From assembly GCF_004362745.1 (NCBI RefSeq), contig NZ_SNXY01000007.1, positions 62,001 to 126,000 of the forward strand: 64,000 nt of DNA, written 5' to 3'. The notes under the pieces are model-generated. The model was given only the letters and a program-made list of their open reading frames with translations, was not told the DNA's origin and searched no databases. Positions 1-64,000 of this stretch are shown here, piece after piece; the stretch's first letter is position 1, and every line of letters starts with the position of its first letter. This DNA is from Oharaeibacter diazotrophicus (lineage in GTDB: Bacteria > Pseudomonadota > Alphaproteobacteria > Rhizobiales > Pleomorphomonadaceae). A program made the position numbers and the translations under genes.

Positions 1-624
1 GTTGAAGTCGCCCATCATCACCGTCGGCATCGGCTCGGCGCGCTCGAGCGCGGCCAGCAGCGCCGCGGTCTGGCGACGCCGGCTGCGCTTCAGGAGCCCG
101 AGATGGGCGCCGACGACGCGCAGGCGCCCGGCGGGCAGGTCGATCTCGGCGAGCACCGCGCCGCGCGGCTCGGCCTGCGGCAGCGGCACGCGCTTGATCC
201 GCCGGACCGCGCCGCCGCGCACGAACAGGGCGTTGCCGTGCCAGCCGTGGCTGAGCGGGCGCATCGCGACCGGCACCAGTTCGAGGCCGGTGGTGCGGGC
301 GAGGCGCTCGAGGTCGAGGAGACCGTTGCGCAGGCCGAGCCGGCGGTCGGCCTCCTGGAGGGCCAGCACGTCGGCGCCGAGTTCGGCGACGACGTCGGCG
401 ATGCGGTCGGGATCGAAGCGGCCGTCGGTGCCGACGCACTTGTGGACGTTGTAGGTGGCGACGACGATGCGCGACGTCCGCGCCGGCTCGGCGGGGAAGG
501 CGACGTCGGCGGCGCGGGCCGGCAGCACGGCGTCGAGCGCGGCGGCGAGCCGTTCGCGGCGCCGGCCGCGGGTGCCGCGCCAGGCGAGGAGGGCTCGTTC
601 AAGGCGCGAACGCGCGAGCGTCAT
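1..624 (-). CDS. endonuclease/exonuclease/phosphatase family protein (3' end cut by window)
   Basis: A 208-residue N-terminal part is visible; the C-terminus lies beyond base 1. Seen: an ATYNVHKCVG strand that opens the fold at about residue 50, an LALQEAD stretch carrying the metal-binding Glu at about residue 80, and a VMMGDFN motif at the window edge. These are the ordered motifs of the Mg-dependent phosphodiesterase (EEP) superfamily, which cleaves phosphodiester bonds in nucleic acids or phospholipids. ATG at 622-624 is chosen as the start. The leading 45 residues are Arg/Ala-rich with no convincing signal peptide. The exact substrate cannot be told from this part. Confidence 0.85.
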   Translation of the reverse strand, partial: MTLARSRLERALLAWRGTRGRRRERLAAALDAVLPARAADVAFPAEPARTSRIVVATYNVHKCVGTDGRFDPDRIADVVAELGADVLALQEADRRLGLRNGLLDLERLARTTGLELVPVAMRPLSHGWHGNALFVRGGAVRRIKRVPLPQAEPRGAVLAEIDLPAGRLRVVGAHLGLLKRSRRRQTAALLAALERAEPMPTVMMGDFN

Positions 625-764
625 CGGTCCCTCGTTCGGAGATCGGCGCGGACGGGAGGACCCGCGCCGGGTGGATGGCCGGAAGCGGCGGCTCCCGGAT
701 CGCCCGCGGCTCTGGCAGGCGAATGCGGCAGGGGACGGGCGGCGCCCGTAGCGCGCCCGCGAGT

Positions 765-1481
765 TCAGGCGTCGCGCTCGGCCTCGTAACGGGCGCGGGT
801 CTCGGCGTTCATCGGGTAGAGCCCGGGAAGCGCGACGCCGCGCTCGACCTCGGTCATGATCCAGGCCTCGCGGCGCTCCTGCTCGGGACCGGCGGCGACG
901 ACGTCGGCGACGAGGGCGGCCGGGATCACGACGGCGCCGTCGCCGTCGGCGACGATCACGTCGCGCGGGAACACCGCGACGCCGCCGCAGCCGACCGGTT
1001 GGTCCCAGGCGACGAAGGTGAGGCCGGCGACCGAGGGCGGCGCCGCCGCGCCGGCGCACCACAGCGGCAGCCCGGTCGCCAGCACGCCGGCGCGGTCGCG
1101 CACCGCGCCGTCGGTGACGAGGGCGGCGGCGCCGCGGCGGGCGAGCCGCGCGGCCAGGATGTCGCCGAAGACGCCGGCGTCGGTGACGCCCATGGCGTCG
1201 GCGACCACCACGGCGCCGGGCGGCATCGCCTCGATCGCGGCGCGGGTCGAGATCGGCGAGGCCCACGAGGCCGGCGTCGCGAGGTCCTCGCGCGCCGGCA
1301 CGAAGCGCAGCGTGAAGGCCGGGCCGACGACGCGGCGGCCGTCGTCGCGCTGGGCGACCGGGCCGCGCATCCAGACGTTGCGCAGGCCCTTGCCGAGCAG
1401 GATGGTGGTGACGGTCGCCGTCGAGAGCGTGGCGAGCACTGCCGCCGTCGCCGGGTCGAGGGGGGAGGCGTCCGTGGTCAT
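765..1481 (-). CDS. RraA / 4-hydroxy-4-methyl-2-oxoglutarate aldolase-like protein
   Basis: A 238-residue protein of the RraA-like fold. Members are either class II pyruvate aldolases (HMG/CHA aldolase) or regulators of RNase E. Seen: a central ALVTDGAVRD segment with the Arg-Asp pair that binds pyruvate and metal in the aldolases, and an upstream GDILAARLARRGAAA helix. An in-frame ATG nine codons upstream (1508) is possible; 1481 (MTTDASPLD) is preferred because the upstream codons add only a non-family extension. The gene stands alone between the EEP gene and rpmJ, so there is no pathway context. Aldolase versus RNase regulator is not decidable here. Confidence 0.8.
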   Translation of the reverse strand: MTTDASPLDPATAAVLATLSTATVTTILLGKGLRNVWMRGPVAQRDDGRRVVGPAFTLRFVPAREDLATPASWASPISTRAAIEAMPPGAVVVADAMGVTDAGVFGDILAARLARRGAAALVTDGAVRDRAGVLATGLPLWCAGAAAPPSVAGLTFVAWDQPVGCGGVAVFPRDVIVADGDGAVVIPAALVADVVAAGPEQERREAWIMTEVERGVALPGLYPMNAETRARYEAERDA

Positions 1482-1598
1482 CGCGGGTCGTCCCGTGGCG
1501 GTTGGCATCCGGCAACGGCCTAGCAGGTCGCGCCGCCGCGGGCACCCGGTTTCGTCGCGGCGGCGGGCGGAAAAACGCCGCTGCCGCCGGACGCGCTA

Positions 1599-1627
1599 TT
1601 GACGGGCCGCGGGTCGGTCCTTATGGT
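1599..1627 (+). promoter_or_regulatory. sigma-70-type promoter upstream of rpmJ
   Basis: TTGACG (1599-1604) and TATGGT (1622-1627) are separated by 17 bp, about 135 bp upstream of the rpmJ start. The -35 matches five of six consensus bases. The position and the lack of another gene between make rpmJ the likely target. Confidence 0.5.
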
Positions 1628-1762
1628 CCGCCCGACTTCGCGGCAGGGCCTTGACCGGTCCTGCCGGATTTCGTTCAGGCACAGCGGATCCACGCGACGA
1701 CGGCCTGGGCGCCCCTAGAGGCGCCCGCCCGAACCGCGGCCGGGTCCGAGGGGATGGACCCG

Positions 1763-1888
1763 ATGAAGATCAAGAACTCGCTCAAGTCGCTGCTCGGCCG
1801 CGACCGCAACAACCGGCTCGTGCGCCGCAAGGGCCGCATCTACATCATCAACAAGAAGAACCCGCGCTACAAGGCCCGCCAGGGCTGA
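1763..1888 (+). CDS. rpmJ: 50S ribosomal protein L36 (Cys-less type)
   Basis: A 41-residue basic protein starting [10 protein letters not shown] and ending in YKARQG, the full length and pattern of bacterial ribosomal protein L36 of the alphaproteobacterial/YkgO type. It lacks the Cys3-His zinc ligands of the zinc-binding form. It is part of the large ribosomal subunit near the peptidyl transferase base. ATG 1763 fits the family start and has GAGGGG (1748-1753) nine bases upstream. An in-frame ATG at 1754 overlaps that ribosome-binding site and is less likely. Confidence 0.95.
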
Positions 1889-1965
1889 CGGCGTCGGGCC
1901 GCTTTCCTCGGCCCTTCGGACTTCGCGATCTCGACGGCGCATGCCGGGAGGACTATCTTCCCGGC

Positions 1966-2598
1966 ATGCGTTCGTTTTGGCCGTCCCTCCTCGCCGTCCT
2001 CCTCCTCGCCGCCGGCCCCGTCCGGGCGGAGGAGACCCTCCTCGGTCCCCTCGAGCAACCGGCCGCGCCGCCGCGGCAGGCCGATCGGACCGTGCGCTCG
2101 GCGCTGGCGGATTCGGGCCGCGCCGAGCTCGACGACCTGTTTGCCCGGCTCGCGAGCGCCAAGTCGGCCGGCGAGGCCCACCCGGCCGAGCAGAAGATCC
2201 TGCAGCTGTGGACGCGCTCCGGCAGCGCCACCGTCGACCTGATGATGGGTTGGGCCGACAAGGCGATCGGCGAGAAGAACTATCCGCGCGCGCTCGATCT
2301 CCTCGACGAGGTGCTGGTGCTGAAGCCGGACTTCGCCGAGGGCTACAACCGCCGCGCCACGGTCCACTACCTCACCGACGACTACCGCTTGGCGCTGCGC
2401 GACATCCGCGCCACGCTGGCGCTGGAGCCGCGGCACTTCGGGGCGCTGTCCGGCTTCGGCGCCATCCTCGCCGACATCGGCGACACCCGCCGCGCCGAGG
2501 AGATCTTCCGCAAGGCGCTGGCGCTGCATCCCAATCTGACCGGGGTCAAGGAACGGCTCGACGACCTCGAGGCCGCCGACAAGGGCAGCCCGACCTGA
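1966..2598 (+). CDS. exported TPR-repeat protein
   Basis: A 210-residue protein with a signal peptide (MRSFWPSLLAVLLLAAGPVRA, cleavage after about residue 21) and three or four tetratricopeptide units from about residue 90 on. A typical unit has Gly-Tyr/Asn-Arg-Arg-Ala at the turn and ends with a proline-capped LEP/LKP/LHP. TPRs form a superhelical protein-protein scaffold, here probably periplasmic. ATG 1966 is chosen because the signal peptide starts there; the longer reading frame upstream overlaps rpmJ and lacks family features. Partner and process are unknown. Confidence 0.8.
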   Translation: MRSFWPSLLAVLLLAAGPVRAEETLLGPLEQPAAPPRQADRTVRSALADSGRAELDDLFARLASAKSAGEAHPAEQKILQLWTRSGSATVDLMMGWADKAIGEKNYPRALDLLDEVLVLKPDFAEGYNRRATVHYLTDDYRLALRDIRATLALEPRHFGALSGFGAILADIGDTRRAEEIFRKALALHPNLTGVKERLDDLEAADKGSPT

Positions 2599-2620
2599 CC
2601 GCCGGCCGGACCCGCCCCCG

Positions 2621-3628
2621 ATGATCCTCCTCACCCTCCTCGCGGGTCTCGCCGGCGCGGGCGCCGTGCTCGCCGTGGCGAGCGCCGTCGGTGCCGCCGC
2701 GATCGACCGCCGCCATCCGCCGCATGGCCGGATCGTCGACGTCGACGGCCTTTCCGTCCACGTGGTCGACGTCGCGCCGGATCCCGCCGGCGGCGAGGCG
2801 CTCCCCGTGCTGTTCGTGCACGGCGCCAGCGGCAATCTCGACGAATTGCGCGCCGCGCTCGGGCCCAGGCTCGCCGACCGGCGGACGATCTGGTTCGACC
2901 GGCCCGGCCACGGCCATTCGGCGCGCGGGCCGCGGCGGATGTCCGCGCCGGTCGAGCAGGCGCGGATCGCCGCCGGGCTGCTCGACCGCCTCGGCGTCGA
3001 CCGTGCCGTGGTGGTCGGTCATTCCTGGGGCGGCGCCGTCGCCGCGGCGTTGGCGGTGACCCGGCCCGACAAGGTGGCCGGACTGGTGTTCGTCGCACCG
3101 GCGACCCATCCCTGGCCGGGCGGCGTCACGTGGTACTACACCGTCTCGACCCTGCCGGTGCTCGGCCGGCTGTTCGCCTGGACGCTGGCGCTGCCGGTCG
3201 GCGCGCTGCTCTTGCGGCCGGCGGCCGCCGGCGTGTTCCATCCGGAGCCGATGCCGCCGGCCTATCCGGAGGTGGCGCGGATCGCGCTGGTGCTGAGGCC
3301 GGAGACATTCCTCGCCAACGCCCGCGACGTCGCCGACCTCGCGGCCAACGTCGCGGCCCTCGCGCCGCGATACCCCGAGATCGCGGTGCCCACGGCGGTC
3401 GTCACCGGCGACGCCGATACGGTGGTGCTGCCGGCGATCCATTCCGAGGGGCTGGTGCGCGACATCGCCGGCGCCGAACTGGTGCTGCTGCCGGGCGCCG
3501 GGCACATGCCGCACCACACCCGGCCGGAGGCCGTGGTGGCGGCGATCGCGCGGGTGGCGGCGGCGGCGCGGGAAAGCGCCGATGCCGGCGCGTCTGCCCC
3601 CTTGCGCGCGGTGCCGGAAAGCGGTTAG
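2621..3628 (+). CDS. alpha/beta hydrolase
   Basis: A 335-residue protein with an N-terminal hydrophobic segment (residues 1-25, anchor or signal) followed by an alpha/beta-hydrolase domain. Seen: the oxyanion strand LFVHGASGNLDEL at about residue 65, the nucleophile elbow GHSWGG (Ser) at about 135, an acid in TGDADTVV near 265 and the catalytic His in LLPGAGHMPHH near 292. The complete Ser-Asp-His triad implies an active esterase, lipase or dehalogenase-type hydrolase. It starts 22 bp after the TPR gene and may be cotranscribed. The substrate is unknown. Confidence 0.88.
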   Translation: MILLTLLAGLAGAGAVLAVASAVGAAAIDRRHPPHGRIVDVDGLSVHVVDVAPDPAGGEALPVLFVHGASGNLDELRAALGPRLADRRTIWFDRPGHGHSARGPRRMSAPVEQARIAAGLLDRLGVDRAVVVGHSWGGAVAAALAVTRPDKVAGLVFVAPATHPWPGGVTWYYTVSTLPVLGRLFAWTLALPVGALLLRPAAAGVFHPEPMPPAYPEVARIALVLRPETFLANARDVADLAANVAALAPRYPEIAVPTAVVTGDADTVVLPAIHSEGLVRDIAGAELVLLPGAGHMPHHTRPEAVVAAIARVAAAARESADAGASAPLRAVPESG

Positions 3629-3857
3629 ACGGACGCCGACGGACCGACGGCGGCGCTCGCGCACGCCGGCCCGCCGCGATCATGAACACCAGGCCGGGCC
3701 CCTCTGGCAGTCCGCACCGGGCTGCGATGTCGGACTGGATCCCACGTCGGTTCGGCACGGTGCGATCCACTCCCCCGCGCTTCCCTCCCTTCGTCGCGAA
3801 GCGTTGACGGCTGGCCTGCCCGTCGCCGGACCTCGATCTCTCGAGGTTTGGTCGAAC

Positions 3858-4523
3858 ATGGAAATCTTCACCTCCGCGGGTCTCGCCGCGCTACTCCAGG
3901 TCATCGCGATCGACCTGGTGCTGGCCGGCGACAACGCGATCGTCATCGGTCTCGCCGCCGCCGGCCTGCCCAAGGCCCAGCGCGCCAAGGCGATCCTGGT
4001 CGGCATCGTCGCCGCCACCGTACTGCGCATCGGCTTCGCCGCCGCGGCGACGCAACTGCTCCAGATCCTCGGCCTCTTGCTGGTCGGCGGTATCCTGCTC
4101 CTGTGGGTGTGCTGGAAGATGTGGCGCGAGCTGCGCTCCTCGCACGCCGAGGAGGCCGCGGCGGAGGAGGCCCTCGCCGGCGAGGACCTGAACGCCGACG
4201 GCACCATCGCCGGCGGTGCGCCGCAGAAGACCTTCGCCCAGGCGGCGTGGCAGATCGTGGTCGCCGACGTCTCGATGTCGCTCGACAACGTGCTGGCGGT
4301 CGCCGGCGCCGCCCGCGAGCACCCGACCGTGCTGGTGATCGGCCTCGTGCTGTCGATCGCCCTGATGGGCATCGCCGCGAGCTTCATCGCCCGCCTGCTC
4401 AACCGCTTCCGCTGGATCGCCTACGTCGGCCTCGCGATCATCCTCTACGTCGCGATCGAGATGATCTGGCGCGGCGCCCACGAGGTCTGGCCGGCGGTCG
4501 CCGCCGTCGCCGCGACCATGTGA
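3858..4523 (+). CDS. TerC-family integral membrane protein
   Basis: A 221-residue, roughly seven-helix membrane protein. The two TerC signature repeats are present: IDLVLAGDNAIVIGL near residue 15 and VADVSMSLDNVLAVAGAA near residue 140, each with the buried Asp-Asn that binds metal. The family (TerC/YjbE/Alx) exports Mn2+ or supplies metal to exported enzymes. The central cytosolic loop (about 95-125) is acidic and charged. The 229-bp upstream region shows no convincing yybP-ykoY manganese riboswitch. Convergent with pyk, separated by a 44-bp palindromic terminator. Confidence 0.9.
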   Translation: MEIFTSAGLAALLQVIAIDLVLAGDNAIVIGLAAAGLPKAQRAKAILVGIVAATVLRIGFAAAATQLLQILGLLLVGGILLLWVCWKMWRELRSSHAEEAAAEEALAGEDLNADGTIAGGAPQKTFAQAAWQIVVADVSMSLDNVLAVAGAAREHPTVLVIGLVLSIALMGIAASFIARLLNRFRWIAYVGLAIILYVAIEMIWRGAHEVWPAVAAVAATM

Positions 4524-4616
4524 TGCTGCCCGTCCGCGCGCGAGTGCCGGTGCGCCGGGACTCGTGCGCGGACGCGCCGTTCGGCCGGTTTGCCGGTCGG
4601 GCCCAGCGCGCCGAAA

Positions 4617-4660
4617 ACGGAAACGGCCGCCGCATCCCGGGATGCGGCGGCCGTTTCCGT
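4617..4660. terminator. bidirectional terminator, 44-bp perfect palindrome
   Basis: Bases 4617-4638 and 4639-4660 are perfect reverse complements (core GCCGCCGCATCCCGGGATGC). The element lies between the convergent terC-family gene and pyk, so it can stop transcription from both sides. Confidence 0.8.
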
Positions 4661-4682
4661 GTTCGAGATCCCTCGGGCGTGC

Positions 4683-6119
4683 TCAGATGCCGCTGAGGCC
4701 GTCGGCGCCGATGAAGGCGATGCGCAGGAGGTTGGTCGCGCCCGGGGTGCCGAAGGGCACGCCGGCGGTGATGATGATGCGCTGGCCGGGACGGCCGAAG
4801 CCCTCCTCGTAGGCGATCCGGCAGGAGCGGTCGACGAGGTCGTCGAGGCTGCGGGCGTCGTCGCCGACGACGCTGTGCAGGCCCCAGACCAGCGCCAGCC
4901 GGCGCGCCATCGCCCGGTTCGGCGACAGCGCGATGATCGGCGTCGACGGCCGCTCGCGCGAAGCGCGGATGCCGGTGGCGCCCGAGGAGGTGAAGCAGAC
5001 GATGGCGGCGACGCCGAGCGTCTCGGCGATCTGGCGGGCGGCCGAGGAGATCACGTCGGCGCCGGTCTGCTGCGGGTCCGGGCGCTGGGCGTGCAGGATC
5101 GAGGAGTAGTACTCGTTGCGCTCCTGCGCCTCGGCGATCCGGCTCATGGTCTCGACCGCCTCGACCGGGTAGGCGCCGGCGGCGGATTCGGCCGAGAGCA
5201 TGATGGCGTCGGCGCCCTCGAACACCGCGGTGGCGACGTCGGAGGTCTCGGCGCGGGTCGGCACCGGCGACTGGATCATCGATTCCAGCATCTGGGTGGC
5301 GACGATCACCGGCTTGCCGGCCTTGCGGCACATGCGGGTGATGCGCTTCTGGATGCCCGGCACCGCCTCGAGTGGCATCTCGACGCCGAGGTCGCCGCGG
5401 GCGACCATCAGCGCGTCGGACAGCTCCATGATCTCGTCGAGCCGCTCGACCGCCTGCGGCTTCTCGATCTTCGACATCACGCCGGCCTTGCCGCGCACGA
5501 TCTTGCGGACGTCGGCGACGTCCTCGGCGCGCTGCACGAAGGAGAGGGCGATCCAGTCGACCTCGGCGTCGAGCGCGGCGAGGAGGTCGGCGTGGTCCTT
5601 CTCGGTCATGGCGCCCGAGGTCAGGATGGTGTCGGGCAGCGAGATGCCCTTGCGGTCGGAGATCTTGCCGCCGACCTCGACCTCGGTGACGGCGGTCTCG
5701 CCGTCGTTGGAGATCGTGCGCAGGCGCAGCTTGCCGTCGTCGATCAGCAGCCGGTGCCCGGGACGCAGGGCGTCCATGATGTCCTCGTGCGGCAGGTGCA
5801 CGCCGTTGCGGTCGCCGTCGACCTTGCCGCGGTGGAGCGTGAAGCGCTGGCCGATCTCGATCATCTGCGGACCGGACGCGAAGGTGCCGAGGCGCAGCTT
5901 CGGGCCCTGCAGGTCGGCGAGGATGCCGATCGGCCGGCCGAACTCGTGCTCGACGGCGCGGATCCGCGTCACCAGCTCGCGCAGCTTGTCGTGGCTGGTG
6001 TGGCTCATGTTGATGCGGAACAGGTCGGCGCCGGCGCGGTAGAGCGCGGCGATCACCGACTGTTCCGACGACGCCGGCCCGAGGGTGGCGAGGATCTTGA
6101 CCTTGCGATTGCGTCTCAT
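4683..6119 (-). CDS. pyk: pyruvate kinase
   Basis: A 478-residue pyruvate kinase: phosphoenolpyruvate + ADP to pyruvate + ATP, the last step of glycolysis, cytosolic. Seen: KVKILATLGPASS at the N-terminus, FRINMSHTSH near residue 36, the K+/Mg2+ site MSKIEKPQAVERLDEI near 215, VARGDLGVEM near 240 and ATQMLESMI near 275. A C-terminal allosteric domain follows after residue 340, so the length is typical. The start (ATG 6119) overlaps the stop of the upstream DUF1036 gene by 4 bp (ATGA), indicating translational coupling. Confidence 0.97.
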   Translation of the reverse strand: MRRNRKVKILATLGPASSEQSVIAALYRAGADLFRINMSHTSHDKLRELVTRIRAVEHEFGRPIGILADLQGPKLRLGTFASGPQMIEIGQRFTLHRGKVDGDRNGVHLPHEDIMDALRPGHRLLIDDGKLRLRTISNDGETAVTEVEVGGKISDRKGISLPDTILTSGAMTEKDHADLLAALDAEVDWIALSFVQRAEDVADVRKIVRGKAGVMSKIEKPQAVERLDEIMELSDALMVARGDLGVEMPLEAVPGIQKRITRMCRKAGKPVIVATQMLESMIQSPVPTRAETSDVATAVFEGADAIMLSAESAAGAYPVEAVETMSRIAEAQERNEYYSSILHAQRPDPQQTGADVISSAARQIAETLGVAAIVCFTSSGATGIRASRERPSTPIIALSPNRAMARRLALVWGLHSVVGDDARSLDDLVDRSCRIAYEEGFGRPGQRIIITAGVPFGTPGATNLLRIAFIGADGLSGI

Positions 6120-6607
6120 CGGATCGCCCCGTTGCCCTTCTGCGTCGGCTGGTAGAGATGGACGGTCCAGCTGCGCTGCTCGGCGGTGTCGATCTCGAAG
6201 AAACCGGTCCGCTCGTAGCCGCGCGCGACGCAGTCCTCGACGCCGACGATGGTGAACATCTTGCGCCGGGTGCACATGGTCGCCTTGCCGCTCCACTCCC
6301 CGCCTCGATTGGCGTCTACCGCGTAGAGATAATAGTACCGTGACCCCAGCGCCCCGGAGAGGAGCGTCCCGCACTTCTGCCCGCCGATGTTCCACCAACC
6401 TTCCGATCGCCAGCCGTCCTTGGCCTTGTAGCCGATGGCGACGGAGACGGTGCTGTCGGTCTTGTTGCAGAGACGCAGGTCGGCCAGTGCCGGCGCCGCG
6501 CCCGCGAGCAGGGTCGCCGCGGCGAGCGCGGGCACGACCAGCCCGAGCCCCGTGCGCGCACCGGGCCGCCGGCCTGCCGAAGTCCGTGATTCCGCAGAGG
6601 CCTTCAT
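6116..6607 (-). CDS. DUF1036 family exported protein
   Basis: A 163-residue protein (or 167 from an ATG at 6619) with a Tat- or Sec-like N-terminus (RRPGARTGLGLVVPALAAATLLAGAAPALA) and a DUF1036 domain. This begins LRLCNKTDSTVSVAIGYK and has four conserved cysteines that could form disulfides (LCN, KCGT, MCTRR, DCVARG). Members are small periplasmic proteins of unknown function, commonly found next to pyk in Hyphomicrobiales. Here it is translationally coupled to pyk through a 4-bp overlap. No catalytic motif is visible. Confidence 0.85.
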   Translation of the reverse strand: MKASAESRTSAGRRPGARTGLGLVVPALAAATLLAGAAPALADLRLCNKTDSTVSVAIGYKAKDGWRSEGWWNIGGQKCGTLLSGALGSRYYYLYAVDANRGGEWSGKATMCTRRKMFTIVGVEDCVARGYERTGFFEIDTAEQRSWTVHLYQPTQKGNGAIR

Positions 6608-6791
6608 CGTCGAGCACATCGTCGAGCGTCCGCCTTATCGCGTGAGGGACACCGGCAGTCAACGCGAGAGATCGCATGGCTCGGCCTTGTGCTTGGCCTT
6701 GTCATGCGTCCTGCGCAGATCGTTGCCCACCGCCTGCGCCGTGCGGCGGCCTCGGCCGGCCCGGCCGCGGCGACCCGGCGCGCCGCGGGGC

Positions 6792-7700
6792 TCACGACCG
6801 CGGCCTCGCGACGAAGATGCCGGCGAGGATGGCGAGGCCGCCGACGACCTGCTGCCAGCCGAGCGTCTCGCCGAGCACGGCCCAGGCGACCAGCGCGGCG
6901 GCGATCGCCTCGAGGAAGATCACCAGCGAGGAGAAGGCGGCGGAGAGGTGGCCGAGGGCGAAGGCGAGCAGGCCCTGGCCGCCGGCGTGGCTGACGAAGG
7001 CGAGGGCGAACAGCGCCGCGACGCCGCCCGCGCTCGACGGCAGCAGCCGCGGCTCCAGCGCGCTCGCCACCGCCAGCAGGCAGGCGGCGGTGATCGCCGT
7101 GTTGACGAAGGTGATCGATCCGGAGGTGGCGGTGCGGCGGGCGACGCGCACGGCGAGGAAATAGGCGCCGAAGAACACCGAGGTGGCGAGGCCGTAGAGG
7201 TCGCCGACGAGGTGCTCGGGGGCGAGCGTGTAGGAGCCGCCGATCAGCACGGCGCCGCCGGCGAGGCAGAGCGCGAGTCCTCCGAACACCGACTTCTCCA
7301 CCCTCTCGCCGATGAAGAGACCCGAGCCGAGCACGACCCAGACCGGCGCCATGGTGGCGAGGAAGGTGGCGTTGGCGACCGAGGTGTTGACGATCGCGAG
7401 GTGCCAGCAGATCAGGTCGCCGGAGAAGAACAGGCCGGCGGCCCAGACCGAGGGCGCCGAAAAGGCCCGGCGCAGCGCCGCGGTGCCGCCGTCGGACAGC
7501 GCCCACACCGCCAGGATCGGCAGCGCGAGGGCGACGCGCCAGAAGGCGCTGGCGAACGGGCCGACGTCGGCGAGGCGGACGAAGGTCGGCGACACGCCCA
7601 TCGCCACCGCGCCGGCGACCAGGGCGGCGACGGCGAGGGCGGTTCGATCGACGGGGGACGGCTCGGGGACGGCGACGGTCGCTTCGGCTCGCTGCTGCAC
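6792..7700 (-). CDS. EamA/DMT-superfamily transporter
   Basis: A 302-residue protein with ten predicted hydrophobic helices in two EamA halves. The first half starts near residue 22 (LAVAALVAGAVAMGVSPTFVRL), the second near residue 165. Conserved patterns include FWRVALALPIL and the terminal GEXLGWQQVVGGLAILAGI helix typical of metabolite exporters such as RhaT/YdcZ-like proteins. The start codon is GTG at 7700; no better start is seen downstream before the first helix. It separates pyk-DUF1036 from the amidohydrolase-gapR pair, a neighbourhood usually contiguous in related genomes. The substrate is unknown. Confidence 0.9.
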   Translation of the reverse strand: MQQRAEATVAVPEPSPVDRTALAVAALVAGAVAMGVSPTFVRLADVGPFASAFWRVALALPILAVWALSDGGTAALRRAFSAPSVWAAGLFFSGDLICWHLAIVNTSVANATFLATMAPVWVVLGSGLFIGERVEKSVFGGLALCLAGGAVLIGGSYTLAPEHLVGDLYGLATSVFFGAYFLAVRVARRTATSGSITFVNTAITAACLLAVASALEPRLLPSSAGGVAALFALAFVSHAGGQGLLAFALGHLSAAFSSLVIFLEAIAAALVAWAVLGETLGWQQVVGGLAILAGIFVARPRS

Positions 7701-7888
7701 GGTCTCTTCTTCTTCGGTCCGATCCGCTGGTTGCGCCCGATCCGCGCGGCCGCCGCGGCGGTCCGAGCGCGTCCCGGGCGGCGGAAGGGGGCCCGGCGGA
7801 CGGACGAGGTCGCCGCTTCTTACCCGCGATGGTGCGCCGGGGAAAGGCGGCTGACAAGACCGGCCGGGAACGATATCCCTTCGCGATC

Positions 7889-8728
7889 ATGTGCGAAGCT
7901 CCCCCGTCCACCGTTTGCGACGACGATGCGCCGTTCGAGCGGATCGACGGCGCCCGCGCCTCCGGCGTGCTGTTCCTGTGCGATCACGCCTCCAACCGGG
8001 TGCCTGCGCCCTTCGGCGCGCTCGGCCTGCCGCCGGCCGAGTTCGCCCGCCACATCGCCTACGACATCGGCGCCGCCCGGTTGACGCGCCGGCTGGCGGC
8101 GCTCGCCGGCGCGCCGGCGCTGCTGACGCGCTTCTCCCGCCTCGTGATCGACCCCAACCGCGGCGAGGACGACCCGACGCTGGTGATGCGCCTCTCCGAC
8201 GGCGCGGTGGTGCCCGGCAACGCGGCGATCGACGCCGCGGGCCGCGCCGATCGGATCGCGCGGCTGCACCGGCCCTACCACGCGGCGATCGCCGCCGAAC
8301 TCGACGCCTTCGCCGCCGCGGGCGTCGTGCCGGCGATCGTGTCGCTGCACTCGTTCACGCCGGCCTGGAAGGGCCGGGCGCGGCCCTGGCACGTCGCCGT
8401 GCTGTGGGACGCCGACCCGAGGCTCAGCCGCGACCTGATCGCCGCGCTGGCGGCGGATGGCGACCTCGTCGTCGGCGACAACCAGCCCTACGACGGCGCG
8501 CTCGAGGGCGACACGCTCAACCGCCACGGCACCGCGCGCGGCCTGCCGCACACGCTGATCGAGGTGCGCCAGGACCTCGTCGCCGACGACGCCGGCGCCG
8601 ACGCCTGGGCCGACCGGCTGTGGGCGGCGCTGGCGCCGATCCTCGCCGATCCCGCCCTGCACCGGATCGAGCGGCACGGCTCGCGCACCGGCCGGCACCG
8701 CCGGCGGCGACCCGGCGAATCGGGTTGA
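7889..8728 (+). CDS. N-formylglutamate amidohydrolase family protein
   Basis: A 279-residue metal-dependent amidohydrolase (HutG-type/FGase family). Seen: FLCDHASNRVP near residue 31, LVIDPNRGEDDPTL near 92, LHRPYH near 130 and IVSLHSFTPAWKGR near 155. These are the family zinc-site and substrate motifs. Members hydrolyse N-formyl-L-glutamate to formate and glutamate in histidine degradation, though many homologues lack any hut neighbours, as here. ATG 7889 (MCEAPPS) is chosen over a start 20 codons upstream. Confidence 0.9.
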   Translation: MCEAPPSTVCDDDAPFERIDGARASGVLFLCDHASNRVPAPFGALGLPPAEFARHIAYDIGAARLTRRLAALAGAPALLTRFSRLVIDPNRGEDDPTLVMRLSDGAVVPGNAAIDAAGRADRIARLHRPYHAAIAAELDAFAAAGVVPAIVSLHSFTPAWKGRARPWHVAVLWDADPRLSRDLIAALAADGDLVVGDNQPYDGALEGDTLNRHGTARGLPHTLIEVRQDLVADDAGADAWADRLWAALAPILADPALHRIERHGSRTGRHRRRRPGESG

Positions 8729-8899
8729 CGGGCGGGGGCTCTTCCGCCTTCATGCCGCCCGACCGGGCCGGGGCCGAGCGCCGACGGCCCGCCCATGGAT
8801 GCCATCGGGGTTCCCGGCCCCCGCGGGTCCGCGGCGCTTCCCGTGCGGGCGCCGCCCGACCGGCGGCCGAGGCCCCGCCAGACTTTGGAGATCAGGACG

Positions 8900-9154
8900 A
8901 TGGTCGCAGACGTTGCCGACACCGGCGTCGCCGCCGAGGAGCTGAAGCAGTTCGTCGAGCGCATCGAGCGTCTCGAGGAAGAGAAGAAGGCGATCGCCGA
9001 CGACGTCCGCGACGTCTACGCCGAAGCCAAGGGCCGCGGCTTCGACATCAAGGCGATCCGCGCGATCGTGCGCCTGCGCGCCAAGGAGCCGCACGAGCGC
9101 GAAGAGGAAGAGGCGATCCTCGAGCTCTACAAGAGCGCGCTTGGGATGGCGTGA
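8900..9154 (+). CDS. gapR: GapR family nucleoid-associated protein (DUF2312)
   Basis: An 84-residue protein with the DUF2312 signature: [19 protein letters not shown] at residues 14-32, then [20 protein letters not shown]. The family includes Caulobacter GapR, a dimer-of-dimers that binds AT-rich overtwisted DNA ahead of replication and transcription forks and stimulates topoisomerases. The length matches the family. ATG 8900 is the family start; upstream codons in the same frame do not resemble it. It sits downstream of the N-formylglutamate amidohydrolase gene, a common alphaproteobacterial order. Confidence 0.92.
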
Positions 9155-9164
9155 CGCCGGCTCC

Positions 9165-9192
9165 GCGGCGTCCCGATCCATCGGGACGCCGC
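9165..9192 (+). terminator. stem-loop downstream of gapR
   Basis: A 13-bp perfect inverted repeat (9165-9177 / 9180-9192, arm GCGGCGTCCCGAT) starts ten bases after the gapR stop. There is no U-run, so it is either a GC-rich terminator or an mRNA 3' stabiliser. The rest of the 339-bp gap before the kinase gene holds only GGGA/TCCC inverted repeats near 9353-9391. Confidence 0.55.
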
Positions 9193-9376
9193 ACTGCTCC
9201 GGCGGGCGCCCCTCGCGCCTCGCCGCGGCCGACGCGGCGCGACAGTCGGTCGCGCGCGGTGGGCGGGGAACCCTGCGCCCGCTGCCGGAAACGGCGGAAT
9301 CGCGGGGCGCCGACGCGGCCGCGGGCCGCGGCGGCGCCGATTTCCGGACCGGACCGGGAAGATTGTCCGGTCGTGT

Positions 9377-9391
9377 CGGGAGGAATTCCCG
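9377..9391. promoter_or_regulatory. CGGGA-N5-TCCCG inverted repeat upstream of the sensor kinase
   Basis: CGGGAGGAATTCCCG lies about 100 bp upstream of the kinase start, beside a second repeat, ACCGG...CCGGT (9353-9371). Similar GGGA-N4/5-TCCC repeats occur upstream of xoxF and of the second substrate-binding protein gene. Assignment as an operator is inference. Confidence 0.3.
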
Positions 9392-9493
9392 GTCGTTGCG
9401 GGCGGCGACCGCGGATCCCAGGCCGATGACCGAAATTTAACGTGAACTCGACGGGCGGCGGGGGGATCACCGGGATCGGGAGGTCCGTCACCC

Positions 9494-10879
9494 GTGTCCC
9501 TGAAGGCTCGCCTCGTGGGCGCGATCGCGCTCGTGCTCGTCCTGGTGCTGATCGCCGGGGGCGCGCTCACCTACAACCATGCCCAGCGCAAGGTCGAGGT
9601 CGAGATGGACGCCGCCATGGAGGTGGCGCGCAACACCGTGGCGCGCCGGCTGGAGAACCTCGGCGACAGCTACCGGCCGATCGCCTACCTCGAGGAGACC
9701 ATCGAGATCTTCGACGGCGACCGTCACGTCGCCGCGGCGCTGGTCGACGGCACGGGTGCCGAGATGAAGCGCTCGGTGATCCCGCCGCCGGCCAACGAGG
9801 TGCCGGACTGGTTCCTGAAGCTGGTGGCGCCGACCTATCCGGTCGAGCAGGTGCCGCTGCCGGTGCTCGGCAACCACCTCGGCTCGATCGCGCTCTATCC
9901 CGACCCGCGCAGCGAGGTCGACGAGGTCTGGGCCGACGTCCGGCTCAACCTGACGGTGCTCGGCGGCTTCTCGGTCGCCGCCTTCGCCTTCGTGACGCTG
10001 GTGATCGGCCGGGCGCTCGCCCCGATCACCGGCCTCTCCGAGGCGATGCGGCGGATCGGGCAGGGCGACTACGCCGTCGCGGTGCCGGTCGGCGGCTCGC
10101 CGGAGCTGGCGCTGCTCTGCCGCGGCTGCAACGACATGGCGCGCCGGCTCGCCGACATGTCGGCGCGCAACCGCCAGCTCGGCGAGCAACTGGTCCGCCT
10201 CCAGGACGAGGAGCGCGCCGAACTCGCCCGCGAACTCCACGACGAGGTCGGCCCGCTGCTGTTCGCCGTCGACGTCGACGTCGCCGAGATCGCCCGCGTC
10301 GTCGAGACCACCGGCGGCGGACCGCGCGGATCCGTCGTCGCCGCCAAGGCCGCGGCGGCGCGGCAGGCGGCGTCGGCGGCGCGCACCTACGTCCGCGACA
10401 TCCTCGGCCGGCTCCGGCCCGGGCTGATCGGCAGCCTCGGGCTCGCCGCCGCGATCCGCGAACTCGCCGCCTTTCACCAGTCCCGCGAGCCGGAGACCGC
10501 CTTCGATCTCGACCTTTCCGACGTCGGCTTCGGGCCGGAGGTCGACGCGGTCGTGCTCGCCGTGGTGCGCGAGGCGGTGGTCAACGCGGTCAAGCACGCC
10601 CGGCCGCGTCGGATCGAGATCGCGGTGGTCGACCTCGGCGGCGAGGTCGCGGTCCGCGTCGTCGACGACGGCGCCGGCCTCGCCCCGCGCGCCGGCCCGC
10701 CGGTCGGCTACGGCCTCGTCGGCATGCGCGAGCGCGTCGAGGCGATCGGCGGATCGATCGCGATCGGACCGCGGCCGACCGGGCGCGGCACCGCGGTGTC
10801 CGCGGTGATCCCGGTCGCCGGCATTCCCGTCCCCTCCGCCGCGCCGCGCGCGGCCGAAGCAGAAGGCGTCAGCCCATGA
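9494..10879 (+). CDS. NarX/UhpB-type sensor histidine kinase
   Basis: A 461-residue membrane kinase starting at GTG 9494. Seen: TM1 at residues 8-27, a periplasmic domain to about 155, TM2 near 158-178, and a HAMP-like linker (RALAPITGLSEAMRRIGQGDY). A HisKA_3 dimerisation domain follows, with phospho-acceptor motif ERAELARELHDEVGPLL near residue 250. The HATPase_c domain has VREAVVNAVKHA (N box) and GYGLVGMRERV (G box). It overlaps the response regulator gene by 4 bp (ATGA). Its position upstream of xoxF suggests control of alcohol oxidation genes; the signal is unknown. Confidence 0.92.
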   Translation: MSLKARLVGAIALVLVLVLIAGGALTYNHAQRKVEVEMDAAMEVARNTVARRLENLGDSYRPIAYLEETIEIFDGDRHVAAALVDGTGAEMKRSVIPPPANEVPDWFLKLVAPTYPVEQVPLPVLGNHLGSIALYPDPRSEVDEVWADVRLNLTVLGGFSVAAFAFVTLVIGRALAPITGLSEAMRRIGQGDYAVAVPVGGSPELALLCRGCNDMARRLADMSARNRQLGEQLVRLQDEERAELARELHDEVGPLLFAVDVDVAEIARVVETTGGGPRGSVVAAKAAAARQAASAARTYVRDILGRLRPGLIGSLGLAAAIRELAAFHQSREPETAFDLDLSDVGFGPEVDAVVLAVVREAVVNAVKHARPRRIEIAVVDLGGEVAVRVVDDGAGLAPRAGPPVGYGLVGMRERVEAIGGSIAIGPRPTGRGTAVSAVIPVAGIPVPSAAPRAAEAEGVSP

Positions 10880-11535
10880 AGGTCCTCGTCGTCGACGACC
10901 ACGTGATCGTCCGCGAAGGCGTCGCGCGCCTCCTGGCCGCGATCGACCGCGTCGAGATCCGCGAGGCCGAGACCACCCAGGACGCGCTCGCCGCCTTCCG
11001 GCGCGAGCGGCCCGACGTCGTCGTGCTCGACATCAACCTCAAGGGCGGCAGCGGCCTCGAGCTGCTCCGGCGGCTGCGCAGCGAGGATCCCGACACCCGG
11101 GTGGTGATCTTCAGCATGTATTCGGACGTGGTCTACGCCACCTCGGCGCGGCGGGCGGGAGCGATCGGCTACGTCTCGAAGAGCGCGACCTCCGACCAGC
11201 TGCTCACCGCGGTCAGGCGGGCGGCGCGCGGAGAGACCTACGTCGACACCGGCATCGCCGAGGAGATGGCGCTGTCGGCTTTCTCGCCGCAGGAGCCGTC
11301 GAGCCAGCTGACGGCGCGCGAGCTCGAGATCCTCCGGATGCTCGCCGACGGCCGCAGCCTGTCCGACATCGCCGACACCCTCGGCGTCGCCTACAAGACG
11401 GTGGCCAACACCTGCACGCGGATCAAGGAAAAACTCGGCGTCGAGCGCACCGCCGACCTGATCCGCTTCGCGATCGAGAACCAGCACATCCGAGTTCTCG
11501 GACAAACGCGCGACGTCTCGTCGCGGATCGACTGA
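10876..11535 (+). CDS. LuxR/NarL-family response regulator
   Basis: A 219-residue regulator with a receiver domain: acidic pair VDDH at residues 7-10, phospho-acceptor Asp in VVLDINLKGG near 54, and conserved Lys in YVSKSATSD near 105. A LuxR-type helix-turn-helix follows at about 148-205, with LTARELEILRMLADG and KTVANTCTRIKEKL. It is translationally coupled to the upstream kinase, forming one two-component system. It is the gene immediately before xoxF. LuxR-type regulators (MxaB) are known to act on methanol dehydrogenase genes in methylotrophs, so xoxF is a reasonable target. Confidence 0.93.
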   Translation: MKVLVVDDHVIVREGVARLLAAIDRVEIREAETTQDALAAFRRERPDVVVLDINLKGGSGLELLRRLRSEDPDTRVVIFSMYSDVVYATSARRAGAIGYVSKSATSDQLLTAVRRAARGETYVDTGIAEEMALSAFSPQEPSSQLTARELEILRMLADGRSLSDIADTLGVAYKTVANTCTRIKEKLGVERTADLIRFAIENQHIRVLGQTRDVSSRID

Positions 11536-11542
11536 GCAACCG

Positions 11543-11566
11543 CAGCATTACGGCGACGTAATGCTG
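11543..11566. terminator. 10-bp inverted repeat after the response regulator gene
   Basis: CAGCATTACG and CGTAATGCTG (arms 11543-11552 and 11557-11566) form a perfect stem with a GCGA loop, starting seven bases after the stop codon at 11535. No U-run follows, so it may instead be an operator in the xoxF upstream region. Confidence 0.45.
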
Positions 11567-11571
11567 GCAGA

Positions 11572-11609
11572 AAGGGAAATGTCCCGGAGCGAACAAGGGA
11601 AAACATCCC
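11572..11609 (+). promoter_or_regulatory. tandem GGGA-TCCC repeats upstream of xoxF
   Basis: Two copies of AAGGGAAA...TCCC (11572-11585 and 11595-11609) start 23 bp apart, about two helical turns. Each is an inverted GGGA/TCCC pair. They lie in the 352-bp gap before xoxF; the remainder (11610-11887) shows no clear sigma-70 or sigma-54 promoter. They are candidate binding sites for the adjacent response regulator, by inference. Confidence 0.35.
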
Positions 11610-11887
11610 ATTCCCGTCTCCGGGCAATCGTCCTAGCCTCCGTGACATCTTCGGAGTTCGTCGCTTCCGCCATCCCTAGGGCGGCCGCGGGCCCTCCTCC
11701 GGAGACCGGCAAGCCGATTCCACGACGTACACGCGATCGGTGACGGCGAGCGCCCTCCCTCGGGCGCTCGCCGACCGGTCCCGCGCGCCGGTGTCGTGGG
11801 GTTCGGTCGGCGGGAGGAACGAGGGAGGCCGTCGGACGGGGGGTACCGGCGGCGTCGGGGGAAACGGGACCCACGGGAGAGGACCAC

Positions 11888-13753
11888 ATGGCACTTCGAG
11901 CGAAATGGCTCGCCGGCGCCCTCTGCCTCGCGCTCGGCGCGATCGGCGGAATCGGGGCGGCACTCGCCAACGACGAGATCATCGAGAGGACCAAGAACGA
12001 CAACCTCTGGCCGGCGCCCGGCCGCGACATGGCGCTGACGCGCTATTCCGCCCTGTCCGACATCAACAAGGACACGGTCGGCCGCCTGCAGATGGTGTGG
12101 TCGCAGTCGACCGGCGCCCTGCGCGGCCACGAGGGCCAGCCGGTGGTCGTCGAGATCGACGGCAAGCCGATGATGTTCTTCGTCTCGGCCTGGCCGAACA
12201 TCGTCCAGGCGCTCGACCTGTCGGACCCGGACAATCCGAAGGCGATCTGGAACTACGTCAAGAAGACCGACCGCGACGAATCCGCCGTGCCGCGCGCCTG
12301 CTGCGACGTGGTCAACCGCGGCCTCAACTACGCCGCCGGCAAGGTGATCTTCCACACGCTCGACGGCTACCTGATCGCGCTCGACGCCAAGACCGGCAAG
12401 GAGGCCTGGGTCGTCAAGCACGCCTATCCCGAGCACGGCGAGACCCACACCGGCCCGGCGCTGGTCGCCGACAAGTACGTCATCGCCGGCTTCGGCGGCG
12501 ACGAGTTCGCCGCCCGCGGCCGCATGGTCGCCTACGACATCGAGACCGGCAAGGAAGTCTGGAAGTGCCATTCGACCGGCACCGACGCGGACACCTGCAT
12601 GACGGCCGAGACCAACAAGGCCCACCCGGAATACGGCACCGCCGGCTCGGACATCTCGCTGAACAGCTACCCGGAAGGCGAGTACAAGATCGGCGGCGGC
12701 TCGCCCTGGGCGTGGTTCTCCTACGATCCGGAACTGAAGCTGGTCTACGCCGGCACCGGCAACCCGGGCCACTGGTCGCCGTCCTACCGCTGCGGCGACG
12801 ACACCCACGAGGCCTGCAACACCGGCAAGTGGGACAACAAGTGGTCCATGACCATCATGGCCCGCAAGGTCGACACCGGTGAACTGGTCTGGGCCTACCA
12901 GAAGACCCCGTTCGACCAGTGGGACTACGACGGCGTCAACGAGAACATCCTGGTCGACATGGAAGTCGACGGGACGATGCGCAAGACGCTGGTCAACTTC
13001 GACCGCAACGGTTTCGCCTACGTCCTCGACCGCACCGACGGCACGCTCCTGCGCGCCAACAAGTTCGTGACGGTGAACTGGGCCGAGAGCGTCGACCTCA
13101 AGACCGGCCGCCCGGTCAAGGTCAAGGAGCACTCGCCGTTCGAAGTCGGCCGCAACGTTCAGGCCTGCCCCTCCGCCATGGGCGGCAAGGACCAGCAGCC
13201 GGCGTCGGTCGACCCGAAGGAGCCGTGGATGTTCTACGTACCCACCAACAACTGGTGCATGGAGGACGAACCGCAGCAGCGCACCCACACCCAGCAGGGC
13301 ACGGTCTACGTCTTCGCCAACGTCTACATGTACCCGGAAGTCCCGGGCGTGACGGGCAAGCTGAAGAAGTTCAACGTGCTCACCGGCGAGACCGTGTGGG
13401 AGATCCCCGATCCGTATCCGAACTGGTCTGGCACCCTGACCACCGCCGGCGGCCTCGTGTTCTACGGCTCGCTCGGTGGCGACTTCCGCGCCGTCGACCG
13501 CGAGACCGGCAAGGTGGTGTGGCAGCGCAAGCTCGGCTCCGGCATCATCGGCAACCCGATCGCCTACAAGATCGACGGCAAGGAATACGTCTCGGTCTTC
13601 GCCGGCATCGGCGGCTGGATCGGCCTGCCGATCACCGCGGGCCTCGACCTCAGCGACAAGTTCGGCGCGATCGGCGCGACGGCGATGGCCAAGGCGGCCG
13701 GCCTCGACAAGATCCCGCAGGGCGGCATGCTCTACACCTTCCGCGTCTACTGA
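11888..13753 (+). CDS. xoxF: XoxF-type lanthanide-dependent PQQ alcohol (methanol) dehydrogenase
   Basis: A 621-residue periplasmic quinoprotein with a signal peptide (cleavage near AALA-N28). It oxidises methanol or other primary alcohols with PQQ and passes electrons to a c-type cytochrome. Seen: the vicinal disulfide RACCD (C138-C139), GTGNP near 290, and WDYDGVNE, where D346 is the catalytic Asp and D348 is the second Asp. The second Asp is Ala in calcium-dependent MxaF and coordinates the lanthanide in XoxF. Eight-bladed propeller W-motifs (such as KEAWVV and GKVVWQRKL) recur. No mxaF-type small subunit gene is present. Followed by a stem-loop terminator. Confidence 0.95.
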   Translation: MALRAKWLAGALCLALGAIGGIGAALANDEIIERTKNDNLWPAPGRDMALTRYSALSDINKDTVGRLQMVWSQSTGALRGHEGQPVVVEIDGKPMMFFVSAWPNIVQALDLSDPDNPKAIWNYVKKTDRDESAVPRACCDVVNRGLNYAAGKVIFHTLDGYLIALDAKTGKEAWVVKHAYPEHGETHTGPALVADKYVIAGFGGDEFAARGRMVAYDIETGKEVWKCHSTGTDADTCMTAETNKAHPEYGTAGSDISLNSYPEGEYKIGGGSPWAWFSYDPELKLVYAGTGNPGHWSPSYRCGDDTHEACNTGKWDNKWSMTIMARKVDTGELVWAYQKTPFDQWDYDGVNENILVDMEVDGTMRKTLVNFDRNGFAYVLDRTDGTLLRANKFVTVNWAESVDLKTGRPVKVKEHSPFEVGRNVQACPSAMGGKDQQPASVDPKEPWMFYVPTNNWCMEDEPQQRTHTQQGTVYVFANVYMYPEVPGVTGKLKKFNVLTGETVWEIPDPYPNWSGTLTTAGGLVFYGSLGGDFRAVDRETGKVVWQRKLGSGIIGNPIAYKIDGKEYVSVFAGIGGWIGLPITAGLDLSDKFGAIGATAMAKAAGLDKIPQGGMLYTFRVY

Positions 13754-13773
13754 GAAACGTCATTTGAAATACA

Positions 13774-13804
13774 CATCGCCCGGCGATCGTTTCGCCGGGC
13801 GATG
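13774..13804 (+). terminator. intrinsic terminator after xoxF
   Basis: A 13-bp perfect stem (13774-13786 / 13792-13804, arm CATCGCCCGGCGA) with a five-base loop is followed by an AT-rich tail (CATTTCTACTTTATAAATAT). It separates xoxF from the xoxJ-like gene, so downstream genes likely have their own promoter in the AT-rich 13810-13860 segment or depend on read-through. Confidence 0.7.
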
Positions 13805-13901
13805 CGGCATTTCTACTTTATAAATATTCTGCATTACACGATTTTAATTTGATCATACGGTGCCGGCCGCAGGATAAAGCGGCTCGGGAGGATGCGTGGT
13901 G

Positions 13902-15689
13902 ATGCGGATCGGTTCGATACTGACGGTGCTCTTGGCCGTGCAGGCGGCGGTGCTCGGCGCCGCGGCCGCCGAGGAGGCCCCGGCCTTCAACAAGCAGATC
14001 CCGTATCAGCAGATGACGCCGGCGGAGCGGACGGCGGCGCGCAAGGCGGCGCGCGACCAGCGCTACGACACGCTGAAATTCTGCGCCGATCCGGGCAACC
14101 TGCCGCTGTCCGACGTCCACGGCGCCGGCTTCCAGAACCGGATCGCCGAGGTGGTGGCGAAGCGGCTCGGCGCCAAGGTCTCGACCTTCTGGCGGCCGTT
14201 CCTCGAGCGCGGGCTCACCCGCGAGACCTTCGACAACAACGAGTGCGACATCCTGATCGAGGTGCCCTACGGCTACGAGCGCATCCTGACCACGGTGCCG
14301 ATCTACCGCTCGACCTACGTGCTGGCGACGCGGACCGACCGGAACTTCACCTTCTCCGGCTTCGACGACCCCCGCCTCGAGGACATCCGCATCGGCGTGT
14401 TCCAGCACTCGGCCTTCCGCGAGGCGCTCGCCCGCCACGGCCGCAAGGAGAAGCTCGACGTCCACGTCATCAGCCAGGATGCCGATCTCGAGCCGGAGAA
14501 GCAGCCCTGGCGGCAGGTGCAGAAGGTGGTGGACGGCACGCTCGACGCCGCCGGCGTCTGGGGGCCGTTCGCCGGCTGGCTGAAGAAGCAGGGCGCGCCG
14601 CTGACGCTGCAGCCGGTCAACCTGATGGAGGACCAGGTGGTCCTCGAGTTCGACCTCGCCTTCGGCGTGCGCACCAACGATCCCATCCTGAAATACGCCC
14701 TCGACTTCGCCCTCGAGGACTCCAGGGACGAGATCCGGGCGATCCTCGACGACTTCGGCGTGCCGCTGGTGCGCTGCTCGGCCTGCGTGGTCGACGGCGA
14801 CCTGCCGTCCCACGGCACATATTTCGACCGCATCGTCGACGAGGGCCAGAAGCGCTTCACCGAGGTGGCGCCGGAGGAGACCCGCCGCATCGACGCCGCC
14901 AAGGCCTCGCCCGACCAGATCGTCACCGTCGCCAAGGTCGACGCCGAGATCGCGGCGGGGGCGAAGGCGCAGGATCTCCTCGAGGGCGCGGTGCTCGCCT
15001 CCGACGAGGCGCGCATCGAGGCGCTGATCGCCCGCGGTGCCGACGTGAACCGGCGTTCCAAGCTCGGCGCGCCCGCGGTGATCACCGCGGCGCAGAGCCG
15101 CGACACCGAGCTCGTCGCCTTCCTGCTCGACCACGGTGCCGACGTCGAGGCGACCGACCTCTCGGGGTGGACGCTGCTGCAGCACGCCATCCTGCGCAAC
15201 CACCAGCCGACGGTGAAGCTGCTGGCCGAGCGCGGCGCCGACCTCGGCCGGCAGACGCCGAACGGGGTGTCGCCGCTCGGCCTCGCGCTCTCGGAGGGCA
15301 AGTACTTCGCCGCCGAAACGCTGATCGCCGCCGGCGCGCCGGTCGACGAGCGCTTCGGCACGGAGGCGCTGACGCCGATGATGGTGGCGGCCACCCAGTA
15401 CGAGGCCAACAACCGCGACGCCCAGATCGCACAGGGGCCCTCGATCGTCGCGCTCGCCGAGCAGTTGGTCGCCAAGGGCGCCGACCTCGACGCCCGCACC
15501 CGCCACGGCGTCACCGCGGCGATGATCGCGGCCGGTTTCGACAACGCCGCGATGATCGGTCTGCTCGCCAAGGCCGGCGCCGACCTCGCCGCCACCGACA
15601 ACGCCGGCCGCTCGGCCCTCGACGTCGCCCGCGAGGCCGACGCCGCCGCGGCGGTGCAGGCGCTCACCCTGTTCCAGAAGAAGCCGTGA
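13902..15689 (+). CDS. xoxJ: MoxJ/XoxJ-like periplasmic binding protein fused to ankyrin repeats
   Basis: A 595-residue exported protein (signal peptide ends near AAAAEEAP, residue 25). Residues about 45-290 resemble the quinoprotein-dehydrogenase-associated periplasmic-binding fold (MoxJ/XoxJ): LKFCADPGNLPLS, NNECDILIEVPYGYERILTT and IRIGVFQHSAFREAL. XoxJ is thought to help mature or activate XoxF. Residues about 355-590 form a chain of six or seven ankyrin repeats (for example LIARGADVNRRS, LLDHGADVEATD). The known family ends at the binding fold, so the fusion is unusual. GTG codons at 13896 and 13899 are alternative starts; ATG 13902 is ten bases after GGGAGG. Confidence 0.85.
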   Translation: MRIGSILTVLLAVQAAVLGAAAAEEAPAFNKQIPYQQMTPAERTAARKAARDQRYDTLKFCADPGNLPLSDVHGAGFQNRIAEVVAKRLGAKVSTFWRPFLERGLTRETFDNNECDILIEVPYGYERILTTVPIYRSTYVLATRTDRNFTFSGFDDPRLEDIRIGVFQHSAFREALARHGRKEKLDVHVISQDADLEPEKQPWRQVQKVVDGTLDAAGVWGPFAGWLKKQGAPLTLQPVNLMEDQVVLEFDLAFGVRTNDPILKYALDFALEDSRDEIRAILDDFGVPLVRCSACVVDGDLPSHGTYFDRIVDEGQKRFTEVAPEETRRIDAAKASPDQIVTVAKVDAEIAAGAKAQDLLEGAVLASDEARIEALIARGADVNRRSKLGAPAVITAAQSRDTELVAFLLDHGADVEATDLSGWTLLQHAILRNHQPTVKLLAERGADLGRQTPNGVSPLGLALSEGKYFAAETLIAAGAPVDERFGTEALTPMMVAATQYEANNRDAQIAQGPSIVALAEQLVAKGADLDARTRHGVTAAMIAAGFDNAAMIGLLAKAGADLAATDNAGRSALDVAREADAAAAVQALTLFQKKP

Positions 15690-15735
15690 CGACGGCTCGC
15701 CGGCATCCCCCCGTCATCCCAGAGGGCCAGAATCC

Positions 15736-16560
15736 GTGAAGACGTTCGTGTCATCCGCCGTCGCCGCCGCCGCGCTGCTCGTCGCCGCGGGGGCGGCCCT
15801 CGCGATGGGGCCGGCGCCGCTCGAGCGGCCGAGCCTCGTCGTCCGCGCCGCGATCCAGGGGCCGATCGACGAGAAGTACAAGATCCCGGTACCGAAGGAG
15901 CAGGGCAAGATCGCCGCCGGCGCCGAGCGCGACTATCTGGGCGGCAAGCTGAAGATCGCGGTGACCGAGGTCGCCAACGACGCGATCAAGGTCAAGGTCA
16001 ACGGCGGCGAGGAGACGTCGGTCAAGGCGAGCGAGCTGACGCTGTTCCAGGTCTCCGACGCCGAGATGTGCACCGTCGTCTACCTCGGCAAGTCCGGCCA
16101 GAAGGCGATCGTGGCCGGGCGCTGCGATCCGGTGACCGACGAGCTGAAGGCCGCCGCCGCCGAGCAGCTCGCGCATCGCGGCGACAAGGTGGTCGGTCCG
16201 CGCGAGGTGATCGCCGGCGCCGCCAAGGGCACGCTGAAGAACCCCTACGAGGGCAACGCGCAGGTCGCCGCCGAGGGCCACCAGCTGTTCCTCGCCAACT
16301 CCTGCAACGGCTGCCACGGCGGCAACGGCGGCGGCGGCATGTGCCCGCCGCTCTCCAACGAGGTCTGGGTCTACGGCTCGGATCCCGACACGCTGTTCCG
16401 CCTGATCACGCTCGGCAGCGACGATCTCCAGGCCGAGGGCTACTCGCGCAAGGGCCGCGAGAACGTGGTCGGGCCGATGCCGCCCTACGGCGACATCATC
16501 GAGAACAGCGACGACCTCTGGAAGATCGTCACCTTCATCCAGTCGCTGCACCAGAAGTGA
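15736..16560 (+). CDS. xoxG: c-type cytochrome, XoxG-like electron acceptor with N-terminal extension
   Basis: A 274-residue exported protein (signal peptide ends near ALA-M24) starting at GTG 15736. The C-terminal cytochrome c domain has the haem motif CNGCH at residues 190-194 and a probable axial Met in VVGPMPPYG (M248). It is the expected one-electron acceptor of the quinoprotein dehydrogenase, passing electrons to the terminal oxidase. Residues about 25-150 form an extension without a haem site, containing cysteines at about 112 and 130. It lies 46 bp after the xoxJ-like gene and 7 bp before the next start, so an operon is likely. Confidence 0.85.
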   Translation: MKTFVSSAVAAAALLVAAGAALAMGPAPLERPSLVVRAAIQGPIDEKYKIPVPKEQGKIAAGAERDYLGGKLKIAVTEVANDAIKVKVNGGEETSVKASELTLFQVSDAEMCTVVYLGKSGQKAIVAGRCDPVTDELKAAAAEQLAHRGDKVVGPREVIAGAAKGTLKNPYEGNAQVAAEGHQLFLANSCNGCHGGNGGGGMCPPLSNEVWVYGSDPDTLFRLITLGSDDLQAEGYSRKGRENVVGPMPPYGDIIENSDDLWKIVTFIQSLHQK

Positions 16561-16567
16561 GGTGGGG

Positions 16568-17815
16568 ATGCGCCGGCGCCCGGGTTTCGACCTGATCGGA
16601 CCGCTGACCGCGGTCCTCCTGACGGCGGTCGCTGTCGCGGCGGTCGCCGTGCGCCCCGTGGCGGCGGCCGACGCGGCCAAGGCCCGCGCGCCCAGGGTGA
16701 CGGCGCACTACGCCTATCTCGGCAAGGCCTATCCGGATCCGCCGCCGTTGTCGCTGCTCGACCCGATCGTCGACGACGAGGGCCTCGCCGGCGCCCGGCT
16801 CGGCGACCGCGAGAACAAGGCGACCGGCCGACTGCTCGGCGACGACTTCGTCATGGACGAGGTGGTCGTGGCCCGGGACGGCGACGTCGCCGCCGCCGCG
16901 GACGCCCTGTTCGCGGCCGGCGTGCGCTTCGTGATCGCCGACCTCGACGGTGTCGACCTGCTCGCGGTCGCCGCCCGGTCGGGCGCGGCCGACGCCATGA
17001 TCCTCAACATCCGCGACGGCGACGACGACCTGCGCCAGTCGCGGTGCCGCGCCAACGTCTTCCACGTGGCGCCGAGCTACGCCCAGCGCACCGACGGCCT
17101 CGCGCAATACCTGATCTGGAAGCGCTGGAAGAACTGGCTGCTGGTCGCCGGCACCGCCCCGGCGGACCTCGCCTACGCCGCCGCGGTCGAGCGCGCGGCG
17201 ACCAAGTTCGGGGCCGAGATCGTCGAGCGCCGCTCCTACGCCTTCGAGGCGGGGTCGCGCCGGGTCGAGTCCGGGCACCAGCAGGTCCAGACCCAGATGC
17301 CGATGGTGACCCAGGGCGCGCCGGACTACGACGTCGCCTTCGTCGCCGACGCCTCGGAGACCTTCGGCGAGTATCTCTCCTACCAGACCGACCGGCCGCG
17401 GCCGGTGGTCGGCACCCACGGTCTCGTCGGCGTCGGCTGGCACCGCGCCTTCGAGCAGTTCGGCGGCATGTCGCTGCAGTCCTCGTTCGAGCGCCGGGCC
17501 AAACGCTGGATGCGCGAGCGCGACTACGACGGCTGGCTCGCCGCCAAGATCTTCGGCGAGGCGGTGACCCGGACGGGCTCGGCCGCGCCGGCGGACGTGC
17601 GCGCCTACGTCACCGGCCCGGAGTTCCGGATCGCCGGCCACAAGGGCATCGGCATGACCTTCCGGCCCTGGGACAACCAGCTGCGCCAGCCGATCCTCGT
17701 CATGGGGCCGCGCGCGCTGGTCTCGATCTCGCCGCAGGAGGGCTTCCTGCACGAACGCTCCGAACTCGACACGCTGGGCTTCGACCTGCCCGACAGCACC
17801 TGCCGCTTCCCCTGA
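16568..17815 (+). CDS. PQQ-system ABC transporter substrate-binding protein (copy 1)
   Basis: A 415-residue periplasmic protein with an N-terminal signal (hydrophobic residues 10-35) and a type I (Leu/Ile/Val-like) binding fold. It matches the family of substrate-binding proteins linked to PQQ-dependent alcohol dehydrogenases: VTAHYAYLGKAYPDPPP, DDEGLAGARLGDREN, YLIWKRWKNWLLV, FRPWDNQLRQPILV and SISPQEGFLH. It is paralogous to the gene at 19627. No ABC permease or ATPase gene is in the window, so its transporter is encoded elsewhere or it acts as a solo sensor or binding protein. ATG 16568 follows a GAGGTGGGG ribosome-binding site. Confidence 0.85.
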   Translation: MRRRPGFDLIGPLTAVLLTAVAVAAVAVRPVAAADAAKARAPRVTAHYAYLGKAYPDPPPLSLLDPIVDDEGLAGARLGDRENKATGRLLGDDFVMDEVVVARDGDVAAAADALFAAGVRFVIADLDGVDLLAVAARSGAADAMILNIRDGDDDLRQSRCRANVFHVAPSYAQRTDGLAQYLIWKRWKNWLLVAGTAPADLAYAAAVERAATKFGAEIVERRSYAFEAGSRRVESGHQQVQTQMPMVTQGAPDYDVAFVADASETFGEYLSYQTDRPRPVVGTHGLVGVGWHRAFEQFGGMSLQSSFERRAKRWMRERDYDGWLAAKIFGEAVTRTGSAAPADVRAYVTGPEFRIAGHKGIGMTFRPWDNQLRQPILVMGPRALVSISPQEGFLHERSELDTLGFDLPDSTCRFP

Positions 17816-17838
17816 CGACCGCTCCCGGAGGAGACCCG

Positions 17839-18813
17839 ATGCCCCGCCACCCGATCCCCGCGCTGCTCTCGGCGGCCGTCCTCGCGGCCTCGGCCGCGCC
17901 GGCCTTCGCGGGGGCGATCTTCGTCTCCAACGAGAAGGACAACACGGTCACCGTGCTCGACCCCGCGACCTACGCGGTGGTGAAGACGATCGAGACGGGC
18001 GCGCGGCCGCGCGGCATCGTGATCTCGCGCGACGGCCGCGAGGTGTTCGTCTGCTCGGGCGACGACGACCGCATCGACGTGATCGACACGGCCCGCCTCG
18101 AGATCGTGCGGACGCTCGACTCCGGGCCAGACCCGGAACTGCTCGACGTCGATCCGAAGGGCGAGCGGATCTACATCGCCAACGAGGACGACGCGATGGT
18201 GACGGTGATGGGCCGCGCCGACGGGGCGGTCGCGGCCGAGATCCCGGTCGGCGTCGAGCCCGAGGGTGTCGCGATCTCCGAGGATTCCAAACGGATCGTC
18301 GTGACCTCCGAGAGCACGTCGATGGCCCATTTCATCGACGCCGACTCGCTCGAGGTGCTCGCCAACGTGCTGGTCGACACCCGGCCGCGCTATGCCCGCT
18401 ACGCGCCGGACCAGAAGACGGTCTGGGTCACCTCCGAGATCGGCGGCACGGTGTCGGTGATCGACGCCGAGACCTTCGCGCCGGTCGGCCGGATCGGCTT
18501 CGAGGTGGCGGGCCTCAGGCCCGAACTGATCCAGCCGGTCGGCCTGCGCTTCTCGCGCGACGGCAAGCTCGCCTTCGTCGCGCTCGGTCCGGCCAACCGC
18601 GTCGCCGTGGTCGACACCGCGACGCGGGCGGTCAAGGACTACGTGCTGGTGGGCCAGCGGCCCTGGCACATGGACCTCTCCGCCGACGGCGCCAAGCTCT
18701 ACGTCGCCAACGGCCTCACCAACGACATGACCGTCGTCGACGTCGCGACGCTGACCGCGGAACGCTCGGTGCCGGTGGGTCGGCTGCCGTGGGGGATCGC
18801 GACGATGCCCTGA
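17839..18813 (+). CDS. YVTN-type beta-propeller protein of the PQQ-alcohol system
   Basis: A 324-residue exported protein (signal peptide ends at PAFA-G25) composed of seven YVTN/NHL-like propeller blades. The repeat is of the form VSNEKDNTVTVLDPATYAVV / TGARPRGIVISRDGREVFV. Members with this neighbourhood are PQQ-dependent-catabolism-associated beta-propellers; their role is not established. A strong GGAGGAG ribosome-binding site lies seven bases before ATG 17839. It is 23 bp after the first substrate-binding protein gene, probably in the same operon as the cytochrome. Confidence 0.88.
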   Translation: MPRHPIPALLSAAVLAASAAPAFAGAIFVSNEKDNTVTVLDPATYAVVKTIETGARPRGIVISRDGREVFVCSGDDDRIDVIDTARLEIVRTLDSGPDPELLDVDPKGERIYIANEDDAMVTVMGRADGAVAAEIPVGVEPEGVAISEDSKRIVVTSESTSMAHFIDADSLEVLANVLVDTRPRYARYAPDQKTVWVTSEIGGTVSVIDAETFAPVGRIGFEVAGLRPELIQPVGLRFSRDGKLAFVALGPANRVAVVDTATRAVKDYVLVGQRPWHMDLSADGAKLYVANGLTNDMTVVDVATLTAERSVPVGRLPWGIATMP

Positions 18814-18943
18814 GCCGAGGTTGATATGCGCATGGCAGCATCGCGCGGAACGTGTCATCGGTCCGACCGTTGAACCGGATATGCGGGTCTCGGCCGCTCC
18901 GAGACCCGGCGATTCCGGAGGCCGACAGCAAGGAGAATACGCA

Positions 18944-19354
18944 ATGTCCCGTATGCGCACACTCGTCTCTGCCGCGCTCGCCGCGGCCGGCCTCGCCGCG
19001 CTCTGCAGCCCCGCCACCGCCGTCACCGGCAAGGAGGCACTCGCCCAGCTCAACAAGGACGGTGACGACACCTTCGAGATCGTCGAGGTGATCGACTGGG
19101 GCACCCAACTGTTCTCGGCGATCAATCCGGACGGCGACACCACGCTGGAGCCCGACGAGACCGAGGGCCGCCTGACCGAGGCCGACTGGGCCGCCGTCAA
19201 CAAGGACGGCGACCAGACGCTCGAGATGGACGAGTGGCTGTCGATCGTCCGCAGCCGCTTCGAGGCGGCCGACGCCGACAAGGACGGCAAGCTGACCGAG
19301 GCCGAGCTCGACACGCCGGCCGGCCAGTCGCTGCTGCTCGTGCTGATCAAGTGA
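18944..19354 (+). CDS. lanmodulin-like periplasmic four-EF-hand protein
   Basis: A 136-residue exported protein (signal peptide ends near SPATA-V27) with four 12-residue EF-hand loops at 37-48, 61-72, 86-97 and 110-121. The inter-loop gaps are 12, 13 and 12 residues, and the tail is TPAGQSLLLVLIK. As I recall the lanmodulin sequence, it has the same 12-13-12 spacing and a PAGSALVNLIR tail. Loops 1-3 are atypical: Asn at position 1, Gly at 4 rather than 6, Glu at 9 and 12; only loop 2 (NPDGDTTLEPDE) has lanmodulin's Pro2. Loop 4 (DADKDGKLTEAE) is near canonical. Location within a xoxF locus supports a role in lanthanide binding or trafficking, but metal preference is inferred. Confidence 0.8.
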   Translation: MSRMRTLVSAALAAAGLAALCSPATAVTGKEALAQLNKDGDDTFEIVEVIDWGTQLFSAINPDGDTTLEPDETEGRLTEADWAAVNKDGDQTLEMDEWLSIVRSRFEAADADKDGKLTEAELDTPAGQSLLLVLIK

Positions 19355-19518
19355 GGCCGGCGCCCGCGCGCGCTTGACGCGGGCGGGCCTTCCCTCGACC
19401 GACGTCCCCGGGGCCGGCGCGGAGCGATCCGCCGCCGGCCCCGCCGTTTCCGGCACCGTGATCGTGCCGCCCCCGCGGCGATTCGCCCGTCCGTCGGGAA
19501 AATTCGGCAAGCCCTGTC

Positions 19519-19531
19519 GGGACAATGTCCC
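19519..19531. promoter_or_regulatory. GGGACA-A-TGTCCC palindrome upstream of second substrate-binding protein gene
   Basis: A 13-bp perfect inverted repeat lies about 95 bp upstream of the start at 19627, preceded by a related TCGGGAAAATTC (19496-19507). It resembles the GGGAAATGTCCC repeat upstream of xoxF. The operator role is inference. Confidence 0.3.
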
Positions 19532-19626
19532 CTTCAGCCCACCGGTGGCGCCACCCATAGTCGCGGGCCCCGTCGACCGGATGTGCGAGGCCCCCGGTCG
19601 TGTCCCCCGTGCCGGTGGAGGTCGCC

Positions 19627-20844
19627 ATGTCCCGAGACGCCGCATCCCGGATCGCCGCCGCGCTGCTGCTGGCGGTCTGCGCCGGATCCGCCGTACCGGC
19701 GGCGGCCGCCACCAAGGCACCCCCGGTCGAGATCCGGATCGGCTATCTGAAGTGGGGCGTCGAACACGTCACGCTGTCGCTCTACGACCAGCCGGCCGCC
19801 GACGACGGTCTCGCCGGCGCGCGGCTCGCGGTGGCCGACAACAACACGACCGGCAGCTTCACCGGCCAGTCCTTCGCGCTGGTCGAGAAGACCGTGACCT
19901 CGACCGCCGAGGCGCTCGCGGCCCAGGCCGAACTCGCCGCCGCCGGCGTCACGCTGGTGGTCGCCGAGGTGCCGGCCGAGACCGTGCTCGCGCTCGCCGA
20001 CGCCTCGGGCGCGCCCGACCAGCTGATCTTCAACGTCGCCGCCCCCGAGGATTCGCTGCGCGAGGCGGACTGCCGGGCCGACGTCGTCCACGTCACGCCG
20101 ACCTACTCGATGCTGGCGGATGGGCTGGCGCAGTATCTGGTGTGGAAGCGCTGGCCGCGCTGGTTCCTGCTCTCCGGCGCGCTGCCGAAGGACGAGCTCT
20201 GGGCCGACGCGCTGAAGGCGGCGGCGACCAAGTTCGGCGGGCAGGTCGTCGAGGAGCGCGTCTATTCCTCGACCGACACCGCCCGGCGCACCGACAGCGG
20301 CCACATCCAGGTCCAGCAGCAGCTGCCGGTGTTCACCCAGAACGCCCCCGAGCACGACGTCGTGGTGGTCGCCGACGAGAGCGACGTCTTCGGCGCCTAC
20401 ATCCCCTTCCGCACCTGGGAAGCCAAGCCAGTGGCCGGGTCGGCGGGCCTGATGCCGACGAGCTGGAACCCGAACCACGAGCAGTGGGGCGCGATGCAGA
20501 TGCAGAGCCGGTTCGCCAAGTTCGCCGGACGGCCGATGTCGGCGCGCGACGCCGACGCCTGGACGGCGGTGCGGATCGTCGGCGAGGCGGCGACGCGGGC
20601 GAAGACCGGCGACGCCGCCGCCATCCGCGCCTACGTGCTCGGGCCGAAGCTGGAGGTCGCCGCCTTCAAGGGCCAGAAGCTGACGATCAGGCCCTGGAAC
20701 CATCAGCTGCGTCAGCCGATCCTGCTGACCGACACCCGCACGCTGGTGTCGGTGTCGCCCCAGGAGGGCTTCCTGCACGCCGTCACCGAACTCGACACCC
20801 TCGGCGTCGACCAGCCCGAGACGAAGTGCCGGCTGCCGAAGTAG
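19627..20844 (+). CDS. PQQ-system ABC transporter substrate-binding protein (copy 2)
   Basis: A 405-residue exported protein paralogous to the gene at 16568. It shares EIRIGYLKWG, DDGLAGARLAVADNN, DGLAQYLVWKRWPRWFLL, IRPWNHQLRQPILL and VSVSPQEGFLH. The signal peptide ends near AAAA-T29. ATG 19627 is preferred over one nine codons upstream because GGTGGAGG lies seven bases before it. The two copies flank the beta-propeller and lanmodulin-like genes. Possible roles include binding PQQ, an alcohol or a metal complex; the sequence does not discriminate. Confidence 0.85.
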   Translation: MSRDAASRIAAALLLAVCAGSAVPAAAATKAPPVEIRIGYLKWGVEHVTLSLYDQPAADDGLAGARLAVADNNTTGSFTGQSFALVEKTVTSTAEALAAQAELAAAGVTLVVAEVPAETVLALADASGAPDQLIFNVAAPEDSLREADCRADVVHVTPTYSMLADGLAQYLVWKRWPRWFLLSGALPKDELWADALKAAATKFGGQVVEERVYSSTDTARRTDSGHIQVQQQLPVFTQNAPEHDVVVVADESDVFGAYIPFRTWEAKPVAGSAGLMPTSWNPNHEQWGAMQMQSRFAKFAGRPMSARDADAWTAVRIVGEAATRAKTGDAAAIRAYVLGPKLEVAAFKGQKLTIRPWNHQLRQPILLTDTRTLVSVSPQEGFLHAVTELDTLGVDQPETKCRLPK

Positions 20845-21017
20845 CCGCGTTCGGCACCGGGGCGGGCGGTGGTGCACCGCAGCGTGAAAATACCGGCCGT
20901 CGTGGTAGCCACATAATACCTATTTTCCCGGATATGCCGTATGTTGCGGCCTCGTCCGTGGTGAAGACGGGAACTTGACCCCGGCGAAACGATGAGACTT
21001 TGGTGAGGAGGAGCGCC

Positions 21018-21491
21018 ATGGTCGACATTATTTCCAGGGCGAGCGGGCCGGGTCCGCAGGACGAACGACTGCGGAAGATCCTGACGCAGAATCGTGGAAC
21101 CATCGCCAAGATCGCCGATCATCTCACGCAGGGCGGGTATTCGGCGAGCCAGAAACCGAAGGAAGAGCCGAAGCCGGAGGGGCGCATCGTCCACGTGCTC
21201 GGTGGTGCCGCGGCGGCGGGACCGGCGGACGTGCGCATCCGCGTCAGCATCAACGGCCGCGTGGTCGCCTACGACGCCGGCAGCGGCCGCCAGATCCACC
21301 ATCTCGGCGACCTCCGGCGGCGGGAGGGGCGCGAGGTCTTCGTTCTCGCCACCGCGGCGAACGGCTTCTTCGCGCCGGTCGACCCGGAGGTCGCGGCCGC
21401 GCTGGCGCCTTTCGACGGCACCGCGCTCGCCCCCGAGGGCGGCGAGGACCGGCTCGCCGGCGACATCGCGCGGGCGCTCGGCATCGCTTGA
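21018..21491 (+). CDS. hypothetical protein between the xox module and the sigma-54 regulator
   Basis: A 157-residue soluble protein that I do not recognise. Residues 1-50 look helical and basic ([24 protein letters not shown]). Residues 55-130 have beta-rich segments ([44 protein letters not shown]), followed by a C-terminal acidic helix. There is no signal peptide, membrane helix or cysteine. GGAGGAG lies seven bases before ATG 21018, so translation initiation should be strong. It sits 173 bp after the second substrate-binding protein gene and 106 bp before the activator gene, transcribed in the same direction as both. Confidence 0.6.
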
Positions 21492-21597
21492 GCCGAGCTG
21501 CGCCACGCCGAGACGCCCGAGCGGCGCCCGCGCCGCCACGACCCAACCCCGATCGACGGATGCCGCGGCACGTCCGCGGCTTGTCGAGGACGGCCGG

Positions 21598-23673
<2,076 letters not shown>

Positions 23674-23753
23674 TCGTGCCCCACCCCGGGGGGCAGGGCG
23701 GTCGCGACGTACCGACGGGGCCGAACCTCGGGGAACGGCGACGAAACGCGCAC

Positions 23754-23786
23754 GGCGGACGTCCCGAATGGGTCGGAACGTCCGCC
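23754..23786. terminator. stem-loop between the activator gene and mimG
   Basis: GGCGGACGT (23754-23762) and ACGTCCGCC (23778-23786) form a 9-bp stem between two convergent genes, so it can serve both strands. No U-run is present on either side. Confidence 0.5.
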
Positions 23787-23866
23787 GCTCGCCGTCGAGC
23801 GGGTCGTGTCGCGCCGCCGTGGTCCCCGGCCAGGAGGGCGGGCGGGGGATCCGCGCGGTCCTCGCG

Positions 23867-25498
23867 TCAAGCCCGGCCGAGCTTCTCGGCGCCGCCGCCG
23901 AGCGCGGGGCCGGCGGTGGGGTCCTCGTCCTCGGCGAGGTCGCCGACCAGCGTCTCGGTGGTCAGGATCAGCTTGGCGACCGAGGCGGCGTTCTTCAGCG
24001 CCGTGGTGGTGACGCGCACGGGATCGACGATGCCGGCCTCGTACATGTTGCCGAAGGTGCCGCGCGCGGCGTCGTAGCCGAAGCCGCCGTTGACGGCGGA
24101 GACGCGGGCGACGACGTCGTCGGCGCTGCCGCCGGCGTTGGTCACGATCCGCCACAGCGGCCGCGTCAGCACCGACTTCACAAGCCTGACGCCGGCGGCG
24201 ACGTCGCCGTCGGTGGAGGCGAGGAGGTCGTCGAGCACGCCGCCGACCTGGGCGAGCGCCGAGCCGCCGCCGGCGATCACGCCCTCCTCGGCCGCCGCCC
24301 GGACGGCGGAGAGCGAATCCTCGATCAGCTGGATCGTGCGCTTCTGCTCGACCGGGGTGACGCCGCCGGCGTAGAGCACGGCGGTGCCGCTGGAGAGCTT
24401 GGCGAGGCGCTCGCGCAGCTTGTCCTGCTCGATGTTGGGCGGCGCGAGCTCGAACTGGCGCTGCACCTGCGCCCGCCGTGCCGCTATCTGCACCGGATCG
24501 CCGTGGCCGCGGATGATCGCGGTGTGGCTGGCGCTCGTGCGCACGCGGTCGGCCGAGCCGAGGTCCTCGGGCCTGACGTCCTCGAGGCGTCCGCCGAGGT
24601 CGCGGGCGACGACCCGGCCGCCGGTGAGGATCGCCATGTCCTCGAGCAGCGCCTTGCGCCAGTGGCCGTATTCCGGCGGGTGGACCACCAGGTAGCGGCC
24701 GGCGCCGCTGCGCCCGAGCAGGGCCACCACCACCTCCGGCGCGACCTCCTCGGCCACGATCGTCAGCGGCCGGCCGGCCTTGGCGGCGATGGCGCGGACG
24801 GGCTCGAGCGCCTGCGGGTCGCGGATCTTGAGGTCGGTGATCAGGATCAGCGGGCGCTCCTGCACCGCCTCCATCTTCTCCGGATCGGTCACCATGTGGT
24901 GGGAGAGATAGCCGCGGTCGAAGGACATGCCCTCGACGACCTCGAGCGTCGTCTCGGTGGTGACGCTGAACTCGGTGGTGATGACGCCGCTCGCCCCGAC
25001 CCGGTCGAAGGCCTCGGCGACGAGGGCGCCGAGCTTGGCATCGGTCGCGGCGATGGTGGCGACGGCGGCGAGGTGGCCGCCGGCATCGGCAGGCCTGGCG
25101 TGGGCCTTCAGCGCGTCGACCACCCGGCCGACGGCGAGGTCGATGCCGCGGACGAGGTCGACCGCCTTGGCGCCGCGCTCGTTGGCCTCGACGCCGCGCT
25201 GCACCAGCGCGTTGGCGAGCACGATGGCGGTGGTGGTGCCGTCGCCGGCGATCTCGTTGGTCTGCATCGAGACCTCGCGGACCACCTGGGCCCCCATGTT
25301 CTCGAAGCGATCGTGCAGCTCGATCTCGGCGGCGATGCTGACGCCGTCGCGCGTCACCATCGGCGTGCCGATGGGGCGGTCGATCATGGCGTTCATGCCC
25401 TTCGGCCCCAGCGTCGGCTCGACCGCCGCCGCCAGCTGGGCGACGCCGCGGGCGAGGGCACGGCGGGCATGCTCGTTGTGGATCAGCAATTTGGGCAT
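23867..25498 (-). CDS. mimG: GroEL-like chaperonin of the monooxygenase operon
   Basis: A 543-residue chaperonin 60 homologue. Seen: the ATP-binding EPTLGPKGMNAMID near residue 30, the catalytic GDGTTTAIVLA near 87, the apical domain VTTETTLEVVEGMSFDRGYLS, and EEGVIAGGGSALAQ near 405. It diverges from housekeeping GroEL and ends in GGGAEKLGRA rather than a Gly-Gly-Met tail; no groES gene is adjacent. In mycobacterial and other mim/prm clusters a dedicated chaperonin (MimG) is required to fold the large hydroxylase subunit. It is last in the eight-gene operon, 111 bp after the DUF59 gene. Confidence 0.92.
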   Translation of the reverse strand: MPKLLIHNEHARRALARGVAQLAAAVEPTLGPKGMNAMIDRPIGTPMVTRDGVSIAAEIELHDRFENMGAQVVREVSMQTNEIAGDGTTTAIVLANALVQRGVEANERGAKAVDLVRGIDLAVGRVVDALKAHARPADAGGHLAAVATIAATDAKLGALVAEAFDRVGASGVITTEFSVTTETTLEVVEGMSFDRGYLSHHMVTDPEKMEAVQERPLILITDLKIRDPQALEPVRAIAAKAGRPLTIVAEEVAPEVVVALLGRSGAGRYLVVHPPEYGHWRKALLEDMAILTGGRVVARDLGGRLEDVRPEDLGSADRVRTSASHTAIIRGHGDPVQIAARRAQVQRQFELAPPNIEQDKLRERLAKLSSGTAVLYAGGVTPVEQKRTIQLIEDSLSAVRAAAEEGVIAGGGSALAQVGGVLDDLLASTDGDVAAGVRLVKSVLTRPLWRIVTNAGGSADDVVARVSAVNGGFGYDAARGTFGNMYEAGIVDPVRVTTTALKNAASVAKLILTTETLVGDLAEDEDPTAGPALGGGAEKLGRA

Positions 25499-25573
25499 AG
25501 CTCTCCTCCTTCCCGCGCGGGCGCGGTTCTCGTTGGCGGCGCCGGACGGCGTCGCGTGGTGTCGTCCCCGCCT

Positions 25574-25600
25574 CGCGACGCTCCGACCGGGAGCGTCGCG
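25574..25600 (-). other. intercistronic stem-loop before mimG
   Basis: An 11-bp perfect stem (25574-25584 / 25590-25600, arm CGCGACGCTCC) with a five-base loop lies in the gap between the DUF59 gene and mimG. It may tune relative chaperonin expression. Confidence 0.5.
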
Positions 25601-25609
25601 GGCGCGGTG

Positions 25610-26419
25610 TCAGGCCGTGTGGGCGGAGGGGCCGGCGCAGCCTCTCGGCGGCACGCGATCCAGGATGAAGTCGACCAGCGTCGGTTCGCCGTCGACCATC
25701 TCCACCTCCTTGTAGCGCGTTCCCTTGAGCCCCCGGCAGAGCGCGCCGGAGAACTCCATGTTGATGCGCACGGCCCTGAGGTCGGCGAGATGGCCGTCGA
25801 GGTCGGCCGGGCCGAGCACGGCGCCCTCGTAGCTGCGGAACGCCGGCGCGTCGGTGCCGCAGCCCGGCCAGCGCAGCGCGACCGCCTCGAGATAGCGCCC
25901 GATCGCGTCGTCGGGTCCTGCCGACGGCCGCGCCGCGGCGAGGGCGGCGAGGTCCATGGTCAGGAGCGTCGCGTCGGTGAGGGTGCGCCGGAGATCGAGC
26001 AGCACCGTCTCCTGGCGCCGCTTGAACGCCTTCTCGCGGAACTTGGCGCGCAGGGCCGAGAGGTCGTCCTCGACGGCGAGCGCGCCGAAGATCTCGGGGA
26101 ACGAGCGCCCGGCGGCGAGGCCGGCGTTGACGTCCTCGGCGAACATGTGGTCGTGCAGGGTCAGCCGGTGGGCCGGTGCCCAGGACAGGCCCTCGACGGC
26201 GGCGCGCACGTCCTCCAGCATCAGGAACACGAAGTTCGGCGAACACCAGTAGGTCGGCAGCCGGAAGTCGACGACGACGGTGCCGTCGGCGAGGATGTCG
26301 GCGCGCTCGACGAAACCCATGTCCACGATGGACTCGTCGAGTTCGGGATCGGTGACGGCCCGGAGCCGCCGCCAGAGTTCCCCCTGGCGGCCTCCGTCGA
26401 GCGTGGCGACGGTGCTCAT
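25610..26419 (-). CDS. MIP18/DUF59-domain protein of the monooxygenase operon
   Basis: A 269-residue protein with an N-terminal MIP18 (DUF59) domain: WRRLRAVTDPELDESIVDMGFV at 14-36 and a conserved Cys in PTYWCSPNF near 60. The C-terminal 140 residues are not recognised and include two further Cys (RWPGCGTD and GALCRG). DUF59 proteins assist iron-sulfur or metal-centre assembly, as PaaD does for its oxygenase. A homologue is commonly encoded in propane/acetone binuclear-iron monooxygenase operons. It starts 5 bp after the amidohydrolase stop. A role in assembling the di-iron or Fe-S centres is inferred. Confidence 0.82.
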   Translation of the reverse strand: MSTVATLDGGRQGELWRRLRAVTDPELDESIVDMGFVERADILADGTVVVDFRLPTYWCSPNFVFLMLEDVRAAVEGLSWAPAHRLTLHDHMFAEDVNAGLAAGRSFPEIFGALAVEDDLSALRAKFREKAFKRRQETVLLDLRRTLTDATLLTMDLAALAAARPSAGPDDAIGRYLEAVALRWPGCGTDAPAFRSYEGAVLGPADLDGHLADLRAVRINMEFSGALCRGLKGTRYKEVEMVDGEPTLVDFILDRVPPRGCAGPSAHTA

Positions 26420-26424
26420 CGTCG

Positions 26425-27447
26425 TCACTCGGCCGCGGCCAGCATCGGTCCGGCGGCGATCGCGGCCTTCTTGGCGGCGACGTCGATGTCGTAGATCCGC
26501 GCCGCGTTGAGGCCGAGGATCTTCTCCTTGATCTCCGGCGTCAGCTGCACGCCGCGCTCGCGCGCGATGTCCTCGGGCAGCTCGAACGCCCAGAACTTCT
26601 CGACCAGCCAGCGCGGCGTCCAGATGCCGTAGTCGGAGCCGAACAGCAGCTTGTCCGGACCGACCCAGAACAGGAGCTCGGCGATCACCTCGGCGAAGTA
26701 GCGCGGGCGCGAGTGGATGAAGGGCAGGGCGACGGCGAGGCCGCCGTAGACGTTGGTCTCCTGCACGGCGATCCAGCAGAAGTCGTCGAGGCGCGGCAGG
26801 CCGCAGTGCTCGACGATCCAGTTCAGGCCCTGGAAGTCGGTCGCCGCGTGGTCGACGTCGTGGACGTCGAAGGCGTCCTTGTTCAGGGGGATGATGGTCG
26901 GGCCCTTGTGGACGTGGATGTTGCGGATGCCGAGCTTCTCGCACAGCTCGAAGCAGCGGTAGGCGTCGGGGTCGTCGAGCTTCCAGCCCTTGGAGGCCCC
27001 GTTCCACTCGGCCGTGTACATCTTCACGCCCTTGATGTCGTAGGTCTCCTTCATGAAGTGGATGTACTCGAGCGCCTTCTCGCCGTCGCGCGGATCGAAG
27101 GCGCCGTTGACGATGAAGCGCTCGGGATAGCGCGCCGCCACAGCGGCGTTGCGCTCGATGGTGTTGAAGCCGTTCTTGTAGAAGTCCTTGAGATAGGTCG
27201 ACTGCACGATCGCGACGTCGTCCGGGCCGTCGACGAACAGATCGCGGTAGAGGTCGTCGGCGCTGTACTTCTCGAACTTCTCCTTCGGCCACAGCTGCTC
27301 CTTCGGGCTGAGCGCGGTGTGGTAGCCGTAGAAGCACTCGATGAACTGCTTGCCGTGGACGTTGCGCTGGTTCTCCGGGCTGCCGTCCCAGAAGTGGGTG
27401 TGGCCGTCGACGACGAAGATTTCCTTGCCTTCGGGCGTGATGTACAT
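26425..27447 (-). CDS. amidohydrolase-superfamily (TIM-barrel) protein of the monooxygenase operon
   Basis: A 340-residue metal-dependent hydrolase/decarboxylase-type TIM barrel. Seen: VDGHTHFWDG (HxH metal ligands) near residue 14, RNIHVHKGPTIIPL near 175, WIVEHCGLPRLDDF near 211 and the terminal LLFGSDYGIWTP (catalytic Asp) near 271. Genes of this family are conserved in mim/prm operons, but their reaction is not established. ACMSD-like decarboxylases share the fold. Position between adh and the DUF59 gene suggests either a catabolic step or hydroxylase maturation. Confidence 0.85.
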   Translation of the reverse strand: MYITPEGKEIFVVDGHTHFWDGSPENQRNVHGKQFIECFYGYHTALSPKEQLWPKEKFEKYSADDLYRDLFVDGPDDVAIVQSTYLKDFYKNGFNTIERNAAVAARYPERFIVNGAFDPRDGEKALEYIHFMKETYDIKGVKMYTAEWNGASKGWKLDDPDAYRCFELCEKLGIRNIHVHKGPTIIPLNKDAFDVHDVDHAATDFQGLNWIVEHCGLPRLDDFCWIAVQETNVYGGLAVALPFIHSRPRYFAEVIAELLFWVGPDKLLFGSDYGIWTPRWLVEKFWAFELPEDIARERGVQLTPEIKEKILGLNAARIYDIDVAAKKAAIAAGPMLAAAE

Positions 27448-27488
27448 GGTGCTGCTCCTCCACTAGGGTTCCACGGGGACGTCGGGTC

Positions 27489-28565
27489 TCAGGTCGTGAT
27501 CGCGACCTTGAGGACGCCGTCGCGCTGGTTGGCGAAGAGGTCGTAGGCCTCTTCGATCTGGTCGAGCTTGAAGCGGTGCGTGACGAGGCCGCCGAGGTCG
27601 ACGCGGCCCGAGGCGATGACCGAGAGCATCCGCCGCATCCGCTCCTTGCCGCCCGGGCAGAGCGACGTGCGGATCGACTTGTCGCCGAGGCCGGCGGCGA
27701 AGGCGTCCAGCGGGATCCTCAGGTCGGTCGAGTAGACGCCGAGGCTCGACAACACGCCGCCGGGGCGCAGGACGCGCAGCGCCGCCTCGAAGGTCGCCTG
27801 GGTTCCGAGCGCCTCGATGGCGACGTCGACACCGCGCCCGTCCGTCAGGCGCATGATCGCCTCGACGGGGTCCTCCTTCTTGAAGTCGACGACGTCGGTG
27901 GCGCCGAGACGGCGCGCCATTTCCAGCCGGGCGGGTACCGTGTCGACGGCGACGATGGTGGTGGCTCCCATCAGCTTGGCGCCCGCGGTGGCGCACAGGC
28001 CGATCGGTCCCTGTGCGAAGACGGCCACGGTGTCGCCGATCCGGATGCCGCCGGTCTCCGCGCCGGCGAAGCCCGTCGACATGATGTCGGGGCACATCAG
28101 GACCTGCTCGTCCGTGACCGCGTCGTCGACCGGAGCGAGATTGGCCATTGCGTCGGGCACGCAGACGTACTCGGCCTGGCAGCCGTCGATCGTGTTGCCG
28201 AACTTCCAACCGCCGATCGCCTTCCAGCCGTGGCGGGTGCCGGCGCCGTCCTGCGATCCGCAGCCGCACAGGCAGGCGTGGCTCCAGCCCGAGGGGGTGA
28301 TGGCGCCGGCGATGACGCGCTGCCCCTCGCGGAAGCCCGAGACGCCCTTGCCCAGCTTCTCGATGATCCCGACCGGTTCGTGTCCGACGGTCAGGCCCTT
28401 GGCGACCGGATACTCGCCCTTGAGGATGTGGACGTCGGTGCCGCAGATCGTCGTGGTGGTGACCCGGATCAGCGCGTCCTGTGGCCCGATGTCGGGGATC
28501 GGCTTGTCCTCCAGGACGATGCGTCCCTTCTCGACGAAAACGGCCGCCTTCATCTTCGCTGCCAT
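27489..28565 (-). CDS. zinc-dependent alcohol dehydrogenase (monooxygenase operon)
   Basis: A 358-residue medium-chain dehydrogenase. Seen: the catalytic zinc site ICGTDVHILKGEYP (C41) and GHEPVGIIEKLG (H63, E64). A CLCGCGSQDG cluster replaces the usual four-cysteine structural zinc lobe of class I enzymes. The Rossmann fold is GPIGLCATAGAKLMG near 190. Similar to NAD(P)-linked secondary alcohol dehydrogenases such as isopropanol dehydrogenase. As the gene follows mimD, it probably oxidises the alcohol made by the monooxygenase (for example 2-propanol to acetone). The substrate is inferred from context. Confidence 0.88.
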   Translation of the reverse strand: MAAKMKAAVFVEKGRIVLEDKPIPDIGPQDALIRVTTTTICGTDVHILKGEYPVAKGLTVGHEPVGIIEKLGKGVSGFREGQRVIAGAITPSGWSHACLCGCGSQDGAGTRHGWKAIGGWKFGNTIDGCQAEYVCVPDAMANLAPVDDAVTDEQVLMCPDIMSTGFAGAETGGIRIGDTVAVFAQGPIGLCATAGAKLMGATTIVAVDTVPARLEMARRLGATDVVDFKKEDPVEAIMRLTDGRGVDVAIEALGTQATFEAALRVLRPGGVLSSLGVYSTDLRIPLDAFAAGLGDKSIRTSLCPGGKERMRRMLSVIASGRVDLGGLVTHRFKLDQIEEAYDLFANQRDGVLKVAITT

Positions 28566-28615
28566 GACCTTCTCCCTGTTTCCGGACGGCCCTCCCGCCG
28601 CCCGTGCCGTTTCGG

Positions 28616-28636
28616 CGGGGCGGCAGAGCCGCCCCG
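28616..28636 (-). other. intercistronic stem-loop between mimD and adh
   Basis: CGGGGCGGC (28616-28624) and GCCGCCCCG (28628-28636) form a 9-bp stem with a three-base loop just downstream of the mimD stop. It is one of several stem-loops in gaps of this operon. Confidence 0.5.
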
Positions 28637-28658
28637 TCCGTCTTCGGGTCCGGAAGGA

Positions 28659-29027
28659 TCAGATGAACTCGAACACCTCGTCCATGTCGCCGAACAGGAT
28701 CACGGTGTTGTCGTCGATGCGGACCATCCTGCCGTAGTGGGTCGAGGTGTTGACCTCGAAGATCTCCGCGGTCATCTCGCGGCCGAGGTACTCGCCGATC
28801 TCGTCCATCTTGAAGATCAGCTTGCCGTCGCCGTCGATGCGGATCATCGCCGGCTGGTAGGTGACGACGACGCCGGGCTTCTTGCCCATGAACTCGGCGA
28901 TGGCGCGCGCCTCGACCGAGTCGTTCATGGTGACCCCGCACTGGTGCGAGATCGTCTGCTCGAAGGTGATGTCCTTCATGGACTTGAAGATGTTCGCCTG
29001 GCTGGCGTCCCGCGCTGCGACGGACAT
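28659..29027 (-). CDS. mimD: monooxygenase coupling/effector protein (MmoB/DmpM family)
   Basis: A 122-residue cofactor-less effector protein. The MmoB/DmpM domain spans residues 25-115, with VTMNDSVEARAIAEFMGKKPGVVVTYQPAMIRIDGDGKL and DEIGEYLGREMT. This is the fold that binds the hydroxylase and tunes oxygen activation and regioselectivity. ATG 29027 is preceded by GGAG. The gene is fourth in the mim order, after the hydroxylase small subunit. Confidence 0.93.
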   Translation of the reverse strand: MSVAARDASQANIFKSMKDITFEQTISHQCGVTMNDSVEARAIAEFMGKKPGVVVTYQPAMIRIDGDGKLIFKMDEIGEYLGREMTAEIFEVNTSTHYGRMVRIDDNTVILFGDMDEVFEFI

Positions 29028-29082
29028 GTCTTGTCTCCTGGAATTGCCGGATTGGTGACGGGCCGGCCGGATGGCCGTGCGA

Positions 29083-29116
29083 CCCGCGAAGTCCCGGTCT
29101 GGCGGGACTTCGCGGG
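29083..29116 (-). other. intercistronic stem-loop between mimC and mimD
   Basis: A 13-bp perfect stem (29083-29095 / 29104-29116, arm CCCGCGAAGTCCC) with an eight-base loop begins ten bases after the mimC stop. It could slow 3' exonucleases or partly terminate, adjusting the MimC to MimD ratio. Confidence 0.6.
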
Positions 29117-29125
29117 GAGCGGGGT

Positions 29126-30184
29126 TCAGGTGCCGAGGCCGAGTTCGCCGAGGATCTGGCCGATGCGCTCCTGGGAGACCGCACGGACGTCGTCGAAGGA
29201 CACGGGCTTGGAATGCGGGGCCGACCACACCGGCTGCAGGGCGAGCGCGGCCTTGTCGGCGAGGGCGCGGTGCTTGGCGAGCCAGCCGTTGAAGAGCTTG
29301 CGGTTGTGCGCCGCGTGCTTCTCGTCGTTGGCCAGCAGGTAGATCAGGTCGATGGTGTTGGCGAGGTTGCGCTCGTAGTCGGCCTCCGCGGCCGAGATCA
29401 CCGACGGCGTGATGAAGTCGTGGTTGGCCGCCGCCGACTGCATCAGGAAGCCCGAGCGGAACAACTCGCCGACCAGCGGCTCGAACACGATGTTGATGGC
29501 GAAATACTGCTCGAGGTAGTCCTCGGTCCCCATGATGGTCTCGACGGCCTCGCGGGTGCCCTGCCAGATGCCGTCCTCGAGCCAGGCCTTCTTGCCGAGC
29601 TCGTCGTCCCAGCCCTCGATGTCCATGCCGATCTCGGCGAGGTAGAGGGTGATGTCCTGGGCGAGGCGCAGCTTGTAGGACGAGTTGGTCAGCGTCGCGT
29701 TGTTGATCATCTGGGTGTAGCCGTAGCGCTGCGCCTGCATCAGCGACGTGCCCAGACCGAATTCGGCGTGCTTCCAGGCGCCGAGATGGGTCTGCAGGAT
29801 CTTGACCCAGACGCGGTCGAAGGTCTTCGGCGCGCCGGACTTGCGGCCGTTGGCGATGACGCTCTGCACCATCGTCTCGATCTTGGACTGACGCTGGTAG
29901 TGCGTGCGCTCCCACTCCTGGTCGGGGGCGCGGAAGGCGTGCCAGTTGGAGGAGAGGGCCGCCGTCGCGTCCTTCACGTAGGCGCCGCGGCCGTTGGAGA
30001 AGTTGATGATCCAGTCCTGGATCAGGTAGCGCTCGGGGTCGGGCTGCACGTCGACGGTGACGTCCTCGTAGTGCGTCGCGCGCTGGCCCTTGGGCTGGAA
30101 GTAGCGGTACTTCCGGCTGTCGGAGTCGGCGAAGATGGCGGCGCCGGCGGCGCCCGATCCGACAGAACTGGAAACGGCAGGCAT
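29126..30184 (-). CDS. mimC: binuclear iron monooxygenase, hydroxylase small (beta) subunit
   Basis: A 352-residue protein of the ferritin-like methane/phenol/toluene hydroxylase beta-subunit family. Seen: YFQPKGQRATHYEDVTVDVQ near residue 28, YLIQDWIINFSNGRG near 54, the helical core around LGAWKHAEFGLG, and LLANDEKHAAHNRKL. As usual for beta subunits, the canonical iron ligands are not complete, so it is structural. It pairs with MimA in an alpha2-beta2 hydroxylase. A 116-bp dispersed repeat lies in the gap before it. Confidence 0.93.
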   Translation of the reverse strand: MPAVSSSVGSGAAGAAIFADSDSRKYRYFQPKGQRATHYEDVTVDVQPDPERYLIQDWIINFSNGRGAYVKDATAALSSNWHAFRAPDQEWERTHYQRQSKIETMVQSVIANGRKSGAPKTFDRVWVKILQTHLGAWKHAEFGLGTSLMQAQRYGYTQMINNATLTNSSYKLRLAQDITLYLAEIGMDIEGWDDELGKKAWLEDGIWQGTREAVETIMGTEDYLEQYFAINIVFEPLVGELFRSGFLMQSAAANHDFITPSVISAAEADYERNLANTIDLIYLLANDEKHAAHNRKLFNGWLAKHRALADKAALALQPVWSAPHSKPVSFDDVRAVSQERIGQILGELGLGT

Positions 30185-30237
30185 GGTGTTTCTCCCTTGT
30201 CCTCTGTTGTTCCGCTTGTATTCCCGGTCGGCGGCCC

Positions 30238-30353
30238 AGATCATTCTCCGACCAGGTCGCACGCCATGGTCGATTGGAGATTGCTCCGGCATATTGAATC
30301 TGGAGCGATTTCTCATCGACCTGATGCTTCCGTCAGGTCGGAAAGCGCTCTAG
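30238..30353 (-). repeat. dispersed hairpin-forming intergenic repeat, copy B
   Basis: On the minus strand this begins CTAGAGCGCTTTCCGACCTG and contains the stem CGACCTGA...TCAGGTCG, then AGAAATCGCTCCAGATTCAA and a second stem region with a GGAGAATG end. It matches copy A (53264-53381) along its whole length with high identity in the first 60 bases. It fills most of the gap between mimB and mimC. The TAG stop codon of mimB is inside the repeat's terminal CTAG. Confidence 0.8.
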
Positions 30354-31414
30354 TGGCCCGTCGAGGTGCCGCCGGACGAGGTCGTGAACTTGTCGAAGAA
30401 GATCCGCTCGGTCTCGAAGCCGTTCATGAAGAGCACCGGCTGGAGCGCGTCGATCATCGGCGGCGGACCGCAGGCGTAGACGTCGCCGTCGCCGTCGAGG
30501 TCGAGTTCCTTCAGCTTGGCGTCGACCCGCTCGTGCACGAAGCCGCGCTCGCCGAGCCACTGGTCGTCGTCGGCGGCGTGGGACAGCACGGGCACGAAGC
30601 GCACCGAGGGATGGCGCTCGAGGATCGCGGCGATGCGGTCGAGGTAGAACAGGTCGTCGCGGGTGCGGGCGCCGTAGAAGAAGTAGACGTCGCGCTCCTC
30701 GCCGCTGGCGATGTGGTCGTGCAGGATCGACCAGATCGGCGACAGTCCCGAGCCCGCGCCCACCAGGATCACGGGTCCGCTCCGGTTCTCGCGCCGGAAG
30801 CAGGTGCCGTAGGGTCCGACGACGGTGACGTCGGCTCCGACGCGGATTCCGCCGGAGTCGAGTTCTCCGGAGAAGCGTCCCTGCGGGTATTTCTTGATGA
30901 CGAAGGAGAGTCTCTGGGTTTCGCTCGGCGGATTTGCCATGGAGAACGAGCGCGTAATCGTCTCCCCCGTTTGCGTGGTGACGGTGATGTCGACATATTG
31001 GCCGGCCCAGAACTTGATGGGGGCACCGAGGTCGATCTGAATGCCGCGGATGTCGTGGGTGAGACGCTCTATGCCGGCGATGCGGCCCTTGTAGGTTTTC
31101 ACCGCGATCGACTTGGAGAGCACCTCTTCGTCGTAGTTGAGGAGCTCCACCTCGAGGTCGGAGTAGGCCAGCGTCCGGCACAGGAGCACGTGGCCGGTGT
31201 CCTTCTCCATGTCGTTGAGCGCGAAGGTCGAGTAGCGCAGCATCTCGACCTCGCCGTCGAGCAGCACGCACTTGCAAGCCGAGCACTGGCCCTCCTTGCA
31301 GCCGTGCGGCAGCGCGATGCCCTGGCGGAACGCCGCGTTCAGCACCGTCTCGCCCTCTTCGACGTCGAACTCGACCTGCACCGGTTCGAGCCGGACCCTG
31401 CGAGCGACTGTCAT
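30350..31414 (-). CDS. mimB: binuclear iron monooxygenase reductase (2Fe-2S/FAD)
   Basis: A 354-residue NADH oxidoreductase. The N-terminal plant-type ferredoxin domain has cysteine ligands C39, C44, C47 and C79 (GCKEGQCSACKC, LLCRT). The FAD domain has RSFSMANPPSE near 176 and the NAD(P) domain has ILVGAGSGLSPIWSIL near 240 and VYACGPPPMIDAL near 325. It delivers electrons from NADH to the di-iron hydroxylase. The TAG stop codon falls in the CTAG end of the dispersed repeat. It is 109 bp downstream of mimA. Confidence 0.95.
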   Translation of the reverse strand: MTVARRVRLEPVQVEFDVEEGETVLNAAFRQGIALPHGCKEGQCSACKCVLLDGEVEMLRYSTFALNDMEKDTGHVLLCRTLAYSDLEVELLNYDEEVLSKSIAVKTYKGRIAGIERLTHDIRGIQIDLGAPIKFWAGQYVDITVTTQTGETITRSFSMANPPSETQRLSFVIKKYPQGRFSGELDSGGIRVGADVTVVGPYGTCFRRENRSGPVILVGAGSGLSPIWSILHDHIASGEERDVYFFYGARTRDDLFYLDRIAAILERHPSVRFVPVLSHAADDDQWLGERGFVHERVDAKLKELDLDGDGDVYACGPPPMIDALQPVLFMNGFETERIFFDKFTTSSGGTSTGH

Positions 31415-31480
31415 CGTTGCTTTCCTCCCAAAGCTTCGCCGTCGCCGTCCGAGCGGGCCGGACGGTGGCGTCGTGCGGTG

Positions 31481-31506
31481 CGGAGGCCGGCGGGTGCCGG
31501 CCTCCG
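31481..31506 (-). other. intercistronic stem-loop between mimA and mimB
   Basis: CGGAGGCCGG (31481-31490) and CCGGCCTCCG (31497-31506) form a 10-bp perfect stem with a six-base loop, starting 18 bases after the mimA stop. Confidence 0.55.
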
Positions 31507-31523
31507 TCCGAGGGTCGAAGGGC

Positions 31524-33194
31524 TCAGTTGAACGGCGTGATGGTGAAGCCGGCGCGGTAGTCCGCGATGTACTTCTCGCGGTCGGCCGGCGACATCTCGC
31601 GCAGCAGCGTCAGCGGCGACAGGAGCGTGTGGCCACGGACGTCGTCGAGGGTCCAGAGGTCCTTGTCGTCGAAGCGCAGGTGCGGCTGCGGCACCAGGGT
31701 CCTGCCGTCCGAGCGGACGAAGTTCAGGTCCTTGATCGCGTCGGCGAGATCCCAGCCGTGGTACAGCGTCTCCCACTCGCGCTTGCCGGAGAAGCGGCCC
31801 ATCGCCGGCGTCGGCCGGCCCTGGTACTCGTCCGAGAAAGCCTCGACGGCGGTCCAGCGGTCGAGCTCGTGGGCGAAGGTGTGCAGCTTGCCGTCGATCT
31901 CGTCGACCACCATGTCCTCGCGGATGAGGCACGGCACCAGGCAGCTCCAGCAGCGCTGCGGATAGACGTAGCCGACCTGCTCGTTGAAGGTGATGATCTT
32001 CTCGCCGGGGCGGCTGAGCCGGTCGTACCACTTCCAGAAGTCGCCGAACTGGGCGTACCAGCCGGGGTACTTGTGCTCGAACCACTCGAAGTCCTGCTCG
32101 CGCTGGGCCTCGATGCGCCAGAAGTTCACCGGCCAGCCGACCGCGAAGAACTGCGCCACCTTGTGCACGTAGAACTTCTCGGTGAGGCGCTTCCAGGCGG
32201 TCTGGACGTCGTCGTGATGGATCTTGATGCCGTACTTCTCGAGCGGCAGCATGTAGGTCCGGTAGTAGTCCTCGAAGATCCAGCGGTGCCACATCTCCGC
32301 GTAGGATTCCTTGTTCTTGTCACGGTTGGTGGTGCCGTATTCGATGAACGTGCCGATGGCGGCGTCCACGATGGCGTGGTTCTGCCAGAAGGCGTAGCGC
32401 AGGTCGCGCTCGAGCAGGAGGTGGTTGTCCGGCTCTTTCAGCGCGGCCATCAGCAGCGAGTGGCCGTTGCCGATGTGGCGGCTCTCGTCGGACTGGACGG
32501 AGAGGAACACGGTCGGCAGGGCGTAGTCGCCGTTGCGGGCGGCTTCCGAGGGCATCGCCACGAACAGGGTATTCGTGAACGCGGTCTCGGCGACGACGGT
32601 GAGGTACATGCACGCGGCGGTCATGGTGTCGCCGGTGATGAATCCCTCGCCGAACTGACGGCCGATGGTCGTGGCGTAGCACTTGCCGAAGGCTTCTTCG
32701 GTGATGTCGAAGCCGGCGGGATCGATGTAGTTCTCCATGTACCACTTCTTCAGGTTCATCTGAATCGTGGAATGGCGGAACTCGTCGACCATCTGCATGG
32801 TGAAGCCGGTGCGCAGGTCCTCGCCGGGGGCGAGACGGGCGACCATGGCCATCGAGCGGGCGGCGGAGATCTCCGGAAACGGGATGATCGCCAGGAAGAG
32901 CTTCATCCACTCGACCCAGCGCGGCTCCACGTTGCGGAACATGTCGCCGCGGAGCGCCGCGTCGAGCGCGCCGTAAACGCGGTTGTCCTTCTCTTCCTGC
33001 ATCGGGAAGTAGGACCGCAGCACCTGCTTCATCGGATCGCGCGGCGCCTTGGAGATCTTGTAGTCCGTCGGGAAGGTCATCGCCTCCCGCACGTAGGTCG
33101 GATTCCAGCCGAGATCGGAGATCTTCTTGGTCGCCTCGCCGACGGAGATGCCGCGCTGGGAGGTGATCTTGTTGAGCGTCAAGGACATGGGCAT
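31524..33194 (-). CDS. mimA: binuclear iron monooxygenase, hydroxylase large (alpha) subunit
   Basis: A 556-residue catalytic subunit (554 if ATG 33188 is used). Numbered from 33188, the di-iron ligands are visible as E106 (PFPEIS), E136 and H139 (DEFRH), E201 (VAETAF), E235 and H238 (DESRH). This is the two E-x-x-H pattern of bacterial multicomponent monooxygenases. Long matches to MimA/PrmA-type enzymes (RSYFPMQEEKDNRVYGA, STIQMN, YIDPAGFDITE, GEGFITGD) place it with propane 2-monooxygenase/acetone- and phenol-oxidising enzymes rather than methane monooxygenase. First gene of the operon, behind a sigma-54 promoter and a 278-nt leader. Confidence 0.95.
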   Translation of the reverse strand: MPMSLTLNKITSQRGISVGEATKKISDLGWNPTYVREAMTFPTDYKISKAPRDPMKQVLRSYFPMQEEKDNRVYGALDAALRGDMFRNVEPRWVEWMKLFLAIIPFPEISAARSMAMVARLAPGEDLRTGFTMQMVDEFRHSTIQMNLKKWYMENYIDPAGFDITEEAFGKCYATTIGRQFGEGFITGDTMTAACMYLTVVAETAFTNTLFVAMPSEAARNGDYALPTVFLSVQSDESRHIGNGHSLLMAALKEPDNHLLLERDLRYAFWQNHAIVDAAIGTFIEYGTTNRDKNKESYAEMWHRWIFEDYYRTYMLPLEKYGIKIHHDDVQTAWKRLTEKFYVHKVAQFFAVGWPVNFWRIEAQREQDFEWFEHKYPGWYAQFGDFWKWYDRLSRPGEKIITFNEQVGYVYPQRCWSCLVPCLIREDMVVDEIDGKLHTFAHELDRWTAVEAFSDEYQGRPTPAMGRFSGKREWETLYHGWDLADAIKDLNFVRSDGRTLVPQPHLRFDDKDLWTLDDVRGHTLLSPLTLLREMSPADREKYIADYRAGFTITPFN

Positions 33195-33366
33195 GAGCCT
33201 CCACCAGATGGACCGCCGACGGGCGGCGGCTGGCGGCCTTGCGGCCGCCGATCGGTTTTCGGACGTCACGGCAAGAGGAATGCGCGACGAGCGCGGCCTC
33301 CGGCCGGTCGTTCAGGTGGATCGAGGCAAAGGTCCTGAAGTATCCCGACCGCCGGACGGCCGCCGC

Positions 33367-33388
33367 CTCCACCGTGATCACGGTGGAG
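33367..33388. promoter_or_regulatory. 22-bp perfect palindrome in the mim leader
   Basis: Bases 33367-33388 (CTCCACCGTGA / TCACGGTGGAG) are a perfect palindrome in the transcribed leader, about 85-105 nt downstream of the predicted start and about 170 bp before mimA. It could be an operator for a dimeric regulator or an RNA hairpin. There is no U-run, so a simple terminator is unlikely. Confidence 0.5.
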
Positions 33389-33483
33389 ATCGTGGCGGTC
33401 CTCGGTCCGGGACTCCTCCCATCCTTCGTTCTTGAGCCTCCGTGACGTTGCACGGGGCGTTTCTTCTTGGGTAACGATGAAAG

Positions 33484-33498
33484 CAAACGGCGTGCCAG
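33484..33498 (-). promoter_or_regulatory. sigma-54 (-24/-12) promoter of the mim operon
   Basis: On the minus strand the sequence reads TGGCACG-CCGT-TTGC, an exact match to the -24/-12 consensus with GG-N10-GC spacing. Transcription should start near 33472. It fits the sigma-54 activator encoded at the far end of the operon. Confidence 0.85.
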
Positions 33499-33581
33499 CT
33501 GCCCGTCCGTCCTCCGGGATCCTACGTAGGGGGATATCCGAGGCCTTTCCGGACCGCAATTCCCCGCGGGCGGACGGCGTC

Positions 33582-33630
33582 TGTAACGATGCGCTTTACA
33601 CCCGGATTTACAAACGTAATATGCTTTACA
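33582..33630. promoter_or_regulatory. putative upstream activator sites (TTTACA repeats)
   Basis: An AT-rich stretch 85-130 bp upstream of the -24 element holds TGTAA-N9-TTACA (33582-33600) and further TTTACA at 33607-33612 and 33625-33630. The two outer sites share ATGC(GC)TTTACA. Position and symmetry suit enhancer sites for the AcoR/MimR-type activator. The rest of the 552-bp gap between mimA and 33747 shows no gene. Confidence 0.5.
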
Positions 33631-33746
33631 TTATTTGCGTTTGCGGCAAAAAGACTTCGCATTCGCAGCGAAAGATTATGTCGACACTTGCGTTTTCAGA
33701 GTCTAGCCTTCACGCATGAACGAGGGCGCGGACGCCCGGGCCCGGG

Positions 33747-34217
33747 ATGGATTCCATGACGACGGACGGCGACGATCGGGGCGGCGAGGGCGGGGACGAG
33801 GTGGCCGGCGATCTGGTGCGGTTGATGCCGCGCGACGTCGTCTTCTCGATCCGTTTCCTCGGCGAGAGCCAGATCCGGCTGCAGAAGCACTTCCAGGACT
33901 TCCTGATCGCCGAACTCGAACGGGCGGGCATCACCGGCGAGACCCATCCGATGATCCACGCCTTCGCCGAGCGCCACGCCATCGCCATGCGCGACTTCGT
34001 CTTCACCGGCGTCGCGCTGTCGAAGCAGTATCGCATCGCCGAGTTCGAGCGGCTGATCGGCGACGAAACCGCGCTGATCCGCGTCGACATCTGGGACCGG
34101 CTGAAGACCTACATCGCGGTCGCCGAGGCCGACTTCCGCGCCCAATTGCCCGAGATGCGGCCGGAACTCGCGGTCTGGGAGGCGCCGGACCGGGCGCCGC
34201 CGGGCGAGCGCGACTGA
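33747..34217 (+). CDS. hypothetical helical protein, divergent from mimA
   Basis: A 156-residue soluble protein that I do not recognise. It has an acidic low-complexity N-terminus (to about residue 22) and then mostly amphipathic helices: FSIRFLGESQIRLQKHFQDFLIAELER, HAFAERHAIAMRDFVFTGVALSKQYR and RLKTYIAVAEADFRAQLPEM. No signal peptide, cysteine or metal motif is seen. It is the first gene of a plus-strand cassette that shares its AT-rich upstream region with the mim operon, so divergent control is possible. ATG 33756 is an alternative start. Confidence 0.6.
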   Translation: MDSMTTDGDDRGGEGGDEVAGDLVRLMPRDVVFSIRFLGESQIRLQKHFQDFLIAELERAGITGETHPMIHAFAERHAIAMRDFVFTGVALSKQYRIAEFERLIGDETALIRVDIWDRLKTYIAVAEADFRAQLPEMRPELAVWEAPDRAPPGERD

Positions 34218-34267
34218 GCCTCGCGCGAGAAACCGCCGGCGCGCCGGCACCGACCGGGGAGGACGCC

Positions 34268-34573
34268 ATGGACGAGCGGGGAGGGGACGTCGCGACGTTG
34301 CTGGCGGATCGGCTGCGGCTCGTCGCCGCCCTGTCGGGGCTCGGCGCGGAGGCGCTGAAGCTGCAGCAGCGCGAGGGCGCGCTCCGGATCGAGCGGATGC
34401 GGCTCGAGGAGTCCGGCGCCGCCGCTGGCACGGACCTCGAGGAAGAGACGGCCGCGCTCGAGGCCGCGCGGCGCGACCTCGACGAGAGGGTCGCGGCGGC
34501 CGAGCGGGACATCGGAACGATCGACCGTCTGCTGGCGGAATCCGGCGGCGGAGGCGGGAGGAACAGGCGATGA
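34268..34573 (+). CDS. hypothetical coiled-coil protein
   Basis: A 101-residue protein, almost entirely a predicted coiled coil from residue 8 to 92 (heptad-like LLADRLRLVAALSGLGAEALKL and LEAARRDLDERVAAAERDI), ending in a Gly-rich tail. No cysteine or known domain. The stop overlaps the start of the beta-propeller gene by 4 bp (ATGA), so the two are translationally coupled and may form a complex. Confidence 0.6.
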   Translation: MDERGGDVATLLADRLRLVAALSGLGAEALKLQQREGALRIERMRLEESGAAAGTDLEEETAALEAARRDLDERVAAAERDIGTIDRLLAESGGGGGRNRR

Positions 34574-35703
34574 TGAACCGGCAACACCCACCGACGGGGC
34601 TGTTCGAACTGCTGGCGCGGAGCTGGGAGCGGCCCGCGGCGGTCGCGGCCGTGGTGTTCTCCGGCGACGGCGCCACCGTCGCCTTCGCCGGCGCGGACGG
34701 AACGGTGTCGCTGGCGCGGGTTGCCGATCCGGAATCCGCCCTGTCGCGCGTCCGGGTCAGCGGCGATCTCGGCCAGACCTCGATCCGGCCGCCGGCGCGC
34801 GCGCCGCGCCCGCTGGTCGACGCGCCGGCCTTCGGATCGGGGCCGGCGCCGATCGTGGCCACCGACGGCGCGGACTTCCTGGTCGGCGGCGCGGACGGAA
34901 CGGTCGTCCGCCTCGCCACGTCCGGCGAGGTCGAGCCGACCCCGGTCCGGCTCGGCGGGCCGGTGGTCGCACTCGCCGCCTCGGCGGGCGGTTCCGCCGC
35001 GGCCAGCGACGGTACCGTGGTTCTGGTCTTCGCCGCCCGCGGCGACGCCGCGCCGGTGCGGCTCGCCGCGGACGACGCCGGCGGGATCGGTGCGCTCGCC
35101 TTCGCGCGCGGTGGTCGCCGGCTCGCTGTCGCCACCGCCGACGGCCTCGCCGTCCTCGACACCCGGGACGACGGCGCGGTGCTCGCCGACGTCGCGCTGC
35201 CGAGCCGGGCGCTCGCGCCGGTCTGGGCGCCGGGCGACCGCCTGATCGGCACGCCGCTCGCCGGCGGCGGCTTCGCGCTGGTCGATCCGGTCGGCGGCGG
35301 CGTCCGCGTCTTCGGCGACTTCCCGGCGCCGGTGCGGACGGTCAGCTTCAGCGGCCCGGCGGAAGCGGTGCTGGCGTCCGGCGCCTTCCGTGTGGCGGGC
35401 TGGTCGACCGCCCGGCCGGTGGCGGTCGACGATCCCGGTGGCGGTGCGATCGTCTCGGGCCGGGCCGGGCTGGTGCCGGTCGAGAGCCTCGCCGCCCATC
35501 CGACGCGTTCGCTGGTCGCGGCCGGATACGCCAACGGCCAGATCCTGCTGGTGCAGGTCGGCGCGCGCGGCGAGCTGCTGGTCAAGCCGGCGGGTGGCGC
35601 GGTCACCGCGCTCGCCTGGTCGCCCGACGGCCGGCATCTCGCCGCCGGCGACGCCGACGGCGGCGCCAGCATCGTCACCTTCCCGCCGCAGCTGTTCAAG
35701 TGA
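34570..35703 (+). CDS. WD40-like beta-propeller protein
   Basis: A 377-residue cytosolic protein with repeated WD40-like blades. They show as AAVVFSGDGATVAFAGADGTVSLARV at the start, GADGTVVRLAT, LAFARGGRRLAVATADGLAVLD, and a clear final blade VTALAWSPDGRHLAAGDADGGASIV. Such propellers scaffold protein complexes. It is translationally coupled to the coiled-coil gene. No enzymatic motif or signal peptide is seen; the partner is unknown. Confidence 0.7.
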   Translation: MMNRQHPPTGLFELLARSWERPAAVAAVVFSGDGATVAFAGADGTVSLARVADPESALSRVRVSGDLGQTSIRPPARAPRPLVDAPAFGSGPAPIVATDGADFLVGGADGTVVRLATSGEVEPTPVRLGGPVVALAASAGGSAAASDGTVVLVFAARGDAAPVRLAADDAGGIGALAFARGGRRLAVATADGLAVLDTRDDGAVLADVALPSRALAPVWAPGDRLIGTPLAGGGFALVDPVGGGVRVFGDFPAPVRTVSFSGPAEAVLASGAFRVAGWSTARPVAVDDPGGGAIVSGRAGLVPVESLAAHPTRSLVAAGYANGQILLVQVGARGELLVKPAGGAVTALAWSPDGRHLAAGDADGGASIVTFPPQLFK

Positions 35704-35746
35704 GGCGGGGCGAAGGGGGCACGGACGGAGGAAGAGGGAGGAAGTC

Positions 35747-35959
35747 ATGCAGGTCGAACTCACCGCGGAAGAGCAGAGCAAGGACGCCTATTTCCGCGAG
35801 CTCGCGCGGATCGCCGAGGCCATGGTCGCCGAACACGGCCGCGACTTCGGCATGGGCGCGCTGATCCTGGCGGCGCGCTGGATCGCCGAGCGCAACATCG
35901 GCGATCCCGCCGGCGGAGCGGCGACCGGCGGCGGCGCGGGGCTGTCCGGCACCGCCTGA
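35747..35959 (+). CDS. small hypothetical protein
   Basis: A 70-residue protein with a helical core (EEQSKDAYFRELARIAEAMVAEHGRDFGMGALILAARWIAERNI) and a Gly/Ala-rich tail. A GAGGGAGGA ribosome-binding site precedes ATG 35747. It lies 43 bp after the beta-propeller gene and is probably the last gene of the same cassette, since a terminator follows. Function unknown. Confidence 0.55.
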   Translation: MQVELTAEEQSKDAYFRELARIAEAMVAEHGRDFGMGALILAARWIAERNIGDPAGGAATGGGAGLSGTA

Positions 35960-35985
35960 ACGCCGCCCCCGCGCGGCCCCGGTCC

Positions 35986-36011
35986 GCCGGGAGCCGAGAC
36001 GGGCTCCCGGC
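35986..36011 (+). terminator. terminator of the hypothetical cassette
   Basis: GCCGGGAGCC (35986-35995) and GGCTCCCGGC (36002-36011) form a 10-bp stem with a six-base loop, 27 bp after the 70-aa gene. No U-run. Confidence 0.55.
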
Positions 36012-36085
36012 CCCGTCGCCCGCGGTGCGGATCCGCGCCGCGGGATCGGCGGCCCGGCGCGGCGTCTCGGGCCGTTCGGCGCCGA

Positions 36086-36379
36086 TCAGGACGCGCCGGG
36101 TGATTCCGGCGGCGCCGGCGGCCGCTCGCGCTGGCGGAGCACGCAGACGGTCCTGAGCACCGAGGCGAGGTTGACCGCGCCGTCGAGCGCCTCGACGGCC
36201 TCCTCCTGGAGGGTCGTCACCAGTTTGGCGATCGACACGCCCTCGGCCGCGGCGAGACGCTCGAGGATCTCCCAGAACACCGCCTCGAGCCGGATGCTGG
36301 TCGCGTGGCCGGCGATCCGGATCGACCGGCTCTCCTTGGCGAAACGGTGCAGGTCATGCTCGTCGAGATATCGGCCCAT
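36086..36379 (-). CDS. ribbon-helix-helix domain protein
   Basis: A 97-residue protein with the RHH_4-type domain seen in alphaproteobacteria: a beta-strand RSIRIAGHATSIRLE at residues 18-32, then helices VFWEILERLAAAEG and VSIAKLVTTLQEE. RHH proteins are dimeric DNA-binding repressors or arylsulfate-type regulators; many in this group are orphan regulators. It is 106 bp before the second dehydrogenase gene on the same strand reading outward. The target is unknown. Confidence 0.8.
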   Translation of the reverse strand: MGRYLDEHDLHRFAKESRSIRIAGHATSIRLEAVFWEILERLAAAEGVSIAKLVTTLQEEAVEALDGAVNLASVLRTVCVLRQRERPPAPPESPGAS

Positions 36380-36496
36380 GTGCCCTCCCGGCAGCCGGAC
36401 GCGCCCGCCGCAGCGCCCAGCCCGGCGGCCCGGCGCTCCGGCGGAGCGGATGCGGACCGCGGCGCCGCCCGATGGGACGGCGCCGCGCCGGACGGC

Positions 36497-37549
36497 TCAG
36501 GGGATCAGCACGGCGCGGCCGTGGATCCTGCCGGCGTGCAGGTCGTGCAGCGCCTTGTTGGCCTCGGACAGCCGGTACTCGGCGGTGGCGAGGTGGACGA
36601 GGCCGCGATCGGCCAGCGCCATCAGCTCCACCAGCTCGGCCCAGGTGCCGACCAGATTGCCGATGATGTTCTTCTCGGTGATGATCATGTCGACGGTCGG
36701 GACCCGGATGTCCTCGCCGTAGCCGACGACGTAGTAGCTGCCCATCGCGCGGGTCATGGCGAGGCCCTTGGTGGTGGTGCCCTTCTCGCCGACGAAGTCG
36801 ATGACCGCCTCGGCACCGGCGCCGCCGGTCAGGGCCAGCACCGCCTCGACCTCGTTGCCGTCGGCCTTGACCAGCTTGTCGGCACCGTATTTCGCGGCGA
36901 GTTCCAGCGAGGCGTCGGAGCGGTCGACCACGATCACGTCGGCGGCGCACATCGCCTTCAGGCACTGGATGCCGATGTGGCCGAGGCCGCCGGCGCCGAT
37001 CACGACGCAGCTCTCGCCCGGCAGCAGGTGGCGGGTCGCCTTCTTGACGGCGCGATAGGCGGTGAGGCCGGCGTCGGCGTAGGCGGCGACGTCCTTCGGC
37101 GCCAGCGTCTTCGGCAGCGGCACGATGTTGCGCTCGGAGGTGCAGAGGAACTCGGCGTAGCCGCCGTCGCAGTCGAGGCCGGGGAACTTGCCGGGGCCGT
37201 GCATGTCGAAGCCGCGGCGGCAGGCGAGGCAGGTCCCGCCCGAGATCTTCGGGTGCACGATCACGGGATCGCCGACCTTGATGCCCTCGACCTCCTTGCC
37301 GACCGCCTCGACCCAGCCGGCGTTCTCGTGGCCCATGATCAGCGGCAGCAGTGCGTCGCCGTTGGGGTCCATGTGCGGACGCCAGACGCCCTCGATGATG
37401 TGCAGGTCGGTGCGGCAGACGCCCGCGCCGCCGATGCGCACGATCACGTCGGTCGACTTGGTGATCTTCGGGTCGGGCACCTCCATCTCGCTCACCCACT
37501 CGCCGGCGGTGAGGCTGTCGTCGTAGGTCTTCAGCACCTGGGCCTTCAT
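36497..37549 (-). CDS. NAD(P)-dependent zinc alcohol dehydrogenase with its own sigma-54 promoter
   Basis: A 350-residue medium-chain dehydrogenase. Seen: catalytic zinc site GVCRTDLHIIEGVW (C44) and MGHENAGWVEAVG (H73, E74). A reduced structural lobe has GGTCLACRRGFDMHGPGKFPGLDCDGGYAEF, and the Rossmann motif is VIGAGGLGHIGIQCLKAM near 180. It is close to NAD-dependent (sec-)alcohol dehydrogenases that accept a broad alcohol range. A sigma-54 promoter lies about 45 nt upstream and a sigma-54 activator is divergently encoded, so it is likely induced by an alcohol or its precursor. Confidence 0.9.
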   Translation of the reverse strand: MKAQVLKTYDDSLTAGEWVSEMEVPDPKITKSTDVIVRIGGAGVCRTDLHIIEGVWRPHMDPNGDALLPLIMGHENAGWVEAVGKEVEGIKVGDPVIVHPKISGGTCLACRRGFDMHGPGKFPGLDCDGGYAEFLCTSERNIVPLPKTLAPKDVAAYADAGLTAYRAVKKATRHLLPGESCVVIGAGGLGHIGIQCLKAMCAADVIVVDRSDASLELAAKYGADKLVKADGNEVEAVLALTGGAGAEAVIDFVGEKGTTTKGLAMTRAMGSYYVVGYGEDIRVPTVDMIITEKNIIGNLVGTWAELVELMALADRGLVHLATAEYRLSEANKALHDLHAGRIHGRAVLIP

Positions 37550-37605
37550 GGTCGTCTCCTCCTCCCTCGGCGGGGCTGTCGCGTCCCTTGGCGGAGACCG
37601 GTTCC

Positions 37606-37620
37606 GCACATGGCGTGCCA
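37606..37620 (-). promoter_or_regulatory. sigma-54 (-24/-12) promoter of the second alcohol dehydrogenase gene
   Basis: On the minus strand the sequence reads TGGCACG-CCAT-GTGC, with a perfect -24 element, the invariant GC at -12 and GG-N10-GC spacing. The start would be near 37594, about 45 nt before the dehydrogenase ATG. Confidence 0.7.
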
Positions 37621-37763
37621 GGGTGGAGAATCCAGGAATTTCAACGGATTGAACGAGGCTGTCGAGGCTGCGGTGGCCGGCGGCTGAACAGGGTGGACGG
37701 CCGGGGTGTCCAGTCATCCGCCGTCGGAGGCGGGCGGCGGACGGGGCGGCGAGGAGGGTGACG

Positions 37764-39626
37764 ATGGGACATCTCGTGGGGATCGACCGGGCGCGGACGG
37801 CGCTCGAACGCGGCGATCCGCTGCCCGCCGGCGCGCTGCCGGACCCGGTCGCCGAGAGCTGGTCGCGCTGCCGGGCGGCGGGGCTCGACCCGCGCGGGCG
37901 CGGCCGCGACCACGTCCTCGCCCAGGCGGAGGTGCACCGGCGCCGCGACGCTATCGCCGCCGTCCGCCGTCTGGCGCTGGCGGAGATGCGGCTGCTCCAC
38001 GCCCAGATCGCCGGCTCGAATTTCATGATCGCCCTCGGCGACGCCGACGGCGTCGTGCTCGACACCCTCAGCGACCGCCAGTTCTCCGACAGCGCCGCCG
38101 GCCGCGCGATCATTCCCGGCAGCGTCTGGACCGAGAGCGAGCGCGGCACCAACGCCCTCGGCCTCGCCGCGCGCGCCGGCACGGCCGTCTCTGTGCACGG
38201 CCGCGAGCACTATTTCGCCAACCACGGCCACCTCAGCTGCATGGCCGCGCCGATCCTCGCCGCCGACGGCCGCGTCGTCGCCCTGCTCGACGCCTCCTGC
38301 ACCGACGAGGCGCGCCAGCACCACACCCTGGTCCTCGTTCGGATGGCGGCGGCGCAGATCGAGAACGGGCTGATCTTCTCGGCCCATTCCGAGAGCCACA
38401 TCCTCGCCTTCCACCCCCGCGTCGAATATCTCGACACCTCGTCGGCCGGCCTCGTCGCCGTCTCGCGCGAGGGCGAGGTGATCGCGCTGAACCGGCCGGG
38501 CGCGACGCTGCTGGCCGGCCTGCCGGCCGGGCGCGGCGCCGCCTTCGGCGACGTCTTCGCCGCGGGCTTCGGCCGTACCATCGGCACGCTGCTCGCCGGC
38601 GGCGTGGTCTCGATCCGCGACCGCGCCGGCAGCGCCGTATTCATGGTGTGCCGCCAGATCGGCCAGGGCGGCGCGCCGGCCGCCGGTTCCGTTCGGCCTA
38701 CCCCGACGCTCGCGGCCGCCTCCGAGCGGGCCGAGCCGGACTTCGTCTGTGCCGACCCGGCGGTGCGGCGGTCGCTGCGCGACCTCGGCGCCGCGGTGGC
38801 GATGCGGATGCCGGTGCACCTCACCGGCGAGACCGGCACCGGCAAGGAACTGATGGCCCGCCACGTCCATCGCACCAGCGGCCGCCGCGGCGAGTTCGTG
38901 GCGGTGAACTGCGGCGCGCTCCCCGAGAGCCTGTTCGTGGCCGAGATCTTCGGCCACGAGCGCGGCGCGTTCACCGGCGCGCGCGGGGAGGGCGCGCCGG
39001 GACTCGCGACCGTGGCCGACAAGGGCACGCTGTTCCTCGACGAGGTCGCGGACATCCCGCCCACGGCCCAGACCGCGCTCCTGCGCTTCCTCGACACCAT
39101 GGAGGTGCGCGCGATCGGCGGGCGCCGCACCGAGGTCGTCGACGTCCAGATCGTGTCGGCGACCAACCGCGACCTCGGGACGATGGTGGCGGAGCGCCGG
39201 TTCCGGGCCGACCTCCTCTACCGGCTCGACGCCTACACCATCCACCTGCCGCCGCTGCGCGAGCGCGAGGACTTCGGCGAGATCGTCCGGCGCCTGCTCG
39301 CCGATCTCGCGCCGGCGGTCACCGTCACCGACGCGGCGATCGCGGTGCTGGCCGGGCGGGCGTGGCCGGGCAACGTCCGCGAGTTGCGCTCGACGCTGCA
39401 GCGGGCGCTGCTCGGACGTCGTGGCGAGTTCCTCGACGAGACCGCCTTCCTCGACGCCGCGCCGACCGCCGGCGGCCCGGAGCCGTGCCCGCGCTGCCGC
39501 GGCCGGCCGCTCGACGAGAACCGCTGCATCGAGATCCGCCTCGTCCACGCCCGCAGCGGCGGCAACGTCGCCGAGACCGCGCGCCGGCTCGGCCTGTCGC
39601 GGACGACCGTCTACAACCATCTCTGA
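37764..39626 (+). CDS. second sigma-54-dependent AcoR-type activator
   Basis: A 620-residue enhancer-binding protein. Seen: an N-terminal GAF-type sensor (about 70-205, GTNALGLAARAGTAVSVHG and NHGHLSCMAAPIL), a PAS-like region (about 215-310), and an AAA+ domain. The AAA+ domain has Walker A GETGTGKE near 357, GAFTGA near 402 and Walker B LFLDEVADI near 424. A Cys-containing linker (CPRCRGRPLDENRC) precedes the Fis helix-turn-helix GGNVAETARRLGLSRTTVYNHL. ATG 37764 follows GAGGAGGG. It is divergent from the alcohol dehydrogenase gene, which has a -24/-12 promoter, so that gene is its likely target. Confidence 0.92.
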   Translation: MGHLVGIDRARTALERGDPLPAGALPDPVAESWSRCRAAGLDPRGRGRDHVLAQAEVHRRRDAIAAVRRLALAEMRLLHAQIAGSNFMIALGDADGVVLDTLSDRQFSDSAAGRAIIPGSVWTESERGTNALGLAARAGTAVSVHGREHYFANHGHLSCMAAPILAADGRVVALLDASCTDEARQHHTLVLVRMAAAQIENGLIFSAHSESHILAFHPRVEYLDTSSAGLVAVSREGEVIALNRPGATLLAGLPAGRGAAFGDVFAAGFGRTIGTLLAGGVVSIRDRAGSAVFMVCRQIGQGGAPAAGSVRPTPTLAAASERAEPDFVCADPAVRRSLRDLGAAVAMRMPVHLTGETGTGKELMARHVHRTSGRRGEFVAVNCGALPESLFVAEIFGHERGAFTGARGEGAPGLATVADKGTLFLDEVADIPPTAQTALLRFLDTMEVRAIGGRRTEVVDVQIVSATNRDLGTMVAERRFRADLLYRLDAYTIHLPPLREREDFGEIVRRLLADLAPAVTVTDAAIAVLAGRAWPGNVRELRSTLQRALLGRRGEFLDETAFLDAAPTAGGPEPCPRCRGRPLDENRCIEIRLVHARSGGNVAETARRLGLSRTTVYNHL

Positions 39627-39813
39627 CGCCGGTCTCCCGCGATTCCGCCGCGTCGGGACCTCGCGAGGTCTCGGCCTTCCGCCCGGGGCCGATCGGACCG
39701 GAGAAGGCACCTCGCCCTCCGGCTCCTGTGCACTGTGCAGTCGTCCGCATGGACAGCCCGGGGGCGGCCGGTCTAGTGAGGGCCGACCCAGTCATCCCAC
39801 GCGGCCGGACCCC

Positions 39814-40092
39814 ATGATCGATCTCGACAGCATCGTTTCGGTGAACGCCGATCTCCTCTCCACCGAGATCGACGGCGAGCTCGTCATGATGGACATGGAC
39901 AGCGGGCGATACGTCAACCTGGACGCCATCGGCACCGCGGTCTGGCGCGAGCTGAGCGAGCCGCGCGCCGTCGCCGCGGTCTGCGCCGTCCTCGCCGACC
40001 GCTACGAGGCCGAGCCCGGCGAGATCGAACGCGACGTGCTGGAGCTGATGCGCCGCCTGGACGAGATGCGTCTGATCCGCGTCCACGGCTGA
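39814..40092 (+). CDS. PqqD family (RiPP recognition element-like) protein
   Basis: A 92-residue protein with the PqqD fold pattern: an N-terminal strand (VSVNADLLSTEIDGELVMMDMDSGRYVNLDAIG) followed by AVWRELSEPRAVAAVCAVLADRYEAEPGEIERDVLELMRRL helices. PqqD-type domains bind leader peptides of ribosomally made peptides. PqqD itself chaperones PqqA in PQQ synthesis, but no other pqq gene is adjacent here. Convergent with a JmjC-like protein gene 57 bp away. An independent PqqD-like function is more likely than PQQ synthesis. Confidence 0.8.
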   Translation: MIDLDSIVSVNADLLSTEIDGELVMMDMDSGRYVNLDAIGTAVWRELSEPRAVAAVCAVLADRYEAEPGEIERDVLELMRRLDEMRLIRVHG

Positions 40093-40149
40093 CGTCGGTC
40101 GCGCGATCCAGGGCGCCGACCACCGGGACGTCCCCGCGCACCGCGGCCG

Positions 40150-41328
40150 TCAGCCGGACGCTGCGCCGTCGTCGCCCTCCGTGAGCAGCACCAGGGATCG
40201 CCGGGCGAGGCGGGCGACGGTGTCCCGCACCGTGTCCGGATCCAGCCCAGTGAGCGCCGGGAGGTCGGCGACCATCTGTGCGCCCGCCGCATGCAGCGCC
40301 GCCAGCACGGCGCGCTCGGGCGCGTCCACGGTCACCGTGCCGCCGTTGAACGCGAAGCTGGCACCGCCCTCCGCCGGCAGCGGCGTGTCCGGGAAGGTCA
40401 TCGGCTGAACCCGGCAGTTCGGCTCCGGTGCCGTGGACAGGCCGAGATTGAACGGCAGGTGCAAGGGCCGCTCCCGCCCGAAGGCCGCCAGGAACGCCGC
40501 CATGTCGAAACTGTCGACCAACCGGTGCAGCGCCGCGCGCAGCGTCCGGTCGTAGTCCGCCATCTCGGCGGCGCCGGCGTAGACGGGAACGTCGTCGTCG
40601 AACGCCGCGCCCGCGGTCGCGCCGCCGGCGAGCCAGGTGAACAGGTCCGACCCGCGCGGCCACATCAGGCCCTGCGTCAGGTGCAGCGACGTCTCGCCCT
40701 CGACCGCCGCCCGATGCACCTCCCCGCGCGGCAGGTAGAGCACGTCGCCGGGCTCCAGCACCTCCTCCCAGAGCGCCGGACCGAGCCGGTCGTCGGCAAC
40801 GACGGGTGTGCCGGCGTCGGCGTCGGCGCGACGGCCGTAGCAGAACCAGCGCTTGGTGCCGTGCAGGTGCAGGACGAGCACGTCGTGGGAATCGTGATGG
40901 GCGCGGAATGCGCTGTCCCGCCCGAAGCTGGCGTAGAGATTGGTCTGGACCCGGGCCGGAAAGGTCCGCTCCAGCATGGCGACCAGCGCGCCGACGGCCG
41001 GGACGGCCTCGTGCACCTGGTTGAGGGCGATGCTCAGCCCCTCCTGGCAGAAGCGCTGCAGTTGATCCGGCAGTGCGACCCGCTTCTGGTCACGGCCGAC
41101 GTAGCTCCACATCTCGCGTGGCAGGTCGCGGCCGCGCCGGACCATGCGCGTGCGGGCGTCGAACAGGCGCTCGGACCGCAGCAGCGCGTTGAAGGTCGAC
41201 CACGGCAGCAAAGCCCGGAACAAGTCGGCGTTGCCGGTGCGCAGGTGGAGCGGACGGCGCTCCCGGATCGCGGCCCGGAGCGCGGCCGGATCGTGCGGGG
41301 CGAGCAGGGCGGACAGGGAGGCAATCAT
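40150..41328 (-). CDS. JmjC/cupin-type 2-oxoglutarate-dependent oxygenase-like protein
   Basis: A 392-residue protein with the ribosomal-oxygenase-like JmjC pattern. Ligands are visible as H144-x-D146 in FRAHHDSHDVLVLHLHG and H205 in LYLPRGEVHRA, preceded by GTKRWFCYG; together they form a 2-His-1-carboxylate iron site. A winged-helix-like C-terminus (about 320-385) follows. Such proteins hydroxylate Arg, His or Asn residues on proteins or peptides. ATG 41328 has GGAG eight bases upstream; an upstream Arg-rich frame to 41544 is not convincing. The adjacent PqqD-like gene hints at a peptide substrate. Confidence 0.8.
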   Translation of the reverse strand: MIASLSALLAPHDPAALRAAIRERRPLHLRTGNADLFRALLPWSTFNALLRSERLFDARTRMVRRGRDLPREMWSYVGRDQKRVALPDQLQRFCQEGLSIALNQVHEAVPAVGALVAMLERTFPARVQTNLYASFGRDSAFRAHHDSHDVLVLHLHGTKRWFCYGRRADADAGTPVVADDRLGPALWEEVLEPGDVLYLPRGEVHRAAVEGETSLHLTQGLMWPRGSDLFTWLAGGATAGAAFDDDVPVYAGAAEMADYDRTLRAALHRLVDSFDMAAFLAAFGRERPLHLPFNLGLSTAPEPNCRVQPMTFPDTPLPAEGGASFAFNGGTVTVDAPERAVLAALHAAGAQMVADLPALTGLDPDTVRDTVARLARRSLVLLTEGDDGAASG

Positions 41329-41701
41329 GCGCGCGACTCCGGCCGGGCGGTCGTCGCGACGCGGCCGGGCGCCGCCCGTCGCCCCTGCCGCAGCCCCGTG
41401 GATCGGCGGGATCGCCGTCCGGCGGGCCTTCCGCCCGCGCGGTCGCACTCCATCCGCTCTCGCGGCGACCCGCAGGGCGCGGCACCGTAGCCCGCGCCGG
41501 CGCGGGCCGAAAGAGCCGGACGTCACGGTATCCAAGGCGGCCATGCGGTCGTCGGAGCGGCGGCCGCGCGACTCGCCCGCGACCCGGGCGTCGGGGGTAT
41601 CGTCCCCGACGAGAACCGGGGGTGGACGGCAAATGCGAGATCATCGCTCCGCCGGGTCATGAAATGGTCGGTGTTCGGAGAAACGAAGTGCCCCGAAAAG
41701 G
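41329..41701. other. 373-bp intergenic region without an identified gene
   Basis: The upstream region of the JmjC-like gene is Arg/Ala-coding-like in several frames on both strands, but no frame has family features or a good start. No promoter consensus or repeat stands out. It ends at the tRNA terminator. Confidence 0.5.
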
Positions 41702-41740
41702 AAGAAGCCGCCGATCCGTTCTCAGGATCTGCGGCTTCTT
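41702..41740 (-). terminator. intrinsic terminator of the initiator tRNA gene
   Basis: On the minus strand AAGAAGCCGC...GCGGCTTCTT (arms 41731-41740 and 41702-41711) with an inner GATCC pairing is followed by CCTTTT, directly downstream of the tRNA. Confidence 0.75.
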
Positions 41741-41743
41741 GTT

Positions 41744-41820
<77 letters not shown>

Positions 41821-41965
41821 TCACGTCGACCTTGCGGTGACGGCGTTGATATAGCCAGTTCCTTCCGCCGATGGAACCCCCCGGCGACATTTTTTTGTCA
41901 TGGCCGCATTGCACGCCGTGCCGGGCGGTCCTAATCCGGGTCGTCGAACCGGAGAGCCCGTCGCC

Positions 41966-43423
41966 GTGCCGTCCCCCGATCCCGCCGTCCCCGCCCCGGT
42001 CGACCTTGCCGCCCGCCGCGCCGCGGTGCTGCTCGTCCTCGCGCTCGCGGCCGTTCGCGTCGGCGCGCTGGTGGCGGCCCGCACCGACCTCTACGTCGAC
42101 GAGGCGCAGTACTGGACGTGGTCGCAGGCGCTCGACTGGGGCTATTTCTCCAAGCCGCCGCTGATCGCCCTGGTGATTCGCGCCACCACCGCCCTGTTCG
42201 GCGACGGCGAGGCGGCGGTGCGGCTGGCGGCGCCGCTGTTCCACGCCGCGACGGCCCTGCTGGTCGGCCGGCTCGGCGACCGGCTCTACGGTGGCCGTGT
42301 CGGCGCGCTCGCCGCCGTTCTCTACGCCCTGATGCCGGCGGTGGCGCTGTCGTCGACGCTGATCTCCACCGACGTCCCGCTCCTGACCTTCTGGACGATC
42401 GGCCTCCTCGCCGCCGCCCGACACGGCGAGACCGGCGGGCTCGGCTCCGCCCTGGCGCTCGGCACCGCCGTCGCCGTCGGGCTCAACGCCAAGTTCGCCA
42501 TGGGCTATCTCGTGCCGATGGTGCTCCTCGCCTACGCGCTCGACCCGGCGCTCCGCCGTCGCCTCGCCGGCTGGCGCCTCTGGACCGGGCTCGCACTCGG
42601 CGTCGCCGGTCTGGTGCCGAACCTGATCTGGCAGGCCGCCCACGACTTCGTGACCTTCCACCACACCGGCGACAACGCCCGCTGGGGCCGCCACGGCCTC
42701 GATCCGCTCGGGGCTCTCGAGTTCGTCGGTACCCAGTTCGGCGTGTTCGGCCCGATCCAGCTGGCGCTGCTCGGCCTCGCCACTGTCGGCCGGCTCCGCA
42801 CGGCGCGGCCCGCCGCCGACCGCTTCCTGCTCGCCACGTCCGTGCCGGTGCTGGCGGCGCTGACCGTGCAGGCGCTGATCTCCGAGGCCAACGCCAACTG
42901 GGCCGCCACCGCCTATCCGGCCGCGACCGTGCTCGCGGCGGCCCTGCTCGCGGCGCCCGCGCGATCGGCGTGGCGGCGCGCCACGCTCGCCGTCGGCGCC
43001 GTCGTCTCGGTGGCGCTGGCGATCGGGCCGACCGTCGCGCCGGAGCTGCGCCTTCCGGGCATCGGGCGCCCCTATGAACGGCTGCTCGGCTGGACCGACT
43101 ACGCCGAGGCGATCGCCGCCGCCGCCCGCGACAGCGGTGCCCGGACCATCGTCACCAACCGCCGCGCCGATGCCGCGGGCCTGATCTATCACCTCCGCGA
43201 CAGCGGCCTCGCCATCGCCGTACCGGTCGAGCCGGGGCGCCCGCCGCGCGACCATTTCCAGATGACGCGGCCGTTCTCGGTGGCCTTGCCCGCACCCGGC
43301 CTCGAGATCGGCGGCGGCGAACCGCCGCCCGGCACCGCGCCCGCCGGGCCCGAGACCATGCTGCCGGTCTCGCGCGGCGTCGCCAAGTCCGGCGGCGTGA
43401 CGCTGCGCCCGATCACGTGGTGA
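41966..43423 (+). CDS. ArnT/GT39-like glycosyltransferase
   Basis: A 485-residue polytopic membrane protein of the dolichyl-phosphate-mannose/undecaprenyl-phosphate-sugar mannosyltransferase type (GT-C fold). Seen: the catalytic-loop motif YVDEAQYWTWSQ with the Asp-Glu pair after TM1, WGYFSKPPLIAL, and about ten further hydrophobic helices; the C-terminal domain after residue 370 is soluble. It transfers a sugar from a lipid carrier to a periplasmic acceptor. GTG 41966, nine bases after GGAGAG, is preferred; ATG 41900 gives a 22-residue longer N-terminus. Confidence 0.88.
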   Translation: MPSPDPAVPAPVDLAARRAAVLLVLALAAVRVGALVAARTDLYVDEAQYWTWSQALDWGYFSKPPLIALVIRATTALFGDGEAAVRLAAPLFHAATALLVGRLGDRLYGGRVGALAAVLYALMPAVALSSTLISTDVPLLTFWTIGLLAAARHGETGGLGSALALGTAVAVGLNAKFAMGYLVPMVLLAYALDPALRRRLAGWRLWTGLALGVAGLVPNLIWQAAHDFVTFHHTGDNARWGRHGLDPLGALEFVGTQFGVFGPIQLALLGLATVGRLRTARPAADRFLLATSVPVLAALTVQALISEANANWAATAYPAATVLAAALLAAPARSAWRRATLAVGAVVSVALAIGPTVAPELRLPGIGRPYERLLGWTDYAEAIAAAARDSGARTIVTNRRADAAGLIYHLRDSGLAIAVPVEPGRPPRDHFQMTRPFSVALPAPGLEIGGGEPPPGTAPAGPETMLPVSRGVAKSGGVTLRPITW

Positions 43424-43606
43424 GGTCGGTAGCGGGCGCGTGCGCCGTCGCCGTGTGACATCGCTGGCGTGAAGTCGCGGTGGACCGCGGGAGAACCGGC
43501 ATTCCACGGCGTCCCGCGATGCTTCGAGGGCTCCGGACGAGCCGAGCGATCCGCGCAGATCGTGCTTTGCTCGCAGGCCCGCTCGTGGTGGCGAGCGTTC
43601 GGCCGG

Positions 43607-44467
43607 TCACGCGAAGCGCCGCGCCAACGCGACGCAGCCGACCACCGCTCCCGTCGCCGCCGCCATCGGCCACGCGACGGTCTCGTGGAGCAGGGCGGCG
43701 GCGAGGGCGAGGCCGAGGAAGGGTTGCAGCAGCTGCAATTGCCCGACGCCGGCGATCCCGCCGCGGGCAAGCCCGCGATACCAGAACACGAAGCCGATCA
43801 GCATGCTGAACACCGAGACGTAACCGAGGCCGATCCATGCGGCCGGCGAGACCGCGGCGAAATCGGCCGGCCGGGTCGCGACCGCGGCCACGACGGCCAG
43901 GGGCGCCGCGATCAGCAGCGCCCAGGAGATCACCTGCCAGCCGCCGAGCCGACGCGACAGCCGCGCACCCTCGGCATAGCCGAGACCGCAGACGAGGATC
44001 GCCGCGAGCATGGCGGCGTCGCCCGTCGCCGCGCCCTCGCCGCCGTTCGCCAGCGCGAAGCCGGCGACGATCGCAGCGCCGAGACCGGAGAACAGCCAGA
44101 ACGGTCCCCGGGGCCGCTCCCCGGCGCGCACCACGGCGAACAGTGCCGTCGCCAGCGGCAACAGGCCGACGAAGACGATCGACCGGGCCGCGGTGATCGT
44201 CTGCAGTGCCACCGCCGTCAGCAGCGGGAATCCGATCACGACGCCGAGCGACACCACGGCGAGGGGGAGGATGTCGGCTACGGCGGGGCGCCGCTGGCGC
44301 GCCGTGGCGAGCAGGATGGCGCCGATCGCGGCGGCGATCGCGGCCCGCGCCGACGTCAGGAACAACGGAGACAGACCGCCGACCGCGACCCGCGTCGCCG
44401 GCAGGGAACCGCTGAAGATCACCACCCCGACAAGCCCGCTGCCCCAGCCGTCCCACGAAGACCGCAT
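43607..44467 (-). CDS. EamA/DMT-superfamily exporter (divergent MocR partner)
   Basis: A 286-residue protein with ten hydrophobic helices in two EamA halves: VFSGSLPATRVAV and ARAAIAAAIGAILL in the first, and SVFSMLIGFVFWYRGLARGGIAGVGQLQLLQPFLGL in the second. Such carriers export amino acids or related metabolites. A MocR-type regulator is transcribed divergently from a 123-bp shared region with inverted repeats, a common arrangement in which the regulator controls the exporter. Confidence 0.9.
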   Translation of the reverse strand: MRSSWDGWGSGLVGVVIFSGSLPATRVAVGGLSPLFLTSARAAIAAAIGAILLATARQRRPAVADILPLAVVSLGVVIGFPLLTAVALQTITAARSIVFVGLLPLATALFAVVRAGERPRGPFWLFSGLGAAIVAGFALANGGEGAATGDAAMLAAILVCGLGYAEGARLSRRLGGWQVISWALLIAAPLAVVAAVATRPADFAAVSPAAWIGLGYVSVFSMLIGFVFWYRGLARGGIAGVGQLQLLQPFLGLALAAALLHETVAWPMAAATGAVVGCVALARRFA

Positions 44468-44525
44468 CGCCAACCTCCACGCCAACCCGGGCGAGCCTAA
44501 GAGGAGGGGGCTGGTGGAGCCAGCG

Positions 44526-44553
44526 ACGGTTCGGTACGATTTCGACGAACCGT
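44526..44553. promoter_or_regulatory. operator-like inverted repeat between DMT exporter and mocR-type gene
   Basis: ACGGTTCG (44526-44533) and CGAACCGT (44546-44553) form a perfect 8-bp inverted repeat. It is followed by further copies of the half site (AACGGTATCCGTACGG near 44560). The cluster lies in the divergent promoter region and suits a GntR/MocR dimer. Confidence 0.5.
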
Positions 44554-44590
44554 ATGGGTAACGGTATCCGTACGGCTGGGCGGAGGGGAC

Positions 44591-46009
44591 ATGGATCTCG
44601 GGGTGGGGCCGCGTACGGCGGAGGCGATGGCGGCCATCCGGGCGCGCATCTCCGGTGGCGGGCTCGGGCCGGGCGACCGGCTGCCGTCGATCCGTCGGCT
44701 CGCCGCGACGCTCGGCCTGTCGCCGTCGACGGTGGTGGAGGCCTACGATCGTCTCGCCGCCGAGGGTGTCATTCGCGCGCGGCCCGGTTCCGGCTTCTAC
44801 GTCGTTCCCGGCGTGCGCCCACCGCTCGCGTTCGCACCGGCGGTCGGGCGACCGCCGGCGGTCGATCCGTTCTGGGTCTCCCGGCTCGCCCTCGACGCCG
44901 ATCCCGCCATGGCCAAGCCCGGCTGCGGCTGGCTGCCCGCCGACTGGATGCCGACGGAAGCGCTGCGCCGCGCCATCCGCACCGTGGCGCGATCCGACGC
45001 GGCGCTCCTGACCGACTACGGCGGCACGCGCGGCTCCCCGGCGCTGCGCCGGCTGCTCGCCAACCGGCTCGCCGACGAGGGTGTTCCGGTCGGCCCCGAC
45101 CGCATCCTCCTGACCGCGTCGGGGACGCAGGCGATCGACCTCGTCTGCCGAATGCTGCTCCGGCCCGGCGATACGGTGATCCTCGACGATCCCTGCTACT
45201 TCAACTTCCAGGCCCTGCTCGGCGTCCACGGGGTCCGCACGGTCGGCGTGCCCTTCGGCGAGACGGGCCCCGACGTCGCCGCCTTCGAGGCGACGGTCGC
45301 CGCCGAACGACCGCGTCTCTACTTGACCAATGCCGCCCTCCACAACCCGACCGGTGCGACGATGGCGCCGCAGACCGCGCACCGGGTTCTCGCAGCCGCC
45401 GCCGCCCACGACGTCGTGGTCGTCGAGGACGACATCTTCGCCGACTTCGAGCCGGATCGCTCGGTGCGTCTCGCCGCCCTCGACGGCCTCGATCGGGTCG
45501 TGCGCGTCGGCAGTTTCTCCAAGACCCTGTCGGCGTCGGTGCGCTGCGGCTACGTTGCCGCGCGGGCCGACTGGATCGAGGCACTGGTCGACCTCCAGGT
45601 CGCCACCGGCTTCGGCGGGCCGAGCCCGGTCGCAGCGGAGGTGGTGGCCCGCCTGCTCGCCGAAGGCGGCTATCGCCGGCACGTGGAAGGGCTGCGTCGA
45701 CGGCTCGACGGTGCCCGCCGTGACGCGGCGCGGCAACTCGGAGATCTCGGCATGGAGCCATGGACGATGCCGCGCGGCGGCTTCTACCTCTGGTGCCGCT
45801 TGCCGGACGGGCGGGACGGCGCCACAGTCGCCCGTGCGGCGCTCGGCGAGGGTGTGGTGCTCGCGCCCGGCGACGTCTTCGCGGTGTCCGGGTCCGCCGC
45901 GGCGTTCATGCGCTTCAACGTGGCGTGGGCACGCGACGCCCGCGCGCTCGACGTTCTGCGCCGCGCTCTCGACGGCCCCGCGGAGGAGGGGGCCGCCCCG
46001 GACGGATGA
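44591..46009 (+). CDS. MocR-type (GntR-aminotransferase) regulator
   Basis: A 472-residue fusion. Residues 1-75 are a GntR winged helix (RISGGGLGPGDRLPSIRRLAATLGLSPSTVVEAYDRL). Residues about 100-470 are a class I aminotransferase fold with HNPTGATM near 252, the PLP Lys in VGSFSKTLSASVRCGY (near 312) and a conserved Arg in FMRFNVAW. MocR proteins use PLP as an effector sensor. The divergent DMT exporter gene is the probable target. Confidence 0.93.
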   Translation: MDLGVGPRTAEAMAAIRARISGGGLGPGDRLPSIRRLAATLGLSPSTVVEAYDRLAAEGVIRARPGSGFYVVPGVRPPLAFAPAVGRPPAVDPFWVSRLALDADPAMAKPGCGWLPADWMPTEALRRAIRTVARSDAALLTDYGGTRGSPALRRLLANRLADEGVPVGPDRILLTASGTQAIDLVCRMLLRPGDTVILDDPCYFNFQALLGVHGVRTVGVPFGETGPDVAAFEATVAAERPRLYLTNAALHNPTGATMAPQTAHRVLAAAAAHDVVVVEDDIFADFEPDRSVRLAALDGLDRVVRVGSFSKTLSASVRCGYVAARADWIEALVDLQVATGFGGPSPVAAEVVARLLAEGGYRRHVEGLRRRLDGARRDAARQLGDLGMEPWTMPRGGFYLWCRLPDGRDGATVARAALGEGVVLAPGDVFAVSGSAAAFMRFNVAWARDARALDVLRRALDGPAEEGAAPDG

Positions 46010-46358
46010 GGCCGCCACGATCGTCTTGGACGAGGACCGGACACCGCCGGTCGCCGGCACCACCGCGTCGTTCCACCCGCAAGCGCACTCGCGGGCGCGG
46101 GGCGACCGGCGGGCCCTCGTCGGTCCGACGGCGATCGGCGCGGACGTCAGTGCGTCCGCATCCGGCGGCACGAGCCCCGTACGCCGACGGGCTCCGGCGC
46201 CCGCGTCCCGGTTCGTCCCGGCGCGACGTCGCCGCTCGGACAACCGGTCGGAGCCGCGAGCGCCGGTCCGGTGGTGATCGCGCCGCTGCGTGCCGTGCCG
46301 GCCGCGGAGAGGGCGCGCGCATCGACCACCAGCAGCCGGTCGCTCCCGTGAATGCGGC
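46010..46358. other. 349-bp intergenic region without an identified gene
   Basis: Between the MocR-type gene and the yraN stop. Several overlapping Arg-rich frames are open on both strands, but none shows a domain, a signal peptide or a good ribosome-binding site. No repeat or terminator with a U-run is seen. Confidence 0.5.
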
Positions 46359-46823
46359 TCAGAAGGCGTCGGCGACATAGCGGAACGACCTCCGTCCATA
46401 CAGCGCCAGATCGAAGCGTACCGTCCGTGACGCGAGATCCGGATGGCGCGCCAGGAACAGGTCGGCCGCCGCACGGATCCGCCGCTCGGCCGTCGGCGTC
46501 AGCGGATCCTCCGGTCCGTCGCAGGCGTCGGTGCGTGCCTTGACCTCGACGAACGCCACCACGTTGCGGCGGCGCGCGACGAGGTCGATCTCGCCGGCGG
46601 CGGAACGTAGTCGTCGAGCGACGATCCGGTAGCCCGAGAGCCGCAGCCACCACGCCGTCACGTCCTCGGCTCGGAGCCCGAGGACATAGGCCGCTCGGCG
46701 CCGCGCGCCGTCGTCCGCGGCGCCGTACCGGGCGGTGTCGGCGCCGTGCTCCCCGGAACGTGTCCGGACGCCCCCGTTGCCCTCCGTTCGCGGAGGGCCC
46801 ATAACCCGAGCCGAAGCCGTCAT
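46359..46823 (-). CDS. UPF0102 (YraN) family nuclease-like protein
   Basis: A 154-residue protein with the UPF0102 endonuclease-like core: [34 protein letters not shown] at 52-84, then [12 protein letters not shown] with the E-x-K motif, and [17 protein letters not shown]. The GEID...FVEVK arrangement is that of restriction-endonuclease-fold proteins; biological role unknown. The N-terminal 45 residues are an atypical extension; an ATG at 46802 is an alternative start. It is divergent from gshB by 11 bp, whereas in related genomes the two usually run on the same strand after rsmI. Confidence 0.88.
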
Positions 46824-46834
46824 GGAGTGCCTCG

Positions 46835-47779
46835 ATGTCGCTCGCCGTCGCCGTTCAGATGGACCACATCGCCAACATCCGGGTCGCCGGTGATTCCACC
46901 TTCGCCCTGTTGCTCGAGGCGGAGCGCCGCGGGCACCGCGTCGTGCACTACACCCCGGATCGACTGTCGATGCGGGGCAACGTCGTGTCCGCCCTCGTCG
47001 AACCGCTCGGGGTGCGCGACGTCGCCGCCGACCACTTCCACCTCGGCGAGCCCTATCGCGTCGACCTCGCGCAGATGGACGTCGTCCTGCTGCGCCAGGA
47101 CCCGCCGTTCGACATGGCCTACGTCACCACCACGCACCTGCTCGAGCGCATCCATCCTGCGACGCTGGTCGTCAACGACCCCCGCGAGGTGCGCAATGCG
47201 CCCGAGAAGCTGTTCGTGATGGACTTTCCGGACCTGATGCCGCCGACGCTGATCAGCCGGGACCGCGACGACATCCGTGCCTTCCGCCGCGAATACGGCG
47301 ACGTCGTCATGAAGCCGCTCTACGGCAACGGCGGCCAAGGCGTGTTCCGCGTCAAGCCCGACGACGAGAACTTCGGGTCCCTGCTCGACCTGTTCTCCAC
47401 CCAGTTCCGCGAGCCGTGGGTGATCCAGCGCTACCTGCCGGCGGTGCGCGAGGGCGACAAGCGCATCATCCTGGTCGACGGCCGCTTCGCCGGCGCGGTC
47501 AACCGGGTTCCGGCCGCCGACGACCTGCGCGCCAACATGGTGCGCGGCGGTGCGGCGGAGACCACGGTGCTGACGGACCGCGAACGCGAGATCTGTGAAC
47601 GGGTCGGCCCCGAACTCGCCCGTCGCGGCCTGCTCTTCGTCGGTATCGACGTCATCGGCGGCAACCTGACCGAGATCAACGTGACGTCGCCCACCGGCCT
47701 GCGCGCCATCCGCCGCCTCGGCGGCCCGGACGTCGCGGCGGCGATCTGGGACGTGATCGAAGAAAAGCGGCGCGGCTGA
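46835..47779 (+). CDS. gshB: glutathione synthetase
   Basis: A 314-residue ATP-grasp ligase joining gamma-glutamylcysteine and glycine to make glutathione. Seen: [25 protein letters not shown] at the N-terminus, [13 protein letters not shown] near 88, the ATP-grasp [17 protein letters not shown] near 156 and the metal-binding [22 protein letters not shown] near the C-terminus. The length matches the bacterial family. It starts 11 bp from the divergent yraN gene. Confidence 0.96.
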
Positions 47780-47894
47780 AAACCGCGACACCGCGGACAC
47801 ATCCTCGGGCAGGCCGGTCGTCATGGCTCACCTCCAGTCGAGTGGATCCTAAGGGGTACAACTTCGCTCCGTCAAGAACAAACGATCCCTAAAT

Positions 47895-47938
47895 GTTCCC
47901 ATCTCGTTCTTGACCGATCGGTTGTGCCCTGATAAGTT
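47895..47938 (+). promoter_or_regulatory. LexA box overlapping the comM promoter
   Basis: GTTC-CCATCTC-GTTC (47895-47909) is the alphaproteobacterial LexA operator form GTTC-N7-GTTC. A promoter TTGACC (47910-47915), 17 bp, TAAGTT (47933-47938) abuts it, so LexA would block RNA polymerase. A 9-bp inverted repeat GTCAAGAAC...GTTCTTGAC (47871-47914) also spans it. SOS control of comM is inferred. Confidence 0.6.
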
Positions 47939-47964
47939 GCGCGAGTTGCAGGAGCGCGCTCGCC

Positions 47965-49500
47965 ATGGTGACCCACGTCCGGACGGTCTGCTTCCAGGGT
48001 ATCGAGGCCACCGCCGTGGACGTGCAGGTGCACATCGCGCCGGGACGTTTCGCCTTCAACATCGTCGGTCTCGCCGACAAGGCCGTCAGCGAGAGCAAGG
48101 AGCGTGTACGCGCGGCGCTTGCCGCATCCGGGCTGGCGCTGCCGTCGCGGCGGATCACCGTCAACTTGGCGCCGGCGGACCTGCCGAAGGAAGGCAGTCA
48201 CTACGACCTGCCGATCGCGCTCGGCCTGATGGCGGCGATGGGTGCCTTGCCGGCCGACGCGCTCGAGGAGTTCGTGGTGCTCGGAGAACTCGCGCTCGAC
48301 GGCACGGTGTCCCCCGTTGCGGGCGTTCTCCCGGCCGCGATCGCGGCGAACGGTGCCGACCTCGGGCTGATGTGTCCCCGCGCCTGCGGATCGGAGGCGG
48401 CCTGGGCCGACGAGGAGATGCCGGTGCTCGCGCCGGCGAGCCTGATCGCCGTCGTCAATCATTTCAAGGGCGTCCAGGTGATGAGCCGGCCGTCGCCGCG
48501 GGTGGCCGAGGGGCTCTCGCCGCTGCCGGATCTTTCCGAGGTCCGCGGCCAGGAGATGGCGAAGCGGGCGTTCGAGATCGCCGCGGCGGGCGGGCACAAC
48601 CTCCTGATGGTCGGGCCGCCCGGGTCCGGCAAGTCGATGCTGGCGTCGCGACTGCCGTCGGTCCTGCCGCCGCTGTCCGCGCGCGAACTCCTCGAGATAT
48701 CGATGATCGCCTCGGTCGCGGGCGCGTTGCCCGAGGGCCGCCTCTCCGATCGCCGCCCTTTCCGCGCCCCGCATCATTCGGCGTCGATGGCGGCACTGGT
48801 CGGCGGCGGACCGCGGGCTAGACCGGGGGAGATCTCGCTCGCCCATCACGGCGTGCTCTTCCTCGACGAGCTGCCCGAGTTCAATCCCGCTGTGCTTGAC
48901 AGCCTGCGACAGCCGCTGGAGACCGGCGACATCATGATCGCGCGCGCCGCCGCCAAGGTGACCTATCCCGCGCGGTTCCAACTCGTTGCCGCGATGAACC
49001 CTTGCCGTTGCGGCATGGCCGGGATGCCCGGGCACACCTGTCGGCGTGGCGAGCGCTGTGCCGCCGAGTATCGCGAGCGACTGTCGGGGCCTCTGCTCGA
49101 CCGCTTCGACATCACCATCGAGGTACCCGCCGTCAACGCGGCGGATCTGATGGCGCCACGGCGCCAGGGCGAGGCATCGGCCGCGGTGGCCGCCAGGGTG
49201 GCGGCCGCACGGCGGCGGCAGATGGAGCGTCACGCCGCTCTCGGCCGACCGGACCTGACGGTCAACGCGGCGCTGCCGCCGGGCCTGCTCGAGGTCGTGG
49301 CGCCACTCGACGCGGCCGGCAAGCGGCTGCTGCGCGAGGCGGCGGATGCGCTCGGACTGTCCGCCCGTGGCTATCACCGGGTCATGAAGGTCGCACGCAC
49401 GCTCGCCGATCTGGAGGGCGACGAGTCCGTCGGACGGATGCACGTCGGCGAGGCGATCGCGATGCGCGGCACGCTCGAACCGCGGCGGCGCGCGGCATGA
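47965..49500 (+). CDS. comM: ComM/YifB-family AAA+ ATPase (Mg-chelatase-like)
   Basis: A 511-residue AAA+ helicase-type protein. The N-terminal Lon-protease-like S5 fold (residues 1-165) has the family start VRTVCFQGIEATAVDVQVHI. Walker A is GPPGSGKS near 220, Walker B GVLFLDELPEF near 300. The C-terminal domain has a cysteine-rich insert (NPCRCGMAGMPGHTC). ComM promotes branch migration during natural transformation and recombination. It overlaps the hybrid kinase gene by 4 bp (ATGA). The upstream LexA box suggests DNA-damage induction. Confidence 0.94.
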   Translation: MVTHVRTVCFQGIEATAVDVQVHIAPGRFAFNIVGLADKAVSESKERVRAALAASGLALPSRRITVNLAPADLPKEGSHYDLPIALGLMAAMGALPADALEEFVVLGELALDGTVSPVAGVLPAAIAANGADLGLMCPRACGSEAAWADEEMPVLAPASLIAVVNHFKGVQVMSRPSPRVAEGLSPLPDLSEVRGQEMAKRAFEIAAAGGHNLLMVGPPGSGKSMLASRLPSVLPPLSARELLEISMIASVAGALPEGRLSDRRPFRAPHHSASMAALVGGGPRARPGEISLAHHGVLFLDELPEFNPAVLDSLRQPLETGDIMIARAAAKVTYPARFQLVAAMNPCRCGMAGMPGHTCRRGERCAAEYRERLSGPLLDRFDITIEVPAVNAADLMAPRRQGEASAAVAARVAAARRRQMERHAALGRPDLTVNAALPPGLLEVVAPLDAAGKRLLREAADALGLSARGYHRVMKVARTLADLEGDESVGRMHVGEAIAMRGTLEPRRRAA

Positions 49501-52034
49501 GCGCGGCGGTGTCCCCGGCAACCGAATGGCAAGGCCGGCCTGCTATGGTTCGGTCCTGGCAAGGCACCGCGGCGGCGGTTCGGTACGACGGTGAGCGGAT
49601 GACGACGAAGGGAGCCGAACGGCGGGCAATGGCGGGAGCGCCGCTGCTCGATCGCCTGCACCTGCCCTTCGGTGCGCGGACCGCGATGGCGGCCGTCGGT
49701 GCGGTGGCCGCGATGGCGCTGCTGGCGCTCGCTCTCCTCGCCGCCCGTCGCGGGGCGACCGCGGAGGCCATGGTCGTCGCGTCCGTCTTCGCGCTCGTCC
49801 TGTCGGCGACGGCGTTCGTGCTCGGGCGCGGCACGTCACGCGGCGTGGCGATGGGGGCGTCCACGGAGGCGGCCTCCGTCGAGGCCGGCGCGGCGTCCCT
49901 GGACGAGAGCGCCGACCTCGTCGTTCGCTTCGATCGCCACGGCCGCATTGTCGAGGCCAGCCACGCGGTCGGCTCGCTGTTCGGTGGCGATGCGGCCGCC
50001 CTCGTTGGCGTCGTGCGCGGCGTCTTCGCCGCCGCACTGGTCGACGGTGAACTCGCCGCCGTGGCCGAGGCGCGGACGCGGATCGGCCGGCCGCCCCTGG
50101 TGCACTGGCAGGCGATCCGTGCGCAACTCGTCGGGCGCCGGCCCGAAGCAGGCGACGGCGATGCCCGGACCGGCGGGGTCGAACTCGCCGGCGACGTCCG
50201 GATCGTCACCGCGGCGGGAATGCGCTGGTACGCTTTCATGGAGCGGCCGGACGGGCGCGGCGACGGTCGTGTGCTGGTCGGGCGCGACGTGACCGACCGC
50301 AAGGCGATCGAGGCCGCGTTGTCGGAAGCCCGTGATCAGGCCGAGGCCGCGAGCGCGGCGAAGTCGCGCTTCCTGGCGATGGTGAGCCACGAGATTCGAA
50401 CGCCCTTGAACGGCATCCTGGGCATGACCGGGCTCTTGATGCAGACGCCGCTGACACAGGAGCAGCGGACCTACGCCCGCGCCGTCGAGACCAGCGGCGA
50501 GGCGCTCCTGATCCTGATAGAGGACCTCCTCGACTTCTCGAAGATCGAAGCCGATCGGCTCGATCTGCAGGTTCGTCCGGTGGCACTCGACGAGATCGTG
50601 GAAGAGCTGGTCGAACTCCTGGCACCGCGCGCCGCGGCCAAGGGCATCGAACTCGCAGCCTACGTCGATCCGCGCCTGCCGCGCAGCGTCGTCGCCGATC
50701 CGATCCGGCTGAAGCAGGTGCTCTTCAACCTGACGGGCAACGGGATCAAGTTCACGGCGGAAGGCGGCGTCGCCGTCGAGGTCGGGCCGGTGTCCGGAGA
50801 CGCGCCCGATGTTCCCGGCCATGCCGTTCGGTTCATGGTCCGCGACACCGGCATCGGGATCGCGCCGGAGGACCGCGAGCGCATCTTCCGTGAGTTCGAA
50901 CAGGCCGATCCCGGACCGACGAGAAGCTATGGCGGGACCGGGCTCGGGCTCGCCATCGCTCGCCGGCTCGTTCGCCTCATGGGAGGAGACGTCTCCGTGG
51001 AAGGCGCGCCAGGTGCCGGGACCTGTTTCAGTTTCGTAATTCCGTTGCCGGCCTCCGAAGCTGCCGACATCTCGGGCGGTTCGTCCGGCGAGCCCGCCTA
51101 CGTTCCGCCCGAAGCCTCCGGCGACGTACCGCTCGTCGGCGCCCGCGCGGCGCAGGCCGCCCTGTTCGCACGAATCGGCCATGCCCGGGGCCGAAGGCCG
51201 GTCGTGCCGGACGCCTGGGCCGGCGACGCCGTTCTCGCCGGTCGGCGCATTCTGGTCGTGTCGAACGCGCTGATCGAGGGGCCACTGCTCGTCCGTCGGC
51301 TATACGACGCCGGCGCCGAGGCGACCCTGGTCGCGCCGCGCGATCTCGAGGCCGCACTGGTGGATGCTGCCCGCCACCACGCGGTCGTGGTGGACGCCGC
51401 GGCTGGCGACGCCTTCGCGTTGCTCGATCGCGTCAGGGCCGTGTCGCAACTTCCGGCAGGGGTGTTGATCGATCCTCGTCAGCGTCCCCTGCTGCCGGAC
51501 CTCTCCGCCGCGGGATACGGAGCCTATTTGGTCAAGCCGGTCAGGGCGCGCTCTCTGGTGCTCATCGTGCGAACACTGCTCGGCGAGGTGGGCTTCGACG
51601 CCGCGGAAGCGGCGGTCCGGGAGCCGACGCCGCGCCGGTCGGCCGCGGCCCGGCGGACCGTGCTGCTCTGCGACGACAACGAGATCAATGCACTGCTCGG
51701 CAGGGGGCTGCTCGAGAAGCTCGGCCATGCCGTCACGGTGACGACGGACGGACGACGCGCGGTCGCGCTGGTCGAAGCATCGCTCGCCGGCGAGGTGGCG
51801 CCGTTCGATCTCGTCCTGATGGACCTCCACATGCCGGAAATGGACGGCCGTGAAGCGGCTCGGCGCATCCGGGCCGTCTACGAGAGGGCGGGAATGGCGT
51901 CCGCTCGGATCGTCGCGGTCACGGCGGATCTGCACGCCGAGCCGGATGCTTCGGATGCAGCCTCCCTGTTCGACGGTTGGCTGTCGAAGCCGATCGATCC
52001 TGCGGCGCTGCGCGAGGCCGCGGCCGAGCTTTGA
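49497..52034 (+). CDS. hybrid sensor histidine kinase with receiver domain
   Basis: An 845-residue membrane kinase. After a soluble N-terminus, two hydrophobic segments lie near residues 65-110. A PAS-like domain covers about 130-270. HisKA has the H-box MVSHEIRTPLNGILGMTGLL near 300. HATPase_c has the N-box (NLTGNGIKFTAEGG) and G-boxes (DTGIGIAPED, GGTGLGLAIARRL). A degenerate receiver-like region and a C-terminal receiver follow; the latter has LLCDDNEINALLG, LVLMDLHMPEMDG (phospho-Asp) and WLSKPIDP. ATG 49497 overlaps the comM stop; ATG 49599 or 49629 are alternatives. Signal and target are unknown. Confidence 0.9.
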   Translation: MSAAVSPATEWQGRPAMVRSWQGTAAAVRYDGERMTTKGAERRAMAGAPLLDRLHLPFGARTAMAAVGAVAAMALLALALLAARRGATAEAMVVASVFALVLSATAFVLGRGTSRGVAMGASTEAASVEAGAASLDESADLVVRFDRHGRIVEASHAVGSLFGGDAAALVGVVRGVFAAALVDGELAAVAEARTRIGRPPLVHWQAIRAQLVGRRPEAGDGDARTGGVELAGDVRIVTAAGMRWYAFMERPDGRGDGRVLVGRDVTDRKAIEAALSEARDQAEAASAAKSRFLAMVSHEIRTPLNGILGMTGLLMQTPLTQEQRTYARAVETSGEALLILIEDLLDFSKIEADRLDLQVRPVALDEIVEELVELLAPRAAAKGIELAAYVDPRLPRSVVADPIRLKQVLFNLTGNGIKFTAEGGVAVEVGPVSGDAPDVPGHAVRFMVRDTGIGIAPEDRERIFREFEQADPGPTRSYGGTGLGLAIARRLVRLMGGDVSVEGAPGAGTCFSFVIPLPASEAADISGGSSGEPAYVPPEASGDVPLVGARAAQAALFARIGHARGRRPVVPDAWAGDAVLAGRRILVVSNALIEGPLLVRRLYDAGAEATLVAPRDLEAALVDAARHHAVVVDAAAGDAFALLDRVRAVSQLPAGVLIDPRQRPLLPDLSAAGYGAYLVKPVRARSLVLIVRTLLGEVGFDAAEAAVREPTPRRSAAARRTVLLCDDNEINALLGRGLLEKLGHAVTVTTDGRRAVALVEASLAGEVAPFDLVLMDLHMPEMDGREAARRIRAVYERAGMASARIVAVTADLHAEPDASDAASLFDGWLSKPIDPAALREAAAEL

Positions 52035-52362
52035 TGCGGGGGATGAGAACCCCTTCGCGGTTGCCGCGTCGGTCCGCCGCAGGCCCGGGCAGGGACCGCG
52101 GACGGCGTCGGCCGCCGATGATCGGAGGGCGACCTATGGGCGACCCGGATCGCGGCACGCCGCCGAAGCGGGGCGCTGCCGTTCGCCTGCGGCGAGCCGG
52201 CGGTGCCGCGGCGCGTCGAGCCGGCCGCCGACGACTCGCGGCAGTCGATGCTCCGACGGCCGGGTGCCGACTTTCGCGATGCAAAGTATGGTGACCCTAC
52301 GGGCTTGACGAGTGCATTCCCGGGGCGCCGAAGTCGAGGGCTCGCAGGCGTGGGAGGTCGCG
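52035..52362. other. 328-bp intergenic region without an identified gene
   Basis: Between the hybrid kinase and the cupin gene. Open frames here are Arg/Gly-rich and overlap on both strands; none has family features. No clear promoter, repeat or terminator is seen. Confidence 0.5.
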
Positions 52363-52725
52363 ATGGCGGACGACAGCAGGTTCATTCCCTTCGACCTGAC
52401 GGCGGTGAAACCCGAGGACGGAGCGCCGGCCGAGGACCGGGTGGTCAAGGGGGCGCCGCGAACGAGGGTATGGTTGGTCGAGGAGACGGACGACGGCAAG
52501 CTGTTCGCAGGTGTTTGGGAAGCGACGCCCGGGACGTGGCGCGTCGCCTACGACGAATGGGAGTTCTGCACGATCCTCGACGGGATCTCGATCCTGCACG
52601 AGGACGGCGCCGAGACACCGCGCGTACTGCGGGCCGGCGACAGCTTCGTGATCAGGCCGGGGTTCACCGGGCTGTGGGAAGTGGTCGAGACCACCAGGAA
52701 GAACTACGTCGTCCGGCTGCCGTGA
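52363..52725 (+). CDS. small cupin-domain protein (DUF861-like)
   Basis: A 120-residue single-domain cupin. Seen: TRVWLVEETDDGKLFAGVWEATPGTWRVAYDEWEFCTILDG at 38-80, then the second cupin motif LRAGDSFVIRPGFTGLWEVVETTRKNYVV. The E-x(3-5)-E/H cupin ligands are only partly conserved, matching the DUF861/ureidoglycolate-hydrolase-like group whose function varies. ATG 52363 follows GGGAGG; a frame start at 52312 is less likely. No operon partners. Confidence 0.8.
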   Translation: MADDSRFIPFDLTAVKPEDGAPAEDRVVKGAPRTRVWLVEETDDGKLFAGVWEATPGTWRVAYDEWEFCTILDGISILHEDGAETPRVLRAGDSFVIRPGFTGLWEVVETTRKNYVVRLP

Positions 52726-53263
52726 GGTCGGACCGAGGTCGCATCCCTCGTCGCCGGGCCGGCACCCGCGCGGCATCCGCGCTCGGCGATCGCGCCTAGC
52801 GGCCGCCGCGGAACGGCCGTGGCCGTCGTGGTGTCCGGCAGGCGGCGACGGACGGCGGGGCCACTCGGCGCCGGGTGCGACGGCGTTCCCGTTGCCGGAC
52901 ACGTCGAAGCGCGATCGACGCCTCGACGGTGCGCGTCCGGACCCGGGTGGGGCGCGAAGATCGAGCGCATCGCCGCGCCACATGCGCTGCGCGCATGCTG
53001 CCGGCAGACGCCTCGGCGCCGGGACCGGATCGCTTCGGCCATGTCCCGGGCGGGCGTGAGCCGCAGCGGCTGCGGTGCCGATCGGGGGACGATGCGAACA
53101 GGAGGCTCCGAAGTGTCCCTGCCATTCGATCGGCCGCGACCGTACGGCTCGGCGGCCGATCGGCGCTCCGACGACGCTCCGGCGAGGACGCCGCGCGCCA
53201 CGATCGGCGCAGCGGGGCGGTGGTGCGGGATCGCCCGGAGGTTCGCGCCGGTCCGATATTGCG
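52726..53263. other. 538-bp intergenic region without an identified gene
   Basis: Between the cupin gene and the dispersed repeat. Frames on both strands are Arg/Ala/Pro-rich without domain, signal peptide or ribosome-binding site. No FMN riboswitch pattern is visible before ribB. Confidence 0.45.
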
Positions 53264-53381
53264 CTAGAGCGCCTTCCGACCTGACGGAATCATCAGGTCG
53301 ATAAGAAATCGTTCCAGATTCAATGAGCTGGAGCATTCTCATACCGACCGAGTCGTGCAACTTGGTGGGAGAATGCGCTAG
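53264..53381 (+). repeat. dispersed hairpin-forming intergenic repeat, copy A
   Basis: A 118-bp element bounded by CTAG at both ends (53264-53267 and 53378-53381). The first half carries the stem CGACCTGA...TCAGGTCG and the conserved block AGAAATCGTTCCAGATTCAA. The second half carries GCATTCTC...GAGAATGC. It matches copy B inside the mim operon along its length. It lies 47 bp upstream of ribB. Confidence 0.8.
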
Positions 53382-53428
53382 ACCGCAACGACGCGGCGAG
53401 GGCCGGGACGCGAACGGAGACGGAAGAG

Positions 53429-54547
53429 ATGAAGCTGGACAAGGTGGAAGACGCCATCGCGGCCATCGCGGCCGGCGAGCTGGTCGTGGTGGTCGACGAC
53501 ACCGATCGCGAGAACGAGGGCGACCTGATCATGGCGGCCTCGAAGGCGACGCCCGACAAGATCGCCTTCATGATCCGGCACACCAGCGGCATCCTCTGCG
53601 TGCCGATGCCGGCTGTGCGGGCCGACCAGCTCAACCTGCCACCGATGGTCGCCAACAATCTCGATCCGATGCGCACGGCCTTCACCGTCAGCGTCGACTA
53701 CCGGGTCGGCATGACCACGGGCATTTCCGCCGACGAGCGCACCAACACGATCCGCGCGCTCGCCAACGACAACGCGGTGGCGTCGGACTTCCTGCGCCCC
53801 GGCCACATCTTCCCGCTGATCGCCCGTGCGGGCGGCGTACTGACCCGCTCCGGCCACACCGAGGCCGGTGTCGACCTTGCCCGGCTCGCCGGCCTCGAGC
53901 CGCTCGGCGTCCTCGCCGAGGTCGTCAACGACGACGGCACCGTGAAGCGCCTGCCGGAGCTGGTGCCCTTCGCGCGCGAACACGGGCTCAGGATCGTCTC
54001 GATCGAGGACCTGATCGCCTATCGCATCAGGACCGAGCGCTTCGTCACCCGTGTCGTCGAGCGCGAGATGACGATCGGCGGCCTCAAGGCGCAGGTGATG
54101 GCCTACCAGACGCCGTTCGATCCGATGCAGCACGTGGTCGCCGTCTTCGGCGACGTGCGCGGCGGCGAGGACGTCCCGGTGCGCATCCACCGCGAGCAGC
54201 CGGCGCTCGATCTGTTCGGCCGCACCAGCGGTACGCGCAGCTGGGTCGACACGGCCGTGGCGGCGTTCAAGGGGCAGGGTGGGCGCGGCATCCTGATGTT
54301 CCTGCGCAACCCGGTGGTCGACGACCTCGCGGCGATGGACGAGCCGCAGCAGGACGGCAAGGATGGCGAGAAGCACGGCAGTGCCCACCTCCGGATGCGC
54401 CGCTGGCGCGAGGTCGGCGTCGGTGCCCAGATCCTGCGCGATCTCGGCATCCGCTCGATCGCGACGTTGGCGACCCGGGAGCGCTCCTACGTCGGCCTTT
54501 CCGGTTTCGGCATCGAGATCACCCGCACGATCCTGATCGAGGACTGA
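53429..54547 (+). CDS. ribB: 3,4-dihydroxy-2-butanone 4-phosphate synthase with degenerate RibA domain
   Basis: A 372-residue protein for riboflavin synthesis: ribulose 5-phosphate to dihydroxybutanone phosphate and formate. Seen: VVVVDDTDRENEGDLIMAA near residue 19 (metal-binding Asp/Glu loop), TSGILCVPM near 52, GISADERTNTIRALA near 96 and RPGHIFPLIAR near 117, all in the RibB domain (1-200). The C-terminal RibA-like domain (215-370) lacks the zinc-binding cysteines of GTP cyclohydrolase II, so it probably has no such activity, as is common in alphaproteobacteria. A GC-rich terminator follows. Confidence 0.93.
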   Translation: MKLDKVEDAIAAIAAGELVVVVDDTDRENEGDLIMAASKATPDKIAFMIRHTSGILCVPMPAVRADQLNLPPMVANNLDPMRTAFTVSVDYRVGMTTGISADERTNTIRALANDNAVASDFLRPGHIFPLIARAGGVLTRSGHTEAGVDLARLAGLEPLGVLAEVVNDDGTVKRLPELVPFAREHGLRIVSIEDLIAYRIRTERFVTRVVEREMTIGGLKAQVMAYQTPFDPMQHVVAVFGDVRGGEDVPVRIHREQPALDLFGRTSGTRSWVDTAVAAFKGQGGRGILMFLRNPVVDDLAAMDEPQQDGKDGEKHGSAHLRMRRWREVGVGAQILRDLGIRSIATLATRERSYVGLSGFGIEITRTILIED

Positions 54548-54553
54548 TACCGA

Positions 54554-54592
54554 GCCCGCGAGGCTCCGACCGTTGGTCGGAGCCTCGCGGGC
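54554..54592 (+). terminator. terminator after ribB
   Basis: An 18-bp perfect stem (54554-54571 / 54575-54592; arm GCCCGCGAGGCTCCGACC) with a three-base loop, six bases after the ribB stop. Confidence 0.8.
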
Positions 54593-54743
54593 GAGGAGTG
54601 CCCGACCGGGCGCCGGCCGGATGGACGAAACCTCGCAAGTTCCCGACGAGTCCGGAATTCGCGAGACCTGTACGAGCGATCGCGCGGCGGGGCGCAGATC
54701 GTCGACGCGCTCCGGATGCCCGCGCGCCCGCCTGTTGGGGAAG

Positions 54744-54783
54744 CGAAGAAGGGCCGGCGGATCGCCCCGCCGGCCCTTCTTCG
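54744..54783 (-). terminator. terminator of the chemoreceptor gene
   Basis: CGAAGAAGGGCCGGCGG (54744-54760) and its 17-base reverse complement (54767-54783) form a perfect stem with a six-base loop, 25 bp after the chemoreceptor stop on the minus strand. Confidence 0.7.
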
Positions 54784-54807
54784 TGTCGTGCCGTACGGCC
54801 CGTGCGG

Positions 54808-56958
54808 TCAGGCGGCCAGGATCTGGGCGACGAACCGGTCGAGGCCGCGCTTCAGCTCCGCGGCCTCGTGGCCGAGGCTGCGGGCCTGGGCGGCGACGTC
54901 GGTCGCGGCCGTGTCGGTACGGCTGACCGCGCCGCGGACGTCGCCGATGTTGGACGACACCGCGGCGGTGCCCGACGAGGCGCTCTGGGCGGAACGGGCG
55001 ATTTCGCTGGTGGCGGCCGACTGTTCGCGGACGGCCTCGTCGACCGAACCGACCGCGGTGCCGATCTCGCCGACGACCTCGCGGATCTGCGAGATCGCGT
55101 CGACGGCGGTTCGGGTCGCCTCGCGCATGGCGGCGATCTGCGCGCCGATCTCCTCGGTGGCCTTGGCGGTCTGGCCCGCGAGGTTCTTGACCTCGCCCGC
55201 GACGACGGCGAAGCCCTTGCCCATCTCGCCGGCCCGGGCCGCCTCGATGGTGGCGTTGAGGGCGAGCAGGTTGGTCTGGGCGGCGATCGACTGGATGATG
55301 TCGATCACCGAGCCGATCCGCCCGGCGGTCTCGAGCAGCGATTCCACGATGGTGTTGGTGGAGCGGGCGTGATCGTCGGCCTCGCCGACGATGCGGCCGG
55401 AGCGCGCGATCAGTTCCGAGACGTGGCGCAGCGAAGCGAACAACTGGTCGGTGGCGGCGGCGACCGAGCGCACGTTGGCGCTGGCGTCGTCGGAGGCCTC
55501 GGCGACCTTGTCGGAGCGGTCGCTGGCGGCCTGGGCGAGGCGGACCATCTCGTCGGCCGAACCTTCGAGCGTGGCGGCGGCGGCGGCGACCTTCTCGACC
55601 ACGGAACCGACGCGGGACTCGAAGTCGCGGGCGAGATCCTCGGTCATGCGGCGGCGCTCGGCCTCGCGCTCCCCGCGCATGCGCTCCTGTTCGCCATGAT
55701 GGCGGAGCGCGTCGGCGGCGACGCTGTCGCGGATCTGGGAGACCGCACGGGCGATCTCGCCGATCTCGTCGGCGCGGCGGTGGCCGGCGATGGCGTCGAC
55801 GTGGCTTCCGGTCGCCATGGCGCGCAGGGTCTGCGTCAACAGGTTGAGCGGGTTGATGATGCTGCGCGCCGCGAGGAAGCCGACGACGATGGTGGCGAAC
55901 AGGATGGCGATACCGGTCGCCATCATGCGGTTGGTCATGCCGGTGACGGCGGCGAAGGCCTCGTCGACCGCCTGGGTGGCGACCAGCGTCCAGGTGGCGT
56001 CGAAGATCCGGGCGTCGGCGGAGACGGCCATGAAGGCGTGGCCGTCGTGGGTGTAGGTCGTGGCCGACGTGCCCTGCTCGGGATCGACCGGGCGGGTGTC
56101 GAGGCCGACGACGGACATCGTCTCGCCGGCCTTGCCGCTGCCGTCGGCGACGTCGTTGCGCAGCAGTCCGTCGGCGCCGATGGCGAAGGTGAAGCCGGTT
56201 TCGCCGAGGTTGCGACGGTCGGCGAGTACGCCACCGAAGATCGTGGGATCGAGGCGGAGCACGACGTAACCGGTGCGCAGCACCTCCTGGGCGGCGTTCA
56301 TCGCCGCGTTGGACTTGCGCAGGATCGGCATGCCGACGAAGGCCGAGGGGGTGGCACCGCCCGCGGCGTAGGGCGCGAAGTCGGAGAAGACGACGCCCTC
56401 GGCGGTCTTCAGCGCGCCGTAGAGCGCGGCGAGCCCGGAGCCGGCGACCGCGGGATCGGTCTGGGCGGCGGTGAAGTCGTCGCCCTTCTGCAGGCTGTAG
56501 ACGACGCGACCGTCCGGGTTGAGCATCAGCACGTCGGCATAGCCGCCCCGCCGGGCGGCCTCGGCGATCAGCGCGTGCACCTTGGCGTGCCGGAAACCGT
56601 ACATGGTATTGGCGTCGGCGCCGTCCTTCTTCGCACGCTCGCCCGCCGGCGGCGCGGCGAAATAGGCCTTGGTCTTGGCGAATTCGGCCTCGTTGGAGGA
56701 GAGGTTCTTGTCGAGTTCGCCGAGGCTGCTGGCGACGAGGGCGGTACCGCCGAGGCTCTCGAGGTCGGCGCGGACGCGGGCGGCGGTCATTTCGAGCACC
56801 GCGGCGCGGCCGTCGGCCGCCAGCGACAAACGGTCGACCGCCGCGTCGGACAGCGCGCTCCGCGCCCCGCTCCATCCGATCGCACCGACGACCGCGGCGC
56901 TGACCAACGCGAGGCCCACGATCACGACTGGAAGGCGCAGCTTGAGAGTTGAGAACAT
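54808..56958 (-). CDS. methyl-accepting chemotaxis protein
   Basis: A 716-residue chemoreceptor. Seen: TM1 at 10-30, a periplasmic double-Cache-like sensor (about 35-345), TM2 at 350-370, HAMP (about 372-425), and a cytoplasmic coiled-coil signalling domain. The conserved hairpin tip [44 protein letters not shown] lies near 580. It controls flagellar motor bias through CheA/CheW. No che genes are adjacent, so it is an orphan receptor; the ligand is unknown. Upstream is a perfect inverted repeat at 57045-57062. Confidence 0.95.
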
Positions 56959-57044
56959 TCTCGATCCCGGATCGGTGAGGAAATTCTTGGTCCCCAGAGG
57001 ATCGGTCGCGAAAATGACAGCGCCGTTAACGACCTCGGCCGAAT

Positions 57045-57062
57045 GCGGGAAAAACTTCCCGC
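57045..57062. promoter_or_regulatory. GCGGGAA-N4-TTCCCGC palindrome upstream of the chemoreceptor gene
   Basis: A perfect 7-bp inverted repeat about 90 bp upstream of the chemoreceptor start, with related GGGA/TCCC half-sites around it (57078-57120). The 323-bp gap between the chemoreceptor and cold-shock genes otherwise shows only the cold-shock gene's terminator. Function inferred. Confidence 0.3.
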
Positions 57063-57219
57063 AAGTCGGTATCGTTGCGGATCCCGCAGCGGGAATCGAC
57101 GTCCGAATTCCCCGTCCCGCAGGGATCTCGCGCGAGGCTCGGTCGGAAAGATGGCGGGAATCTCGGCGAAGGCGCTAGGATCCGGTCACAGTCGCCGAAC
57201 GGCGTACGCTCGAAACGAA

Positions 57220-57250
57220 AAAGGGCTGCGGCACGAAACCGCAGCCCTTT
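57220..57250 (-). terminator. intrinsic terminator of the cold-shock gene
   Basis: On the minus strand AAAGGGCTGCGG, a seven-base loop and CCGCAGCCCTTT are followed by TTCGTTTCG, giving a short U-rich tail 30 bp after the stop codon. Confidence 0.85.
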
Positions 57251-57281
57251 CGCAATTCTACGGGTCCGCCCGGAAATGCGA

Positions 57282-58028
57282 TCAGTCGAGGACGCTGATC
57301 TGCACCGCCTCGCGGCCCTTCGGCGTCTCGACGATCTTCATCGACACGCGCTGGCCGTCGGCGAGCGGGCCCATGCCGGCCGCCTGGAGCACGGAGATGT
57401 GGACGAACACGTCCTTACCGCCGTCCTCGCCCGCGACGAAGCCGAAGCCCTTGTCCGGGTTGAACCACTTGACGGTGCCGTCGAGCGACGTGGCGCTGGA
57501 GAGGTCGACCGTGCGGCGCGGCGGGCGCGGGCCGCGGTCGAAGCCGCCGCCGCCACCGCCGTAGCCGCCGCCGGCACCACCGCCGTAGCCGCCGCCACCG
57601 CCGTAACCGCCACCGAAGCCGCCCGGACGCGGGCCGGCCGGACGGGGACGCGCCTGCTGGGGCTGGGCCGTGGTCTCGTCGACCTCGAGCACCTTGACCA
57701 CCTGCTTGCCCTTGGCGCCCTGGGCGACCTGGACCTTGAGGGTGGCGCCCGGCGGCACGCTGTCACGGCCGACGGCCTGCAACTGGCCGATGTGGAGGAA
57801 GGCGTCTCCCGAGCCGTCCGAGAGCGAAGTGAAGCCGAAGCCCTTCTCCGGGTTGAACCAGGAGACGGTGGCTTCCACGGTGGGGCCGGACATCGGGGCA
57901 CTGTCGAACGGCGACGGGCCGCCGTAGGATCTTGCGGGGCGCTCCGGGCGCGTATCGAACGACGGCATCACGTCGTCATCAAAACCGCCGCGCCGCCGCG
58001 ACGGGCGGAAATCCTTACCCTTACCCAT
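57282..58028 (-). CDS. double cold-shock-domain protein with Gly-rich linker
   Basis: A 248-residue nucleic-acid-binding protein with two cold-shock domains. CSD1 (about 50-115) has VEATVSWFNPEKGFGFTSL and DAFLHIGQL. CSD2 (about 180-245) has LDGTVKWFNPDKGFGFVAG and DVFVHISVLQ. Both keep the RNP1 (K-G-F-G-F) and RNP2 (F-L/V-H-I) motifs. They are joined by a GGGYGG-rich linker (about 130-165). The N-terminal 45 residues are basic and disordered. Such proteins act as RNA chaperones in Hyphomicrobiales. Confidence 0.93.
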   Translation of the reverse strand: MGKGKDFRPSRRRGGFDDDVMPSFDTRPERPARSYGGPSPFDSAPMSGPTVEATVSWFNPEKGFGFTSLSDGSGDAFLHIGQLQAVGRDSVPPGATLKVQVAQGAKGKQVVKVLEVDETTAQPQQARPRPAGPRPGGFGGGYGGGGGYGGGAGGGYGGGGGGFDRGPRPPRRTVDLSSATSLDGTVKWFNPDKGFGFVAGEDGGKDVFVHISVLQAAGMGPLADGQRVSMKIVETPKGREAVQISVLD

Positions 58029-58463
58029 TCTGTCTTCTCGTCTCCGCCGACTTCAGCTCCCGGACCGCGCTGCGGAGCGCGACACGACCCGGTATTCGTT
58101 TGCCAGAGCTTTTCTTCCGCCGATTTCGTATTGTGCAAAGCCCGGCTCGACTGCCGACGCGACGACACATCCGGGGCCCGACCGCATTTCAAGAACCGCT
58201 CCTCCGCGAGTCTTATCACAGCTCTCGCGGATCGGGATGCCCGAATTTTGCCACGGGCTGCCCTGGAATCGATTTTTTGTGGGTGTCCGCGCCCGGAATC
58301 CCGGGCTCCGGGCGTGTCGCCACGATTTCGCCCCTATCGGCGCGGCCGAAGCGCCTGTCGGTGGCCGCCCGGCGCTTCGGGAAGTTCGGATCCGCCACGC
58401 AGGGCGCCCGCGGGCCGGCTCGCGGCGCCCCGGCCGGAGGGCCGGAACGCCGCGGGCGCGACC
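58029..58463. other. 435-bp gap: cold-shock gene leader and iorB terminator
   Basis: This gap holds the upstream region of the cold-shock gene (no clear promoter consensus seen) and, at 58404-58459, a long inverted repeat with outer arms GCGCCCGCGG / CCGCGGGCGC. The repeat sits four bases after the iorB stop and is a probable terminator for the molybdenum hydroxylase genes. Confidence 0.5.
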
Positions 58464-60668
58464 TCAGACGAAGTCGGCGTTGGAGAACGGCAGGTTGCGC
58501 GGATGCCGCCCGGTCGCCTTGAAGACGGCGTTGGCGACCGCCGGGCCGATCGGCGGCACGCCGGGCTCGCCGACGCCGGTGGGCGCCTCCGCCGAGGCGA
58601 CGATGTGCACCTCGATCGCCGGCATGTCGGACATTCGGATCGGCTCGTAGCCGTCGAAGTTGCCCTGGTCGACCGTCCCGTCGGTCAGCGTGATGCCGTC
58701 GCGCAGCACCGCGCCGAGGCCGAAGCCGATGCCGCCCTCCATCTGGGCGCGGATGTTGTCCGGGTTGACCGCGACGCCGCAGTCGACCGCGCACACCACC
58801 TTCTCGACCTTCACCGTGGATCCGTCCATGGTCACCTCCGCCACCTCGGCGACGTAGGTGTTGAACGACTTGTGCACGGCGATGCCGCGGTGGCGGCCCT
58901 CGGCCGCCGGCGTCGTCCAACCGGCCTTCTCGGCGGCGAGCTTCAGCACGGCGACCTTGCGCGGATCGTCCTGGATCAGCGCGAGGCGGAACTCCAGGGG
59001 GTCCTTGCCGGCCGCCGCGGCGAGGGCGTCGACCATGGTCTCCATCACGTAGGCCGTGTGGGTGTTGCCGACCGAGCGCCACCACAGCACCGGCACGCCG
59101 ACCTTGGGCGAGTGCAACTCCACCTGCATCGCCGGGATGGCGTAGGTGGTGTCCGCGGTGCCCTCGATCGAGGTGGCGTCGACGCCGTCCTTGACGACGT
59201 ACTGTTCCATCATGGTGCCGGTGAAGATCGACTGGCCGACGATGCGGTGGTGCCAGCCGACGATCTTGCCCGCGGCGTCGACGCCGGCGCGGACGCGGTG
59301 GACGTACATCGGACGGTAATAGCCGCCGCGGATGTCGTCCTCGCGGGTCCAGACCACCTTGATCGGGCGCGGCTCGCCGAAGGCCTTGGCGATCAGGGCG
59401 GCTTCGGCGACGTAGTGGGCGTCGAGGATGGCGCGCCGGCCGAACGAGCCGCCGGCCCAGAGCGTGACGATCTCGACCTGCTCGGGCTTCAGCCCGAGGA
59501 TGGCCGCGGCGGTGCCCTGGTCAACCGTCGGCATCTGCGAGCCGGTCCAGAAGGTCGCCTTGTCCTTGTCGACCAGCACCGTGACGTCGAGCGGCTCCAT
59601 CGGGGCGTGGGCGAGGTAGGGGAAGACGTACTCGGCCTCGACCACCTTCGCGGCGCCCTTCAGCCCGGCCTCGGCGTCACCCGTGCGGGCGACGGCGCCG
59701 GGCTGGTCGAGCAGCTTGCGATAGTCGGCCAGGATGGCGTCGGTGCCGCGGGTCTCGGCCTTGGAGAAGTCCCACTCCACCGTGACGAGGTCGCGCGCCT
59801 TGATCGCCGGGAAGGTCTTGTCGGCGAAGACGGCGACGCCGAACGGGCCGGACTTGACGTCGACCACACCGCGCACCTTCAGCGCCGCGGCGGCGTCGAA
59901 GGACTTGACCGTCGCGCCCCACTTCGGCGCGCGGATCACGGTCACGACCAGCATGCCGTCCATGTGGACGTCCATGCCGTAGGTGTCCGGCGCGCCGTGC
60001 GACTTGTTGGGCACGTCGACGCGCGGGAAGCTCTTGCCGATCAGCGTCCACTGCTCCGGCGACTTCAGCTTCGGCTCCGCCGCGGCGGGCAGGGCGGCGG
60101 CGGCATCGGCGAAGTCGCCGAACCCGGCGCTGCGGCCGGAGGCGTGGCCGATCCGGCCGGCGGCGACGGTCACCTCGGCGGCCGGGACGCCCCAGGCCTT
60201 GGCGGCGGCCTCGACCAGCATCGCCCGGGCGGCGGCGCCGGCCTTGCGGTACTGCTCGAAGGAGTTGTGGATCGAGGTCGAGCCGCCGGTGCCCTGCATG
60301 CCGAAGTCGAGGTTGGCGTAGCGCGTGACGTCGGCGGGGGCGAAGGTGGTGCGGATCTGCGCCGGATCGGCGTCGAGCTCCTCGGCGACCAGCGTGGCGA
60401 GGCCGGTGGCGATGCCCTGACCCTTGTCGAGGTGCTTGACGACGACGGTCACGGCGCCGTCGGTGCCGATGGTGACGAAGGGGTTGAAGACGCCGTCGCC
60501 TGCGGCCGCGGCGGCCGGACCGGCCTTCAGGCCGGGCAGCACGAGGCCGACCGCGAGGCCGGCGCCGGCGCCGCCGATCGCCTTGAGGAAGCCGCGGCGC
60601 GACGGGGCGGCGGACGCGAGCGCCCGGGTGGCGCGTTCGAAGACGGGATGGCCGATGGTGTGCAGCAT
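58464..60668 (-). CDS. iorB: molybdopterin-binding aldehyde/isoquinoline oxidoreductase large subunit
   Basis: A 734-residue molybdenum hydroxylase large subunit of the xanthine dehydrogenase/IorB type, exported by Tat. Twin-arginine SRRGFLKAIGG at residues 23-33 and a hydrophobic stretch to about 55. Molybdopterin motifs include GMQGTGGSTSIHNSF near 122, APMEPLDVTV near 345, WAGGSFGRRA near 405, and the catalytic C-terminal GEPGVPPIGPAVANA near 700 with Glu. It pairs with the 2Fe-2S subunit whose gene begins just upstream. Activity (N-heterocycle or aldehyde oxidation) is known for the family only. Confidence 0.92.
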   Translation of the reverse strand: MLHTIGHPVFERATRALASAAPSRRGFLKAIGGAGAGLAVGLVLPGLKAGPAAAAAGDGVFNPFVTIGTDGAVTVVVKHLDKGQGIATGLATLVAEELDADPAQIRTTFAPADVTRYANLDFGMQGTGGSTSIHNSFEQYRKAGAAARAMLVEAAAKAWGVPAAEVTVAAGRIGHASGRSAGFGDFADAAAALPAAAEPKLKSPEQWTLIGKSFPRVDVPNKSHGAPDTYGMDVHMDGMLVVTVIRAPKWGATVKSFDAAAALKVRGVVDVKSGPFGVAVFADKTFPAIKARDLVTVEWDFSKAETRGTDAILADYRKLLDQPGAVARTGDAEAGLKGAAKVVEAEYVFPYLAHAPMEPLDVTVLVDKDKATFWTGSQMPTVDQGTAAAILGLKPEQVEIVTLWAGGSFGRRAILDAHYVAEAALIAKAFGEPRPIKVVWTREDDIRGGYYRPMYVHRVRAGVDAAGKIVGWHHRIVGQSIFTGTMMEQYVVKDGVDATSIEGTADTTYAIPAMQVELHSPKVGVPVLWWRSVGNTHTAYVMETMVDALAAAAGKDPLEFRLALIQDDPRKVAVLKLAAEKAGWTTPAAEGRHRGIAVHKSFNTYVAEVAEVTMDGSTVKVEKVVCAVDCGVAVNPDNIRAQMEGGIGFGLGAVLRDGITLTDGTVDQGNFDGYEPIRMSDMPAIEVHIVASAEAPTGVGEPGVPPIGPAVANAVFKATGRHPRNLPFSNADFV

Positions 60669-60671
60669 GTC

Positions 60672-61130
60672 TCAGCCCTCCATCATGTCGGCGGCGCGCG
60701 CAACGGCGGCCTTGATGCGCACGTAGGTGGCGCAGCGACAGACGTTGCCGTCCATGGCGGCGACGACGTCCTCCTCGGTGGGCTTCGGGTTCTCCTGCAG
60801 GAGCGCGGTCGCGGCCATGATCTGGCCGGACTGGCAGTAGCCGCACTGCGGCACCTGGATTTCCATCCAGGCGGCGCGCACGGCGTCGGCGGCCTTGCCG
60901 GAGATGCCTTCGATGGTGGTGACGGCCTTGCCGTCGAGCTCCGAGACCAGGGTCTGGCAGCCGCGCACGGCGACGCCGTCGACGTGGACGGTGCAGGCTC
61001 CGCACAGGCCGGCGCCGCAGCCGAACTTGGTGCCGGTCATCTTCAGGTCGTCGCGCAGCACCCACAGGAGCGGGGTGTCGTCGTCGACGTCGACCTCGCG
61101 CGGGGTTCCGTTGATGGTGATGGTCCGCAT
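60672..61130 (-). CDS. iorA: 2Fe-2S subunit of molybdenum hydroxylase
   Basis: A 152-residue two-cluster iron-sulfur subunit. The plant-type ferredoxin site is KFGCGAGLCGACTVHVDG (near residues 36-53, with a further Cys in VRGCQTL); the C-terminal second cluster is VPQCGYCQSGQI (near 95) and NVCRCATY (near 130). It transfers electrons from the molybdopterin subunit. It ends 4 bp before the iorB start, so the two form an operon. A LysR regulator is divergently transcribed from a 220-bp region. Confidence 0.94.
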   Translation of the reverse strand: MRTITINGTPREVDVDDDTPLLWVLRDDLKMTGTKFGCGAGLCGACTVHVDGVAVRGCQTLVSELDGKAVTTIEGISGKAADAVRAAWMEIQVPQCGYCQSGQIMAATALLQENPKPTEEDVVAAMDGNVCRCATYVRIKAAVARAADMMEG

Positions 61131-61350
61131 GTGCCGCCTCCGGATCGGGCGGGATCCCCGTCGGATCGCCCGATGGCAAACGAAAGGGCGCCCGCCCGCG
61201 ACCTCCCCCGGGGTCGAAGACCGGCGCCGTGCACCGGCCGGCGGGGCGCATCTCGCCCGCGGCGTCCGGGTCGTCGGCGCGGGCGATCCCTTGCCGGACG
61301 ACACGCCATCTGTAACAACCCGCAATCATGAACCGAACCGAAATCCTTTC

Positions 61351-62277
61351 ATGAGAACCATCGACGACGCTCATATCCGCCGCCTCGACATGACGCTGCT
61401 GCTGGTGTTCGAGGGCTTGATCCGTCAGGGAAAAATGGGTGCCGTGGGCGCCGAGCTCGGCCTGACGCAGTCGGCCGTCAGCCACGCGGTGGGGCGCCTT
61501 CGGGCGATCTTCGACGATCAACTCTTCGTGCGCCGCGGCGCCGGCGTGGAGCCGACGCGGCGGGCGGTCGAACTCGCCGAGCCGATCGGGCGGGCGATCG
61601 CCGCGGTGCGCGGGGCGCTCCGGGTCGGACGCAGCTTCGATCCCATGAGCGCGACGCGGATGTTCCGGGTCGCCGCGTTCGACAGCGCCATCGCCGCACT
61701 CGCGCCGCGCCTGATCGCCGACCTCGCCGCCCACGCCCCCGGCTGCACCGTGACCTTCCGCACCCTCGGCAAGGTCGAGACCCGGCGTGCGGTGCTCGAC
61801 GGCACGGTCGACCTCGCGGTCGGCGTCGACCGCCTGACGGTGGACGGCACGGTGTCGCGGCCGCTGCTCGAGGAGGGCTACATGGTGGCGGCGCGCGCGG
61901 GCCATCCGGCGATCGGCGAGCGGCTCGACCTCGACACCTATTGCGCGCTCGGCCACGTGCTGGTGTCGCCGAGCGGCGACCCGCGCGGGATCGTCGACGA
62001 CGCGCTCGCAGCGATCGGGCGCAGCCGCCGGGTGATGGTGGTGATGCCGCAGTTCGTCAGCGCCCTGATGGCGGCGAGCCGGAGCGACGCCATCGTCACG
62101 GCGCCGGCGCGGGCCTGCCGTCGGCTCGGCAAGCTGTTCGACCTCGAGATCCACGAACCGCCGCTGGCGCTGCCGGGTTTCACCCTGGCGCTCCTGACCC
62201 GCGCCGACGCGGCGGACGATCCGGCACTGGCCTGGTTCGGCGACCGTGTCGCCGCCGCCCTTGCGGACGGAGATTGA
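61351..62277 (+). CDS. LysR-family regulator divergent from iorAB
   Basis: A 308-residue LTTR. The N-terminal helix-turn-helix (residues 10-68) has MTLLLVFEGLIRQGKMGAVGAELGLTQSAVSHAVGRLR. The C-terminal effector-binding domain (about 90-300) is a NodD/LinR-type periplasmic-binding-like fold. It is transcribed divergently from iorAB with 220 bp between starts, the classical arrangement for a LysR regulator of an adjacent operon. The inducer is unknown. Confidence 0.92.
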   Translation: MRTIDDAHIRRLDMTLLLVFEGLIRQGKMGAVGAELGLTQSAVSHAVGRLRAIFDDQLFVRRGAGVEPTRRAVELAEPIGRAIAAVRGALRVGRSFDPMSATRMFRVAAFDSAIAALAPRLIADLAAHAPGCTVTFRTLGKVETRRAVLDGTVDLAVGVDRLTVDGTVSRPLLEEGYMVAARAGHPAIGERLDLDTYCALGHVLVSPSGDPRGIVDDALAAIGRSRRVMVVMPQFVSALMAASRSDAIVTAPARACRRLGKLFDLEIHEPPLALPGFTLALLTRADAADDPALAWFGDRVAAALADGD

Positions 62278-62329
62278 CGCGCGGGCGTGCCAGGATCGGC
62301 CCGTGGGCCACGAACGGGAGGACGAACCG

Positions 62330-62974
62330 ATGGACGGACGCTACGAAGTGATCGGATCGCAGGGCTGCGGCTCGGCGATCGTGGAGATGGCGCTGGTGCG
62401 CGCCGGCCTGCCGCACGACGTCACCGAACTGCCCTATCTCGCCGACGGCCCCGGTCGGGATCGGCTCTTGGCGCTCAATCCGCTCGGGCAGGTGCCGACG
62501 CTGGTGCTGCCGGACGGCCGGGTGCTGACCGAGAGCGCGGCCATGCTGCTCCACGTCGCCGACGTCGCGCCGGACGCGGGCCTGACGCCGGCGGCGGACG
62601 CGCCCGAGCGGGCCGCCTTCCTCGACGTGCTGATCCGGATCGTGGCGGCGATCTACCCGACCTTCACCTACGGCGACCGGCCGGAGATCTGGACCGGCCC
62701 GGGCGAAGCGGCGGCGACATTGAAGGCGCGCACCGACGAGCGCCGGCTCGCCGTGTTCCGCGAACTCGACGGGCGCCTCGCCGGCGCCTCGCGCTTCGCC
62801 TTCGGCGAGCGGGCCGGCGCGGTTGACCTCTATCTCGCCGCGATGGTGTTCTGGCGGCCGGGACGCGCGACCTTCCGCCGGGAGACGCCTCGGCTGTCGG
62901 CGATCGCCGAGGCGGTCGCCTCCGAGCCGGAGCTCGGCGCGGTGCTGAAGCGAAACGGCCTCGCCGAGGGCTGA
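62330..62974 (+). CDS. glutathione S-transferase family protein
   Basis: A 214-residue GST-like protein. The N-terminal thioredoxin fold has YEVIGSQGCGSAIVEMALVRAGL, NPLGQVPTLVLPDG (cis-Pro) near 52 and ESAAMLLHVAD near 69, the glutathione-binding site. The helical domain is residues 90-210. Cys13 occupies the position of the catalytic residue in beta/omega-like classes. It starts 53 bp after the LysR gene. Role: conjugation, reduction or sensing; not decidable. Confidence 0.9.
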   Translation: MDGRYEVIGSQGCGSAIVEMALVRAGLPHDVTELPYLADGPGRDRLLALNPLGQVPTLVLPDGRVLTESAAMLLHVADVAPDAGLTPAADAPERAAFLDVLIRIVAAIYPTFTYGDRPEIWTGPGEAAATLKARTDERRLAVFRELDGRLAGASRFAFGERAGAVDLYLAAMVFWRPGRATFRRETPRLSAIAEAVASEPELGAVLKRNGLAEG

Positions 62975-62987
62975 ACCGCCTGCCCCG

Positions 62988-63932
62988 TCAGCCCTCGCCG
63001 TCGTCGTCCTCGCCGCCGCCGAGCAGCGGGCGGAGCGCGAGGGCGCGGGCGTAGACCTCCTTGCGCGGCCGTCCGGTCGCCTTGGCGACCTCGGCGGCCG
63101 CCTGACCCGGACCCGTCGTGGCGAGGGCGGCCGCGAGCAGGGCGTCGACGTCGTCGACGGCGGCGACGCGCTCGGGCGGCGGGCCGGCGACGAGCACGAT
63201 CTCGCCGCGCGGCGGATCGGCGAGCGCGCCGGCGGCGAGGTCGCCGAGGGTGCCGCGGCGGACCTCCTCGAATCGCTTGGTGAGTTCGCGGGCGAGCGCC
63301 CCCGGCCGGTCGGCGCCCAGCACGGCGGCCATGTCGGCGAGCGCCTCGGCGGCCCGGTGCGGCGCCTCGTAGAGCACCAGCGTCGTCGGCACGTCGGCGA
63401 AGGCGGCGAGGCGGGCGCGGCGGCCGGCGGTCTTCGGCGGCAGGAAGCCGAGGAAGGTGAAGGCGTCGGTGGGCAGGCCCGCCGCGACCAGGGCGGCGAG
63501 GATCGCCGACGCACCCGGCACCGGCACCACCTTGATCCCTTCGGCGAGCGCCTCCTCGACCAGCTTGTAGCCGGGATCGGAGACGAGGGGCGTGCCGGCG
63601 TCGGAGATCAGCGCCACGCTCATGCCGCCGCGCAGCATCGCGAGCAGGCGCGGGCGCTCGCGCGCGGCGTTGTGGTCGTGGTAGGGCGCCAGCGGCCGGG
63701 CGATGCCGTAGCGGTCGAGGAGCGTGCGGCTGACCCTCGTGTCCTCGCAGACCACGACGTCGGCGGCGGCGAGCACCTCGAGGGCGCGCAGCGAGACGTC
63801 GCCGAGATTGCCTATCGGCGTCGCCACCGGATAGAGGCCGGCCTCGATCGGCCGGGCGCGGAAGCCGTGGCCGTCGATCGCGTAGGTGAAGGTCGCCGCC
63901 GAGGGCGCGTTGGGGTCGGCCATCGCCGTCAT
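62988..63932 (-). CDS. rsmI: 16S rRNA (cytidine1402-2'-O)-methyltransferase
   Basis: A 314-residue tetrapyrrole-methylase-fold RNA methyltransferase that modifies C1402 of 16S rRNA using S-adenosylmethionine. Seen: GLYPVATPIGNLGDVSLRALEVL near 33, VVCEDTRVSRTLL near 60, ALISDAGTPLVSDPGYKLV near 106, and VPVPGASAILAALVAAGLP near 136. An acidic tail (GGGEDDDGEG) ends the protein. In many alphaproteobacteria rsmI is followed directly by yraN and gshB. Here those genes lie 16 kb away, so the usual cluster is split. Confidence 0.95.
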   Translation of the reverse strand: MTAMADPNAPSAATFTYAIDGHGFRARPIEAGLYPVATPIGNLGDVSLRALEVLAAADVVVCEDTRVSRTLLDRYGIARPLAPYHDHNAARERPRLLAMLRGGMSVALISDAGTPLVSDPGYKLVEEALAEGIKVVPVPGASAILAALVAAGLPTDAFTFLGFLPPKTAGRRARLAAFADVPTTLVLYEAPHRAAEALADMAAVLGADRPGALARELTKRFEEVRRGTLGDLAAGALADPPRGEIVLVAGPPPERVAAVDDVDALLAAALATTGPGQAAAEVAKATGRPRKEVYARALALRPLLGGGEDDDGEG

Positions 63933-64000
63933 CCCTGGGACTGTGCGTTCTTTCGTCGAGCCAAAGGCCCGAAGCCGGCGGCATTGTCGAGGATATTCTT

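Follow-up and report, generated by a model that had tools for sequence, protein, structure and literature searches.

The window, a stretch of 64,000 nucleotides of contig NZ_SNXY01000007.1 from Oharaeibacter diazotrophicus, carries a lanM gene that follows the genes of a XoxF1 cluster (Table 1). The lanM reading frame is intact from the ATG at 18944 to the stop at 19354 and is preceded by AAGGAG. As originally predicted, it encodes an exported protein of 136 residues, with a putative Sec-type signal peptide whose predicted cleavage position matches the first residues of mature PDB chains. A lipoprotein reading was rejected from the sequence, as Cys22 lies outside any canonical lipobox. The term lanthanophore, which the original prediction used, is applied to small secreted chelators and does not fit a periplasmic protein. 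The gene starts 130 bp past the beta-propeller gene and is followed by a second TIGR03863 gene. A scan for a promoter and a terminator around lanM found none, and co-transcription with xoxF1 is unproven because of the 130-bp gap that precedes lanM.

Table 1. Features of the lanM locus and of the adjacent XoxF1 cluster, in coordinates of the window (G127 is a host-family genome described in the text).
Feature	Coordinates	Strand	Basis or remark
Sensor histidine kinase of the XoxF1 cluster	9494..10879	+	same order in G127
Response regulator of the XoxF1 cluster	10876..11535	+	L076; same order in G127
xoxF1, lanthanide-dependent methanol dehydrogenase, clade 1	11888..13753	+	WDYDGVNE, Asp pair
XoxJ/MoxJ-like binding domain fused to C-terminal ankyrin repeats	13896..15689	+	domain matches
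Cytochrome c, XoxG-like by position	15736..16560	+	weak MoxG match
PQQ-ADH-associated ABC substrate-binding protein 1 (TIGR03863)	16562..17815	+	family match
PQQ-associated beta-propeller (TIGR03866)	17860..18813	+	family match
lanM, Hans-type lanmodulin precursor, 136 aa	18944..19354	+	homology, loops, model
Sec signal peptide (predicted), 26 aa, cleavage ~ATA/VTG	18944..19021	+	sequence reading
EF loop 1, NKDGDDTFEIVE, complete Hans-type ligand set	19052..19087	+	precursor residues 37-48
EF loop 2, NPDGDTTLEPDE, complete Hans-type ligand set, Pro2	19124..19159	+	precursor residues 61-72
EF loop 3, NKDGDQTLEMDE; D88, E94, D96 correspond to Hans-LanM D85, E91, D93	19199..19234	+	precursor residues 86-97
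Arg103, counterpart of Hans-LanM Arg100 (dimer network)	19250..19252	+	sequence comparison
EF loop 4, DADKDGKLTEAE	19271..19306	+	precursor residues 110-121
Second TIGR03863 binding protein, LutA-like	19600..20844	+	family match, identity to lut-like paralogue

The xoxF setting that had been proposed for the gene is real and belongs to clade XoxF1. The xoxF1 product has its best PDB match in 7o6z (849 bits; next best 558), which we take, in part from the title of PMC8546591, to be XoxF1 of Methylacidimicrobium thermophilum AP8, and the second aspartate of the lanthanide site (DxD) is present. The cytochrome c, in contrast, reaches 36 bits against the MoxG model, whose cut-off is 147.8, and is XoxG-like by its position. 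Two of the supposed PQQ-linked binding proteins belong to TIGR03863, while a third is XoxJ-like and fused to ankyrin repeats; further genomes likewise have XoxJ and ankyrin matches in their XoxF1 clusters (L067, L069, L071), and a literature search for such fusions found no paper. The second TIGR03863 protein is 68-69% identical to one from another locus of the host, a lut-like ABC cluster, but only 47% identical to the first, and is therefore best called LutA-like, LutA itself being presumably a TIGR03863 member as judged from cluster order. The host's lut-like cluster sits at another site of the genome and contains no lanM.

Besides XoxF1, the host has an mxaF cluster and encodes two more PQQ dehydrogenases in which the DxD motif is present (L072, L073, L074). 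It is likely to possess a Ca/lanthanide switch, and owing to these enzymes XoxF1 need not be the sole client of a lanthanide-binding protein. Beside the xoxF1 cluster lies an operon for a soluble diiron monooxygenase (23867-33269, minus strand), which encodes the alpha subunit, reductase, beta subunit, an MmoB/DmpM-type coupling protein (28659-29006), a Zn-ADH, an amidohydrolase and GroEL and is flanked by a sigma-54 regulator gene on the plus strand. The monooxygenase possibly oxidises an alkane or alkene and thereby feeds XoxF1.

The suggestion that the product is lanmodulin-like was borne out by homology, modelling and phylogeny. In a phmmer search against the PDB the top match was the La-bound protein 9pi2 of Ancylobacter lacus (E = 4e-48), followed by the solved lanthanide-binding LanM of Hansschlegelia quercus (Hans-LanM, 8dq2, E = 1e-43) and by LanM of Methylorubrum extorquens (Mex-LanM, 6mi5, E = 2e-17). 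The mature protein was modelled in AlphaFold2 with 24 relatives; the model has a mean pLDDT of 95.2 and predicts the three-helix bundle of the LanM fold, and Foldseek aligned it to 8dq2 with a TM score of 0.93 and also to 8fnr, 8fns (0.87) and 6mi5. The four EF loops of 12 residues are separated by 12, 13 and 12 residues, inside the LanM range of 12-13 and as originally described, Pro2, expected in at least one loop of a LanM, is present in loop 2, and the C-terminal tail contains the predicted PAG motif (TPAGQ). In a tree of 33 LanMs, many forks of which are weakly supported, the protein lies inside the Hans clade (support 94/99), adjacent to Xanthobacter LanMs (93/83) and with these inside a Xanthobacter/Ancylobacter group (94/94). 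It does not group with calmodulin-like proteins. Over the mature part it is 72% identical to 9pi2 and to a Xanthobacter LanM, the threshold for the Hans cluster being at least 65%. Generic Pfam EF-hand models match as well, which would suit a calmodulin-like calcium protein merely resembling lanmodulin, but these models cannot separate LanM from calcium EF-hands and were set aside, and such a protein is effectively ruled out by sequence, spacing and fold, namely by the E-value of 1e-43 to Hans-LanM against 0.015 at best for calmodulins, the loop spacing of 12-13 residues, the TM score of 0.93 against at most 0.42 for calmodulin-type folds and the acidic ligands at positions 3, 5, 9 and 12 of loops 1-3. 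It is thus very probable that the product is a Hans-type lanmodulin that binds lanthanides.

The NCBIfam model for lanmodulin (NF053806) has a curated cut-off of 135 bits and leaves out the Hans clade, including the experimentally verified Hans-LanM, which scores 102.5 bits; the score of 97.9 bits of the protein described here is therefore no argument against its membership, and the cut-off does not define LanM. With this cut-off, genes of the Hans clade are under-annotated.

The loops had been described as non-standard and diverged. The residues were read correctly, with Asn1, Gly4 and Glu9 in loops 1-3 and Pro2 in loop 2 only, but they differ from the Methylorubrum prototype alone: members of the Hans cluster, which was described in 2023 together with solved structures and already includes the genus Oharaeibacter (PMC10232371), normally carry Asn1 and Glu9. 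Loops 1-3 of Hans-LanM bind La by a monodentate Asn1, by bidentate Asp3, Asp5, Glu9 and Glu12 and by the carbonyl of residue 7, resulting in ten-coordinate sites without water, and in the dimer Arg100 of the partner chain touches Asp85 and Glu91, while Asp93 holds this arginine (PMC10232371). All of these ligands and the complete dimer network (D88, E94, D96, R103) are kept in the protein from O. diazotrophicus, whose loops 1-3 each contain Asn1, Asp3, Asp5, Thr7, Glu9 and Glu12. Taking N1, D3, D5, T/S7, E9 and E12 as the Hans pattern, it is complete in loops 2 and 3 of 16/16 Hans-clade rows (query counted) and in loop 1 of 14/16, the exceptions being Ancylobacter crimeensis and Hansschlegelia plantiphila. 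What was read as non-standard is thus the signature of a known subfamily, and the protein is a new sequence of the Hans cluster and not a diverged kind; the 2023 set may already include it or a close copy. The original prediction also held that affinity or selectivity may differ from known lanmodulins, which would amount to a new functional class with a metal preference of its own. Small differences from Hans-LanM could be brought forward for it, namely Gly4 and Phe8 (loop 1), Asp3 for Asn in loop 4 and an additional tryptophan in helix 1. However, Hans-LanM has the identical residue at every side-chain ligand position in loops 1-3 and throughout the dimer network, making a new class quite improbable. 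An affinity and selectivity unlike those of Mex-LanM is a fair expectation, and such a difference was already measured for Hans-LanM. Helix 1 of the dimer interface reads VIDWGTQLF here and VIHAGATTF in Hans-LanM, which makes the strength of the dimer uncertain.

Among the relatives, several natural variants were observed. LanM of A. crimeensis (L006:10001-10411) has a degenerate loop 1 (GKKPTDTLTVQE) next to Hans-type loops 2 and 3 and constitutes a variant with one site fewer. In the protein of H. plantiphila (L007:9932-10333), loops 1 and 4 are Mex-like (DGDKDGTLDIAE, DPDKDGTLDAKE) and loops 2 and 3 are of the Hans type, making it a natural chimera useful to dissect selectivity. In the LanM gene of genome G375 (L021:1486-1860) the frame is lost past loop 3, owing either to an error in sequencing or to disruption of the gene. 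A LanM-like protein of genome G210 (L020:1501-1920), 40% identical and on a very long branch, has Asn1 and Glu9 in loop 3 and an arginine at the dimer position, its other loops being degraded.

A LanM-like match was found in 52/397 genomes of the order. The host family is represented by 19 relatives, all without such a match, and two of these possess xoxF1 (90% and 87%). The better preserved of their clusters (G127) ends at the propeller gene and lacks lanM, and the other (G260) is truncated. Together with the position in the tree, the absence from host-family relatives suggests that the host lineage acquired lanM from a Xanthobacteraceae-like source; loss of lanM in other lineages stands as the alternative. 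A search of PLSDB yielded no plasmid-borne relatives. In the 13 other Hans-clade genomes sampled lanM is not linked to a XoxF1 cluster, no xoxF was seen in the lanM loci of Xanthobacter, Ancylobacter and Hansschlegelia (12.8 to 20.4 kb), and elsewhere lanM was seen within 20 kb of a XoxF1 cluster only in genome G177, which encodes a Mex-type LanM. To our knowledge, the XoxF1 setting of a Hans-type lanM is new, and it is the only part of the system for which no description was found. Within 20 kb of lanM a TIGR03863 gene is present in 15/33 non-Hans genomes, with ~0.5 expected by chance, and in 0/13 Hans-clade genomes, while the window has one; the counts were tabulated by hand and genomes of the same genus are not independent, so that no precise test can be derived, but a linkage of lanM to TIGR03863 genes is supported.

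Taken together, the homology, loops, model and tree, the behaviour of Hans-LanM (PMC10232371), the location of XoxF1 upstream and of the LutA-like gene downstream and the 15/33 linkage argue for an exported, periplasmic lanmodulin of the Hans type. After removal of the signal peptide, the chain of about 110 residues would be largely unfolded without metal and would fold upon metal binding into the compact three-helix bundle, in which loops 1-3 each wrap one lanthanide with Asn1, Asp3, Asp5, the carbonyl of residue 7, Glu9 and Glu12, while loop 4 is probably a weak site by analogy to EF4 of Hans-LanM. With light lanthanides bound, a dimer would be favoured, Arg103 of each chain extending into its partner's loop 3 (D88, E94, D96). 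Acting between uptake and XoxF, the protein would most probably buffer light lanthanides in the periplasm and pass them on, serving the XoxF1 encoded upstream; the chances that its role is tied to XoxF1 in particular appear about even. Deletion of lanM in Methylobacterium aquaticum 22A leaves XoxF-dependent growth unimpaired (PMC9260416), so that delivery to XoxF by LanM is not established. In Methylocella silvestris, lanthanide represses and does not induce the second Xox-MDH (PMC9291206), and a lanM next to xoxF1 may hence serve scarcity or sensing instead of loading.

A credible though somewhat less probable alternative is that lanM serves lanthanide uptake of the lut type, handing the metal to the LutA-like protein and an inner-membrane ABC transporter, with the adjacency to xoxF1 being incidental. 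The LutA-like gene that follows lanM has its nearest paralogue in the host's lut-like ABC cluster, and in genome G238 a TonB-receptor-like gene, lanM, a TIGR03863 gene, a propeller gene and an ABC permease gene follow each other. However, neither a TonB receptor gene nor genes for an ABC transporter were seen beside lanM in the window, and the lut-like cluster of the host manages without lanM. Returning to the reading in which the protein serves XoxF1, a rather speculative extension, which we consider unlikely, is that a XoxF1 cluster with its own two-component system captured a metal-size-sensitive, dimerising Hans-type LanM, whose dimer state would gauge or gate light lanthanides for this single enzyme system. 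With lanM beside xoxF1, the cellular role of lanmodulin can be tested within a single locus. The protein also extends the natural repertoire of Hans-type lanmodulins, a kind in use for separating Nd from Dy, by a sequence whose small loop differences are testable.

Among the known systems nearest to the protein, Hans-LanM (8dq2, 8fnr; PMC10232371) shows 66-67% identity over the mature protein and the same side-chain ligands in loops 1-3, dimer-network residues, spacing and predicted fold. In loop 1 the protein from O. diazotrophicus has Gly4, Thr7 and Phe8 where Hans-LanM has Asn4, Ser7 and Leu8; it further differs by Asp3 for Asn3 in loop 4 and by the extra tryptophan in helix 1, and in the Hansschlegelia loci lanM does not lie beside xoxF1. 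The Ancylobacter lacus protein 9pi2, on which a literature search found no paper, shares an identical loop 2 and Hans-type loops 1-3 but differs at non-ligand positions of loops 1 and 3 and has Asn3 in loop 4. Mex-LanM from M. extorquens AM1 (6mi5, 8fns) has the four EF loops, the spacing, the fold and the C-terminal PAG in common; in contrast, it is 39% identical, and its loops have Pro2, Asp9 and solvent ligands and lack the dimer arginine. In the lut uptake cluster of M. extorquens lanM is likewise close to a gene for a periplasmic binding protein (PMC7391723), whereas in O. diazotrophicus it follows the xoxF1 accessory genes and the lut-like ABC genes are located elsewhere.

Follow-up and report, generated by a model that had tools for sequence, protein, structure and literature searches.

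A four-gene cassette divergent from mimA in Oharaeibacter diazotrophicus is strongly linked to Mim-type soluble diiron monooxygenases and probably encodes dedicated helpers of the enzyme

The window, a 64,000-nucleotide stretch of the Oharaeibacter diazotrophicus genome (contig NZ_SNXY01000007.1, positions 62,001 to 126,000), contains a soluble diiron monooxygenase cluster of the prm/mim type, in which the genes follow the order large subunit, reductase, small subunit, coupling protein, accompanied by a GroEL gene (Table 1). Four genes, here called P1 to P4, lie divergently from mimA, and a further gene, P6, is associated with the regulator gene of the cluster.

Table 1. Genes and control elements of the mim locus and the adjoining cassette (positions are those of the window)
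Feature	Position	Strand	Description
P6	21018..21491	+	157 aa, new family, directly before the MimR-type regulator gene
Sigma-54-dependent regulator (MimR type)	21673..23673	+	
GroEL-like chaperonin (mimG type)	23867..25498	-	
mimD	28659..29027	-	Coupling protein
mimC	29126..30184	-	Hydroxylase small subunit
mimB	30350..31414	-	Reductase
mimA	31524..33188	-	Hydroxylase large subunit, PF02332
Putative sigma-54 promoter for mimA	33482..33497	-	TGGCACGCCGTTTGCT; best match in the window
GTAA-N5-9-TTAC upstream motif, two hits	33583..33629		Between the mimA promoter and P1
P1	33747..34217	+	156 aa, predicted mostly helical, new family; alternative start 33756
P2	34268..34573	+	101 aa, long two-helix hairpin predicted from the L111 homologue
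P3	34570..35703	+	377 aa, predicted WD40 propeller; conserved end FPPQ(L/M)FK; 4-nt overlap with P2
P4	35747..35959	+	70 aa; conserved core of ~50 residues, predicted as two helices; most general member of the module

The four-frame plus-strand unit described in the initial annotation was borne out. Third-position GC was 0.93, 0.90, 0.92 and 0.90 in P1, P2, P3 and P4, respectively, a strong coding signature in each, and all four frames were kept as open reading frames in relatives; the start of P1 is ambiguous between the two positions given in Table 1. The proposed translational coupling of P2 and P3 agrees with the overlap found at 34570-34573. The terminator placed after P4 was not confirmed: the strong GC hairpin at that site (z -2.48) has no T-run, and the terminator scan was negative there. 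A gene for a ribbon-helix-helix protein (PF13467; 36086-36379, minus strand) adjoins the cassette and recurs at several mim clusters and in Methylocella. P5, a small conserved gene of several mim loci that encodes ~90 aa on the opposite strand beside P2 (L039 15387-15662, L038 15405-15668, L154 7880-8155, L155 4203-4478), was not detected in the window. Three Rhodobacterales plasmids carry their own RNA polymerase sigma-54 factor gene near the cassette (L039 18389-19675, L154 4828-6090, L155 7186-8445).

The profile searches recommended earlier for each protein identified P3 as a WD40 protein (PF00400, 48 bits with a cut-off of 27; PF12894, 39.5 bits with a cut-off of 22.9) and gave no family match for P1, P2 or P4 in Pfam and NCBIfam at E up to 1 or in PHROG at E up to 0.1. 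When the alignments of P1 (20 members) and P4 (21 members) were scanned against Pfam, the matches were weak, scattered and unconvincing, the widest occurring in 3 of 21 members with a best E of 0.12. As far as the known small subunits or assembly proteins of diiron monooxygenases (gamma, DmpK and MmoD types) are represented in Pfam, neither P4 nor P1 gave a convincing match to them. P6 was searched against Pfam only and matched no family there; P1, P2, P4 and P6 are without a family entry in these libraries. Pfam revealed no DNA-binding or ligand domain in P1-P4, and no known RNA element was found in the cassette region at the gathering threshold. The cassette proteins have no membrane helix and no conserved cysteine, and a transport or redox role is therefore disfavoured. 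A phage or defence origin had no support: PHROG gave no match and no phage record with P1 was found; P3 had a weak, repeat-type match only in PADLOC (21.9 bits).

P1 of the window, folded with 52 relatives (pLDDT 83, pTM 0.55), was predicted to be mostly helical, as had been suggested, and to contain in addition two short strands. The predicted fold had no match in the PDB (best E 0.61) or among viral structures (best E 0.47), and its best Z in VIA-align, 6.5 over 54 residues, lies in the range that this tool calls common. P2-P3-P4 were folded as one chain from Bradyrhizobium macuxiense (L111), in which the three genes lie in one frame (pLDDT 88.9, with the propeller part mostly above 90). The model shows a two-helix hairpin for P2, a propeller for P3 and a pair of helices for P4, consistent with the coiled-coil and WD40-like types assigned from the window. 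Judged on the L111 homologue, P3 would be a closed propeller, and its strand list fits eight blades, a count taken from the strand list and not from coordinates. With Z scores of about 30-36, the best structural matches of P3 included the natural eight-bladed proteins TBLR1, Rsa4, Sqt1 and Fbw7 as well as Tako8, an eight-bladed design. Sqt1 and Rsa4, eukaryotic WD40 assembly factors of the ribosome, were among the best (Z about 33-35 over ~320 residues, rmsd 2.5-3.1); at 15-17% identity they have the fold in common with P3, but not the function. The multi-protein assembly that had been proposed from the combination of coiled coil and propeller is plausible, although the pTM of 0.70 of the read-through chain does not establish docking.

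The distribution of the cassette follows that of MimA. Among 397 genomes of the order, a sample of a larger group in which relatives are not independent, P1 was present in 18 and MimA in 21, and all 18 were inside the 21 (the genome of O. diazotrophicus is in both sets). One of the three MimA genomes without P1 has P2-P3-P4 (G195), and the other two have P4 alone directly before mimA (G168 and G182). A Bradyrhizobium-type genome (G356, locus L036) has kept mim, P1 and P4, and P2-P3 are missing at the locus. P4 was found in 14 of 170 genomes of the order, assumed to be part of the 397, and all 14 are on the MimA list. The other MimA genomes also show P4 at the locus except G206, in which the contig ends at the locus and neither P4 nor P2-P3 is scorable. 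In samples of the phylum, P4 occurred in 3 of 150 genomes and P1 in 4 of 398, all of them MimA carriers.

A scan for P1 across one genome per species (84,980 species), gated by one peptide pattern, gave 85 relatives, of which 80 were kept; all 80 are from Alphaproteobacteria. Mim genes lay within 10 kb in 78 of these 80 named loci, and in the remaining two the contig begins shortly before P1. The numbers of loci with a detected P2, P3 or P4 were 76, 79 and 77, respectively. The gaps in P3 and P4 are contig ends; P2 is genuinely absent from Bradyrhizobium L118, where there is no room for the gene. Identity in P1 carriers was 31-59% for P1 compared with 87-97% for MimA, and the cassette proteins are thus much more divergent than MimA, as expected of helpers. 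The one match to P1 in a viral collection is 20 residues long, with 60% identity (contig L019, 3627-3686).

Among 72,556 plasmid records, P1 was found in 5, P4 in 13, a P3-like protein in 13 and MimA in 21, and 11 of the 13 records with P4 had MimA at E up to 1e-100. Cassettes without intact mimA are damaged loci. In Shinella HZN7, IS21 lies beside a truncated mimA and the cassette is intact; in Rhizobium CB3171, a mimA remnant runs directly into a truncated P3, and P1 and P2 are gone; in Phyllobacterium zundukense, transposase sequence adjoins a shortened P3 and there is no mimA nearby. An intact cassette without intact mim was found in one broken locus only. By single-sequence search, P4 was not found in 10 of the 21 plasmid records with MimA (four Azospirillum, two Methylocella, three Rhodococcus and Indioceanicola), nor was the cassette found in the mim/prm clusters of Azospirillum, Methylocella and Rhodococcus. 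In Skermanella, a close relative of Azospirillum, P4 is located after groEL.

P1 is missing from Paracoccus, Ponticoccus and the beta-proteobacterium Caballeronia, all of which have P2-P3-P4; in Caballeronia these three genes lie directly before mimA. The Caballeronia P2 was assigned by its position, size and overlap with P3, since the profile did not detect it. A single-sequence search of the plasmids with P2 gave no match, so that the homology of P2 is based on its position and on a profile of six sequences. The cassette stays beside mim in alpha- and beta-proteobacteria despite different gene orders and orientations. Wide occurrence without mim genes, which the initial annotation had named as refuting evidence, was sought and not found, the few exceptions being the damaged loci. 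The linkage (MimA in 18 of 18 P1 genomes of the order) strongly supports the suggestion of a cassette in the service of the monooxygenase. We regard the link between cassette and Mim, as judged from gene content, as strong; genome comparison could hardly provide a better one.

In a MimA tree of 34 rows, which was rooted at the midpoint and has many weak branches, lineages with P4 only and with P2-P3-P4 took near-basal positions in the proteobacterial branch; P1 was confined to one later clade, with losses. These distributions show P4 to be the general core of the module, P2-P3 a common addition and P1 a later one, with gains or losses of P2-P3 and P1 at later stages. P6 was present in 19 of the 21 MimA genomes and in 0 of 4 MimA-negative genomes; it is missing from G168 and G182, the genomes that lack P1-P3, and it tracks P2-P3 among MimA genomes. 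An exclusive pairing of P1 with P6 was dropped, as G195 carries P6 without P1.

Between mimA and P1 lies an AT-rich stretch (~33580-33720) with a central GC of 0.38-0.50 per 60 nt. A sigma-54 promoter was directed toward mimA in 66 of 66 divergent loci and toward P1 in 3 of 66. Co-induction of the cassette with the mim genes, which had been proposed on the basis of their common AT-rich upstream region, therefore has no promoter support, and none was found for a common sigma-54 promoter as its cause. The AT-rich region itself is present and holds a conserved motif next to P1; it is probably the mim activator region. The motif, GTAA-N5-9-TTAC, occurred in 62 of 69 loci, whereas 200 block shuffles gave 2.3 on average and at most 8, and its conservation marks it as a probable activator site. 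A separate promoter for the cassette is probable, and hexamers resembling those of sigma-70 promoters overlap the motif in the window. A second strong sigma-54 match (37605-37620, minus strand) lies upstream of an alcohol dehydrogenase gene (36497-37549). In Bradyrhizobium, the distance from the sigma-54 regulator gene to the start of P1 downstream of it is 13-17 nt in 10 of 12 loci and 22 nt in another; in the remaining locus P1 overlaps the regulator gene by start choice. The resulting order is P6-regulator-P1-P2-P3-P4. In Caballeronia, a sigma-54 match is located between P4 and mimA, and co-transcription of these two genes is therefore not established.

When the P3 profile was searched against the genome of O. 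diazotrophicus, the runner-up was a 322-aa WD40 protein encoded ~80 kb away (E 1.9e-38, against 1.6e-5 for the match ranked after it). Its gene comes directly after a COG0523 GTPase gene, recognised by its cobW and CobW_C domains. The pair lies at L203 3125-5300 (G000:C7), and the GTPase has a histidine-rich loop. A COG0523 neighbour was present, in the stretch read, for 4 of 6 such WD40 proteins checked, and Haas et al. (2009; PMC2770081) describe prokaryotic COG0523 subfamily 5 genes as clustering with WD40 genes. The COG0523-linked WD40 proteins are the nearest non-mim relatives of P3 that we found; the paralogue in its own genome is 31% identical to P3 over 279 aligned columns. P3 differs from it in length (377 vs 322 aa), in a conserved N-terminal segment of its own and in the C-terminal FPPQ(L/M)FK. 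In a 25-row tree, which is a small sample with long outgroup branches, the mim P3 and the COG0523-linked WD40 proteins formed one group (96/98) apart from two further WD40 proteins encoded in this genome. P3 of Caballeronia branched with the COG0523-linked set (100/98) and not with the other mim P3, which formed a branch of their own apart from it. At the level of sequence, these results show a relationship between P3 and the WD40 proteins whose genes adjoin those of COG0523 metal-chaperone GTPases. The CobW model found no COG0523/CobW gene in the window.

The four genes are probably dedicated helpers for building or running the Mim enzyme. We assign a probability of about 0.45 to our preferred reading, in which the cassette forms a dedicated accessory module for assembling, or loading metal into, the soluble diiron monooxygenase of the proteobacterial Mim (propane/ketone) type. 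In the mechanism that we infer, the WD40 protein P3 would serve, together with the P2 hairpin and the small P4, as a docking platform that takes over the MimA hydroxylase from the chaperonin encoded in the cluster and assists in filling or protecting the diiron centre, or in building the hydroxylase complex; P1 would be an added adaptor. Assembly or metal loading is preferred for four reasons: the structural genes are accompanied by P4 and P2-P3-P4, the cluster has a dedicated chaperonin, the P3 lineage has ties with metal-chaperone GTPases, and comparable helper genes are described in soluble methane monooxygenase clusters (PMC9324122). A chaperonin is required in mycobacterial Mim, according to a title cited in PMC8394569. 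Against this reading are the absence of P2-P3 from L036 and of P2 from L118, the lack of a COG0523 gene in the window and the position of the Bradyrhizobium cassette about 14 nt behind the regulator gene, which is equally compatible with regulation; against a general need for the cassette is the existence of mim clusters without any cassette gene. More specifically, a WD40 partner of COG0523 may have been recruited to mim and have become the platform of a metal-insertion complex (P2-P3-P4, later P1), a scenario that we consider speculative and rather doubtful.

The arrangement in Bradyrhizobium and the presence of P6 make regulation the main rival. P1 (with P6) and the WD40 and coiled-coil proteins would then sense substrate or the state of the enzyme and modulate the sigma-54 activator of mim. 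The close succession of regulator gene and P1 in Bradyrhizobium, the place of P6 just before the regulator gene together with its distribution among MimA genomes, and the conserved upstream motif adjoining P1 all fit such a role. It is nonetheless unlikely, as other lineages have P4, the most general part, immediately ahead of mimA or behind groEL, and none of P1-P4 has a DNA-binding or ligand domain in Pfam. A coiled-coil hairpin and a propeller are generally known as typical parts of scaffolds, and a platform of P2, P3 and P1 could cluster Mim enzymes or tie them to dehydrogenases; but P4 is found without P2-P3, and the dehydrogenase genes vary among loci while the cassette stays, so that we regard a structural scaffold as quite unlikely.

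The chance is slim that P4 is a small extra (gamma-like) hydroxylase subunit for which P1-P3 are loading factors, even though its distribution follows that of MimA most closely, its gene adjoins mimA in basal lineages and enzymes of the Mim group are usually described without a gamma subunit: none of the 21 P4 members had a convincing Pfam match, and P4 was not found in the Azospirillum and Methylocella clusters. Location on plasmids in several hosts would permit chance hitch-hiking of genes with an unrelated function, which we consider very improbable: across alpha- and beta-proteobacteria the linkage persists through changes in gene order and orientation, and the sole intact cassette without intact mim belongs to a broken locus. 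The CIA-type targeting complex combines a WD40 protein with a DUF59/MIP18 protein. A CIA-like combination of WD40 and DUF59 proteins was rejected here as a tight pair, since the genes are not strictly found together: the cassette at L031 has no DUF59 in view and L159 has DUF59 without the cassette.

Soluble diiron monooxygenases, which catalyse the oxidation of short alkanes, ketones and pollutants, are difficult to obtain as active enzymes in other hosts. Unfamiliar folding and maturation are named as an obstacle for the methane enzyme in PMC9324122. A conserved, unannotated helper module of one enzyme branch offers concrete candidates for co-expression. If the metal-insertion scenario is true, the cassette would represent maturation machinery for these enzymes of a kind found in no open-licence paper searched, and possibly a first link between WD40/COG0523-type metal handling and the assembly of diiron enzymes. 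Among open-licence full texts, no paper pairing a WD40 protein with propane or soluble di-iron monooxygenase was found.

The cassette is of a known kind, that of accessory genes of soluble diiron monooxygenases, and three of its proteins, P1, P2 and P4, belong to no family of the libraries searched. The actinobacterial prm/mim clusters of Rhodococcus and Mycobacterium have the ABCD order in common with the window cluster, and their neighbours, as here, include genes for a hydrolase, a metal-sulfur cluster protein, an alcohol dehydrogenase and GroEL (PMC4428276; L159). Unlike in the window cluster, P1-P4 were not found at the plasmid locus of Rhodococcus JS3073. In soluble methane monooxygenase clusters, MmoD, MmoE and MmoG are encoded by accessory genes with suggested roles in active-site assembly and folding (PMC9324122). 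No WD40 protein is named in the passages on them, and P1, P2 and P4 have no Pfam family. MmoE is predicted there to form two long helices, like P2, a likeness by description. Both sets are accessory genes tied to a diiron monooxygenase operon, and the role of the cassette may, by analogy, parallel that suggested for MmoD, MmoE and MmoG.
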